Shown here piece by piece: positions 1 through 46,731 of a DNA stretch of 46,731 bases (position 1 is its first letter; every line of letters starts with the position of its first letter). Source of the stretch: an uncultured Bacteroidales bacterium (lineage in GTDB: Bacteria; Bacteroidota; Bacteroidia; Bacteroidales; P3); assembly GCA_900318275.1 (NCBI GenBank), contig ONJY01000015.1, forward strand, positions 1 to 46,731. The letters are read 5' to 3'. Under the pieces are notes generated by a model. It was not told the DNA's origin and did no database searches. It saw only the letters and a list, made by a program, of their open reading frames with translations. The translations under genes and the position numbers were made by a program.

Positions 1-399
1 AACATGCTGGCCAATCCAGACATCATTGCCCACAACGGTATCACCCTTCAGAGGCAATTCATCTTTCACTGGAGCAATGGCACTTCCCCAGTCGCCACCC
101 ATGATATAGAACGGATAGGTGGTCACGCCGTTCATGCGGTGATTGGCACCATTCATCACAAACTCAATCCCTTTGGCAATGGCGCAGAACTTGCCGATAA
201 TCAGTCGGTCTCCAATGAAGTCGTAGAAATGGGTGACATGCTTCTCAAACTGTTCGGCACCATCCACATCATCGTAGTAGGTATAGTCGCCAATGATGAT
301 GCGCGGGTTCTTCACCACGTTCTTGATGAAGCAAAGGCGCGGGAGATTGGGGTTGGGGAAAGCCTGGTCGGGGTTGGGCCTGTTTTGATACTTAGTCAT
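1..399 (-). CDS. Vat/CatB-type xenobiotic O-acetyltransferase, 3' part cut off by window edge
   Basis: Left-handed beta-helix (hexapeptide-repeat) acetyltransferase that would move acetyl from acetyl-CoA to a hydroxyl of a small molecule. Vat enzymes act on streptogramin A and CatB on chloramphenicol; the substrate here cannot be read from sequence. The 133 visible residues follow the Vat pattern: FIKNVVKNPRIIIGDYTYYDD near residue 24, IGDRLIIGKFCAIAKG near 66, the active-site His in NGANHRMNG, TTYPF, and LPLKGDTVVGNDVWIGQHV at the edge. The rest of the helix and the C-terminal helices lie outside the window. The ATG at 397-399 overlaps the stop of the upstream small gene (ATGA), so translation is probably coupled. 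The family assignment is firm; a resistance role is only inference. Confidence 0.88.
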   Translation of the reverse strand, partial: MTKYQNRPNPDQAFPNPNLPRLCFIKNVVKNPRIIIGDYTYYDDVDGAEQFEKHVTHFYDFIGDRLIIGKFCAIAKGIEFVMNGANHRMNGVTTYPFYIMGGDWGSAIAPVKDELPLKGDTVVGNDVWIGQHV

Positions 400-767
400 A
401 AAGTGTTTTTTCGTCTCGTTATTCTGAAGGTACAACAGTCGCTCCCCCTAAGAATCGTATTCTCAATCCGGACATCGAATTGGCTCTCCGGTTCAAGTTG
501 CGAGAGAATAAATAAAATGCTCTGTCGCGAACACTCGCATTGTTCCGGACAACTTCTCATTCCACATTTAACCTTTGGGCACGAACACTCCGAATAACTC
601 AATTCATATTCCTTCCCGGGTTCGATCACCTTGCCCATATAGGAGGCGTTATTGTACGCTTCGGTATAGATTCTGTCAAAATCCCCATTATACTTGGCAT
701 ATATTTCCTTGTGCATCTGGAGGACATTGCCCTTGACGCATTCTATCGCTTCTCCTCTATAATCCAT
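396..767 (-). CDS. Small cysteine-rich protein coupled to the acetyltransferase
   Basis: A 123-aa cytoplasmic protein with no signal peptide or membrane segment. It has ten cysteines, most in a central cluster (SECSCPKVKCGMRSCPEQCECSRQ), then a late CC pair in LRGSDCCTFRI. The end resembles the C-terminal part of proteins annotated as L-2-amino-thiazoline-4-carboxylic acid hydrolase-like (a C.C cluster followed by 'I..TI.RG...C.F.I'), but the normal N-terminal part is missing. It could be a shortened member or a separate small domain. Its TGA overlaps the ATG of the Vat-like gene by 4 nt, so the two form a two-gene unit. No perfect TAnnTTTG promoter is visible in the 120 nt upstream. Function unknown. 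Confidence 0.75.
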   Translation of the reverse strand: MDYRGEAIECVKGNVLQMHKEIYAKYNGDFDRIYTEAYNNASYMGKVIEPGKEYELSYSECSCPKVKCGMRSCPEQCECSRQSILFILSQLEPESQFDVRIENTILRGSDCCTFRITRRKNTL

Positions 768-886
768 CGTAATTATACGGTTGTCGTTTTACTTGCTCTT
801 TGGTAAATAACGCAGAAAGTTCATTTTTATTGCATTACAGAGAACCTTTCGGAAACCACCCTCATAACACGCTTATTATCTGACCT

Positions 887-985
887 TCCATCGTCATTTC
901 AACGATACTTCAACGATATTTCAACGATAGATATCGTTAAACTATTGTAGAAGTAATGTTGATGTATCGTAGAAGTATTGGGCCT
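887..985. repeat. 11-bp-period inverted tandem array (TTCAACGATAN / GTATCGTAGAA)
   Basis: Nine consecutive 11-mers in strict phase. The left half has TTCAACGATAC, TTCAACGATAT and TTCAACGATAG (898-930), preceded by a degenerate copy at 887. The right half has ATATCGTTAAA, CTATTGTAGAA, GTAATGTTGAT, GTATCGTAGAA and a decayed unit. The right units are the reverse complement of the left ones, so a long imperfect hairpin is possible. The array lies between the terminator of the sugar O-acetyltransferase gene and the start of the Cys-rich gene. Confidence 0.85.
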
Positions 986-992
986 AATGGCA

Positions 993-1025
993 GAAAAAAA
1001 CACCCTCGGCCGAAGCGGAGGGTGT
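993..1025 (-). terminator. Intrinsic terminator of the sugar O-acetyltransferase gene
   Basis: Perfect 8-bp stem (ACACCCTC 1000-1007 with GAGGGTGT 1018-1025). On the minus strand it is followed at once by seven T. Confidence 0.85.
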
Positions 1026-1046
1026 TGTAAGTATTGGCGGCTACCT

Positions 1047-1580
1047 TTACGAGTCGATGGGCCGTATGACGCGGGCAGGGCTGCCGGCAACGACCATGTT
1101 GGCGGGCACGTCCTTGTTCACCACGCTGCCGGCGGCGACGATGGCGTTCTCGCCGATGGTGACGCCGGCCAGCACCTTGACGTCGGCACCCAGCCAGGCG
1201 TTGCGGCCGATGACGATGGGCTTGGTGAGCAGCGTGTGGCGCGCGGCGGGGTCTTCAGGATGGTACTCGGTGGCCAGCACGCAATGGGGGCCGATGAAAG
1301 CGCCGTCGCCGATGGTGATGCCGCCGATGGCCAGCAGCGTGCAGCCGAAGTTGAGGAAGCAGTCGTCGCCGAAGCGCACACCTGGGCCGTAGTTGATGTT
1401 GAGCGGCGTGAATACACGCACGGTGTCGGGTACCTCGCTGCGTGTAATCTCGCGCAGGCAGTCGCGCACCTCGGCCTCGGTGTGGTAGCCGCTGTTCATC
1501 TCGGCACAGAGCCGCATGGTGCGCTGCACGTCGGCGTACAGTTCGTCGCTTCCGACGTATGTCTTTCCTGTAGGTTCCAT
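1047..1580 (-). CDS. Sugar O-acetyltransferase (Maa/LacA family)
   Basis: Cytoplasmic hexapeptide-repeat enzyme of the maltose/galactoside acetyltransferase family, which acetylates a sugar hydroxyl from acetyl-CoA. From the ATG at 1578-1580 it is 177 aa, close to the family's usual 180-200. The N-terminal helical part (KTYVGSDELYADVQRTMRLCAEMNSG) precedes the beta-helix. Next come INYGPGVRFGDDCFLNFGCTLL and IGGITIGDGAFIGPHCVLAT, with the conserved His in IGPHCVLATEYHP, and the acetyl-CoA-side motif NAWLGADVKVLAGVTIGENA. A longer reading from 1673 adds 31 residues unlike the family, so I prefer 1580. The gene stands alone with its own terminator. Physiological substrate unknown. Confidence 0.9.
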   Translation of the reverse strand: MEPTGKTYVGSDELYADVQRTMRLCAEMNSGYHTEAEVRDCLREITRSEVPDTVRVFTPLNINYGPGVRFGDDCFLNFGCTLLAIGGITIGDGAFIGPHCVLATEYHPEDPAARHTLLTKPIVIGRNAWLGADVKVLAGVTIGENAIVAAGSVVNKDVPANMVVAGSPARVIRPIDS

Positions 1581-1707
1581 CGCTGTGCTTCTGTCGATGA
1601 GTAATATTTTTACCACAATATAATTTATTAACGTCAAAAAGCAGGAATTATTGCGCGACATGTTGGGGCACAACGTGTGTCAGCATGAGAGAAATACATG
1701 ACATCAT

Positions 1708-1743
1708 AAAAAAAGGACTCCCAGACAGAATGTCCGGGAATCC
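1708..1743 (-). terminator. Intrinsic terminator of rpsO
   Basis: Thirteen-bp stem with two G-U pairs between 1715-1727 and 1732-1743 (GGACTCCCAGACA against TGTCCGGGAATCC), followed on the minus strand by seven T (1714-1708). Confidence 0.85.
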
Positions 1744-1785
1744 CAACCATAACCAAATAAATATGAAAAACTATTACCTTTTTCC

Positions 1786-2055
1786 TTATTTACGCAGGCC
1801 AAGCTGTTTGACGATGGCACGGTAGCGCTCGATGTCCTTCTCCTTGAGGTAGTCGAGCATCTTGCGACGCTTACCGACGAGCATGACGAGGGCGCGCTCG
1901 GAGACCTGGTCTTTCTTGTGCTCTTTCATGAGCTCGGTGAGGTGCTGGATGCGATAGGTGAAGAGGGCAATCTGTCCTTCGGTGCTACCGGTGTCCTTTG
2001 CCGATTTACCGTACTGTGCGAAGATTTCTTCTTTCTTTTCTTTTGTCAGATACAT
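1786..2055 (-). CDS. rpsO: 30S ribosomal protein S15
   Basis: An 89-aa primary 16S rRNA-binding protein of the small subunit platform; full family length. The hallmark helix-turn regions are present: GSTEGQIALFTYRIQHLTELMKEHKKD (near residue 23), then RALVMLVGKRRKMLDYLKEKDIERYRAIVKQLGLRK at the end, which carries the conserved HxxD-type and RR/LDYL rRNA contacts. It is a single-gene unit with a near-perfect Bacteroidota promoter 50 nt upstream and a strong terminator. The usual neighbour pnp is absent here. S15 autoregulation is known in other bacteria; I see no recognisable pseudoknot in this short leader. Confidence 0.98.
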   Translation of the reverse strand: MYLTKEKKEEIFAQYGKSAKDTGSTEGQIALFTYRIQHLTELMKEHKKDQVSERALVMLVGKRRKMLDYLKEKDIERYRAIVKQLGLRK

Positions 2056-2104
2056 AACGTGTTACGTTTATTTTCTTTGTTTATTTTCGTTCTCAATTCG
2101 GCTG

Positions 2105-2135
2105 CAAAGATACACACTTTTCCGATACTGGCAAA
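2105..2135 (-). promoter_or_regulatory. Promoter of rpsO (TTTG-N19-TATCTTTG)
   Basis: On the minus strand TTTG (2135-2132), then 19 nt, then TATCTTTG (2112-2105). This exactly matches the Bacteroidota housekeeping consensus TTTG/TAnnTTTG. Confidence 0.85.
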
Positions 2136-2239
2136 ATAAATTGCAGAAAAAGTGCCGATTTAACATTTATTAGTAAAGTTAAGACCACCTAAACAAGAGG
2201 TAAACGGCAACACCCAAAGCGAGGGGGTGTCTCGGTGAC

Positions 2240-2278
2240 AAAAAAGTGCCGCCCCAACACGAGGGTGCGGGGCGGCAC
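2240..2278 (-). terminator. Intrinsic terminator of the 2707-aa surface protein gene
   Basis: Perfect 10-bp GC stem (GTGCCGCCCC 2246-2255 with GGGGCGGCAC 2269-2278) followed on the minus strand by six T. A weaker hairpin (ACACCC/GGGTGT, about 2210-2230) lies just beyond. Confidence 0.9.
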
Positions 2279-2309
2279 AGGAGTGTCTGTCCAATGGGAC
2301 AGAGAGTCG

Positions 2310-5300
2310 TTACTTGACGACGAGCTTGCGGACCGCGGAGGCCTGTTCGCCGACGATGCGGACGAAGTAGGTGCCCTTGGCCAGCGTGCTCAGGTCGAAG
2401 GTGGCGGTTTCAGTGTTGACGCGCTGTGTCATCACGGTGCGGCCGTTGAGGTCGATGATGCTCACCTGTTCCATGCCGTTGGCGCGCACGGTGACGGTGC
2501 TGGTGGCGGGGTTCGGGAAGAGGCTGACCTCGTCGAGGCTGACCTGGTCGATGCCCACACCTTCAGCGAAGGTAGCCGTATAGGTCATGTCGGCTGTGAC
2601 GGTGATGGTGCGCGGGTTGTCGGTGTTGCCGTCCTGCCACTCAACGAAGTGGTAGCCCTGGTTGGGAGTGGCGCTGATGGTGGTGGTGGTGTTCTCGAGG
2701 AACGAGCCGCCGCCGCTGACAGTACCCCAATCGTTGTTGTTGGAGAGGACGGTGATGGTGTAGTAGGTAGGTTCGGGGCCGGAGCCTGCTGTGGTGACGA
2801 AGTTAGCCGCAGTGCTCCAGACGCTCATGATGCCGTCGGCGCAGAGCGAGCGCACATAGACGTCGTAGCTGGTCTCAGTCTCAAGACCGGTGAGGACGAC
2901 ACTGTTGGTGCTGACGGTAATCTGCGTACCCTCGTTCTGGCTGCTACCCTGATAGCCATAGGAGACTATGTAGGAGGCAGCGCCGGTAGCTGTCCAGCTG
3001 ACGCGAGCCGTGGTGCCGGTGACCTCGGTGACGGTGACGTTCTGTGGGATGTCGCAGCTGAGGGTGCTGAAGTTGGCGGTGTCGCTCCAGGCGCTCATGG
3101 TGTCGTTGCAGATGGCACGCACGGCGACCTGGTAGGCGTTGCCGTGGACGAGGCCGGTGATGGTGACGCTGTTAGTGTTGATGGTGTCATAGCGGTCGAC
3201 ACCCTGGCCCATGAGGTGCAGCGCCCATTCGGTCTGACCCTCGCCCGGGGTGAAGGTGGCCAACGCGCTGTTGTAGGTGACGTTGCTGACGGCGAGGTTG
3301 GTGGGCACGTAGCACGGCAGCACATCGGTGACGAAGGAGATGACCTCCCAGTCGCTCACGAGAGCGTCGCCGCAGACGGCACGGACACCGAAGTTGTAGG
3401 GTGTGCCGGGGATGAGGTTGTTGTAGGAGATAGAGGTGTTAGCTACAGCGGTGCCGGTGTTGGGCTCAACCCACTCGCCAGCCATGATGGCCACCTCGTA
3501 GCCGTCGGCGTCGCCGGTCCACGAGAGGGTGGCGCTGTTGTAGGTAATGCCGGAGGCCACTACGTTCTCGGGATGGCTGCATGTCGGTACGGGATTAGTG
3601 CTCCACACCGCGATATCATCGATACCAACCGAATAGTACAAACCATCGCGGAACCAACGGAAGGCAATCTGGGCAGTAGCTGCCTGGACGCTGTCGAAGG
3701 TTACGGTATCTTGTGTCAAAGTAGTTGTGCCTGTGATGGTCTTCACGGCCACAAACGAGCCGTCAAGGTTATTGAGGTCAGTCACATAACCAACGGTTAG
3801 TGTACCGTTGCTGGCGCTCTCCATCTTGTACCAGAAACTCACAGCCAACTGGTTGAGCGGAGTATCGAACGGAGGCAGGGCGACAACTTTGGTGGTGCCA
3901 TAGGTGGCGGTATTACCAGATGTCATAGTCAAACTCTTGGAGCCGCTGTGCGGATACCAGTAGGAACCACTGCCGGTAATGTGAGGATAATACACATCAG
4001 AAGTACCATTTGTGTAACTTTCCCAGCAGTCAGGCAATATACCAGCAGTGCTATAGGTGCTACCGGCATAGCTCTCGAAGTCCTCGAGGAACGGTACGCT
4101 CTCATAACCGCAGAGGGTTCTCACAGTGATGTTCGATGTCCAGTTGCTGTAGGTAGTGTCGTCGCAACGCTTCTTCACCCAGAAGCTGTACGACGTATTG
4201 GCGGCCAGACCTGTGACAGTGTGGCTGAGACCAACAACTGTGTCGAAGAGGTCGCCACCGGTAGTTCCGGCAAGGCGGTAATCAACAATATAGGTAGCCG
4301 TGTCGTCACCCTCCCAGTGGAGAGACACCGAGTTTGGTGTAACATCCGTGCTGGTCAGGTCGTACGGGCGATCGCAGACTTGCATCACAACGGCAATATC
4401 GTCAATTGCCGGCGGGATGTCCATGTAGCCGGTGGTGGCAGCGTTGTTGAAGTGGTAGAACACCAAGCGCTTCACGCCGGAGACACCGTCGAACTGAACA
4501 GTCTTTTCCGTCCATACACTGTCTTTACGGGCATGCACCCAACGGATGTTGCCCCAAGGCGAACCAAGGTAGGTATTGGGTATATCAGCCACTGTAGCCG
4601 GGTCGACAAGCAGTACGGCAACGCCGTCAGAGACGCTGGTGAGGTGACCGCCGCCGCGGTATTTGAACGTAAGGGTGTAGCTGTGGGTATCGGTACCAAA
4701 GTCGATGTCGCGGTAGGCAGCCACATTGGTAATGACATTGCGTGTCCACGAGTTGGTAGCACCATTGTCGGCGCTGAGGTACATGGTGTTGGTGGTGTCG
4801 CCGTTGGCAACAATGCCGCGATACCAGTTCACTGCGTTGTTGCTGCCAGTCTGCCAGTTATTCCACTCGGCGGCAGCCTCGAAGTCGTAGGCGTAAGGTA
4901 ACGTGGCGGGCACCTGCGAGGTGTTGAAGCGCAGTGTGTCGCGGCTGAAGAAGGCCGTCTGGCCATCTGCGCACACCGGAGCTACCACGAAGCGGTAGAT
5001 GGTATTGGCGGTAAGACCGGTCAGCGTGTAAGGATTGCTGTTGACGGTAATCTCAGTCCAAGTGTCGACGGTGTCCAGAGCATAACGCACCTTCCACTGA
5101 GTGTAACCGGTAACAACATCGGTCCAGCCGAGGTCGACGGAGGTTGTAGTGGCGTTGCTGGCTGTCAGGTTGCGGCTGCGCGGGCAGGGCGAACCAACTG
5201 CCAAGGTGATGTCGTCCACATACACATAGAATGTCGTGGTGGTATCCTTATAGGCCATCAGACCAACATATGCACCATAGCCGGTAAAGCTACCGAGCTC

Positions 5301-8300
5301 GATGTTATACAGGCTGCTGGTGGTGGTCAAGCGGATAGTGTCGACAGGCTGGAAGGTGGTAATATCGCTGGGATTGCTCACCACACCGACCACGAAGTGG
5401 CGGTTGGCGACCGACGATTTGGCCCAGAAGCTGACTTCGACGGTATTCATCGGGAAATTGAGGGTGTCAATCTCCGGCAGGGCCATAATCTCCTGCGTAG
5501 GATAGCCGCTGGTGGTAGTCATATAATAGTATATAACATTGGTGCCGGTGTGGGCATTGGCCGAGCTACTGGAGATGTAGGGGTAGGATGTGGTGCTGGT
5601 GCCGTTATTGAGACGTGCCCAGCAGTCGGGGATATTGGATGAGCCGGTGGCATAGTCGTTCGGGTCAAAGAATGCGGGCAATGCGATAGGTCCGCACTGT
5701 GTACGGGCCGAAACGCTGACGGCACGGCTGCTGTCGCCATCGCAGAGGGCGCGCACCTTCACATTGTAGGCCGTCGAGGGGTTGAGTCCAGTGACAGTGT
5801 AGAAGTTGTCGGTAGTGGTGCCATAGATGTTGTCCAACATAACGGAATAGGCCGAAGCATTGCCAGTCCAATGGACAGTGATGCTATTCTGGCTTGTGCT
5901 GTCAACCGCCAAGGCGGTAGGAGCGGGGCAGGTGCTGAGGGCAATCTCAATATTGTCGATGGCTGCAGGAGGCTGCGTGCCGCCACTGCCGTCGTTGGCC
6001 CACATGAACACCAGGTAGTATGTACCGGCAACACTCATGTTGAACTCGCCGCTACTTGTCTGCCACGAACTCTGGAGGTTGTTTTTACCGCCAAGGTCAA
6101 TCCAACCCTCAGGAGTCGCTTCGCGGAAGTTGTACGGTGCAGAGCTACCATCGGGCAACAGGTGGGCCGTAAAGGCTGTGCCGGCAGGGGCAATCCATGC
6201 GCGCAGGTAGTCATAATTGCTTTCGCCATAAGCCTTCCAGTCATAGCTGTAGTTATACACGCCGGTATCGGTAAACTCAAGGGCGCGCACAGCATACGAA
6301 ATACTTATGGTAGTAATAGTATAGGCATTGGTGGCGCCGCCATCATTGCTTATGTACAGGCCTTTGGTGCCGCCGTTGCTGGCAACAGTGCCGCGATACC
6401 AAGCATGGACGTCGTTGATGAGAGTCCAAGCGGTATCCTGATCATCCTCGAAGCCTGTGCTGTAGGGCACCGTGGAGCTCTCGAGGAGAGTCATGAAGGT
6501 ACCAGTGGTGGCAGCAGTGAGATTGCCGTTGAGGCAGACGGTGCGCACACTGACGGTATAGACTGTGCCGGAGGTAAGACCATTCAATGTATAGGTATCA
6601 CCCAAAACCTCTACGCTGTCGGTTGCCGAGGTGTAGAGCCAGTAGTGACCCGTCTCGTTGGCATCGGCAATGGTGACGGTAGCCGATGTGGTGGTGACAT
6701 CGCTGAACGTAATCGAGCTCGGGGGAACGCATTCGGGCAGGGCATCCACGACGATATTGTCGAGGTAGGATCCGCCGTTGCCATAGTTGCGGAAGGCGAT
6801 AAGACCAGTCTCGTAGCCGGCGAAGGTCACGCTGAAGGTATCCCACACGCCAGTGGTATGCGGCACGCAAGTTGCTATAGGCACGAAGCTCTCGGCATCG
6901 GTCGGATTCACAAGGATACCGGCCTCATAACCGTAGCCGGTCGTAGCATTACGCACAGTGAAGGTGAGCATCAGCTCCGAAGGAGCGCTCTCGAAGGGAG
7001 GCAGTGCAATGACAGGATGCGCAGTGGCGGCAGCCATAGAATAGAGGCAGTTGCCACTGGAAACATAAGTGGTGCTATTATTAAAGTACGGATAGTTGTT
7101 GCTGCTGTAGCGGTTGAGAACAGTCCAGCAAGGAATATCCATGCGGGTAGTAGTCGAAGCCGAGGTGCCGCCGGTGTAGGAGTTGAAGTTCTCCGTCCAG
7201 GGCAGGCTGTCGGTCGGGAAGCCTTCGCAGAGGGTGCGGAAGGTGTAGGTGATGGGATAGGTATAGCCATCGCCACAGTCGGTCATCATGCTGACGGTGT
7301 ACTGGGTGTTGGGGCTGAGGTTGGAGAAGGTGGTGGCGGTGTCTGCGATAGCCACGCTGTCAACCATTGCAGTGTCGGAGATTGTCACAATATAGTTGAG
7401 GAGCTGGTTGGTATCCATGATAACCACAGTGGCCGAAGAGGTGGTGATATTCTCCACGGTGATACCCTGTGCGCGGTCGCAGCTGGGAGTCATATAGACC
7501 GAAATATCGTCGAGAAACCAATACCAGTTGGAGCTAGTGGCATTATGACGGAAAGCTATGCGTGCGCTGTCAGGAGTGCCGCTGGGGAAATTGATAACCT
7601 TCATTTGGTATGCACCGTTGAACTCGGAATAGTCGTAAGTCTCAAGGGCGACGAAGGTCGTAGAGTCGGTGATATCGGTGATATAACCCACAGAGAATTT
7701 TCCGGGCGATGAACTTGTGCCCTCAGGACGTGTCCAGAACATAAGCTCTAAGTTCTCAAGGCTCTCCTCAAACACGGGCATAATGGCAAAGTTCTTTGCT
7801 CCGGCAACGCCCGGGTAGAACTTGAGACTGTAACCATTGGTGCCAGTCTCATAGTTGCGGCTGTAGTTGCTACTCTGGTTAACAAACGTCATATAAGAAG
7901 AGCCATCCTGGATGTATTCCCAGCAGGGAACCATACCGCCAATCATTGAACCGGTGGAGGTATATAGGTCATCATAGGAGTCGAAGTTCTCTGTCCAGGG
8001 CAGTTCATCAATGGCAAAGCAAGCGGTACGGAAGTTGCCGGTGCGGGAGGTGGTGACGGTACCATCACCGCAGTCGGAGTACACCTCAATACCATAGCCG
8101 GTGTTGGCATTCAGCCCGGTCATCAAGAATACGGTGTCGGTTGCATTGTAGGTCATGACGAGAGTGGTGTCCAGCGTCACCTTGATGACGTAGTTGTTCT
8201 CCTCGGTCGGGTCTACGATATGCACCGTGGCGCCGTCGGGAGTCGGGTCGCTGACGCTGAAGGAGACGATGCGGGCGCAGGAGGGTGCCACCATCAGGGT

Positions 8301-10433
8301 GACATCGTCAACATAGGTGTAGTTAGTACTTGCAGAGTCGACCATAATTGTGACATACGAGCCAGTGCCTGCATAAGCAGTCAACGGTACTTCAAAGTAC
8401 TCCCATGTGCTGGTGGTGCTGACCTGCATCGAGGCAATAGGCACAAAGGTGCTGTAGTCCTCGGGGTCGGTCATCACACCCACCTTCAGGCGGCCATAGC
8501 TGGCCGAAGACTTATAGGCATAAAAGGCAACCATCAAGGTATTGGCATCCACGCTGGCATCGAGTACGGGCAGCGTAGCCCATGACTTGACCGTGCTGGT
8601 ATTATACATATATAAGCTATAGGTACCACTACGTTTGTAAGAAGTACTTGGGTTGGGGTAACGAGAGGTTCCTCCCTGATAGTTTCGACCCCAGCATCCA
8701 TTCATTTGAGCAGTTGAACCTGTACCAGTGGCGTCCTCAAAACCATAGGTGTATGGAAGGTCATTGGCAGTGAGGCCCTCACAGGGGGTATGTATGGTGG
8801 CATAAACCGGCGTGGTGAGGGTACCATTGGGGCAAATTGCCGAGACGGCCACTGTATAATTGGAATTGGGCTCCAAGTCGGCAAAGGTATGAGTCAGACC
8901 GGTGAGGGTGAAACTGAAGGTGCTGTCGCCCGTAACTTCGACCATGTAGGTACCTACACTGGTGGGGTCATTAACGGTGAGAGTAGCACCAACGGTGTTG
9001 ACCTCAGAGATGATGGCGGCAACAGGACGCTGGCACTGCGGTGTTACCATGAGGGTGACATCGTCAATATAGGTAACGTTTGCAGCGGTTGTATCGGTCA
9101 TTATGGCTACATATTTGCCACTTCCGGTATATTCGTCGAAGGGGAACTCAAAGTATTCCCAACTGCTGGTGGCACTTACCTGAAGGCTTGCAACTTGAGT
9201 AAATGTAGTAACATCCTCAGGATTTGTCATCACACCCACTTTCACGCGACCACCGGCGGCAGCCGTCTTGTAGGCCCAGAAGCCCAGCGAGAGAGTGCTG
9301 ACATCCACATCATCATCAAGGACGGGCAATGTGGCCCACACCTTGAGAATGGTTGACGAGTTAGTAAAATACAAAGCATAGCTACCAGAGTGTTTTTGTG
9401 TACTGCTGGGGTAGGGATAGTTGGTGGAACCTCCCTGGTAGTGACGACCCCAGCACTGGTCAAACGCGTAGGTTGAACCGCTACCGGTAGCGTCCTCAAC
9501 CCCATAGCTGTAGGGCAGGTCATCCTCTGTGAGGGCTGCGCATGCTGTGCGACCGCTGATAAAGCGCCTGTTGGACACATCACCGGCTCCACAGTCGGTT
9601 TCGACGGCGAAAGTATATACAGTGTTGCCATCAAGGTTAGTGACCGTGTAGGTAGTGTCGTTGATACCGCTCTGCAGCACAGTGGTGTCGGTAGCAGTGA
9701 CGGCATAGACAGTGTAGGTGGCAACAGAGTTATTGGTATCCACCCAATTAAGGGTCAAGCTTGCATCGGTGATTTCACCAATGGTGAGGTTCTTGACACC
9801 ATAGCAGCTGACATTACCGGCAGAAATCTCAATCTGGATGTTGTTGCGGTACTGGTAGCGGGTCTTGGTTCCGCTATAGTTGGTCAGATCGGTAAGAGAC
9901 GGCGTATAGGTGTCGCTGTAATAGGCCATGCCGAGATAAGAAGTGGTAGCAGTGGTGCGCCACTTGAAAGCACTGCCGGGAAAGCCACTTGTTTGGTCAT
10001 AGAAGCATATCAGCAGGTTGCCACTATCATCATACTCGAACGGTGTGTTGAGGTTGATGGTGACCCAACCGGCAGCCGGTGCCGATAAGGTACCTGACCA
10101 GACGAGATCACTGCTCGAGACCGGCACCAAGTCTGTAGTGCTTGTAAACTCATTCTTGTTAACGTTTTTCATGTACAGCTGAACACCACTCATAGAGAAA
10201 GCAGCAGTGTTGGTGTACTCAAACGAAATGGACATGATGGTACCGGACATCCCAATTTCAGCAGAAGTGAAAATCTGCTGCGTCAACGAATAGTTGAAAT
10301 ACATGTTGACCGGCAAGGAATACTGCGTTGTTGTAGACGCAGCATCACCAATCGTCACAGTTTCCTGTGCCCGCGATGCCCACGGCACAACAAGCGCCGC
10401 AAGGAGCATCAGAATTGATAATCGTTTTTTCAT
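2310..10433 (-). CDS. Giant T9SS-secreted modular adhesin-like protein (2707 aa)
   Basis: Secreted protein with a signal peptide (residues 1-22, ending SRAQ). A unique beta-sandwich follows (about 23-207) that resembles the N-terminus of the 1965-aa paralogue. Then come eight alternations of an FN3-like domain with a jelly-roll module of the choice-of-anchor J/MAM-like (cleaved adhesin) type. The jelly-rolls start near residues 304, 553, 806, 1075, 1320, 1580, 1844 and 2109. Most begin 'LP(Y/W)xxxFxxxxx' plus a CW, and many end 'YIDDVTLMVxPxC'. Three further FN3 domains (2281-2540), one InlB-B-like repeat (GYHFVEWQDGNTDNPRTITV, about 2555-2625) and a type-A T9SS sorting domain (SLFPNPATSTVTV to RKLVVK) finish it. 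No catalytic domain is visible, so it is probably a cell-surface binding or adhesive protein; the ligand is unknown. It is monocistronic, with its own promoter and terminator. Confidence 0.92.
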   Translation of the reverse strand: MKKRLSILMLLAALVVPWASRAQETVTIGDAASTTTQYSLPVNMYFNYSLTQQIFTSAEIGMSGTIMSISFEYTNTAAFSMSGVQLYMKNVNKNEFTSTTDLVPVSSSDLVWSGTLSAPAAGWVTINLNTPFEYDDSGNLLICFYDQTSGFPGSAFKWRTTATTSYLGMAYYSDTYTPSLTDLTNYSGTKTRYQYRNNIQIEISAGNVSCYGVKNLTIGEITDASLTLNWVDTNNSVATYTVYAVTATDTTVLQSGINDTTYTVTNLDGNTVYTFAVETDCGAGDVSNRRFISGRTACAALTEDDLPYSYGVEDATGSGSTYAFDQCWGRHYQGGSTNYPYPSSTQKHSGSYALYFTNSSTILKVWATLPVLDDDVDVSTLSLGFWAYKTAAAGGRVKVGVMTNPEDVTTFTQVASLQVSATSSWEYFEFPFDEYTGSGKYVAIMTDTTAANVTYIDDVTLMVTPQCQRPVAAIISEVNTVGATLTVNDPTSVGTYMVEVTGDSTFSFTLTGLTHTFADLEPNSNYTVAVSAICPNGTLTTPVYATIHTPCEGLTANDLPYTYGFEDATGTGSTAQMNGCWGRNYQGGTSRYPNPSTSYKRSGTYSLYMYNTSTVKSWATLPVLDASVDANTLMVAFYAYKSSASYGRLKVGVMTDPEDYSTFVPIASMQVSTTSTWEYFEVPLTAYAGTGSYVTIMVDSASTNYTYVDDVTLMVAPSCARIVSFSVSDPTPDGATVHIVDPTEENNYVIKVTLDTTLVMTYNATDTVFLMTGLNANTGYGIEVYSDCGDGTVTTSRTGNFRTACFAIDELPWTENFDSYDDLYTSTGSMIGGMVPCWEYIQDGSSYMTFVNQSSNYSRNYETGTNGYSLKFYPGVAGAKNFAIMPVFEESLENLELMFWTRPEGTSSSPGKFSVGYITDITDSTTFVALETYDYSEFNGAYQMKVINFPSGTPDSARIAFRHNATSSNWYWFLDDISVYMTPSCDRAQGITVENITTSSATVVIMDTNQLLNYIVTISDTAMVDSVAIADTATTFSNLSPNTQYTVSMMTDCGDGYTYPITYTFRTLCEGFPTDSLPWTENFNSYTGGTSASTTTRMDIPCWTVLNRYSSNNYPYFNNSTTYVSSGNCLYSMAAATAHPVIALPPFESAPSELMLTFTVRNATTGYGYEAGILVNPTDAESFVPIATCVPHTTGVWDTFSVTFAGYETGLIAFRNYGNGGSYLDNIVVDALPECVPPSSITFSDVTTTSATVTIADANETGHYWLYTSATDSVEVLGDTYTLNGLTSGTVYTVSVRTVCLNGNLTAATTGTFMTLLESSTVPYSTGFEDDQDTAWTLINDVHAWYRGTVASNGGTKGLYISNDGGATNAYTITTISISYAVRALEFTDTGVYNYSYDWKAYGESNYDYLRAWIAPAGTAFTAHLLPDGSSAPYNFREATPEGWIDLGGKNNLQSSWQTSSGEFNMSVAGTYYLVFMWANDGSGGTQPPAAIDNIEIALSTCPAPTALAVDSTSQNSITVHWTGNASAYSVMLDNIYGTTTDNFYTVTGLNPSTAYNVKVRALCDGDSSRAVSVSARTQCGPIALPAFFDPNDYATGSSNIPDCWARLNNGTSTTSYPYISSSSANAHTGTNVIYYYMTTTSGYPTQEIMALPEIDTLNFPMNTVEVSFWAKSSVANRHFVVGVVSNPSDITTFQPVDTIRLTTTSSLYNIELGSFTGYGAYVGLMAYKDTTTTFYVYVDDITLAVGSPCPRSRNLTASNATTTSVDLGWTDVVTGYTQWKVRYALDTVDTWTEITVNSNPYTLTGLTANTIYRFVVAPVCADGQTAFFSRDTLRFNTSQVPATLPYAYDFEAAAEWNNWQTGSNNAVNWYRGIVANGDTTNTMYLSADNGATNSWTRNVITNVAAYRDIDFGTDTHSYTLTFKYRGGGHLTSVSDGVAVLLVDPATVADIPNTYLGSPWGNIRWVHARKDSVWTEKTVQFDGVSGVKRLVFYHFNNAATTGYMDIPPAIDDIAVVMQVCDRPYDLTSTDVTPNSVSLHWEGDDTATYIVDYRLAGTTGGDLFDTVVGLSHTVTGLAANTSYSFWVKKRCDDTTYSNWTSNITVRTLCGYESVPFLEDFESYAGSTYSTAGILPDCWESYTNGTSDVYYPHITGSGSYWYPHSGSKSLTMTSGNTATYGTTKVVALPPFDTPLNQLAVSFWYKMESASNGTLTVGYVTDLNNLDGSFVAVKTITGTTTLTQDTVTFDSVQAATAQIAFRWFRDGLYYSVGIDDIAVWSTNPVPTCSHPENVVASGITYNSATLSWTGDADGYEVAIMAGEWVEPNTGTAVANTSISYNNLIPGTPYNFGVRAVCGDALVSDWEVISFVTDVLPCYVPTNLAVSNVTYNSALATFTPGEGQTEWALHLMGQGVDRYDTINTNSVTITGLVHGNAYQVAVRAICNDTMSAWSDTANFSTLSCDIPQNVTVTEVTGTTARVSWTATGAASYIVSYGYQGSSQNEGTQITVSTNSVVLTGLETETSYDVYVRSLCADGIMSVWSTAANFVTTAGSGPEPTYYTITVLSNNNDWGTVSGGGSFLENTTTTISATPNQGYHFVEWQDGNTDNPRTITVTADMTYTATFAEGVGIDQVSLDEVSLFPNPATSTVTVRANGMEQVSIIDLNGRTVMTQRVNTETATFDLSTLAKGTYFVRIVGEQASAVRKLVVK

Positions 10434-10503
10434 GATGTTAGATATTTTGGTTTAACTTGATTTTCAGTGTCTAATTGCAAAACCTCTTTTCAAAAGGCAC
10501 CCA

Positions 10504-10534
10504 CAAACTTACAGATACGATTTGAAAAAAGCAA
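10504..10534 (-). promoter_or_regulatory. Promoter of the 2707-aa surface protein gene
   Basis: On the minus strand TTG (10534-10532), 20 nt, then TAAGTTTG (10511-10504). This leaves a leader of about 65 nt before the ATG. The start context AACATCATG is shared by three of the other giant genes. Confidence 0.7.
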
Positions 10535-10618
10535 GTGTTTTTTTCACTTTTAACATTTTTTTTATCGCAGCGCAAAGCGGCATTATGTTAATTTTGGTTA
10601 CATTCGGCACCTTTCCGG

Positions 10619-10717
10619 TACGGAGCCCCTACGGCATTTCTACGGTATTTCTACGCTTTTTAATGAAGAACTGCCATAGAACGACCGTAGAAACGGCGTC
10701 GGGGAACCGTAGGAGAG
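10619..10717. repeat. 11-bp-period inverted tandem array (TACGGTATTTC / CCGTAGAAACG)
   Basis: Nine 11-mers in strict phase: TACGGAGCCCC, TACGGCATTTC, TACGGTATTTC, TACGCTTTTTA, ATGAAGAACTG, CCATAGAACGA, CCGTAGAAACG, GCGTCGGGGAA, CCGTAGGAGAG. Left-half TTTCTACGG pairs with right-half CCGTAGAAA. The first 20 bp recur exactly, in reverse complement, at 35775-35794 and nearly so at 42655. The array lies about 85 bp upstream of the -33 element of the 2707-aa gene. Confidence 0.88.
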
Positions 10718-10723
10718 GGCAAG

Positions 10724-10748
10724 AAAAAACCGCCTCGTCCCGAGGCGG
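10724..10748 (-). terminator. Intrinsic terminator of the sugar MFS transporter gene
   Basis: Perfect 8-bp stem (CCGCCTCG 10730-10737 with CGAGGCGG 10741-10748) followed on the minus strand by six T. An alternative pairing to GAGGCGG at 10752-10758 exists. Confidence 0.85.
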
Positions 10749-10778
10749 GATGAGGCGGCTGTGGCTTCAGGGCGATGG

Positions 10779-12080
10779 TTACTCGCTCTTGACGCCGCGG
10801 CCGGCGGGTTTGGAGCCGGCGAGGGCGTAGAAGAGGATGTAGGCGAAGCCTGCGACGACAATCCAGTAGGAGGGCTGGTAGCCCGCCGGGCCCACGATGT
10901 CGACCACGGCGTTCATGGCCAGGGGCAGTATGCCGCCGCCGCAGACGAGGGCCATGAAGAGGCCCGAGGCGCGCTCGGTGTTGCTGCCGAGGCCTTCGAC
11001 AGCGAGGTTGAAGATGCCGCCCCACATGACGGAGGTGCAGAGGCCCACGCAGACGAGGAGCGCGGCGCTGAGGGGTATGAGGTTGAAGCCGAAGCCCTGG
11101 GCTCCGTTGAAGCCAAGGAAGTGCACCTGGACGCTGGCGGGGATGAAGATGGCCAGCAGCACGAGGGCCACGGCGGCCGTGGCGGCGACGGCGAGCATGC
11201 GGCGTGCCGAGACTTTGGCGCCCACGACGCCGCCTATGAGGCGGCCGACGAGCATCAGCAGCCAGTAGAAGCCGGTGACCGAGGCGGCGATGTCGTCGTC
11301 GTCAAGGGTGTCGGAGAGGATGTCGAGCTCGGGGTTCTGCAGCCACTTGTTGAGGATGTTGGGGGTGCCCACCTCTACGCCGACGTAGATGAAGATGGCT
11401 ATGGCGCCGAGCACGAAGTGGCGGTAGCCGAAGAGGTCGCGGAAGGAGCCCGCGGCGGCCTTGCCGGCGCCGCTGTCGCCGCTCTCGGGGATGCGGGTGA
11501 AGAGGATGACGACGAAGGCCAGGGCGAAGATGGCCATGGCAGTGTACATCAGGGGGAAGGTGTCGGAGATGCGGGCGTCGACGATGGAGGGTATGAGGAG
11601 GCCCGTGATGACGATGACAGCGGTGCCGCAGAGTGAGTTGAAAGTACCGCCGAACTGGATGAGCTGGTTGCCGCGATTGCCGCCGCCGCCGAGGCGGTTG
11701 AGCATGGGGTTGACGACGGTGTTGAGGAGGCACATGGAGAAACCTGCCACGAGGGCTCCGAGGAGGTAGACGCCGAAGCTGCCCACGAGGCCAGAGAGGA
11801 GCTGCACGCCGACACCGGCGAAGCCGACGGCGACGGCAATGAGGGCCGTGGTCTTGTAGCCGCGGCGCTGCAGCAGGTTGCCCGCGGGGATGCCCATGAG
11901 GGCGTAGGCTATGAAGTTGGCGAAGACGCCGAGGGTACCCTGCCAGTTGGGGATGGTGAACTGGCTCTTCAGTATGTCGCCCATGGGCGAGGCCAGGTTG
12001 GTGACGAAGGAGATCATGCCGAAGAGCAGGATCATCACTACGATGGGGATGACGTTAGTCTTTTGGGTCTTGGTTTCCAT
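10779..12080 (-). CDS. Sugar:proton symporter, FHS (FucP/GluP) family of MFS
   Basis: A 433-aa inner-membrane transporter with about 12 hydrophobic segments. It matches the fucose/glucose/galactose:H+ symporter family: N-terminal FGMISFVTNLASPMGDILKSQF, the loop-2/3 motif GIPAGNLLQRRGYKTTALI, NPMLNRLGGGGNRGNQLIQFGG in the fourth/fifth helix region, an amphipathic central loop (RIPESGDSGAGKAAAG), then FIYVGVEVGTPN opening the second half and WGGIFNLAVEGLGSNTERASGLF near the end. Which sugar it carries is not decidable. It follows atpG by 65 nt but is separated from it by a strong terminator, so it probably has its own promoter, which I could not identify. Confidence 0.88.
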   Translation of the reverse strand: METKTQKTNVIPIVVMILLFGMISFVTNLASPMGDILKSQFTIPNWQGTLGVFANFIAYALMGIPAGNLLQRRGYKTTALIAVAVGFAGVGVQLLSGLVGSFGVYLLGALVAGFSMCLLNTVVNPMLNRLGGGGNRGNQLIQFGGTFNSLCGTAVIVITGLLIPSIVDARISDTFPLMYTAMAIFALAFVVILFTRIPESGDSGAGKAAAGSFRDLFGYRHFVLGAIAIFIYVGVEVGTPNILNKWLQNPELDILSDTLDDDDIAASVTGFYWLLMLVGRLIGGVVGAKVSARRMLAVAATAAVALVLLAIFIPASVQVHFLGFNGAQGFGFNLIPLSAALLVCVGLCTSVMWGGIFNLAVEGLGSNTERASGLFMALVCGGGILPLAMNAVVDIVGPAGYQPSYWIVVAGFAYILFYALAGSKPAGRGVKSE

Positions 12081-12095
12081 AATGGTTTGATGGAT

Positions 12096-12131
12096 AAAAA
12101 AAAAGCAGACACCCGCGCTGCAGGTGCCTGC
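12096..12131 (-). terminator. Intrinsic terminator at the end of the atp operon
   Basis: Nine-bp stem with one G-U pair (GCAGACACC 12105-12113 with GGTGCCTGC 12123-12131), followed on the minus strand by nine T. It ends transcription after atpG. Confidence 0.9.
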
Positions 12132-12145
12132 CTGTGTGTTTGACG

Positions 12146-13018
12146 TTAACCTTTCAGGGCTTCCGAGCCGCTGACGATTTCTATAATCTCGTTGGTGATG
12201 GAGGCCTGACGGGCCTTGTTGTAGCTGAGGCGGAGTTCCTTGAGGAGCTCTATGGCGTTGTCGGTGGCCTTCTGCATGGCCGTCATGCGGGCGCCGTGCT
12301 CGGCAGCCAGCGAGTCGAGGATCATGCGGTAGAAGGTGCTGCGCAGCGTGAGGGGTATCATCTCGCGCAGTATCTCTTCCTTGGAGGGCTCGTAGATGTA
12401 ATCGTTGTTGGTCTTACGTTCGCCGCTCTGCGTTCTGCGCACTCCATTCACGGGCAGCCACTGCTCGCAGACGAGGTCCTGGGAGATGGAGTTGCGGAAC
12501 TGGTTGTACACCACCTCGACACGGTCGATGTTCTTGTCCACGAAGTCGGCCATCATGGTGTCGGCCAAGGTGGCTATGGCATCGAACGAGGGGCTGTCGA
12601 GCAGTTCGTCGTAGGAGGCGACCTTGAGGTCCTTCTGGCGGACGAGCATCTCGGAGGCCTTGCGGCCAATGCACACGAGGCGCAGGGCGGCGCCCTCGGC
12701 GCGCCAGTGGGCTATGCGCTGGTTGGCGAGCTTGAGGACGTTGCTGTTGAAAGCGCCGCAGAGGCCTTTGTTGGAGGTGACGACCACCAGGACGACGTTC
12801 TGCGCGGGACGCACAGCGTGGTAAGGGGTGGCCACACCGTCGCCGGTGTCGATGTCGGCGATGATGTCGTTAAGCTGTGCTGCGTAGGGACGCATGCCTA
12901 TGACAGCGTTCTGTGCACGGCGGAACTTGGCGGCAGAGACCATCTTCATGGCTGAGGTGATCTGCTGCGTGGAGCTCACCGAGGCGATGCGCGTGCGTAC
13001 TTCTTTAAGGTTAGCCAT
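12146..13018 (-). CDS. atpG: ATP synthase subunit gamma
   Basis: A 290-aa central rotor shaft of F1. The N-terminal helix shows MANLKEVRTRIASVSSTQQITSAMKMVSAAKFRRAQ. The Rossmann-like body has VVVTSNKGLCGAFNSNV, and the C-terminal helix has EHGARMTAMQKATDNA...LSYNKARQASITNEIIEIVSG, all family hallmarks. It is the last gene of the local atp cluster, 154 nt behind atpA; that spacer holds heptamer repeats. A variable loop before DYIYEPSKEEIL contains the odd sequence VRRTQSGERKTNN, whose DNA is itself built of degenerate 7-mers (see separate entry). Confidence 0.97.
   Translation of the reverse strand: MANLKEVRTRIASVSSTQQITSAMKMVSAAKFRRAQNAVIGMRPYAAQLNDIIADIDTGDGVATPYHAVRPAQNVVLVVVTSNKGLCGAFNSNVLKLANQRIAHWRAEGAALRLVCIGRKASEMLVRQKDLKVASYDELLDSPSFDAIATLADTMMADFVDKNIDRVEVVYNQFRNSISQDLVCEQWLPVNGVRRTQSGERKTNNDYIYEPSKEEILREMIPLTLRSTFYRMILDSLAAEHGARMTAMQKATDNAIELLKELRLSYNKARQASITNEIIEIVSGSEALKG
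12412..12446. repeat. Degenerate 7-bp-period tandem array inside atpG
   Basis: Plus-strand units TCTTACG, TTCGCCG, CTCTGCG, TTCTGCG, CACTCCA. In the coding sense this reads as CGCAGAA, CGCAGAG, CGGCGAA, CGTAAGA. It encodes the variable surface loop before DYIYEPS. It is weaker than the aroE array and could be chance. Confidence 0.5.
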
Positions 13019-13033
13019 TCATGCAATGTTTAG

Positions 13034-13176
13034 TGGTTATGGGTTATTGGTTATAGAGAACTTGCTAAATTTATTGGTTATTGTGAACCGATTCAGTCAC
13101 CTGTATTTATTGCCTAAAACCTCCGACCTTTAATCTATAATCAACAAACCTATAACCCATAACCTATAACCTTTAC
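13034..13176. repeat. Paired, inverted 7-bp tandem arrays in the atpA-atpG spacer
   Basis: The left cluster (13034-13054) is TGGTTAT, GGGTTAT, TGGTTAT, with a further copy at 13076. The right cluster (13149-13176) is CCTATAA, CCCATAA, CCTATAA, CCTTTAC. The two clusters are inverted copies, so the 154-nt spacer can fold back on itself in the transcript. The last right-hand unit contains the atpA stop codon (13173-13175). Confidence 0.85.
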
Positions 13177-14750
13177 TTATATCGCTCTGCTGTGTCGAGA
13201 GCCAACTCCTTCATGGTGGCAAGGTCGCTGTCGACGAGCTTGCCGGCGCGGAGGTTGGCCAGTATGTCGGCGTGCTGTTGCTTCATGAGGAAGAGGAAAT
13301 CCTTCTCGAAGTCGCGTACCCTGTCGACGGCCACCTTCTGCAGCAGGCCGTTGGTGCCGCAGAAGATGATGGCCACCTGCTCTTCGACGGGCATGGGGCT
13401 GTACTGCGGCTGCTTGAGCACCTCGACGTTGCGTGCGCCTTTGTCGAGCACCGCCTTGGTGGCGGCGTCGAGGTCGGAGCCGAACTTGGAGAAAGCCTCC
13501 AGCTCGCGATACTGGGCCTGGTCCATCTTCAACGTGCCGGCGATCTTCTTCATGGACTTGATCTGCGCCTTGCCGCCGACGCGCGACACCGAAATGCCGA
13601 CGTTGATGGCGGGGCGTATGCCGCTGTTGAAGAGGTTGGTCTCAAGGAATATCTGGCCGTCGGTGATGGAGATGACGTTGGTGGGGATATAGGCCGACAC
13701 GTCGCCTGCCTGGGTCTCGATGATGGGCAGGGCGGTGAGGGAGCCACCACCTTTGACACGGCCCTTGAGGGATGCCGGCAGGTCGTTCATCTGGGCGGCA
13801 ATGGCGTCGTTCTGGATGATGCGTGCGGCACGCTCCAGGAGGCGGCTGTGGAGGTAGAAGACGTCGCCGGGGTAGGCCTCGCGTCCCGGTGGGCGACGGA
13901 GGAGCAGCGACACCTCGCGGTAGGCCACGGCCTGCTTGGAGAGGTCGTCGTAGATGACGAGGGCGTTGCGGCCCGTGTCGCGGAAGTATTCGCCGATGGC
14001 GGCACCGGCGAAGGGGGCGTAGAACTGCATGGCGGCAGGCGTGGAAGCCGTGGCGGCGACGATGATGGAATACTCAAGGGCGCCTTTCTCCTGCAGGTTC
14101 TTCACCAGGTTGGCCACGGTGCTGCCCTTCTGGCCGCAGGCCACATAGATGCAATAGACGGGGTCGCCGGCGTCGTAATTGTTGCGCTGGTTGATGATGG
14201 TGTCTATGGCTATGGCCGTCTTGCCGGTCTGGCGGTCGCCGATGATGAGCTCGCGCTGGCCGCGACCGATGGGGATCATGGAGTCGATGGCCTTGATGCC
14301 GGTCTGCAGGGGCTGCTCGACGGGCTGGCGGAAGATGACGCCGGGGGCCTTGCGCTCGAGGGGCATGTCGAAGAGCTCGCCTGCTATGGGGCCTTTACCG
14401 TCGATGGGCTGGCCTATGGTGTTGATGACACGACCCAGGAGTCCTTCGCCGACAGGGATGGAGGCTATGCGGCGCGTGCGCTTCACGGTGTCGCCTTCGT
14501 TGATGGTGCTCACCTCGCCGAGCATGACAACGCCGACGTTGTCTTCTTCGAGGTTCTGCACTATGCCCTGGTCGCCGTTGTCAAACTCGACGAGTTCGCC
14601 ACTCTGGGCGTTGCTGAGTCCGTAGACACGGGCGATGCCGTCGCCGACGGTGAGCACGGTGCCGACCTCTTCGAGCTTGGTGTCAATGCTGACATCGGCC
14701 AGTTGTTTCTTAAGGATTGCCGATACTTCGGCAGGTTTTATATCTGACAT
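13173..14750 (-). CDS. atpA: ATP synthase subunit alpha
   Basis: A 525-aa non-catalytic nucleotide-binding subunit of F1. The ATG at 14748-14750 gives the typical N-terminus [19 protein letters not shown]; an upstream ATG at 14795 would overlap atpH by 41 nt and add 15 atypical residues. The P-loop GDRQTGKT is at 171-178, [41 protein letters not shown] lies in the middle, and the arginine finger falls in [10 protein letters not shown]. Full length. It starts 4 nt after the atpH stop (TAA, 14755-14757). Confidence 0.98.
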
Positions 14751-14754
14751 AATG

Positions 14755-15312
14755 TTATAGTTTGCTTTCGTATTCGTTTTTGGCGAACTCCACACGCATG
14801 CGCCTTATCTTGGTGCGGATGCGGGCGTCGTACATCTTGCCGTCGAACTCGAGCTTGAAGCTGCCGAGCATCTTGGGGTCTGTGCGGTCGTGCAGCTCCA
14901 CGGTCTTGCCGGTGTAGGCCTCCACCATCTCGGTGACCATGCGGCGGGCTTTGTCGTCGATGGGCTGGTGGGTGACGAGGTCGCTGAGCACGATGCCCTT
15001 CTCGTCGCGGTACATCTTGAGGTATGAGTCGCTGATGCCGCGCAGGTATACCGAACGGTTCTTGCGGACGACGAAGAGGAGGAACGCCATGGTGGCCTCG
15101 CTGACGTGTTCGGCAAAGAGGTCGCGCACGATGGCCAGCTTCTTGTCCTGCTTGATGACGGGGTTGGCAAAGATGGTGGCCAGCTCATGGTTCTCGGCCA
15201 TCACGGAGCCCACAAGGCGCATGTCATCGGCCACAGGGTCGAGCATGTCGGTGTCGCGGGCCAGCAGCAGGAGAGCCTTGGCGTAGCTCGTATTAATCCT
15301 GTAGTTGTTCAT
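14755..15312 (-). CDS. atpH: ATP synthase subunit delta (OSCP)
   Basis: A 185-aa peripheral-stalk subunit that joins F1 alpha to the b dimer. The N-terminal helical domain starts [15 protein letters not shown], as is typical of the family. A conserved stretch around [19 protein letters not shown] follows, then the C-terminal motif [25 protein letters not shown] (family: 'GG..i.....v.D.Si...L'), with the second G replaced by S. The start is 1 nt after the atpF stop, so translation is likely coupled. Confidence 0.95.
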
Positions 15313-15313
15313 A

Positions 15314-15814
15314 TCAGTTCAGGTGCATGAGCTCCAGCTCTTTCTGGATAAGGGCGTCGGCCTTGGGTTTGTCGCTGAGCTCGGCGCGGATGAGCTTCTC
15401 GGCTATCTCGATGCTGAGGTTGGCCATCTGGTTCTTGAGCTCGGTCATGGCTTTGAGCTTCTCGTAATTGATGTTCTCGCGGGCATTGTCGACGATGCGG
15501 TTGGCTTCGAGGGTGGCCTTGGCTCGTGCTTCCTCGACAATCTGGTCGCTGGCCATACGGGCGTTGCGCAGCATCTCGTCGCGTTCCATCTTGGCCTGGC
15601 GCAGAAGCTCCTCGTTATGGGCCACAAGGTGCTTCATCTCCTCACGGGCCTTGGCGGCCTCGTTGAGGGAGGCGGCGATGGCCTCCTCGCGCTTCTTCAG
15701 CGACTTGAGGATCATGGGCCAGCCCCACTTGATGAGTATGAATGCCAGTATGCCGAACGACAGAAACATCCATACAAAAACACCGATACCAGGGGAAATA
15801 AGGGGGTTATTCAT
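15314..15814 (-). CDS. atpF: ATP synthase subunit b
   Basis: A 166-aa subunit with one N-terminal membrane helix (GIGVFVWMFLSFGILAFILIKW, about residues 9-30) and a long charged amphipathic coiled coil (SLKKREEAIAASLNEAAKAREE and onward) that forms the peripheral stalk. Length and layout are normal for the family. It lies between atpE (95-nt gap holding a hairpin) and atpH (1-nt gap). Confidence 0.96.
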   Translation of the reverse strand: MNNPLISPGIGVFVWMFLSFGILAFILIKWGWPMILKSLKKREEAIAASLNEAAKAREEMKHLVAHNEELLRQAKMERDEMLRNARMASDQIVEEARAKATLEANRIVDNARENINYEKLKAMTELKNQMANLSIEIAEKLIRAELSDKPKADALIQKELELMHLN

Positions 15815-15870
15815 AAATCAGGGGTTATGAACTATGAGTTTGGTCTTTTAGGTACTGTTTCCTTTAAAAT

Positions 15871-15891
15871 GGGGCTGCCAATCGCAGCCCC
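15871..15891 (-). promoter_or_regulatory. Stem-loop in the atpE-atpF spacer
   Basis: Perfect 8-bp stem GGGGCTGC/GCAGCCCC with a 5-nt loop, followed on the minus strand by ATTTTAAAGG. The U tract is short, so partial termination, or a 3'-end stabiliser after RNA processing, fits better than full termination. Either would let atpE (c ring, 8-15 copies per enzyme) be expressed above atpF. Confidence 0.65.
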
Positions 15892-15909
15892 TGTTGTTCG
15901 TGTGTCGCC

Positions 15910-16167
15910 TTACTTGAGGACGACGAGCAGGCAGAGCACGACGGCGAAGAAGGCGACGCCTTCCACCAGGGCGGCGGCGATAATCATCGTCGAGCGGATG
16001 TCGCCACCAGCCTCGGGCTGACGGGCCATGCCTTCCATGGCGCCCTGACCGATTTTACCGATACCGATGCCGGCACCGACGGTAGCCAAACCGGCTCCGA
16101 TGGCTGCTCCAAGGTAGCCCCAGGCAATACCTGCCACAGCCTGCAATGCAATCAAAAGAGATGTCAT
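15910..16167 (-). CDS. atpE: ATP synthase subunit c
   Basis: An 85-aa hairpin of two membrane helices that forms the rotor ring. Helix 1 has the glycine pattern GAAIGAGLATVGAGIGIG; the polar loop is ARQPEA (48-53); helix 2 has the ion-binding Glu69 in AAALVEGVAFFAVV. The Gln of helix 1 and the Ser/Thr next to the Glu that mark sodium-binding rings are absent, so the ring is probably proton-driven (inference). It is the first atp gene here and has its own promoter; no atpB precedes it. Confidence 0.97.
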   Translation of the reverse strand: MTSLLIALQAVAGIAWGYLGAAIGAGLATVGAGIGIGKIGQGAMEGMARQPEAGGDIRSTMIIAAALVEGVAFFAVVLCLLVVLK

Positions 16168-16217
16168 AATGCTTTATTTTATGTTAGTTAAACTGTTTTG
16201 TCTGCCAAAAGAGAATG

Positions 16218-16252
16218 CAAAGATAGTTATTTTTTTGCAATTATCCGCCAAA
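16218..16252 (-). promoter_or_regulatory. Probable promoter of the atpEFHAG operon
   Basis: On the minus strand TTTG (16252-16249), 23 nt, then TATCTTTG (16225-16218). The -7 element is perfect and the spacing is at the long end of the accepted range. It lies directly after the nadB stop, so the atp genes need not depend on readthrough. Confidence 0.65.
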
Positions 16253-16255
16253 AGG

Positions 16256-17827
16256 CTAAACTTTTTTTACTATCAGGTCCAGACTGTAGTGAAGACCAAC
16301 GTTTTCCCTACGGGCTCTCGCCATCTTGATGATGAGGTAGGCGCAGGCTATGAGGTTGCGCAGTTCGCTCAACGGCTCGGTGAGGACAGAGCGGTTGTAG
16401 AGGTCCTCGGTCTCGCGGAAGATGAGGTTGAGGCGGTCGAAGGCACGCTGCAGGCGCAAGTCGCTGCGCACGATACCAACATAGTTCCACATAATCTCCT
16501 GCAGCTCACGCTTGGTCTGCGTGATGAGCACCATCTCCTCGTTGAGGACCATGCCCTCGGCGTTCCAGTCGGGCACCTCACTCTTGAAGGGCACACTCTT
16601 GACGGTATCTATTGCCGACATGGCGGCGTTATGGGCATAGACGACAGCCTCAAGGAGCGAGTTGCTGGCCAGACGGTTGCCACCGTGCAAGCCTGTGCAG
16701 CTGCATTCGCCGGCGGCGTAGAGGTGCTTTATAGAGCTCTCGCCGTTGCGGTCCACCTTGATGCCACCGCACTGGTAGTGCGCCGCCGGACGTATGGGGA
16801 TCATGTCGCGCGTGATGTCAATGCCTATAGAGAGGCACTTGGCATAGATTGTGGGGAAACCCTCGATGAGGTGTTTCTTGCCTATGCCGCGGGCATCGAG
16901 GTAAAGGTAATCCTTGCCGCTTAGTTTCATCTCATTGTCTATGGCACGTGCCACTATGTCGCGCGGCGCCAGGCTCAGACGTTCGTCATACTTCTGCATA
17001 AACTCCTTGCCGTTGCGGTCTTTGAGTACGGCACCGGCGCCACGCATGGCCTCGGTGATGAGGAAGGCAGGCTTCTCGGCAGGGTTGTAAAGGCTTGTGG
17101 GGTGGAACTGCATGAACTCCAGGTCGGCAAGCACACCGCGGGCGCGGTGCACCATGGCCACACCGTCGCCGGTGCTTATCACAGGCGTGGTGGTGGTGCT
17201 GTAGACATTGCCCATGCCGCCGGTGGCCAGCAGGGTCACCTTGGCAAGGTAGGTGTCTATGCGGTTGGTGTCGCAGTCGAGGGCATAGACACCGTAACAC
17301 TCGATGCCGGGCGTGTGCTTGGTGACACGCTGACCCAAGTGGTGCTGTGTGATGATGTCTATGGCAAACTGGCGTTCCTTGATCTCTATGTTGGGGTGGC
17401 GGCGTGCCGCCTCCAGCAAGCCACGTTCTATCTCCTCGCCGGTGTTGTCCTTATGATGGAGGATGCGGAACTCCGAGTGACCACCTTCGCGGTGCAGGTC
17501 GAAGCGCTCTCCCCCACCCTCGCGGTCGAAGTTCACGCCGTACTGCACCAACTCGCGTATGCGGTCAGGTGCCTCGCGGATGGTCATCTCCACCACTTCG
17601 CGGTCACAGATGCCGTCGCCGGCCACCAATGTGTCGTGGATGTGCTTGTCGAACGAGTCGCTGTCGTACATCACTGCCGCTATGCCGCCCTGTGCATAGC
17701 GCGTGGAGCCCTCGGCGGCATCACCTTTGGTGAGGATGCACACCTTGCCGTAGGGCGCCACCTTGAGGGCGAAGCTGAGGCCGGCGATGCCAGAGCCTAC
17801 AACCAGAAAGTCTACTTCGTAGCGCAT
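16256..17827 (-). CDS. nadB: L-aspartate oxidase
   Basis: A 523-aa flavoprotein that oxidises L-aspartate to iminoaspartate, the first step of de novo NAD synthesis. It has the N-terminal FAD-binding GSGIAGLSFALKVA (near 12), STRYAQGGIAAV, EGGHSEFRILHHKDNTGEEI, EFMQFHPTSLYNP, the active-site segment RPAAHYQCGGIKVD, and the FAD-site GECSCTGLHGGNRLASNSLLEAVVYA. The length is normal. Its ATG lies 4 nt after the stop of the secreted C10 protease gene, an unusual partner, so it is probably at least partly co-transcribed with it. nadA and nadC are not adjacent. The substrate motifs separate it from succinate dehydrogenase flavoproteins. Confidence 0.96.
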   Translation of the reverse strand: MRYEVDFLVVGSGIAGLSFALKVAPYGKVCILTKGDAAEGSTRYAQGGIAAVMYDSDSFDKHIHDTLVAGDGICDREVVEMTIREAPDRIRELVQYGVNFDREGGGERFDLHREGGHSEFRILHHKDNTGEEIERGLLEAARRHPNIEIKERQFAIDIITQHHLGQRVTKHTPGIECYGVYALDCDTNRIDTYLAKVTLLATGGMGNVYSTTTTPVISTGDGVAMVHRARGVLADLEFMQFHPTSLYNPAEKPAFLITEAMRGAGAVLKDRNGKEFMQKYDERLSLAPRDIVARAIDNEMKLSGKDYLYLDARGIGKKHLIEGFPTIYAKCLSIGIDITRDMIPIRPAAHYQCGGIKVDRNGESSIKHLYAAGECSCTGLHGGNRLASNSLLEAVVYAHNAAMSAIDTVKSVPFKSEVPDWNAEGMVLNEEMVLITQTKRELQEIMWNYVGIVRSDLRLQRAFDRLNLIFRETEDLYNRSVLTEPLSELRNLIACAYLIIKMARARRENVGLHYSLDLIVKKV

Positions 17828-17831
17828 GTAG

Positions 17832-20800
17832 TTATTTGACTATTAGTTTACGGACAGCCGTCGCGGTGCCATCGCTGACGCGTACAAAATACACGCCTGC
17901 CGACAGGTCGCTGACATCCAGCGCCATTCTGTCGCACTCTGCGGTAGCGCCGAGACGTATCTTGCCGTTAATATCCACTACTACCACATCGGCACCAGCC
18001 TTCAGTCCGTTCACCACAGCACATTCTGTAGCGGGGTTAGGGGCTATGGTAACGGCTGCCGCCTCAACAGCGTCGATACCTACCGTGCTCTCGAAGGTCG
18101 CTATGAAGGCAGCATCCCCTGTCACAGTGAATACACGCGGGTTTTCGGTGTTCCCGTCCTGCCAGCACACGAAGCGGTAACCTGCCGCCGGTATCGGCGT
18201 CAAGGTAGCTATGGCACCGGCATTGTAGGTGCCGCCACCGCTCACGGTGCCCCAGGCGTTGTTATTGCTGGCCACAGTGATGGTGTACTGCGTCGGCGGT
18301 ATGGCCTCGAAGGTGGCTATGTATGTGGCGTTGCCGGTCACCGTAACGGTGCGCGGGTTCTGCGTGTTGCCGTCGTTCCAGGTTACGAAGCGGTAGCCGC
18401 TGGCAGGCGTGGCCGTAAGGGTAATTGTGGAGCCCTCATTGTAGGTGCCACCACCGCTCACGGTACCCCATGCGTTGTTGTTGCTGGCCACGGTGATGGT
18501 GTACTGCGTCGGCGGTATAGCCTCGAAGGTGGCTATGTATGTGGCGTTGCCTGTCACCGTCACAGTGCGCGGGTTCTGTGTGTTGTTGTCGTTCCAGCTC
18601 ACGAAGCGGTAGCCGCTGGCAGGCGTGGCTGTCAGCGTGGCTGTGGCACCACTATTATAGGTGCCGCCGCCAGAGACAGTGCCCCAGGCGTTGTTGTTGC
18701 TGGCCACGGTGATAGTATACTGCGTCGGCGGTATAGCCTCGAAGGTAGCTATGTATGTAGCGTTGCCTGTCACCGTAACGGTGCGCGGGTTCTGTGTGTT
18801 GTTGTCATTCCAGCTCACGAAGCGGTAGCCGCTGGCAGGTGTGGCAGTCAAGGTAGCTGTGGCGCCGCTGTTATAGGTGCCGCCACCGCTCACGGTACCC
18901 CAGGCGTTGTTGTTGCTGGCCACAGTGATGGTGTACTGCGTCGGGGCTGCCGTTGCTGTAATCTGTATATCGTCCAGCAGGATGTAGTTCATGTCATAAC
19001 TGTCGTGGTGGTGGAAGGCCAGGTAGATACTTTGACCAGCATATGCCGAGAGGTCTAAGGTCTGCTGCGTCCAGTTGCCATTGGCCGCCGTAGGCGTGAT
19101 ATCAATAAGCGTGGTGCTGAAGTTGCTCACGGCATTGCCGGTTGTAGAAAGACGCACAGCTAGTTTGTCCTCGGGGTACGATCCGTTGACCGTGAACCAC
19201 CACGAGAGGGTGATAGCCTGGCCAGCGGGCAGCACAATCTGAGGTGATACAAGGTATTCGTTGGCTTGCATCGGATTGCCGTTCCACGAGAACGAGGCCA
19301 TCATGGCGCTACCACTGTGCGGCAGTATGGTGGAATTGTCGCCACTGATGCCAGCGGAGGGCTGCCATGTGCTGTTGTCATTGTTGCCGTCGATGGCAGT
19401 CCAGCAACCCGTGCCCTCGTCAAAGCTCTCGCCATAGGGGAACGAGGTAATGGCGGGACAGGAGACGTCTTCGGCGAAAGTAGCCATGTAGGCGGCATTA
19501 CCTGTCACCGTGATGGTGCGCGGGTTCTGCGTGTTGCCGTCCTGCCACTCCACGAAGTGGTAGCCGCTGGCGGGCGTGGCCGTCAAGGTGGCGGTGGCAC
19601 CGCTGTTGTAGGTGCCGCCACCAGTCACGGTGCCCCAGGCGTTGTTGTTGCTGCCCACGGTGATGGTGTACTGCGTCGGTTGCGACGTCTGCCCCATCAA
19701 CAGTTTAATCTCCCACGAATAGTTGAGGCCCAGCTGAGGCAGGTGATACCAATTGCTGTTGTAGTAGGTCCAGTCGCTGTTGGGGTCTGTCGTTGCATAC
19801 GTTGCACCGGCGGGATAATTCATGCCACTGCTGTATATCGCCACCCACAGGTTGCTGGCACTGTTGATGGCCAACGGTGTGGGGAATGTAAAGGTCTTGT
19901 AGTGACCAGCTGCAGTATCGGCTGTTGTGACATTAACCGTGTAGGTGCCTATCTGCGTCTGCGGAGCATCGCTGCCACCCTGGTAGACGGTGAGGGTGTA
20001 GGAGCCTATCTCCGATATGACGGCCATCACGCCGGTAAGCTGCGTGCGGCCCGTGAGGAAGGCTGCAGGCATCATGATGCCCCAGCCGAAGTCGTTGCCG
20101 CTGGCACCGACATTGGTCACGTGCTGGTCAACGAGGACATAGGAGACCGTGTCGCCCACCCTGTAGTTGACTGCTGTCACAAAGATGGTGTCGTGGCTTG
20201 TGCCATAGGCATTGGTGGCGGTGCCGACGACGTAATACATGCCGGGAGTGTTCCACGTAGCCGAGGCCGTGGTGCCGGTAGCCGTGGCGGGTGTGGCACC
20301 CGGGAACGACCAGCTGACAGTGGCGCCGGCAGTGGCGGTGGCGGTGTAGGTATAGGCCACACCCGTGCCCACCTGCCACTGGCCGTCGATGGCTATCGTG
20401 GGCGGCGGGTAGCTGCCCGAGGACGTGGCAGAAAGGACAGCCTTGATGAGCCACGAGTAGTTGAAGCCAAAGTCAGTGACGTGAACCCATGTGCCTCCGT
20501 TGTTCAGCCAGTTGCTGTTCGGGGCCCCGGTGTATTCGCACGTCGTCATCATGTAGGTGCCCGTGGCTGTGAATGTAACCCACAGGTTCTGGTTGTCGAT
20601 GGCAAAAGCAGCGTTGAGCTGCACTTCCTGCCATCCACCGACGGTGAAGTTCACCGTCTGCGTGTGCGCCAGCGTGCCAGGCACAGTGTCGCCGCCACGG
20701 TAGAGGTTCAGCGTGTAGTTGCCAGTCTGGTCGGGGCGCACATAGAGCATGACACTCTTCAGGTAGTTGTTGTTCAAGGTGCCCGCAGGGAACATCACAC

Positions 20801-22808
20801 CCCACTGGAACGTACCGCCACTGGCGTTGCCGACAGCATTGAGCGGCTCACTGTTGCCGCAATAGCTCACTGTGTCGCCGCTGACCTCCACATCGCCATG
20901 GAAGATACCCTTCACCATGGCAGACCTGCCCCAGTTGCCGCCGTACTCGTAAATGGTGCCGCCAGACACAAGCAACAGGCTGCTGGGCACACCGCTGTAG
21001 GTGGTCATGCACATCGGCCATACGCCGTTGTCGTTGCTACTGATGATTATCCAGATATCCGAGGTGGAGGCCACAGGTGTGGCAAGCTCCACAAATTGCC
21101 AGTCGTTTTCAGCGCCGGAGCTCACGGTGTAGGAAGCCGTGGCTGCGGTTGTCTCGTGGTTGCTGCCGGTGTACACGGTGATGTCGTACACTCCGGGGTC
21201 TACGGCGTAGAACATCACCGAGGTCATCTGCTTGGAGGCGTCAAGTGCCGACGCGGGCAGCTTCACGCCGCCGGCGTAAGACGAATAGTTGGTGATGTTG
21301 CCGTTGCAGTAGCCCACGGTGTCGCTTCCGCCGATAGAGACACCCGTGGCGGAGAAGCTGTAGCTGCCGCCGTTGGCGTAAATCTCGCGCGGATTGCTTG
21401 TGGAGCCGTCGGTCCAGCCGTTGAAGCGGTAGCCTTCGGGCAGGGAGGCCGCCAAGACCACCGTGTCGCCGAAGGCGAAGGTGCCGGGGGTGCTTCCGTC
21501 AGTGCGGTTGTACACCGTCACCGACGAGCCGGCAGGCGAGCCTGCCTGCATAGAGGCAGTGACAGTGGTGGTTCCCGTGGTGCTCCACGATGTATTGGGG
21601 CGAATGCCTATGAGCACCGAATTGTCGAGGTTGAATGTATAGGTGGCGTTGCCACCGGTGCCACCTTCGCCTGGATTGAGAGCGCCAATGGCGTAGTAGC
21701 CGTCGTTGCTGCTACCCCAGCCCCAGTTGACATGGAAGTAGTCGTTATTGTTGTATCCGTCGAGCACAAAACTATGGCCGCCGCTCGGGTCCCTGCCCGA
21801 ATAAAGTATCGGACGTTGCTGGTCAAGCTCGCTGCGCAGCAGGGCGCAGTATACAGCGTCGCTATAGAAACCGCGCTCCACATAAGCCATATCCGGGCGG
21901 TATTTGAAATACTGCATCAGCGCCGCCTGCGACGTGGGGTGCATCGTCATGCTATAGGCGTTGTTAGCACCGCTGGCGACAGGACTGTAGGCCATCTCGT
22001 CGGCCACACCGATGTGGTACATAAGGGTAGCCACAGCGTTGACCTGCGCCGTGGAGCTCGCGCTTGTCAGGGCGTTGGGCATCTGCGACCACTGGTAGGT
22101 GGTGGCCCCGAAGTTGGCCGTCAGGTTGTTGTATGTGTACTGTACACCATTCACTACGCGGTTGCTGGTGTAGGTGTGGCTGCCGTAGCCCGTGGTGGGA
22201 TGGTTATGATACTTCATCACCTGCGCCGTAGCCGTAGCCACACAGCCCGTCACCGCACGCTCGGCCTCGCCGCCATTGGTGGGGCAGAGGGCGTTGTAGT
22301 AAGGACTCTGATCCCACGTAGTGGTCATCAGCGGAGCCACCGCCGTGTTCAACTGCGGCGGCGGCACAGTGCCGTCGAGCAGCTCGCGCCATGCGCCGGG
22401 AAGCGCCGACGGCGCAGCACCATCTGCCACCTGCAAGGGCGAGGTCGGTATATCGTTGGACGAGTGGCGCTTCCACCACCTTATCTCCTGTTCATAGCCA
22501 TCAAGGAACGTGCGGATGTTCTCCGGCATATTCTCGGTCACGAAGCGGTTCTCGACGCTGTAGGCCAGCACGGGCTTCACACAGTCGTCGCCGCTGACGA
22601 GAACAAAACCGCCCTCGGGGGCAGCGAATACGTAGAACTCCGTGAAGGGAGTCTGTACCGTAATATCCTGCAAGGCAGCCGGGTTCTTCATACCCTGCGC
22701 CTGGAGCCAGGTCTGCGCCACACGGCGCGCCACATCCTGCGACACCGGTCGCGCCATGCTTGCCAGCGAGAGGGCCAGCAACACAAAAAAGATAATCGTC
22801 CTTTTCAT
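17832..22808 (-). CDS. Secreted C10-family (streptopain-like) cysteine protease with adhesive C-terminal modules
   Basis: A 1658-aa secreted protease. The signal peptide is 1-19 (ending ASMA). A Spi-type inhibitory propeptide follows, about 21-150 (FTEFYVFAAPEGGFVLVSGDDCVKPVLAYS). The C10 catalytic domain is about 155-395, with Cys189 in TGCVATATAQVMKYH, His345 in GGHSFVLDGY and the NWGWG motif at 361-365; the catalytic pair is intact. Next are an InlB-like repeat, several beta-sandwich modules starting DTVxYC, a PKD-like domain (VSWSFPGATPATATG), a jelly-roll module (FPYGESFDEGTGCW), five 72-aa InlB-B-like repeats and a T9SS sorting domain (APNPATECAVV to RKLIVK). Relatives are SpeB, PrtT and interpain. 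It is probably surface-attached and degrades host or dietary protein (inference). Confidence 0.93.
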   Translation of the reverse strand: MKRTIIFFVLLALSLASMARPVSQDVARRVAQTWLQAQGMKNPAALQDITVQTPFTEFYVFAAPEGGFVLVSGDDCVKPVLAYSVENRFVTENMPENIRTFLDGYEQEIRWWKRHSSNDIPTSPLQVADGAAPSALPGAWRELLDGTVPPPQLNTAVAPLMTTTWDQSPYYNALCPTNGGEAERAVTGCVATATAQVMKYHNHPTTGYGSHTYTSNRVVNGVQYTYNNLTANFGATTYQWSQMPNALTSASSTAQVNAVATLMYHIGVADEMAYSPVASGANNAYSMTMHPTSQAALMQYFKYRPDMAYVERGFYSDAVYCALLRSELDQQRPILYSGRDPSGGHSFVLDGYNNNDYFHVNWGWGSSNDGYYAIGALNPGEGGTGGNATYTFNLDNSVLIGIRPNTSWSTTGTTTVTASMQAGSPAGSSVTVYNRTDGSTPGTFAFGDTVVLAASLPEGYRFNGWTDGSTSNPREIYANGGSYSFSATGVSIGGSDTVGYCNGNITNYSSYAGGVKLPASALDASKQMTSVMFYAVDPGVYDITVYTGSNHETTAATASYTVSSGAENDWQFVELATPVASTSDIWIIISSNDNGVWPMCMTTYSGVPSSLLLVSGGTIYEYGGNWGRSAMVKGIFHGDVEVSGDTVSYCGNSEPLNAVGNASGGTFQWGVMFPAGTLNNNYLKSVMLYVRPDQTGNYTLNLYRGGDTVPGTLAHTQTVNFTVGGWQEVQLNAAFAIDNQNLWVTFTATGTYMMTTCEYTGAPNSNWLNNGGTWVHVTDFGFNYSWLIKAVLSATSSGSYPPPTIAIDGQWQVGTGVAYTYTATATAGATVSWSFPGATPATATGTTASATWNTPGMYYVVGTATNAYGTSHDTIFVTAVNYRVGDTVSYVLVDQHVTNVGASGNDFGWGIMMPAAFLTGRTQLTGVMAVISEIGSYTLTVYQGGSDAPQTQIGTYTVNVTTADTAAGHYKTFTFPTPLAINSASNLWVAIYSSGMNYPAGATYATTDPNSDWTYYNSNWYHLPQLGLNYSWEIKLLMGQTSQPTQYTITVGSNNNAWGTVTGGGTYNSGATATLTATPASGYHFVEWQDGNTQNPRTITVTGNAAYMATFAEDVSCPAITSFPYGESFDEGTGCWTAIDGNNDNSTWQPSAGISGDNSTILPHSGSAMMASFSWNGNPMQANEYLVSPQIVLPAGQAITLSWWFTVNGSYPEDKLAVRLSTTGNAVSNFSTTLIDITPTAANGNWTQQTLDLSAYAGQSIYLAFHHHDSYDMNYILLDDIQITATAAPTQYTITVASNNNAWGTVSGGGTYNSGATATLTATPASGYRFVSWNDNNTQNPRTVTVTGNATYIATFEAIPPTQYTITVASNNNAWGTVSGGGTYNSGATATLTATPASGYRFVSWNDNNTQNPRTVTVTGNATYIATFEAIPPTQYTITVASNNNAWGTVSGGGTYNEGSTITLTATPASGYRFVTWNDGNTQNPRTVTVTGNATYIATFEAIPPTQYTITVASNNNAWGTVSGGGTYNAGAIATLTPIPAAGYRFVCWQDGNTENPRVFTVTGDAAFIATFESTVGIDAVEAAAVTIAPNPATECAVVNGLKAGADVVVVDINGKIRLGATAECDRMALDVSDLSAGVYFVRVSDGTATAVRKLIVK
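18073..18936 (-). repeat. Four tandem 216-bp (72-aa) InlB-B-like coding repeats
   Basis: Exact period of 216 bp (for example TACTGCGTCGG recurs at 18286, 18502 and 18718). Each unit encodes TQYTITVASNNNAWGTVSGG, then GYRFV.W and NPRTVTVTGNATYIATFEAIP. The two units at the high-coordinate end (18505-18936) encode identical protein, and the one next to the C-terminus has drifted most. A fifth copy lies apart at about 19458-19678. Recombination or slippage between units would change copy number in frame. Confidence 0.93.
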
Positions 22809-22889
22809 AACAATATTGTTTTATTCTATAATATATATATACCACAATGTCAGCCCCATGCACATCGTGGGCACACTGTCGCACAAATG

Positions 22890-22920
22890 CAAACATACAC
22901 ATTATTTTCCATAACTGCAA
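22890..22920 (-). promoter_or_regulatory. Promoter of the C10 protease-nadB unit
   Basis: On the minus strand TTG (22920-22918), 20 nt, then TATGTTTG (22897-22890). The leader is about 75 nt and ends with the palindrome AACAATATTGTT directly before the ATG. Confidence 0.75.
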
Positions 22921-22972
22921 CTTTTTTTTCTTGCAGCCAAGTATTCATGCGGACATGCCTCCACGGAGAGGC

Positions 22973-23006
22973 AAAAAAGAGGGGGCCGCCCATCCGGGCG
23001 GCCCCC
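22973..23006 (-). terminator. Intrinsic terminator of the 2098-aa surface protein gene
   Basis: Perfect 11-bp GC stem (GGGGGCCGCCC 22981-22991 with GGGCGGCCCCC 22996-23006), 4-nt loop, then a T tract on the minus strand. Confidence 0.93.
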
Positions 23007-23027
23007 TTGGCGTTCAGGCCTTAAGGG

Positions 23028-26000
23028 TTACTTGATGATCAGTTTGCGGACAGCCATGGCCTGCTCGCCGACGATGCGGACGAAGTAGGTGCCAGTGGCA
23101 TAGTTCGTAAGGTCGATGGTCAAGGTGTTGTCCTTTGCCGTCCACTGACCGCTGACGTGGCCGTTGATGTCAACCAGCGTCACCGTGGCCTTGGCCTCGA
23201 GGCCACTGATGGTGACCGAGGTGCTGGCGGGGTTCGGGAAGAGGCTGACGTTGTCAAGGCTGACGGTCTCGATGCCCACGCCGTTGTAGCGGAAGGTACC
23301 AACGAGGGTGATGTCGGCAGTGACAGTGAAGGTGTAGGGGTTGGCAGTGCTCACAGTGTCGCCGGCGGCATTGACCCAACCGGTGAAGATATGGTTGGTT
23401 GCCGGGGTGGCTGTTGCGGTCACGCTGGTGCCGGCCTCCACGCTGCCGCTAGGCGTGCAGCTGACGGTACCCATCGTGGTATCAGCACTGCTGACGCTGA
23501 CGGTGTAGTAGGTCGGAGTGCTGTTGGCCTCGAAGGTACCAATGAGGGTGACGTCGGCGGTGACGCTGAAAGTGTAGGGGTTGGCAGTGCTCACAACGGC
23601 ACCGGCGGCGTCTGTCCAGCTGACGAAGTGGTAGCCGGTGGCTGCAGTGGCCGTGGCGGTGAAGCTACCTCCATCAGCAACGGCGGTCACGCCGGCGGGG
23701 CTCACGGTACCCATGGTGCTGTTGGCACTGTTGAGGGTCACGTAGAAGGTGTCGGGCACAATGATAGGAACACCCTCGCAGGGGTTGGTGGCGGTGTAGA
23801 AGGTGGCACCGTTATTGAGAGAGCTGGCATCGGCAACAGTGTAGAGGACGCTGTCGTTGGCGTTCTTGATGATGAACGAAGCCTCATCGTCGTATTCACC
23901 ACTGTGCCACACGAAGGTGACGGGGCTGCTACTGCATACCTGATAGGTGAAGGTCTCGGTGGCAGGTGTGTCTTCAAGGCCTTGGTCGGTTGCGGAGCAG
24001 TGAGCAATTGAGATGCCGTTCTGCATGATGTCGATGTAAGCACCATTCCAGCCGTCGCCATAACCGTCTGTTGCCACAATAGTGATGGCGCAGCCACCAC
24101 CGGCGCAGTCAGTGTGAGTGACGACACTACGCATAATGGCCTCATCACTGCCGCAGTTGGCAGCCACGAGGATGGTGTAGATTGTCGAGGGCTGGAGATT
24201 CTGGAAGGTGTAGCTAGTAGTGGTGGTAGTGTACGCAACGGTATCGGTGCCGTCGAAGATGTACACATTGTAAGAGGCAGCGCTGTTGACGGTATCCTCC
24301 CAGGTGACGGTGATGCTCTCATCGGTTGTCAGAGATTCGTCAACCATGAGGTTGGTGACGGGGAAGCAGGTGGGCTCATCGCCAGGAGTAAAGAAGATGG
24401 TGGTCTTGGGCAGGAAGTTCTGCTGGCTGACGCTGCTGCCGTAGCCACCCATGGAGGCACCGGTGGCGGAGATACCGTACCAGCTGCAGCTCGACCAACT
24501 GCCGGTCGTGGGCTCTTCGAAGGCAATCATGAGGTTGCCACCCATGTACTGATACGGGGTGGTGAAGTCAACTTCCATCTTGTTGTTGGCAATGGAGAGC
24601 GAACCGCTGTATACCTGTTCCATATCAGTGGTGGACACGACGCTCGACACAGTGGTGGCGTCGGTCTCGGTCATGTAGACCTGGAAGCTGGCACCCGACC
24701 ACGTCACACTAGTGTTGCTTGCGTGGAAGACCAGCTTGTTGATGACGCCGAATCCAAGCTGTGCCAGGTCGGCAGCAGGGATGATGAAGCGGCTATGAAT
24801 GCCCTCGTCAACATACGTACCATAGATGGGCACATAGCTGTTGGTGGAGGTGCCATCGTTCACAATGAGCGAATAAGCATCGGTCGGCACGAAGGTTATC
24901 GTGCTGCTCCATGTGCTGTAGCCTTCCTGCTCGTTGGTGCAGTCGCGGCGCACCTTGGCGGTGTAGGCCTGCTCGGGCGTGAGGGTGTCGAAGGTGTAGG
25001 AGGCGGAGTCGGTGACATCAATATAGTTAGTGTCGCCGTTGAAGCAGATCTGCCATGCCGAGCCAGTGGGGTCGCTCCATGTCAGGGTGGCGGTGGTGCC
25101 GTTGCCGGGGGTGAGAACGGCTCTCAAGTTGGCAGGGGCGGGGCAGGACACGGTGGTGGAGAAGTTGATCACATGGCTGTAGAGGCTCTCGTCACCGCTG
25201 CAGATGGCTTTCACCCTAGCGTTGTATGCGGTGTTGGCGTCGAGACCTGTCAGCACGGCAAAGGTATCGGTGACGGTTGCCACAGTCCACGATGTATCGA
25301 CAGCTTTCTTATACTCCATCTGGAAGTTGCCTGCATCGCTCACCCAGGTGAAGGTGGCGGTGTGGGCGGTGGTGATGCTGTCAACGATGGTGAACTCCTG
25401 CGGGCGCAGGCAGTCGGGGGCCACCACGACGCTCAGGTTGTCCATGTAGGTCGATGCGCCGTAGGAGCTTTCGCCACGCAGGATAATGTTCACGAGGCCT
25501 CTGATGGTGTCGGGGATGAGGAACTCGTAGGTGTACCAGGCGGAAGCAGTCTCGGCGTGGACAACGCCACCGTCGGTCTGCTGGTAGTTGCGGTGCAGGA
25601 AGCCGAGTTCTGTGGCACCCTCAATCTGACCGTTGGTGCTGGCGAAGATGCGAACACCTTCGTCAGGATAGCTGGTGGTGTTGCGGTAGATGTCGATGCT
25701 GAACTGGTAGGCCGTGCCAACCTCGAGTTCCATCTCGGGCAGCACAAGCTTGGTCATGGTGCCGTTGGTCATGTCGGGCAGCTGCAGCATGTGGGTGCTG
25801 TTACCACCCATGGCGGAGGTATAAATCTTGAACACCTGGGAGCCGCCGCCGCTGATGTGCTCGTTCTGCCAGCAGGGGATGGTAAGGTTGCCTGCGGCAT
25901 AGGCCTCGAAGTCCTCGCTCCAGGGGAGTGTGGCGGTCTCGCAGCTCGTATTGAAAACGGTGCTGACGGTGCTGGTCTCGGTGCCGTCGTCACACAGGGC

Positions 26001-29000
26001 GCTGACCACGACGGTATATTGTGAGGAACTCATCAGGGTGTCAATAGTCACCACGGTATCGGTGACAATCACGTTGACCGCCGTGTCGTTGCCACGAAGC
26101 ATCACAAGATGGTAGTTGCCGGTCTCGCTGGAGTCAACGATGGTAATCGTTACCTCGTTCGCGCTGATGTCGCTCACGCTGACGTTCTGCGGGCGCTGGC
26201 ACGAGGGAGCCACCGTGACGGTAAGGTCGTCGATATAGACGCTGTTATAGCTGCCGTTGTAGCGCAGGGCTATGTAGCCTGAGGTGTGGCCTGCAAAAGT
26301 AACCTCAAACGGCTCGTACACGTAGGTGCCTGAGTTGTGGAGCTGCTCGATGGACACGAAGGTGCTAGCGTCGTCGGGGTTGCTCATCACACCAACTTCC
26401 ATGTAGGCGCTGGTGCTGCCAGAGAGTTGCCATAGGGTGAGCATCAAGCTGCTCAAGTCGCCCTCGAAGGGAGGCAGGGCCAAGATGGTGCGGACGCTGC
26501 TATAGCTGTAGGTGCACAACGACTTGCTGCCACTGTGGACATAGGAACCGTTGTAGACATAGGGGTAGTTGCTACTGTAGCGGTTAAGCACATGCCAGCA
26601 GGCGTCGTTGAAGACGTTGGCACTGCCGCTTGAGCTGCTGGCGGGGTAGCTCTCAAAGCCTTCGGTCCAGGGCAGGCTGTCAATAGCTATGGCCACACAT
26701 GGCGTGGTTACCTGCACAGTGCGTATCAGGGCTTCATCACCGCCGCAGTCGGCGACAACGCCGAAGGTGTAGGTGGTGTTGGCGCTGAGTTCATCGAAAG
26801 TATAGGAAGTGTCGGTGGCGGTGCCGGCAAGGGTGGTGTCGGTGTCGCTGATGACATAGACATTGTAGCTGGCGCTGCTGTTGGCGGTATCAACCCATGT
26901 GAGGGTTACGCTTTCGGCGGTGGTGAGGCTGTCGACGACTGCCAGACCGTTGACGGGGAAGCAGGTGGGCTCATCACCGGGAGTATAATAGATGGTTGTC
27001 TTGGGCAGGAAGTTCTGCTGGCTAACGCTGGTGCCGTAGCCGCCCATGGAGGTGCCGGTGGCATTGACGCCGTACCAAGTGCAGCTCGTATAGGAACCGC
27101 TCGTGGGCTGCTCGAAGGCAATCATGAGGTTGCCACCCATGTACTGATACGGGGTGGTGAAGGTAACCTCCATCTTGTTGCTGGCAATGGAGAGCGAGCC
27201 GGTGTAGACCTGCTGCATGTCATCGGTGGGCACGACGCTCGACACGGTGGTGGCGGCGGTCTCGGTCATGTAGACCTGGAAGCTGGCACCCGACCAAGCG
27301 GCACTGGAGGTGCTTGCGTGGAAGACCAACTTGTCGATGATGCCGAACTGAATCTGTGCCAGGTCAGCAGCAGGGATGATAAAGCGGGTATGAATGTGGT
27401 TGTCAACATAGTAACCATAGATAGGCACATAGTCGTTGGTGGCTGTGCCGTCGTTGACGGTTAACATGTAGGCGTTGGTCGGCACGAAGGTTATCGTGCT
27501 GCTCCAGGTGCTGTAGCCTTCCTGCTCCTCGGTGCAGTCGCGGCGCACCTTGGCGGTGTAGGCCTGCTCAGGGGTGAGGGTGTCGATGGTCAAGGAAGTG
27601 CCATCGGTGACGTCAATATAGTTGTTGGTGTCGCCGTTGAAGCAAATCTGCCAGGCCGAGCCGGTGGGGTCGCTCCATGTCAGGGTGGCGGTGGTGCCGT
27701 CGCCGGGGGTGAGAACGGCTCTCAAGTTGGCGGGGGCGGGGCAAGCCACAGTGGTAGTGACGTTGCGCACAACACTGTAGTCGCTCTCCTCACCGCCGCA
27801 AAGGGCTTTCACTCTGACATTGTAAGTGGTGGTGGCATCGAGGCCGGTAAGCACGGCAAAGGTGTCGGTAACGGTTTCCTCCATCCACGTTGTATCTGCA
27901 GTTTTCTTATATTCAATCTGGAAGTTGCCGGCATCGCTCACCCAAGTGAAGGTGGCGGTGTGGGCGGTGGTGATGCTGTCGATGCAGGCGAAGTTCTCCA
28001 CGCGCATGCAACTCGGTGCCACACGAAGCACCACGTTGTCTATCGACAGATAGTAGTTATCACTGGAACCGCCGGTGTAGCGGAAAGCCAGACGGACGGT
28101 GTCGATCATGCCTGCGGGGATGGTGACCTCCTCAAGGGTCTTTGTGGTGGTCTGAGCGCAGGACCGCATTTCGACGAATGTGCTGGCATCGGTGGGGTCG
28201 GTCATATAGCCCATGCTGAGAGTACCGTTGTAGGTGCCTGTGCCCTCGTTGCGGTATGTGAACTGCAGCTGCAAGGTCTCGGTGCTCTCGAAGACAGGCA
28301 GTATGGAGTATATCGGCGTGCTTTGACTGCTCTTGAAGAAGAGACAGTTGCCGCTGACGGCGTAGTTCGAGCTGCCAGACATGTAGGCCTGGGGATAGGA
28401 ACTGGTGGAAGAGCTCATGTTGAGGAACTCCCAGCAACCAGGCATCTCGTGGTCGGGGTAGCCGGCCGGGGCAGTGTAATCGTCGGACAAGGCGGCGTAG
28501 CCGTCGTCAAAGTTCTCAACATAAGGGTTGTCGCTGTCGATGGTGGCGCTGCTGCAGGCGGTGCGGCCGCTAACCACCACGAGACGTGCAGGACCGTCGA
28601 CACCGCAGTCGGCCTCAACGCCGAAAGTGTAGGCGGTATTGGGCTGCAGGGTGTCGATGGTGTAGGATGTGTCGCTGACGTTGGCAAGCAAGGTGGTGTC
28701 GGTGCCGTTGATACGGTAGACATTGTACGTGGCACCGCTGTTGTTGGTGTCCGACCAATTAAAGGTGAGGCTCTCACTGGTGGTGAGGCTGCCATCGATG
28801 GCAAGATTCTTGACAGCGTAGCAGTCGGGGATAGATGTGCCCTCTATCACGACATTGTCGACGAAGAAGGCGTCGCCGGTGGGGTTCACGGAGCCGTCCT
28901 TGGTGTATGCCCAGGTGAATGTGTGTTGTCCGGCAGTGACGGGGAAAGTATAGGTTTCCCATGTGTCACGGTCGCCGTAGGCAAACTGCTGTGTGCCGTC

Positions 29001-29324
29001 GATTGAGAATTTGCAGACGTCCCATGACGTACCCTCGCCGAAGATACCGCCGAGGAAGCTGATAGAGCCTTCGGTGAGGAACGTAAACGTCGCCGAAATG
29101 GACGACGTTGAGCTTGAGATGCCGGAGTTACCGCTCTTAATGCAGTAGGTGCCAGCATGGCCGTTACCCTGCGAGGTGTTGGTCACAACCCACGGATAGC
29201 TGCTACTGTTGGTCCATCCTGCTGGAATCGCATTGTCCTCAAAATCGTAGAGATCCTGAGCCTGCGATGCAAACGGCAGCAACATCGCCGCCATAAGCAC
29301 CAAAGTTCGTAGAAACTTTTTCAT
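23028..29324 (-). CDS. Giant T9SS-secreted modular protein (2098 aa)
   Basis: Signal peptide 1-22 (ending ASQAQ). A jelly-roll module (choice-of-anchor J type, about 24-175) and an FN3 follow, then another jelly-roll (272-440) and a 355-aa cassette (440-790). Next are FN3, a jelly-roll (881-1045), FN3, a jelly-roll (1133-1300), a second copy of the cassette (1303-1656) and FN3. A domain with the acidic turn DGYGDGWNG, probably calcium-binding, sits at about 1742-1850. Two InlB-B-like repeats (about 1860-2010) and a type-A T9SS sorting domain (SLFPNPASTSVTI to RKLIIK) end the protein. No enzyme motif is visible; I infer a surface binding role. Signal peptide and leader resemble those of the 1965-aa and 2085-aa paralogues upstream. 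Confidence 0.92.
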   Translation of the reverse strand: MKKFLRTLVLMAAMLLPFASQAQDLYDFEDNAIPAGWTNSSSYPWVVTNTSQGNGHAGTYCIKSGNSGISSSTSSISATFTFLTEGSISFLGGIFGEGTSWDVCKFSIDGTQQFAYGDRDTWETYTFPVTAGQHTFTWAYTKDGSVNPTGDAFFVDNVVIEGTSIPDCYAVKNLAIDGSLTTSESLTFNWSDTNNSGATYNVYRINGTDTTLLANVSDTSYTIDTLQPNTAYTFGVEADCGVDGPARLVVVSGRTACSSATIDSDNPYVENFDDGYAALSDDYTAPAGYPDHEMPGCWEFLNMSSSTSSYPQAYMSGSSNYAVSGNCLFFKSSQSTPIYSILPVFESTETLQLQFTYRNEGTGTYNGTLSMGYMTDPTDASTFVEMRSCAQTTTKTLEEVTIPAGMIDTVRLAFRYTGGSSDNYYLSIDNVVLRVAPSCMRVENFACIDSITTAHTATFTWVSDAGNFQIEYKKTADTTWMEETVTDTFAVLTGLDATTTYNVRVKALCGGEESDYSVVRNVTTTVACPAPANLRAVLTPGDGTTATLTWSDPTGSAWQICFNGDTNNYIDVTDGTSLTIDTLTPEQAYTAKVRRDCTEEQEGYSTWSSTITFVPTNAYMLTVNDGTATNDYVPIYGYYVDNHIHTRFIIPAADLAQIQFGIIDKLVFHASTSSAAWSGASFQVYMTETAATTVSSVVPTDDMQQVYTGSLSIASNKMEVTFTTPYQYMGGNLMIAFEQPTSGSYTSCTWYGVNATGTSMGGYGTSVSQQNFLPKTTIYYTPGDEPTCFPVNGLAVVDSLTTAESVTLTWVDTANSSASYNVYVISDTDTTLAGTATDTSYTFDELSANTTYTFGVVADCGGDEALIRTVQVTTPCVAIAIDSLPWTEGFESYPASSSSGSANVFNDACWHVLNRYSSNYPYVYNGSYVHSGSKSLCTYSYSSVRTILALPPFEGDLSSLMLTLWQLSGSTSAYMEVGVMSNPDDASTFVSIEQLHNSGTYVYEPFEVTFAGHTSGYIALRYNGSYNSVYIDDLTVTVAPSCQRPQNVSVSDISANEVTITIVDSSETGNYHLVMLRGNDTAVNVIVTDTVVTIDTLMSSSQYTVVVSALCDDGTETSTVSTVFNTSCETATLPWSEDFEAYAAGNLTIPCWQNEHISGGGSQVFKIYTSAMGGNSTHMLQLPDMTNGTMTKLVLPEMELEVGTAYQFSIDIYRNTTSYPDEGVRIFASTNGQIEGATELGFLHRNYQQTDGGVVHAETASAWYTYEFLIPDTIRGLVNIILRGESSYGASTYMDNLSVVVAPDCLRPQEFTIVDSITTAHTATFTWVSDAGNFQMEYKKAVDTSWTVATVTDTFAVLTGLDANTAYNARVKAICSGDESLYSHVINFSTTVSCPAPANLRAVLTPGNGTTATLTWSDPTGSAWQICFNGDTNYIDVTDSASYTFDTLTPEQAYTAKVRRDCTNEQEGYSTWSSTITFVPTDAYSLIVNDGTSTNSYVPIYGTYVDEGIHSRFIIPAADLAQLGFGVINKLVFHASNTSVTWSGASFQVYMTETDATTVSSVVSTTDMEQVYSGSLSIANNKMEVDFTTPYQYMGGNLMIAFEEPTTGSWSSCSWYGISATGASMGGYGSSVSQQNFLPKTTIFFTPGDEPTCFPVTNLMVDESLTTDESITVTWEDTVNSAASYNVYIFDGTDTVAYTTTTTSYTFQNLQPSTIYTILVAANCGSDEAIMRSVVTHTDCAGGGCAITIVATDGYGDGWNGAYIDIMQNGISIAHCSATDQGLEDTPATETFTYQVCSSSPVTFVWHSGEYDDEASFIIKNANDSVLYTVADASSLNNGATFYTATNPCEGVPIIVPDTFYVTLNSANSTMGTVSPAGVTAVADGGSFTATATAATGYHFVSWTDAAGAVVSTANPYTFSVTADVTLIGTFEANSTPTYYTVSVSSADTTMGTVSCTPSGSVEAGTSVTATATPATNHIFTGWVNAAGDTVSTANPYTFTVTADITLVGTFRYNGVGIETVSLDNVSLFPNPASTSVTISGLEAKATVTLVDINGHVSGQWTAKDNTLTIDLTNYATGTYFVRIVGEQAMAVRKLIIK
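24356..25415 (-). repeat. Shuffled 355-aa coding cassette, copy 2 of 3
   Basis: Runs from the FN3 with TTAHTATFTWVSDAGNFQMEYKK, through PANLRAVLTPGNGTTATLTW and the jelly-roll with SFQVYMTETDATTVSSV, to SQQNFLPKTTIFFTPGDEPTC. Very similar to 26950-28005 in the same gene and 33090-34155 in the next gene. Confidence 0.88.
26950..28005 (-). repeat. Shuffled 355-aa coding cassette, copy 1 of 3
   Basis: Same order of blocks as copy 2: TTAHTATFTW, PANLRAVLTPGDGTTATLTW, SFQVYMTETAATTVSSV, QYMGGNLMIAF, SQQNFLPKTTIYYTPGDEPTC. Long stretches are identical to copy 2 at protein level. Confidence 0.88.
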
Positions 29325-29397
29325 GATGTTTTGTAATTGGTTAATACTATGTTTATTAATTGATTATTTGCTTTTCTCCTACGGGAGTTTTAATGTG

Positions 29398-29428
29398 CAA
29401 ATGTATGAATAATATTTTATCTGGCCAA
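29398..29428 (-). promoter_or_regulatory. Promoter of the 2098-aa surface protein gene
   Basis: On the minus strand TTG (29428-29426), 20 nt, then TACATTTG (29405-29398). Confidence 0.72.
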
Positions 29429-29528
29429 CTTTTTTTTCTTAAAAAAAACAAACCTCAACCTAACAGCCACAAAACCAACCGACAACAATCAGCCTACAAA
29501 GCTAAAGACATAAACCATAACACTTTAG

Positions 29529-29572
29529 CCGTCCTTAGCCCGTCCTAGACCCGTCCTAAACCCGTCCTAACC
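29529..29572. repeat. 11-bp tandem array, unit CCGTCCTAAAC
   Basis: Four head-to-tail units: CCGTCCTTAGC, CCGTCCTAGAC, CCGTCCTAAAC, CCGTCCTAACC. In the same phase, more decayed 11-mers beginning AC can be traced leftwards to 29452, and two more (CTACTCATCAC, CCACTCTCACA) to the right. The same unit recurs at 42344. The array is 100 bp upstream of the -33 element of the 2098-aa gene. Confidence 0.92.
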
Positions 29573-29599
29573 CTACTCATCACCCACTCTCACAAACTC

Positions 29600-29640
29600 A
29601 AAAAAAAGAAAGGGCTCCCGTATTGGAAACCCCTTCTTTG
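29600..29640 (-). terminator. Probable terminator of the 1965-aa surface protein gene
   Basis: Imperfect GC hairpin (AAGAAAGGGCTCC with GGAAACCCCTTCTT) followed on the minus strand by eight T. The stem has mismatches, so this is less certain than the other terminators. Confidence 0.65.
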
Positions 29641-29654
29641 GTTAGAGCGTTAAC

Positions 29655-29887
29655 GCTGTCGCTTAGCGCACCACGAGGACGCGCTTGGCGGGAGCGTTGC
29701 CGACCTTCACCATGTAGACGCCACTGCTCTCCATGGTGAACTCCATGGTCTCGCCGGCGTTGGCCTTGGTGGCGACGGTGCGGCCGTTGAGGTCGTAGAT
29801 GTAGATGTCCTCACCCTCGGCGCCACGCACCACGATGCGGTTGCCGGTGCTGAAGATGTTCATGTCGGCAGTGACATCGTCGATGCC
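29655..29887 (-). repeat. 233-bp 3'-end block shared with the next paralogue
   Basis: Covers the stop codon and the last 75 or so codons of the 1965-aa gene. I count about eight differences from the block at 35869-36101, with no indel, far closer than the rest of the two genes. Confidence 0.92.
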
Positions 29888-32800
29888 TTGGTGCTGACGG
29901 AACATAGCGGTGATGGTGATGGCGGCGCCGTAGTCGGCATAGAGCTGACGCACGATGCCGAAGTTGGCGCTGGTCTCAGTGGTGTAGATGGTGGTATCAC
30001 CCATCGGCTGACCGGCCACGGAGATAGCGAACTGCCAGGCATAGAGCTCGTAACCAGCATTGGCGGTGGCAGTTGCAGACAAGGTGTCGCCGACGGCGAC
30101 CATCATGGTGCCGTTCGGGTTGATGCTACCCATGGTGGCGTCGTTGACGGTGTAGGTCACAGAGATGCTGTCGGGCGTGGGCACGCCGGCCTGGAAGAAG
30201 GCGTTGACGGACACGCTTGTGATGCCATAGTGCAACATCGTGTCAACGAGAAGGAAGCCGGACGGGAAGCGAGCATCGGCAGTGTCGGCTGTACCGTCGC
30301 TGTAGCTTATGATCCAAGCCACGAAACTGTTGCCGGTGGTCGGGATGGCAGTGAAAGAGACGGTGTCGCCAGCATGATAGATGTAGGTGCCGGGAGCCGG
30401 GTTGGTGGTACCAAGGTTGGCATCGTTGGTGGCGAAGCTCACAACCAGACTGTCGGGCTGCTGCGGCTGGGTGCTGTCGGCCTCGAAGTTGGCTATGAAG
30501 GTCTTGTCGCTGGTGACGGTGACGTTGATGGTAGGCTCGTCGCTGATGACATTGATGCCGAAGCCCGAGCTCTGGGTCCAGTTGACGAAGCGGAAGCCGG
30601 GATTGGCTGTAGCCTCCAGGGTGGCGAAGTCGCCGGCGGTGTAGGTGCCGCCACCGGTGGCGGTGCCCATGGTGCTGTCATTGACCTGGACGGTGATGGT
30701 GTAGGTGGTCGTGTTGTCAAGGAAGACGGCCGTGAGGTCGAGGTTGGTGGCAGCCACGAAGGTGTAGGGGTTGTCGGTGCTGATGGTCACGTTGTCGGCG
30801 TCGACCCAGCGGTCGAAGGCATAGCCCGACGCCGCTGTGGCGCTGATGGTGACGCTGTCGCCGATAGCATAGATGCCACTGCCGGCGACGGTACCGTAGG
30901 CTGGGTTGTTAGGATTGAGGTTTACGGTCACCTGGTTGGCACCAGCCTGTTCGCGGACGATAAAGTCGTCGATGGAGAGACGGAAATTGTCGGTGCAGTT
31001 GAAGTGACGCAGAGCAATGTAGATAGTCTCGCCGGCATAAGCGCTGAGGTCGATAACCGGATGGAAGACGCCGGTAGAGAGCGTCCACTCCTGAATCATG
31101 GTGAATGCGCTGACGACAGGCGACGTGGTGGAGATATAGACACCGTAGTGCTCGGCAGGCCAGCTCTGGTCCTGAGCGGTGGCGGTCCATGTCACCTCGT
31201 AGCTACCAGTGGCGGGCATGGCGAGCGGCGGAGTGACGAGCCAGTTGTCGGGAGTGAGAGCGGCGCTGTTATAGGATGCCGACTGGATGGTTCCAGAGGT
31301 ATTAAAGATAAACCAGTTCTGACCGTCGCCGTCGGCGTCAATCAATGTCCAGCAGGAAGGAATCTCGTTGAATTCCTCCTCGAAGGGGAACGTTGAGACC
31401 GCGCCGCAGGGCGTGGTGACGCTGACGGTGGCAATAATGGCGCTGTCGTCGGTTGCACAGATGGCGCGGACGCCGAAGGTGTAAGCAGTGGTGGCCAAGA
31501 GGCCGTTGATGGTATAGCTAGTGTCGGTGGTGGTGCCCACATAGGTGGCGCCATTGTAGACGCTGTAGCTGGCAGCGCTGCTGTTCCAGCTGATGGTAGC
31601 GCTGCTCTCGTCGACGTTGGTCACTGCCAAGCCGGTGACAGGCAGGCAGGTGGGCGGAAGGCCTAAGTAGAGGCTGTCGATATACAGATACAACTTGTCG
31701 TATGAAGTGCACTTGATGCTGACGTATTTCACGCCCTGCGGCAAGAACTGACTATAGACGACATAGTCGAGGTCCACAATATTTGTCACCTCAGGGAGCC
31801 ATGTGAAGGACTCGGTGGCATTGTTGGTGGTGGAGTAGCCTACGGCGAAACTCTCGGCCCAGGTAGCGGAACCTGCCTTGTAGCGGAACTCTATCATTAT
31901 GCTGTCGTCATCGGTGCCGCTCAACTCAGGCGAAATGAGATACTGGGGAGGTGTAGTGGTGTAGTAGAACCTGAAGCAACCACCATCGTTGATGCCGTTG
32001 TTGGTGCTTAAGCCTGTGGATGCATGGATGTTAGACACAGTCCAGCAGGCGATAGTGGGATTGTTCTGTTCGAAGGTCTCCAAGTAAGGGATGGGTATTG
32101 CCGCACAGGCGGTGTTGACGGTCACAGTGACGGTGTCGCTGTAGTCGCCGCCGCAGTCAACGACAACGCCGAAGGTGTAGGCGGTAGTCGGCATGAGGTT
32201 CTCTATCAGATAGCTGGTATCGTTGGTAGTGCCCAAGACGCTGCTGTCGGCCATATCGAGGACGATGAAGTCGGTGGCGTCGCTCAGCCAGCTGAGGGTG
32301 ATGCTCTCGGCGGTGATCGCGGTGTCTACTGCAGTGAGACGCGACACAGGGGGGCAGTCGGGGAGTTCCTCGATGGTCACATCATCGACATACCAATAAT
32401 AGTATGTAGCTGTCGGCGCTGCGCGGAGAGCCATGCGGACGCTGTCAGGGACGCCGGCGAACATGACGGTGCGCTGGCCGTAGACAGAGGAACCGGTGGT
32501 GAAGAACTCAGTGTAATTGTAGGAATCCAGAACCACGAAGGACGCTGGGTTGGTGATGTCGGTCATATAGCCAACGTCGAAGGTACCGCTGGAAGAGGTG
32601 TTGCTCTGGGCGCGGAGCCAGAATTTCATCTGCAGGGTGTTGGCCTCAGCAGCCAGTTCGGGCAGCACGAGGATGTTGTTTGTAGAGCCGCTGAATTGGA
32701 TGGCGTTTGTGCCGCTGTGCGAGTTGGCGGACACCACGTAGGTATAGCCGCTGCCCACCGTGGTCCAGCAGTCGGGGGTGGCGTTAGTACCCAGCCCCTC

Positions 32801-35560
32801 GAAGTCCCATGTGTGGGGAGCCTCCACGAGACCGCAGGCCGTAGTGCCGGCCACGACGCGCATGATGGCCTCGTCACTGCCGCAGTTGGCCACAACGCCA
32901 AAGGTGTACATCGTGTTGGGGGCAAGTTCGTCGAAGGTGTAGCTGTCGCCAGATATCGTGGCCACCTCGGTGGTGTCGCCGCCGGAGAGATCATAGATGG
33001 TATAGGTGGCGCCGCTGTTGGCTTCGTCGGTCCAGCTGATGGTCAAGCTGTCGCTGGTGGTCAGGCTGTCGACAATCGTCAGGTTGCTGACCGGCAAGCA
33101 GTCGGGCGTGTCGCCCGGAGTGAAGTATATGGTGGTCTTGGGCAGGAAGTCCTGCTGGTTGATGCTGCTGCCGTAACCGCCAATGGAAGCACCGGTGGCT
33201 TCGACACCATACCACGTGCTGGCCACATAGCTACCGCTCGTGGGCTCCTCGAAGGCAATCAGGAGGTTGCCTCCCATGTACTGATAATTGCTGGTGCTGC
33301 CAAATGCTACAACCATCTTGTTATTTTCGATGGAGAGACTGCCAGAATAGACCTGTGTCATGTCGGCCACGTTGAGCAGGTTCGACACTGTGGTGGCACC
33401 GGTCTCGGTGAGGTAGACATTGAAGCTGGCCGAACCCCAACTGACGGAACTTTGCGTAGCATAGAATACCAGAGAGTCGATCGTACCAAAGGTTATAGGC
33501 TCCAGAGTGCTGGCCGGTATGATGAACTGGCTATAAATGTGATCGTCAACCCAAGTACCATAGATAGGCACATAGCTGTTGGTGGCGGTGCCGTCGTTCA
33601 CGGTAAGCATATAGGAATTAGTCGGGACAAAGGTTATGACGCTTGTCCAGGCGCTGTAGCCTTCCCCGTCGTCGGTGCAGTCGCGGCGCACCATGGCGGT
33701 GTAGGCCGTTTCGGGGGTGAGGTCGGTGAGGTCATAGGAGGGCTCAACAACGTCTATGAGGGTGTTGGTATCGCCATTTAGGCAAATCTGCCAGGCCGAG
33801 CCCGTGGGGTCGTTCCATGCAAGAGTAGCCACGGTGCCGTCGCCAGGGGTGAGGATAGCCCTCAGGTTCTCCGGAGCGGGGCAGGCAACGGTGGTGGTAA
33901 AGTCAATAACACGGCTGTAGTCGCTTGAGTCGTCGTCGCAGAGCACCTTTACTCTGAAGTTGTAGGCGGTAGTGGCAGTGAGACCCGTCAGAGTGACGGT
34001 GGTATCGCTGACAATATCTGTGGTCCAGTCTTCATCTGTGGCTTTCTTGTACTCAACCCGGAAGCTGCTGCCGTCGCTCGACCACACAAAGGTGGCGGTG
34101 TGGGCGGTGGTGGAGTCGTTGATGATGGCGAGGTTGGTGACAGGCAAGCAGTCGGGGGCCCTGTCGATGGTAACGTCGTCAATATATGTAGCGTTGCCAT
34201 ACTGGCTTATACCCTCGAAAACAACATAGAAATCACTGGCTGCCATCGACTGGGGAATGACTGCACTATAGTTGTACCAACCAGCCTCTGTCTCGGTGAT
34301 TTCACCCTGCGTGATGGTGCGGCGTATGTATATCAGCGGAGTGCCGCCAATTGTGTCGGGGGTGGTGTTGACCCACACCTTGACGCCTTCCAATGCATAG
34401 GTGGGATAGTTGCTGCCGCGGTACATCCAGAAGGATACACGGTAGTTGTTGTCGGCGTCGATGCTGATCGGCGGAGTCACAAGGTTGTTCTTGTTGCCGG
34501 CATTCTGGTCTTGCAGCTGTGCGGAAGCCGTGCCGCTATGAATGTATGAGGATGACGTGTTGCGGATCCATGTGTTGGTGGAGGTACCTTCAGTATGTTC
34601 CACGCTCCAGCACGAAGGCGGGAACTCCGTGCCATCGAAGCTTTCGGTAAAGGGGGTGTCTTCGTCAACCACAAAAGTGGCGCAAGCAGTGCGACCGGTG
34701 ATAAAAGAGATGTTGGCCAAATCGCCGCTACCGCAGTCTGACTCTACGCCGAAGGTGTAGGGAGTCATTGGGTCAAGGTTGTCGATGGTGTAGCTGTTGC
34801 CGGTAATGCCGGTGGCAATGGGTGTGGTGTCGGTGGCGGTGACGGCATAGATGTTGTATGTAGCGCTGGTATTATTGGTGTCCTCCCAGTTGATGGTGAG
34901 GCTCGTAGTGGTGGTTAAAGAATCCACTATGGCAAGATTCCTCACAGGCCAGCAGCTAAGTTGGCCAGGGATGATGCCCAGGGTGATCTGGTTCTTGCTG
35001 GCAAGAAGAGTGCCTGTGACATTAGGATTGGCGACATCAAAAATGCCGTCGTCGCGATACTTGTAGAGGGCCTGGTTCGACGCGTTGAAGACAAGGCACG
35101 TCATGTGGGGGGAGCTGGAATAACTACCCGTGACATCGGCCACCGTGATAAGCAGATTGCTCACGCCGTCATATATGAACGGTGTAGCCAGCTGGATGGT
35201 TGTCCATTGGCCACTGGTAAACGTCAACGAGCCGCTGAAGACCTGGTCGCCTGCAGACATGGGCACCCAGTCGCTGGCGGAGGTAAACGTCGCCTTGCTG
35301 GTAAGCGCCATGTAGACGTTGTAGTTGCGGGTCTTCGTCTCGCCCGTATTTTTGAAAGCCACACTGGTGATGGAACCGGGAATACCGATCTCATCGGCAG
35401 TGTAGATCTGCTGCGAGAGACTGTAATTGTAGTAGTTGAAGCCAGGGACATAGCTGCTGGTGCTGCTACCCGAGCCAATCACAATCTCCTGTTGGGCCTG
35501 CGTCACCCATGGCACCATCATACATGCCATAAGCAACATAGTTCGTAGAAACTTTTTCAT
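29663..35560 (-). CDS. Giant secreted modular protein (1965 aa)
   Basis: Signal peptide 1-22 (ending VTQAQ). An N-terminal beta-sandwich (23-200) resembles that of the 2707-aa protein. FN3, a jelly-roll (297-465), the shared 355-aa cassette (468-825) and FN3 follow. Three jelly-rolls (starting near 915, 1153 and 1390, each with a CW motif) are separated by FN3 domains. Four InlB-B-like or related repeats (about 1550-1885) lead to the C-terminal domain. The last 75 residues (DMNIF..., DIYIYDLNGRTVATKANAGE, to KRVLVVR) look like a T9SS sorting domain but lack the FPNP motif of the other class. No catalytic motif; I infer a surface adhesin or binding protein. Confidence 0.91.
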   Translation of the reverse strand: MKKFLRTMLLMACMMVPWVTQAQQEIVIGSGSSTSSYVPGFNYYNYSLSQQIYTADEIGIPGSITSVAFKNTGETKTRNYNVYMALTSKATFTSASDWVPMSAGDQVFSGSLTFTSGQWTTIQLATPFIYDGVSNLLITVADVTGSYSSSPHMTCLVFNASNQALYKYRDDGIFDVANPNVTGTLLASKNQITLGIIPGQLSCWPVRNLAIVDSLTTTTSLTINWEDTNNTSATYNIYAVTATDTTPIATGITGNSYTIDNLDPMTPYTFGVESDCGSGDLANISFITGRTACATFVVDEDTPFTESFDGTEFPPSCWSVEHTEGTSTNTWIRNTSSSYIHSGTASAQLQDQNAGNKNNLVTPPISIDADNNYRVSFWMYRGSNYPTYALEGVKVWVNTTPDTIGGTPLIYIRRTITQGEITETEAGWYNYSAVIPQSMAASDFYVVFEGISQYGNATYIDDVTIDRAPDCLPVTNLAIINDSTTAHTATFVWSSDGSSFRVEYKKATDEDWTTDIVSDTTVTLTGLTATTAYNFRVKVLCDDDSSDYSRVIDFTTTVACPAPENLRAILTPGDGTVATLAWNDPTGSAWQICLNGDTNTLIDVVEPSYDLTDLTPETAYTAMVRRDCTDDGEGYSAWTSVITFVPTNSYMLTVNDGTATNSYVPIYGTWVDDHIYSQFIIPASTLEPITFGTIDSLVFYATQSSVSWGSASFNVYLTETGATTVSNLLNVADMTQVYSGSLSIENNKMVVAFGSTSNYQYMGGNLLIAFEEPTSGSYVASTWYGVEATGASIGGYGSSINQQDFLPKTTIYFTPGDTPDCLPVSNLTIVDSLTTSDSLTISWTDEANSGATYTIYDLSGGDTTEVATISGDSYTFDELAPNTMYTFGVVANCGSDEAIMRVVAGTTACGLVEAPHTWDFEGLGTNATPDCWTTVGSGYTYVVSANSHSGTNAIQFSGSTNNILVLPELAAEANTLQMKFWLRAQSNTSSSGTFDVGYMTDITNPASFVVLDSYNYTEFFTTGSSVYGQRTVMFAGVPDSVRMALRAAPTATYYYWYVDDVTIEELPDCPPVSRLTAVDTAITAESITLSWLSDATDFIVLDMADSSVLGTTNDTSYLIENLMPTTAYTFGVVVDCGGDYSDTVTVTVNTACAAIPIPYLETFEQNNPTIACWTVSNIHASTGLSTNNGINDGGCFRFYYTTTPPQYLISPELSGTDDDSIMIEFRYKAGSATWAESFAVGYSTTNNATESFTWLPEVTNIVDLDYVVYSQFLPQGVKYVSIKCTSYDKLYLYIDSLYLGLPPTCLPVTGLAVTNVDESSATISWNSSAASYSVYNGATYVGTTTDTSYTINGLLATTAYTFGVRAICATDDSAIIATVSVTTPCGAVSTFPFEEEFNEIPSCWTLIDADGDGQNWFIFNTSGTIQSASYNSAALTPDNWLVTPPLAMPATGSYEVTWTATAQDQSWPAEHYGVYISTTSPVVSAFTMIQEWTLSTGVFHPVIDLSAYAGETIYIALRHFNCTDNFRLSIDDFIVREQAGANQVTVNLNPNNPAYGTVAGSGIYAIGDSVTISATAASGYAFDRWVDADNVTISTDNPYTFVAATNLDLTAVFLDNTTTYTITVQVNDSTMGTATGGGTYTAGDFATLEATANPGFRFVNWTQSSGFGINVISDEPTINVTVTSDKTFIANFEADSTQPQQPDSLVVSFATNDANLGTTNPAPGTYIYHAGDTVSFTAIPTTGNSFVAWIISYSDGTADTADARFPSGFLLVDTMLHYGITSVSVNAFFQAGVPTPDSISVTYTVNDATMGSINPNGTMMVAVGDTLSATATANAGYELYAWQFAISVAGQPMGDTTIYTTETSANFGIVRQLYADYGAAITITAMFRQHQGIDDVTADMNIFSTGNRIVVRGAEGEDIYIYDLNGRTVATKANAGETMEFTMESSGVYMVKVGNAPAKRVLVVR
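33090..34155 (-). repeat. Shuffled 355-aa coding cassette, copy 3 of 3
   Basis: Same block order as the two copies in the 2098-aa gene (TTAHTATFVW, PENLRAILTPGDGTVATLAW, SFNVYLTETGATTVSNL, NQQDFLPKTTIYFTPGDTPDC), more diverged. Confidence 0.85.
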
Positions 35561-35636
35561 GATGTTTTGATTAATTGGTTAATAATATGTTTGTTACAAG
35601 TTTTTCAATACCTTTTTCACCCTCGCAAACCATGTG

Positions 35637-35668
35637 CAAACATACAAAAGATTTTTGTAAAAAGCAAA
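35637..35668 (-). promoter_or_regulatory. Promoter of the 1965-aa surface protein gene
   Basis: On the minus strand TTTG (35668-35665), 20 nt, then TATGTTTG (35644-35637). The leader downstream is nearly identical to that of the 2085-aa gene over about 37 nt. Confidence 0.82.
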
Positions 35669-35774
35669 TTTTTTCCCAAACAAAAGTCCAAAATCCCATT
35701 CCCCAATTGCTTACACATCGGAGCACACCCACACTATGAAGCATCGTCACGTCAGTGTGCGGCAAGGCTGACCC

Positions 35775-35811
35775 AATGCCGTAGGGGCTCCGTAGAGGAA
35801 CCATAGTGGGC
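35775..35811. repeat. 11-bp array, units CCGTAGGGGCT / CCGTAGAGGAA / CCATAGTGGGC
   Basis: Three units in phase. AATGCCGTAGGGGCTCCGTA (35775-35794) is the exact reverse complement of 10619-10638. It lies 110 bp upstream of the -33 element of the 1965-aa gene. Confidence 0.85.
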
Positions 35812-35820
35812 GACAGCCAC

Positions 35821-35852
35821 AAAAAAAGGGCCCCCAGCCGGGAGCCCCTTTC
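35821..35852 (-). terminator. Probable terminator of the 2085-aa surface protein gene
   Basis: GC hairpin with a small bulge (AAAGGGCCCCC with GGGAGCCCCTTT) followed on the minus strand by seven T. Confidence 0.75.
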
Positions 35853-35868
35853 TTGGTTAGCGTATATC

Positions 35869-36101
35869 GCTGTCGCTTAGCGCACCACGAGGACGCGCTT
35901 GGCGGGAGCGTCGCCGACCTTCACCATGTAGACGCCGCTGCTCTCCATGGTGAACTCCATGGTCTCGCCGGCGTTGGCCTTGGTGGCTACGGTGCGGCCG
36001 TTGAGGTCGTAGATGTAGATGTCCTCACCCTCGGCGCCACGCACCACGATGCGGGTGCCGGTGACGAAGATGTTCATGTCGGCAGAGACATCGTCGATGC
36101 C
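35869..36101 (-). repeat. 233-bp 3'-end block shared with the previous paralogue
   Basis: Near-identical partner of 29655-29887; encodes the same C-terminal sorting-type domain ending KRVLVVR. Confidence 0.92.
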
Positions 36102-39100
36102 CACAGTGGAGCGGAAGACGGCCGTCACCGTCATGCTGCGCACGCCGTTGTCAATCAGGGTGCCGGCGAGCATGGCGTAGCGGGCGGTGTGGACACTGTC
36201 GGTGGTGCCGTTGTCGTAGACGACATGCCAGGCCACGAAGACGCTGCCCGTAGCAGGAGTGGCACTGTAGACGACGCTGTCGGCAGCGACATAGTCGTAG
36301 ATGCCGGCGGCGGGAGCGACGCTACCCAGCGTGGCATCGTTGACTGCCAGCGTGACGGTCAGCGTATCCTCGGTGATGACACCGGCGCCACTGGCCTCGA
36401 TGACAATGCTGTCGAGGCCAACGCCGTAACCATAATGGTCGGTGTACTCGAAGGCAATCTGGTAGGTGTTGCCAGGCAGCATCAAGGAGTCGACGGTCCA
36501 GCTGGCGATAGCGCCAGTGTAGTTGGCTGCCTCTACCCAGTCACCACCAGCGGAGAGACGATAAAGGACGCGGTGTGCGTCTATGTCGCTGCCCCAGGCG
36601 CGCTGCACGTGGGCAAAGGTGAGCTTCAAGGAGTCGACATCGTCGATGTCAATCACCGGAGACAGGAGCTTTGTGGTGCTACCGGTGGTGGCGTGTACAA
36701 TCTTGGCGTTCTGGGCACCCTCAAAGGCTCCGGTCGACGAGCTGTAGTCGCCAACGCCGACGGTCCATTCACCTTGGCCATCAGAGAGCCAGCAACCCAT
36801 GTCGGCAGCCTCGAATGTCTCGGTGTGCGGGAGCAGGCTTATCACGGCGCATTGCGTACGGAAGACGTCGCTGACGGCAGAACTGGTATCTGTACCGCCG
36901 CAGTAGGCACGCACGCTGACGGTGTAGGGTGTGTTGGCATCCAGGCCGCTGAAGGTATACGTGGGAGTTGTGGCAGTCTGCCAAGTGCTGTCGTTGAGTC
37001 TGACCAGCCACGACGACTCCTCGCCCGAGGGAGTCCAGGAGACTGTGAGGCTGGAGGTGGTGGCATCGTCAAGCGTCAAGTTGGAGGGACGCACGCATGA
37101 CAGCGCCCCGGTGACCCGCAGCGTATAGTCGTGAGCGACGGCATAGGTGCTGGAGAAGCAGGGGTCTGCAGTTGCAGCCATGGCAGCCGAAGTCACATAA
37201 CTGCTGAAATAGATGTCGGCACCGGCGATACGCATACGGTAGAGACCGGTATCCTGTATGCCTGGGACAGATATCGTGGCCGTCAAGACCGTGGGGTTGG
37301 CGCTGGCGCTCATGCCATAGTAGACCACCTCTGTGCCGTCGAACGACATGTCGTTGTTCCAGTCGACCCAGATGATGGTGCCATAGTCATATCCTGTGGC
37401 ATAGGTGATGAGGACGTCAACATCGTCGCCGGCAGCGACATCGCCCACGAGGTTAGTGTAGTTGCCATAGAACGGTGCCACAGTAGGCCTTGCACTGTTG
37501 TTGACGATTTCGGTGGTACCGAAGGTAACGTTGGTAATACCCAGACCATCGACACTGGTGGCGTTCGGGGTGCAATAGCCTATGTGCACTGGCTGGCAGC
37601 TGACCCAGATACCGGTATCACCGGCACCGCAGACGGAGCGTACCTCGAAGACATAGTCAACGTCAATGTCCAGGTTGTCGATAGTCACGGTGGTGTCGGC
37701 GACGATGCCGGTGCTCACCACGCTGTCGCTGCCCTGGGGCATGAGGCGATACTGATAGGCATCCTCTTCGCCCACCCACTCGTAGGTGACGGTGGTGGCA
37801 TCGACAGTAGCAACGATATTCTCGGGACGCGGACATGTCGGTATGAGGTGCAGGTTCATGTTGTCGATATAGGCATAGTTGGACGAGAAGTTACCTTTGC
37901 AGAGCAACAGGATATAACGCTTCTGCCCCTGGTAGTTGCCGAACGACACATACTGGGTGGTGTAGGTGCTGCTGGTGATATTCAGCGTGGCTATAGTGTC
38001 TATCGCCGTAGTGGAGGCGTACACTAAGGTATCCACCAATCCTACCAAAAGGGTGCTCGGGTCGCCATAGGCGTTGCTCACATCAAAGCTGAGCTCAAGG
38101 CCCGAGATGTCAATGCTCTCGTCGATGGTCGGCATGATGGCATAGACATAGTCGCTATAGCCGTACATAGCCATATACTTGTTGTTGTTTTCAGAGCCGA
38201 TGTAGGGGTACGAACTTTCGCCGGTGGAAGAGCCCTTGACCCAGCAGGGATTGAAGGGGGCATTGTAGCCGGAAGGCCAAGCCTCGAAGTTCTCAGTATA
38301 AGGCAGAGTGGCTATGGACACACACTCGGTGCTGAACATGCCGTTGGCTGGCGAGGTCTCTATGCCGTCGCTGCAGATAGCGCTAGCACATATGTTGTAG
38401 ATAGTTCCGGGAGTAAGGCCGGATATGATTACCACGGTGTCGGTGACAACCTGATTGTAGGCGGTGTCGGCACCACTGAGCAACACAAGGTGATAGTTCA
38501 TCACTTCGTTGGTGTCGGCTATGACAACGGTGGCACCATCGGTGCTGATGTCGCGCATAAACACAGACTGCGGCTTGCTGCACGACGGGGCGAGCATCAC
38601 GGTGATGTCGTCGATATAAGCGTTGCTGGCATAGTAGGTGTTCGTAGTATAGCGGATGGCCATGGCGTTTGCTGTTGTACGGCCGTCGAAGGTCACCTCT
38701 ACATAGCCACTCTCATAGTAGGTTGAGGGAGTCAAGGTGGAGACTACCTGGAAGGTGCTGGCATCAGCGGGGTCTACCAAAACGCCTATCTCAAGTGTAA
38801 CATCGGGGCTGGAGATAGCCCAGAAGGAGAGCTGTAGGTCTTCAACAGGCTGGTCGAACAAGGGGAGCACAACCATGGAATTGGCGCCGAAGAGGCTAAG
38901 CGAGTTGCTGCCAGAGTGCACATATTCGCCTGTATACACGAAGGGGTAACCGGGGTAGCGGTCCAGCACATCCCAGCACTGGTCGCTGAAGATATTGCTA
39001 TTATCGGAATAGTAACCGGCGGGGTAGTTCTCAAAGCCCTCATGCCAAGGGAGATTGGCTACACGCACACAGGTTGTACGGTATACACCCGTGACAGCGA

Positions 39101-42100
39101 AACTCGTGTCGGTTCCACCGCAGTAGGCATACACAGCGACGGCGTACTCGGTATTGGGTTCAAGGTTCTCTATAGTGACAGCTGTATCTGTGACAAGCTG
39201 CTGAATAGTGTCGTTGAGGACGACAATCCACTGGCTCTCGTCGCCCTGCGGCGTCCAACTTAAGGAGAGCGTCTCGGCACCAGCGCTGTCAAGCGTCAGG
39301 TTTCTGGGCGAGAGGCAGTCGGGGGCTTCAAGGACGTGCAGCGTGTAGTCGTGGGCGACGGCATAGTTGGTGCTGAAACACGGGTCGGCAGCGGCGGCGG
39401 CGGTGATGGAGGAGGTATAGTTGTCAAAGTAGCTGTCGGCACCAGCGATACGCATGCGATAGAGTCCGGTATCCTGCGTGGTGGGCACCTCGAAGGAAGC
39501 GGTCATGGTCGTGGGGGTGCTATTATCGCTCTCGCCAACCCAAACCACTTCGTTGCCATCAAAAATCATGTTGCGGTTCCAGTCGACCCAGATAACGGTG
39601 CCATAGGTGTAGCCGGTGCTATAAGTGATAGATACATTCAACTCGCTGCTGGCTGCCACAGCACCCACCATAGAGGAGTAGTTGCCATAATAAGGCGCCA
39701 CCGCAGGGCCTTGGTTGTTGTTGACAACCTCGTCGCCCACACCGAAGGTCACATTGGTGATACCTGCGCCGTCAACACTCGTGGGATCGGGGCTGCAGTA
39801 GCCGGTGAAGAAAGCAATATTGCTGTACAGGCTCTGGTCAGAGCCACAGTCAGAGCTGACGCTGAAGACATAGTTTGTCTCGCCAGTCAGGTCGGTGATG
39901 GTGGCCATCGTGTCGCTGACAACGTCGGTAGCAACCACACTGTCGCCAACCTTGAGCATATACTCATAGTTGCTGGCATCGCCGCTCCAGGCTATCGTGA
40001 CGGATTCTGTCGAAAGCGTAACAATGGTGAGGTCGGCAGGAGGCAGACACTCAGGAGCCTCGGTGACATGCAGCGTATAGTCGTGGACGACAGCATAGCT
40101 AGCTTCGAAGCACGAGGGGGCTGTCGCCGCTGCGGCCGCCGATGTCACATAGTTGTCAAAGAAACCGTCGGCAGCAGCGATACGCATACGGTAAAGGCCG
40201 GTATCCTGCGTGGCGGGCACCACCATGGAGGCCGTCAGGGTTGTGGGGTTGGCGTTGGTGCTCATACCATAGTACACCACTTCAGAACCTTCCAGCTGGA
40301 AGTTGTTGTTCCAGTCAACCCAGATAATGGTACCGTAGGTGTAACCTGTACCGAAAGTTATGGACACTTCGGCCGTTGTGCCGGCCTGCACAGCGCCCAC
40401 CATGGCGGAATAGTCACCATAATAGGGAGCGCTCGTGGGGCGCTGTGTGTTGTTGACCTGCTCTTCCGCAACACCGAAAGTCACATTGGTGATGCCGGAG
40501 CCGTCGATACTCGAGGGGCTCGGTACACAATAATCCAGGTGTACATTCACATCAGGTATGGAACCAGCGGTGTCACCTTCGCCGCACACAGCGACGAGAC
40601 GGAAATAGTAATCGTTGCCGCGCACCAGGTTCTCAATGGTCACAGTGGTGTCTGCCACCTCATCGGTCGCCACCACGCTGTTGTCGGCACTGTTGAAGAG
40701 GGTGTACATATAACTCGTAGCGCTGCCCGACCAGGTAAATGTGGCCGACGTCGGCGAGGCCCCGGTGAGGGCGAGGTCGGTGGGACGCGGGCATGTGGGC
40801 AGCAAATGCAGGTCAATGTTGTCGATAACCGCATAGGTGGCATAGGTGCCCGACAATCCCTTCACGATAAAGATGATGTTGTGTCCGTCGCCTTCATAAT
40901 CGGCCAGCGACAGGTAGGCGTTTATAGGATCCTGGCTGTTGACGGCAAGCACGGCGATGGTATCAATCGGCGTCGTGCCCGGCACATAGCTCTGTGTATC
41001 GATTATACCCACGATAAGTGTGGAGTTATAGTCATAGTAATTGTTGTAGGTGAACGACAGTTCAAGCTCGTTCATGCTGATCTCGTCGCCGAAAGTAGGC
41101 GAGACGGCCCAGAACATCGAACTGTTACCGCCATAATAAGAGCTGTAATAGAAGTACAACTCGCCCTCCTCATTGACAATCGGGTAGTTGCCCGTAGGCG
41201 ACATACCTTTTGTCCAGCAGGGGATGAGCTGCTCGGTATTGATACCGGTATAGGAAGAGAAGTCCTCCACCCAGGGCAGAGTCGTTATATCACCGCATGC
41301 GGTACGCCCCGAGACAAAGACCGGCGTAGACATGTCGTCGGCGCCACACTCGGTGGTGACGGAGAACGTATATGCGGTGCTGGCGCTGAGGCCGGTGATG
41401 GTGATAGTGGTGTCGCTATAGCCAGACGAGACCTCCTCGCCATCGGTGACATTGTAGATTGTATATGCTGCCGAACTGCTGCTGGTGTCGTGCCACACGA
41501 GGGTGAGGCTCTCTTCGGTGGTCAGACTTTCGTCAATCGCCAAGCCGAGCACCGGGAAACAGGTAGGCGGCAGACCAATATAAATATCATCAATACCGAG
41601 GCCATAGCCCCAGGCATCGATAAACTCAAACGCCACCTGGTATGTAGAACTAAGGTTGGGCAGATTTATGACGCTCTCGGTCCACACCTCGCAAGAGGTG
41701 GAATAATACTCCAACTGTGTCCAGATAGCCGTAGCCGTCGTGTCGTCGCGGTAGTAAATCTTGAGCCCATCGATGTCACCACTCCAGGAGCGGCGCACCT
41801 GCCAGAATGTGAGCTGTGCTCCAGTGGCGTTGCTCAAATCCAGCACAGGGGTGATGAGCTTGGTGGCATTACCCGAAGTGCCGTGCGTGATGACCGCATT
41901 CCGCGAGCCACCATGCGTACCCGTACTGGAGTAGTTGTCGCCAACGCCGACACTCCACACGCCAGGACCGCTGACCGTCCAGCAAGCAGGGATATTCGCA
42001 CTCCCCTCAAAGTCCTCGGCAAAAGCATGGCCTGCATACACCTCTATCGGTGTCGTGCAGTCCTGCTGGGCTCTTGTCGCCAACGGCAGCAACACGAGTG

Positions 42101-42134
42101 CCGCAAGCATCAAAGTTCGTAAAACTTTCTTCAT
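35877..42134 (-). CDS. Giant secreted modular protein with three GEVED domains (2085 aa)
   Basis: Signal peptide 1-22 (ending ATRAQ). A jelly-roll module (about 33-195) and FN3 come first, then a second jelly-roll near 285. Three GEVED-type domains follow, at about 535-690, 776-935 and 1518-1675. Each opens YCxPxxxSxDGxGITNVTFG, contains TYGT(I/V)IWVDWN or YDYGTIIWVDWN, and closes with AVxHDYTL. FN3 and jelly-roll modules lie between them, and a jelly-roll near 1770-1930 resembles the first one. One InlB-like repeat and the 75-aa C-terminal domain ending KRVLVVR finish the protein. GEVED domains are common in secreted Bacteroidota proteins and have no settled function. No enzyme motif; probably surface-exposed. 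Confidence 0.92.
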   Translation of the reverse strand: MKKVLRTLMLAALVLLPLATRAQQDCTTPIEVYAGHAFAEDFEGSANIPACWTVSGPGVWSVGVGDNYSSTGTHGGSRNAVITHGTSGNATKLITPVLDLSNATGAQLTFWQVRRSWSGDIDGLKIYYRDDTTATAIWTQLEYYSTSCEVWTESVINLPNLSSTYQVAFEFIDAWGYGLGIDDIYIGLPPTCFPVLGLAIDESLTTEESLTLVWHDTSSSSAAYTIYNVTDGEEVSSGYSDTTITITGLSASTAYTFSVTTECGADDMSTPVFVSGRTACGDITTLPWVEDFSSYTGINTEQLIPCWTKGMSPTGNYPIVNEEGELYFYYSSYYGGNSSMFWAVSPTFGDEISMNELELSFTYNNYYDYNSTLIVGIIDTQSYVPGTTPIDTIAVLAVNSQDPINAYLSLADYEGDGHNIIFIVKGLSGTYATYAVIDNIDLHLLPTCPRPTDLALTGASPTSATFTWSGSATSYMYTLFNSADNSVVATDEVADTTVTIENLVRGNDYYFRLVAVCGEGDTAGSIPDVNVHLDYCVPSPSSIDGSGITNVTFGVAEEQVNNTQRPTSAPYYGDYSAMVGAVQAGTTAEVSITFGTGYTYGTIIWVDWNNNFQLEGSEVVYYGMSTNANPTTLTASMVVPATQDTGLYRMRIAAADGFFDNYVTSAAAAATAPSCFEASYAVVHDYTLHVTEAPECLPPADLTIVTLSTESVTIAWSGDASNYEYMLKVGDSVVATDVVSDTMATITDLTGETNYVFSVSSDCGSDQSLYSNIAFFTGYCSPDPTSVDGAGITNVTFGVGDEVVNNNQGPAVAPYYGNYSSMVGAVAASSELNVSITYSTGYTYGTVIWVDWNRNMIFDGNEVVWVGESDNSTPTTMTASFEVPTTQDTGLYRMRIAGADSYFDNYTSSITAAAAADPCFSTNYAVAHDYTLHVLEAPDCLSPRNLTLDSAGAETLSLSWTPQGDESQWIVVLNDTIQQLVTDTAVTIENLEPNTEYAVAVYAYCGGTDTSFAVTGVYRTTCVRVANLPWHEGFENYPAGYYSDNSNIFSDQCWDVLDRYPGYPFVYTGEYVHSGSNSLSLFGANSMVVLPLFDQPVEDLQLSFWAISSPDVTLEIGVLVDPADASTFQVVSTLTPSTYYESGYVEVTFDGRTTANAMAIRYTTNTYYASNAYIDDITVMLAPSCSKPQSVFMRDISTDGATVVIADTNEVMNYHLVLLSGADTAYNQVVTDTVVIISGLTPGTIYNICASAICSDGIETSPANGMFSTECVSIATLPYTENFEAWPSGYNAPFNPCWVKGSSTGESSYPYIGSENNNKYMAMYGYSDYVYAIMPTIDESIDISGLELSFDVSNAYGDPSTLLVGLVDTLVYASTTAIDTIATLNITSSTYTTQYVSFGNYQGQKRYILLLCKGNFSSNYAYIDNMNLHLIPTCPRPENIVATVDATTVTYEWVGEEDAYQYRLMPQGSDSVVSTGIVADTTVTIDNLDIDVDYVFEVRSVCGAGDTGIWVSCQPVHIGYCTPNATSVDGLGITNVTFGTTEIVNNSARPTVAPFYGNYTNLVGDVAAGDDVDVLITYATGYDYGTIIWVDWNNDMSFDGTEVVYYGMSASANPTVLTATISVPGIQDTGLYRMRIAGADIYFSSYVTSAAMAATADPCFSSTYAVAHDYTLRVTGALSCVRPSNLTLDDATTSSLTVSWTPSGEESSWLVRLNDSTWQTATTPTYTFSGLDANTPYTVSVRAYCGGTDTSSAVSDVFRTQCAVISLLPHTETFEAADMGCWLSDGQGEWTVGVGDYSSSTGAFEGAQNAKIVHATTGSTTKLLSPVIDIDDVDSLKLTFAHVQRAWGSDIDAHRVLYRLSAGGDWVEAANYTGAIASWTVDSLMLPGNTYQIAFEYTDHYGYGVGLDSIVIEASGAGVITEDTLTVTLAVNDATLGSVAPAAGIYDYVAADSVVYSATPATGSVFVAWHVVYDNGTTDSVHTARYAMLAGTLIDNGVRSMTVTAVFRSTVGIDDVSADMNIFVTGTRIVVRGAEGEDIYIYDLNGRTVATKANAGETMEFTMESSGVYMVKVGDAPAKRVLVVR

Positions 42135-42210
42135 GATGTTCTGATTAATTGGTTAATAATATGTTTGTTATCCATTTTTCGTTGTATATTTCACACCCAC
42201 AAATCAAGTG

Positions 42211-42242
42211 CAAACGTACAAAGGATTTCCTTAAAAAGCAAA
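42211..42242 (-). promoter_or_regulatory. Promoter of the 2085-aa surface protein gene
   Basis: On the minus strand TTTG (42242-42239), 20 nt, then TACGTTTG (42218-42211). Confidence 0.82.
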
Positions 42243-42343
42243 TTATTTTTCCTTAAAAAAGCCCAAAAGCCCGTCTTCCAATAGTTTACACATTGGTGCC
42301 CACACGCCACTCTCACAACTCCACGCCGTTGCACCTCACCAGA

Positions 42344-42376
42344 CCGTCCTAAACCCGTCCTAAACCCGTCCTAAAC
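42344..42376. repeat. 11-bp tandem array, three perfect CCGTCCTAAAC units
   Basis: Three identical 11-mers head to tail. The same unit forms the array at 29529-29572, about 12.8 kb away. It starts 102 bp upstream of the -33 element of the 2085-aa gene. Confidence 0.95.
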
Positions 42377-42640
42377 GGCATCACCTCCCCCACCCAAAAG
42401 GGAGCATCGACGCATCGGGGACCGGCAAGCAAACCCCGGAGAGGCGACGGACATTTGCCGTGGATGCCAACCAACGGGCTCGAGGGCACCATCAGGCCGA
42501 GCCTCCGAAGGATGGCAGAGTAAAACCGACACATATATTCCGTCGCCCCTATGGGACTCCAACTGCCATATCTCCTTGATTCCGTGGGTTTGCACTCACG
42601 GCTACTTTCCGTGTCCCCGAGTGGGGACATCCTCCGCGGG
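42377..42640 (-). other. Gene-free stretch with palindromes, possible decayed intergenic repeat element
   Basis: I see no credible gene here. On the minus strand it holds GTCCCC/GGGGAC (42613-42628, 4-nt loop), CCGTGAGT...ACCCACGG (42582-42601) and the near-palindrome GTCCCATAGGGGC. From memory, similar words (CCGTGGGT pairs, GTCCCxTAGGGAC) occur in dispersed non-coding elements of Bacteroidota genomes. Open frames across it (for example 42349-42630) have no protein-like features. Confidence 0.45.
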
Positions 42641-42643
42641 CGC

Positions 42644-42863
42644 TACAACCCCCATACGGAGCCTCTACGCCCCCCCTACGGCATTTCTTCAGTAGTTCTT
42701 CAGTAAAACACTGAAGAACTACTGAAGAAGCATCGTTGAAGTACTGAAGAACTGCCGTACCGGCTCCGAGGGTGATGCGGAAATGAAAGGATGGAAAACG
42801 GAGCGGAAAGACAGGAGGAAGGCAGGGGGAAGCGGGTAGAAAGCCGGGGAAAAGGAAAGGGAA
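42644..42863. repeat. 220-bp array of twenty 11-mers in one phase
   Basis: The phase holds from TACAACCCCCA at 42644 through TACGGAGCCTC, TACGCCCCCCC, TACGGCATTTC, TTCAGTAGTTC, TTCAGTAAAAC, ACTGAAGAACT, ACTGAAGAAGC, ATCGTTGAAGT, ACTGAAGAACT and GCCGTACCGGC. It continues into a purine-rich run of units such as AGACAGGAGGA, AGGCAGGGGGA, AGCGGGTAGAA, AGCCGGGGAAA. At its centre is a perfect 20-bp inverted repeat, 42685-42704 with 42710-42729, around a 5-nt loop AAAAC. It fills the region before the plus-strand operon; no clear promoter is visible there. Confidence 0.9.
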
Positions 42864-42942
42864 AGGTGTGAATTACGAGGAAAACAGAGAAAAATCACAC
42901 ACGCGAACAATAAAAAGCAACAAGCTGCGTTGTAATGCTGTT

Positions 42943-44487
42943 ATGGGTGTTATAGCGCGACAAAGCATCAAGGGGGCAATGGCCAACTACCTGGGGGTGG
43001 CGATAGGGTTCGTCACCACATTCTTCGTGCTCACCCGCATGCTGACCACCGAGGAGGTGGGCCTGACACGCGTGCTGGTGGACGCCGCCGTGCTCTTCTC
43101 GGCCATAGCGCAGCTGGGCACCAACGCCTCGATAGTGCGCTTCTTCCCCTGGTTCAAGGAGGGGCGCGACCACCACGGCTTCTTCGGCCTGGCGCTGCTG
43201 CTGCCGCTGGCGGGCTTCGCCCTGGTGGGGCTGGTGCTGCTGGCGTTCCGCGGACAGCTCGTGGAGGTATACAGCGTCAACTCGCCCTTGCTGACCGACT
43301 ACTTCGGCCTGCTGCCGATGCTGATATTCTTCTCGCTCTACCTGACGGTCTTCGAGACCTGCGCGTCAGTGCTGATGCGCATCACGGTGCCCAAGATGGT
43401 GCGCGAGGTGGGCATCAGGGTGTTCAACCTGGCGGCCTATCTGCTCTACGGCTACCGCGTCATCTCGCTCGACGCCTTCGTGTGGCTCTTCTGCGGCAGC
43501 TACGGGCTGGCCATGCTGCTCAACCTGTTCTACCTGCTCAGTATCGAGCATTTCCGCCCGGGCATATTCCGCATCGACTGGCGGCAGCTGCGCTCCACGG
43601 GGCTGGTGCGCGACATGCTGCGCTACACGCTCTTCATGACCGCCACGGTGCTGGCGGGCAACGTGCCCCTGCTGGGGTCGCTGTTCCTCGGCGCCAAGGC
43701 CGGCCTGGCGCTGACGGGCGTCTACACCATAGCTTTCTTCATAGCCAATGTCGTCGAGGTACCCTACCGCTCGCTGGGAGCCATATCGCGGCCCGTGATA
43801 GCGGCGGCGGTGAAGGAGGGCGACTGGCAGGAGGTGAACCGCCTGGGACGGCAGGTGAGCCTGCACCAGCTGATGGTGAGCCTCACGATATTCTACATCA
43901 TCTGGATCAACCTCGACACCCTCTTCACGCTGATACCCAACGGCGAGGACTACCGCGGGGGCGCTGGCGTGGTGCTCATCCTCGGGCTGGCCAAGGTGCT
44001 CAACTCGTCGCTGAGCATAGGCACCGACGTGCTCAACTACTCGCGCCACTACGCCTACGGGCTGCTCTTCATCGGGGCCTTGACCGTGAGCGCCCTGGTG
44101 CTCAACGACCGCCTGATAGGGCCCATGAGCATCAACGGCGCGGCCATGGCCACGCTGCTGAGCTACGCCATATACTTCACCATGCTGCTGGCATTCCTGT
44201 GGCGGCGGCTGGGTGTGAGCCTCTTCAGCGCCGCACAGCTCAAGACGCTGGCGGTGATGGCCGCGGCCTTCGCCCTCGACTGGGCGTGGCGCACCTGGCT
44301 CACGCCCCTGATAGCCACCGGCGGCACAGTTCCGATGCTCGTCGACGCCGCGCTGAAGACCGCCGTGCTGGCCTCGGCGGCCTCGGCAGCCATGTTGGCA
44401 TGGAAGGTGTCACCCACGGTGAACGACATAGTGGTACGCATTTTGCATAGAGACAAAAACATAGAAAAATCAAATCGAGGAAGATAA
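42943..44487 (+). CDS. Polysaccharide/lipid flippase, MATE/MOP superfamily (Wzx-like)
   Basis: Integral inner-membrane protein, 514 aa from the ATG at 42943, with about 12-14 hydrophobic segments and a conserved flippase-type start (KGAMANYLGVAIGFVTTFFVLTRMLTTEEVGLTRVLVD). Loops such as IVRFFPWFKEGRDHHGFFG and VEVPYRSLGAISRPVIAAAVKEGDWQEVNRLGRQ fit polysaccharide-biosynthesis proteins of the MOP superfamily, which flip lipid-linked glycans across the membrane. The frame opens earlier (42868), but those 25 residues are polar and unlike the family. The stop TAA abuts the prfA ATG (TAAATG), so the two are translationally coupled. Substrate unknown; no glycosyltransferases are adjacent. Confidence 0.85.
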   Translation: MGVIARQSIKGAMANYLGVAIGFVTTFFVLTRMLTTEEVGLTRVLVDAAVLFSAIAQLGTNASIVRFFPWFKEGRDHHGFFGLALLLPLAGFALVGLVLLAFRGQLVEVYSVNSPLLTDYFGLLPMLIFFSLYLTVFETCASVLMRITVPKMVREVGIRVFNLAAYLLYGYRVISLDAFVWLFCGSYGLAMLLNLFYLLSIEHFRPGIFRIDWRQLRSTGLVRDMLRYTLFMTATVLAGNVPLLGSLFLGAKAGLALTGVYTIAFFIANVVEVPYRSLGAISRPVIAAAVKEGDWQEVNRLGRQVSLHQLMVSLTIFYIIWINLDTLFTLIPNGEDYRGGAGVVLILGLAKVLNSSLSIGTDVLNYSRHYAYGLLFIGALTVSALVLNDRLIGPMSINGAAMATLLSYAIYFTMLLAFLWRRLGVSLFSAAQLKTLAVMAAAFALDWAWRTWLTPLIATGGTVPMLVDAALKTAVLASAASAAMLAWKVSPTVNDIVVRILHRDKNIEKSNRGR

Positions 44488-45558
44488 ATGTTAGACAAAC
44501 TGGAAGCGATTTACACGCGCTACAAAGAGATTGAAGAACAGATGAACGACCCGCAGGTGACTGCGGACATGAAACGCTACGTGAAACTCAGCAAGGACTA
44601 CAAGGATCTGCAGCCCGTGGTGAAGGCCTATCACGAGTACAAGAACCTGCTCGACACCATAGCCGAATGCAAGGAATTGCTGGATAGCGAGAAAGACCCA
44701 GAGCTGCGCGAGATGGCCAAGGAGGAACTGACGGCCGCCCAAGAACGCAAGAATCCCATGGAGGATGACATACGCCTGCTGCTCATACCCGCCGACCCCA
44801 CGGACTCGAAGAACGCTGTGGTGGAGATTCGCGGCGGCACGGGCGGCGACGAGGCCTGCATCTTCGCCGGCGACCTGTTCCGCATGTACACACGCTACTG
44901 CGAGAAGAAGCACTGGAAAGTGGAGGTCACGGACTTCAACGAGGGCACCTCGGGCGGATACAAGGACATCACCTTCACCGTCACCGGCGACGGCGTCTAC
45001 GGCCTGCTGAAGTACGAGAGCGGCGTGCACCGTGTACAGCGTGTGCCGGCCACCGAGACGCAGGGCCGCATACACACCAGCGCCGCCGGCGTGGTGGTGC
45101 TGCCCGAGGCCGAAGAGTTTGACGTGGAGCTGAACATGAGCGACGTGCGCATTGACACCTTCTGCGCCAGCGGCCCCGGAGGACAGTGCGTGAACACCAC
45201 ATATTCGGCCGTGCGTCTGACACACATACCTACAGGCATCGTGGTCAGCATGCAGGACCAGAAGAGCCAGATCAAGAACAAGGAGAAGGCCATAGCCATA
45301 TTGCGCACAAGGCTCTATGAGCGCGAGTACAACAAGTACATGGAAGAGCTCTCCAGCAAGCGTAAGACCATGGTGGCCACGGGTGACCGCAGCGAGAAGG
45401 TGCGCACCTACAACTATCCGCAGAGCCGCGTGACGGACCACCGCATAGGATGGAGCATGCATAACCTGCCTGCATTCATGGACGGCGACATCGAGGAGTG
45501 CATAGAAGCGCTGCAGCTGGCCGAGAACGCCGAGAAACTGAAGGCAAGCGTTGGGTGA
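44488..45558 (+). CDS. prfA: Peptide chain release factor 1
   Basis: A 356-aa factor that terminates translation at UAA and UAG. The tripeptide anticodon PAT (residues 187-189, RVPATETQGR) marks RF1 rather than RF2. The peptidyl-hydrolase motif GGQ is at 231-233 (SGPGGQCVNTTYSAVRLTHIPTGIVV) and would be methylated by PrmC. The N-terminal coiled-coil domain and the C-terminal QSRVTDHRIGWSMHNLPAFMDGD are typical. Full length. It begins directly after the flippase stop, with a purine-rich GAGGAAG just upstream. Its TGA stop lies within the first unit of the heptamer array that fills the gap to aroE. Confidence 0.98.
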   Translation: MLDKLEAIYTRYKEIEEQMNDPQVTADMKRYVKLSKDYKDLQPVVKAYHEYKNLLDTIAECKELLDSEKDPELREMAKEELTAAQERKNPMEDDIRLLLIPADPTDSKNAVVEIRGGTGGDEACIFAGDLFRMYTRYCEKKHWKVEVTDFNEGTSGGYKDITFTVTGDGVYGLLKYESGVHRVQRVPATETQGRIHTSAAGVVVLPEAEEFDVELNMSDVRIDTFCASGPGGQCVNTTYSAVRLTHIPTGIVVSMQDQKSQIKNKEKAIAILRTRLYEREYNKYMEELSSKRKTMVATGDRSEKVRTYNYPQSRVTDHRIGWSMHNLPAFMDGDIEECIEALQLAENAEKLKASVG

Positions 45559-45615
45559 TAGGTTATAGGTGATGGGTTATAGGTTATAGGTTATGGGTTA
45601 TTGACTTTTGGTTAT
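45553..45615. repeat. 7-bp tandem array bridging prfA and aroE
   Basis: Nine heptamers in strict phase: GGGTGAT, AGGTTAT, AGGTGAT, GGGTTAT, AGGTTAT, AGGTTAT, GGGTTAT, TGACTTT, TGGTTAT. The first contains the prfA stop TGA (45556-45558); the last T is the first base of the aroE TTG start. The same words recur at 13034-13176. Confidence 0.93.
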
Positions 45616-46331
45616 TGAGAAGATACGGGTTGATAGGCAGGAAGTTGAGGCACTCGCTGTCGCAGGAGCTGTTTGAGGCGCAAGGCTTCAAGGACGCCAG
45701 ATATGGGCTCTACGAGATGTCGTCGCTCGACGGGCTGCGCCGTTGGGTCGAGGATGAGCATATCTGCGGGTTCAACGTCACAATACCCTACAAGCAAGCG
45801 ATACTGCCGTTGCTGGACACTGTGAATGACATGGCTGCGGAGATCGGGGCCGTGAACTGTGTGAGCGTCAAGGACGGACGCCTCACGGGTCACAACACTG
45901 ATGCACCGGCATTTATGGCTACCATGGCCGGCGAGCACTGCCACAGCAAAGCATTGATACTCGGCACCGGAGGCGCAGCGCGAGCTGTAGCTTACGCGCT
46001 CCGGCAGTTAGGGATAGAGTATGTTTTCGCCAGCCGGCACCCCGATGCCGCCACCGTGAAACCTGTCATAGGATACGATAAGATTACAGTAGAGTATGGC
46101 TTGATAGTCAACGCCACACCCGTGGGCATGTATCCCGACAACGAAAGCACGCCGCTCCCGCTCTCCACTCTCCACTCCCCACTCTCCAATCTCACAGTCT
46201 ATGACCTCATATACAACCCCTCACACACCCTGCTGATGAGGGAGGCCGAGACATTCGGCGCGAGGGTCAAAAATGGCCTCGACATGCTTCACCGGCAGGC
46301 GGAATTGAGCTGGGCAATATGGGGGCTATAG
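45615..46331 (+). CDS. aroE: Shikimate dehydrogenase
   Basis: A 238-aa NADPH-dependent enzyme that reduces 3-dehydroshikimate to shikimate in aromatic amino acid synthesis. The start is TTG (45615-45617), which gives the canonical N-terminus RRYGLIGRKLRHSLSQELF; no ATG is better placed. The substrate-binding SLS, catalytic Lys in FNVTIPYKQ and Asp in TGHNTDAPAF are present. So are the Rossmann loop LILGTGGAARAVAYAL, VNATPVGMYP and the end NGLDMLHRQAELSWAIW. The length is at the short end, normal for Bacteroidota. The segment PLPLSTLHSPLSNLT is encoded by a heptamer array and replaces the usual linker before YDLIYNP. Confidence 0.94.
   Translation: MRRYGLIGRKLRHSLSQELFEAQGFKDARYGLYEMSSLDGLRRWVEDEHICGFNVTIPYKQAILPLLDTVNDMAAEIGAVNCVSVKDGRLTGHNTDAPAFMATMAGEHCHSKALILGTGGAARAVAYALRQLGIEYVFASRHPDAATVKPVIGYDKITVEYGLIVNATPVGMYPDNESTPLPLSTLHSPLSNLTVYDLIYNPSHTLLMREAETFGARVKNGLDMLHRQAELSWAIWGL
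46161..46195. repeat. 7-bp tandem array within the aroE coding region
   Basis: Units CTCTCCA, CTCTCCA, CTCCCCA, CTCTCCA, ATCTCAC, read in frame as LSTLHSPLSNLT. The reading frame and downstream conserved motifs are intact. Confidence 0.88.
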
Positions 46332-46382
46332 AAAAATATAGCGTTATATACCAGGATATTGCAAGAAATATTGAAAAAATAT

Positions 46383-46413
46383 TTTGCCAGTTGAAAAAAT
46401 GTGCGTACTTTTG
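46383..46413 (+). promoter_or_regulatory. Promoter of the tRNA-Leu pair
   Basis: TTTG (46383-46386), 19 nt, TACTTTTG (46406-46413): an exact consensus match. Transcription would start near 46420. An AT-rich imperfect hairpin (about 46361-46387) overlaps it and may serve as the weak aroE terminator. Confidence 0.88.
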
Positions 46414-46447
46414 CACCCGCTTTTGAGAGAATGAAAGCTGCTTTTTT

Positions 46448-46530
46448 GCCCAGGTGGTGGAATTGGTAGACACGCTACTTTGAGGGGGTAGTCGCCATAG
46501 GCGGTGCAAGTTCAAGTCTTGTCCTGGGCA
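46448..46530 (+). tRNA. tRNA-Leu, anticodon GAG
   Basis: Cloverleaf with acceptor GCCCAGG/CCTGGGC, anticodon stem CTACT/GGTAG around loop TTGAGGG (anticodon GAG), the long variable arm of class II tRNAs, T-loop TTCAAGT and discriminator A. The CCA end is not encoded. Confidence 0.95.
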
Positions 46531-46557
46531 CAAACAAAAAAGCCTGAAACGAAGAGA

Positions 46558-46642
46558 GCCCGGATGGCGGAATTGGTAGACGCGCACGTTTCAGGTGCGT
46601 GTATCGAAAGATGTGCAGGTTCAAGTCCTGTTCCGGGCACCA
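46558..46642 (+). tRNA. tRNA-Leu, anticodon CAG
   Basis: Acceptor GCCCGGA/TCCGGGC, anticodon stem CACGT/GCGTG around TTCAGGT (anticodon CAG), long variable arm, T-loop TTCAAGT, discriminator A and an encoded CCA (46640-46642). It lies 27 nt after the GAG gene and is probably in the same transcript. Confidence 0.95.
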
Positions 46643-46647
46643 AAAAG

Positions 46648-46673
46648 AAGACCGACAAGCGGTCTTTTTTTTT
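46648..46673 (+). terminator. Intrinsic terminator of the tRNA-Leu operon
   Basis: Stem AAGACCG (46648-46654) with CGGTCTT (46660-46666), 5-nt loop, then a run of T to 46673. Confidence 0.9.
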
Positions 46674-46731
46674 GTACCCTCCACAGTCCTTGATATCAGT
46701 CCCGTTGTCGGCAAAGCCGACGCCTTCGGCA

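Follow-up and report, generated by a model that had tools for sequence, protein, structure and literature searches.

The intergenic stretch at positions 42644..42863 of contig ONJY01000015.1 raises the question of what kind of element keeps an 11-bp register while the word that fills it changes, and whether this property belongs to one locus or to a wider family. The window, meaning the whole stretch of DNA that was analysed (46,731 nt), comes from an uncultured Bacteroidales genome designated here as G000. A sequence-only reading had described the 220 bp as consecutive 11-mers in unbroken phase. The periodicity itself is strong, with matches at 110 of 209 positions at lag 11 compared with 55.9 ± 6.3 in 1000 dinucleotide shuffles, none of which reaches the observed value (z 8.6). 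Its harmonics are also raised (lag 22, z 5.8; lag 33, z 5.1), as are lags 3 (z 3.0) and 8 (z 4.1). In a scan of word lengths from 5 to 20, neighbouring 11-mers agree at 52.6% of positions, followed by 8-mers (40.4%), with all other lengths at or below 33%. Individual sub-blocks carry the signal as well, which is reached by 2 of 500 shuffles at 42644-42684 (17 of 30 matches) and by none of 500 at 42677-42710, 42705-42760 or 42760-42863. What does not stand is the single unbroken run: agreement between neighbouring words drops to 2/11 at the centre and to 2-4/11 at 42754-42775 and 42787, and because it is lowest at these points the stretch is read as two abutting arrays, a palindromic element (approximately 42644-42780) and a second, purine-rich 11-mer array (42786-42855), rather than one uniform run.

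Both arrays occupy a divergent intergenic region (42135..42942) between a minus-strand ORF (35877-42134) and a plus-strand Polysacc_synt gene, the start of which is placed from the sequence at the ATG at 42943, the gene-finding script having chosen the GTG at 42868. The palindrome begins with left outer units of TACGG-type words (42644..42684, the first sub-block of the lag-11 test), continues into a left inner arm of CTTCAGTAGTT-type words (42685..42704) and turns at a 5-nt centre (42705..42709), whose sequence differs among copies, into the right inner arm (42710..42729). The inner arms are complementary at all 20 nucleotides across this spacer, and the perfect 20-bp inverted repeat claimed earlier is indeed there. 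Two extra right-arm units with CATCGTTGAAG and TACTGAAGAAC words (42730..42753), as read in the sequence, are without a left partner in this copy and are followed by right outer units of the GCCGTACCGGCTCCG type, the reverse of the TACGG type (42754..42780, outer limit approximate). The 11-mers of the second array (42786..42855) are degenerate, and its orthologue in G022, a genome of another species of the genus, is a regular GACGGCTGGAA-type array. A third 11-bp array, of the CCGTCCTAAAC type, lies in the same gap at 42326..42391, with three exact copies at 42344-42376, and a candidate -7 box of the minus-strand gene can be read at 42210..42218 on the minus strand; its pattern, TAnnTTTGC, is that of the -7 promoter motif of Bacteroidetes.

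Elsewhere in the window, 11-bp arrays are found at 878..983 (palindromic, TTCAACGATAC type), 10609..10665 (CTACGGCATTT type) and 29518..29590 (CCGTCCTAAAC type). The window also contains five very long minus-strand ORFs of 1658-2707 aa (2310-10433, 17832-22808, 23028-29324, 29663-35560 and 35877-42134), a 216-bp repeat in 3.3 copies at 18222-18944 within the second of them, and a pair of tRNA-Leu genes (anticodons gag and cag) at 46448-46642, spaced 26 bp apart.

The palindrome at 42644-42780 is one member of a dispersed family. The element sequence has 86 matches in its own genome (2,275,486 bases in 56 contigs), many of which represent both strands of one palindrome. Among the 26 copies inspected, arms built of 11-mers (CTACGGAGCCC, CTACGGCATTT, CTTCAGTAGTT and CTTCAACGATA types) are joined at a short variable centre. 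The end sequences CGGTACGGC/GCCGTACCG recur in some copies only, and CGGTACGG-like ends likewise in part of them; the arms run outward as 11-mer units, and a non-repetitive leader or tail with transposon-like terminal inverted repeats was not found in the element. For a search by period, arrays were defined as 33-base windows with at least 21 lag matches and were sought in an 840-kb sample of G000 comprising 102,317 intergenic bases in 371 regions. Lag 11 covers 4,740 bases (4.6% of the intergenic DNA) in 53 regions, roughly 100 times the 47 bases covered in shuffled sequence, and lags 22 and 33 cover 2,775 and 1,645 bases. Such a genome-wide excess over shuffled intergenic DNA had been proposed as a check on the sequence-only reading, and it is present. 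No lag-11 window was found in 647,799 bases of predicted genes longer than 600 bases, as called by our own codon-score script, which may take some arrays for genes and because of which the intergenic total of G000 varies between 98,692 and 102,317 bases.

A second strong period, 7, covers 4,875 bases in 51 regions of the same sample, making it about as abundant as the 11-bp class, with harmonics at lags 14 (3,373 bases), 21 (1,989) and 28 (1,513); lag 8 (1,372 bases) may be a side lobe of 11 (11 minus 3). The 7-bp arrays consist of ATAACCT-, TTAACTC-, TCAATTC-, TGAACTT- and CCACTGT-type words and occur at 13021-13172 and 45552-45622 of the window and at many other G000 loci. In predicted long genes, lag 7 covers 2,390 and lag 14 covers 1,740 bases, perhaps as arrays called genes. 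In G000 and G022 together, 58 of 70 such arrays lie in co-directional gaps (377 of 522 among all gaps) and only 8 in divergent ones, unlike the 11-bp arrays. Some flank recurrent sequences such as CGTTGCGCAAAGCGA or CGAAGTGAACTAAC (L055 at 10344-10543 and 14660-14827; L058 at 12501; L087 at 330 and 18360) and may constitute a second modular element.

The distribution of the 11-bp arrays was followed in metagenome assemblies from the same genus and from ten other families of the order, the family itself being represented by this genus only. By DNA similarity, the element is found in 4 of 61 genomes (own included). The 20-base core pattern matches at least 112 stretches in a GTDB-derived collection, and the 80 matches listed fall in five Bacteroidales assemblies, four named from sheep or roe deer and the fifth being RUG061. 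Period analysis reaches much further. In G022, lag 11 covers 4,011 of 37,568 intergenic bases (44 in shuffles), and the excess at lags 11, 22 and 33 is common to the intergenic DNA of G000 and G022. All 15 further genomes of the genus, sampled at 40-80 kb each, contain lag-11 arrays (3,980 of 95,051 intergenic bases), of which weak matches in AT-rich stretches (G071, G027) may be due to chance and two in G071 are one sequence counted twice; 13 of the 15 pass a stricter rule, G067 and G027 failing it. Ten genomes from the ten other families yield 46 of 54,962 intergenic bases, confined to one genome, and nothing under the stricter rule. A word-based search thus misses the family across species, finding it in 4 of 61 genomes, whereas period analysis finds it in all 17 sampled genomes of the genus, G000 included.

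The words themselves mostly differ from genome to genome; examples are TTGATAGGGAC in G015 (together with palindromes of the CTTCAGT type), TACGGTGTTGG in G035, ATGTACGGTGC in G072, CTCTACCTCTT and TTGTTGTCCGC in G002, CTACCAACACC in G069, ACTCGGAGTTG in G023 and TGACTTTGATA in G073. Words of different species are weakly related, slightly above chance, and between distant species most words show no recognisable relationship. Nine of 1829 cross-species word pairs match at 10/11 or better, compared with 0.45 for shuffled words (maximum 2), and 17 match at 9/11 or better, compared with 6.1 (maximum 12); at 7/11 there is no excess (312 versus 293, null maximum 323). The earlier impression that the phase outlasts the sequence is supported by comparisons between species and by the sample of the genus as a whole.

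A period without a constant word could also belong to ordinary, independent slippage arrays in which the value 11 is coincidental, and in favour of this the same genomes often carry the second period, 7, as does G060 among the ten from other families. The period spectrum nevertheless disfavours this explanation: in nearly every genome sampled from the genus, period 11 ranks first or second by bases covered, and it is practically missing in the ten other-family genomes. Moreover, palindromes, coupling of arms and copies shared between loci are not simple products of slippage, which makes a coincidence very unlikely. In G060, intergenic arrays (L292-L295) occur at lag 7 (807 bases) and lag 10 (432 bases), with none at lag 11.

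Mirror symmetry is frequent in the family. A palindromic centre is present in 40 of 91 merged arrays (21 of 59 in G000 and 19 of 32 in G022) and in 0 of 91 shuffled ones, leaving 51 arrays without such a centre. At positions 11-22 from the centre, 91% of bases are complementary to the partner arm, compared with 48% (G000) and 64% (G022) for swapped arms. Pairing is retained through three or four pair types at many positions (at offset 15, in 35 of 40 versus 14.5 for swapped arms), and at arm positions 0-2 and 8 it hardly exceeds the swapped-arm value. The shuffled control is the safer of the two because centres were chosen for complementarity, a choice that favours an arm's own partner. The extents of the two arms correlate weakly (0.21). 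The orthologous pair conserved best has a changed left arm and an unchanged right arm, so base-by-base compensation is absent there, and compensatory evolution of this kind is rejected. Both observations speak against strict structural selection. Arm coupling is instead read as the copying or replacement of units, not as compensation pair by pair.

With respect to genes, the arrays are concentrated between divergently transcribed neighbours. Divergent gaps hold 27 of 52 lag-11 arrays in G000 and 18 of 31 in G022, where they make up 58 of 360 and 33 of 162 gaps, respectively. Among gaps of at least 150 bp in both genomes, an array occupies 45 of the 71 divergent gaps, 7 of the 25 convergent and 28 of the 150 co-directional; in G022, convergent gaps contain arrays in 5 of 19 cases, or 5 of 11 at 150 bp and above. 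The enrichment persists within three length classes, in which 6 of 21, 20 of 24 and 19 of 26 divergent gaps of the two genomes carry arrays, compared with 7 of 93, 13 of 40 and 15 of 42 gaps of other orientations (Fisher p 0.014, 9e-5 and 0.006). The 15 other genomes of the genus show 17 of 58 divergent, 5 of 37 convergent and 24 of 256 co-directional gaps with arrays. A TAnnTTTGC box directed toward a gene start accompanies 57 of 75 eligible array regions versus 66 of 131 array-free regions of at least 150 bp. Among 82 such boxes, 49 sit 50-145 bp beyond the array edge and 12 on the opposite side of it. Phasing between palindrome centre and -7 box is unclear (n = 32; p 0.10 for 11 bp, 0.80 for 10.5, 0.04 for 9 and 0.05 for 12), and helical phasing of the centre with the promoter box was dropped as a candidate for want of clear support.

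Since they lie between divergent genes and upstream of promoter boxes, most arrays are probably not transcribed. This position bears on the possibility of a transcribed RNA hairpin (a terminator, 5' UTR element or processing site) whose stem would be quantised by the 11-bp turn of the RNA helix. The RNA fold is stable (z -3.55) and the arms covary, both in favour of such a hairpin, but 42644-42790 folded as DNA gives a result no less striking (z -6.3). Within the window, no U-tract adjoins the element, and Rfam at gathering score returned no match except two tRNAs. At a co-directional locus shared by G000, G022 and G069, the array of G000 and G022 lies between an apparent terminator and the next promoter, as far as these can be read from sequence. 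An RNA hairpin is accordingly quite unlikely, and the structured transcript considered in the sequence-only reading is disfavoured, solely by position.

Comparison between species shows how the arrays change. Of 182 intergenic regions sampled in G022, 80 could be paired with the G000 sample by their flanks, and in the 58 paired gaps of at least about 60 bp an array is present in both genomes in 9, in G022 only in 8, in G000 only in 1 and in neither in 40. Arrays are therefore both retained in place and variable, as compared between species, in agreement with what the sequence-only reading had anticipated. Its further proposal, a process that works in units of exactly 11 bp, is supported by the indels of at least 4 bases: 10 of 32 within arrays are multiples of 11 (eight of 11 bp, one of 22 and one of 44), compared with 16 of 197 in the remaining intergenic DNA (Fisher p 0.0008); the other 22 within arrays are not. 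Two aligned loci have gained or lost 11 bp in both arms, and at the locus under study G022 has three units in the left inner arm where G000 has two. At another orthologous pair (G022 C18:88.7 kb and G000 C26:103.0 kb), both arms consist of AGTAG words in one species and of AACGATAC words in the other.

Replacement between loci is apparent as well. At the studied locus, the G022 copy shares 0.99 identity with a copy elsewhere in G022 and 0.76 with its own orthologue; at a second locus the values are 0.93 for the paralogue and 0.70 for the orthologue, and at a third the difference is slight (0.81 versus 0.77). The fourth locus is reversed, with 0.93 for the orthologue versus 0.71 for the best paralogue (0.82 on the G000 side), these four being the only pairs with a scored palindrome on both sides. 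The greater likeness of paralogues at some loci implies that sequence is replaced between loci as sites stay occupied, although not everywhere. Farther afield, four loci of G069 are syntenic to G000/G022 arrays: two carry palindromic arrays with other words, one is a divergent gap with no array, and at one the convergent gap is gone. G002 has no array at three comparable loci (two divergent; one without a remaining gap). Over all 100 syntenic rows, which are not independent because G000 and G022 are counted separately, arrays are found in both genomes in 4, only in the compared genome in 1, only in G000 or G022 in 6 and in neither in 89.

These observations can be set against an alternative in which the arrays bind protein and are under direct selection, with sites one turn apart beside promoters, the two arms serving two divergent promoters, and words coevolving with the protein. 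The enrichment in divergent gaps in G000, G022 and 15 other genomes, the position upstream of promoter boxes, the unit of about one helical turn and the palindromic 11-bp arrays with other words at two of four syntenic G069 loci all suit such an arrangement. Each genome nevertheless contains several unrelated words, phasing from centre to box is unclear (n = 32), and turnover is high, given that 8 of 17 G022 arrays are undetected in G000 and that G002 has none at three loci. Binding under direct selection is possible, and on balance we lean against it.

Near-identical copies at unrelated loci, shared CGGTACGGC/GCCGTACCG ends in part of the copies and one clean 95-bp presence/absence locus would also be expected of a non-autonomous mobile element of the MITE or REP type, mobilised by a transposase in trans and acquiring minisatellite growth as a by-product. 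At the 95-bp locus, however, the ends are ambiguous and no clear target-site duplication is seen, 51 of 91 arrays lack a palindromic centre, and the element has no match in viral contigs, plasmids or phages, which also led us to reject a phage or plasmid origin. The Y1 family, the sole transposase family searched, had matches in 28 of 41 genomes of the genus, with none in array-bearing G000, G015, G061 and G064; being thus patchy, a RAYT/IS200-type Y1 transposase is rejected as the mover. A mobile element of this type is, in our estimate, unlikely.

A unit length that stays constant as words change is likewise what a telomerase-like reverse transcriptase with an 11-nt RNA template would produce by unit-by-unit synthesis, and DRT10, in the portion of its description available (PMC12632851), provides a precedent that bacteria can make tandem-repeat DNA by templated reverse transcription. 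RVT_1 was found in only 15 of 41 genomes of the genus; those without it include G022 (98% complete) and G015 (100%), and it was not found in any of nine array-bearing genomes (G000, G002, G015, G022, G026, G027, G034, G061 and G064). A reverse transcriptase as maker is therefore rejected, and the copying system suggested earlier finds no support in a version built on that enzyme. Templated synthesis, which has no insertion route and would require a polymerase outside RVT_1, is largely refuted and can be considered extremely unlikely.

The hairpin nuclease SbcD (TIGR00619), sought in the whole genomes G000-G036, gives no match in G000, G022 and many more genomes of the genus, while others match it well. 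It was not found in G000, G022, G002, G023 and G035 and was found in G015, G020, G026, G027 and G034, with array shares of 3.0-10.7% without it and 0.8-8.0% with it (Mann-Whitney p 0.095, n = 5 and 5). Its patchy loss could affect palindrome stability, which is a weak lead. It is rejected as a sufficient enabling cause because the other-family genomes G044, G054 and G057, also without a match, have no or almost no arrays. The gene family tracking the arrays that the sequence-only reading had hoped for was thus not met with among RVT_1, Y1 transposase and SbcD.

The observed whole-unit changes, likeness between loci within a genome, mirror symmetry and promoter-side position are brought together most simply by a dispersed, modular family of intergenic repeats with an 11-bp building block, which turns over by whole units and has a role, if any, at the DNA level. 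We hold this reading to be somewhat probable. Turnover by slippage, fold-back copying between arms and replacement by another copy would swap whole units, and the register may persist because whole units are what is exchanged. Words would drift under an 11-bp register inherited from an ancestral array of the genus, although inheritance alone does not explain why the unit is 11. Negative supercoiling between divergent promoters may favour the fold-back or slipped structures needed for such turnover, and it would suit a cruciform or a protein array. The element would then act, if at all, as double-stranded or extruded DNA at operon boundaries and not as RNA, with a docking array for an architectural or regulatory protein or a torsional buffer as candidate roles.

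A bolder and rather doubtful extension is that the genus possesses a general register-keeping system: at many inter-operon sites between divergent promoters, 11-bp-quantised and often mirror-symmetric arrays would offer a track on which an architectural protein lands, or would absorb torsion as cruciforms, with geometry and symmetry selected and the letters nearly free. If so, the sites would be conserved and their words rewritten by each species. Whereas the word is the usual mark of a repeat array, here it differs between species and even between orthologous sites, and what persists on the promoter side is the 11-bp unit, often with its mirror symmetry. Arrays of this kind open to study whether the geometry of DNA (helical turn, palindrome, torsion) can stay conserved when its sequence does not.

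Several known systems resemble this family in part. The BOX elements of pneumococcus are likewise intergenic and modular, contain a stem-loop and vary in how many internal units they hold; their modules are fixed in sequence and their unit measures approximately 45 bp, whereas the present units are 11 bp long with changing words. REP/BIME sequences, associated with the RAYT Y1 transposase, are dispersed extragenic palindromes that are not known to form unit arrays and are usually located downstream of genes. The present family shares the dispersed palindromes but is enriched in divergent gaps, and four of its array-bearing genomes gave no Y1 match. The ParR/parC centromere of plasmid R1 consists of tandem 11-bp sites read in phase by one protein; it shares the tandem 11-bp layout and is confined to one locus per plasmid, in contrast to the many chromosomal loci described here.

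Other precedents concern the period itself. A weak A/T periodicity of about 11 bp in bacterial DNA (PMC4132750, PMC516772) is commonly read as the pitch of negatively supercoiled DNA, according to the excerpts available (PMC4132750); it is a faint spacing bias, whereas the present arrays are discrete, near-repeated and often GC-rich words. A cruciform map of E. coli has also been published (PMC6060812), the accessible part of which offers no breakdown by gene orientation to set beside the present arrays. Tandem repeats of 6-11 bp are over-represented in the intergenic DNA of Methanococcus and Natrialba (PMC4060949), and short-unit non-coding tandem repeats form satellite families with intergenic enrichment in some prokaryotes (PMC6749651); the accessible sections of these two sources do not describe a genus-wide constant period with changing words or a palindromic layout. 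Among open-licence papers, no description of 11-bp arrays of this form was found.

BrickBuilt, a MITE/minisatellite of Porphyromonas gingivalis and P. gulae, has a 23-nt unit of one word, a leader, a tail and transposon-like terminal repeats, as set out in the part of its description at hand (PMC4596501). The likeness, on the same partial account (PMC4596501), lies in the Bacteroidales host, the dispersed intergenic location, imperfect direct repeats that expand or contract by whole units and predicted long stem-loops; the present family differs in its 11-bp units, many words, head-to-head palindromes and a period common to the genus. By unit length and ends the element is not a BrickBuilt member, and BrickBuilt-like modular intergenic repeats are the closest known kind.
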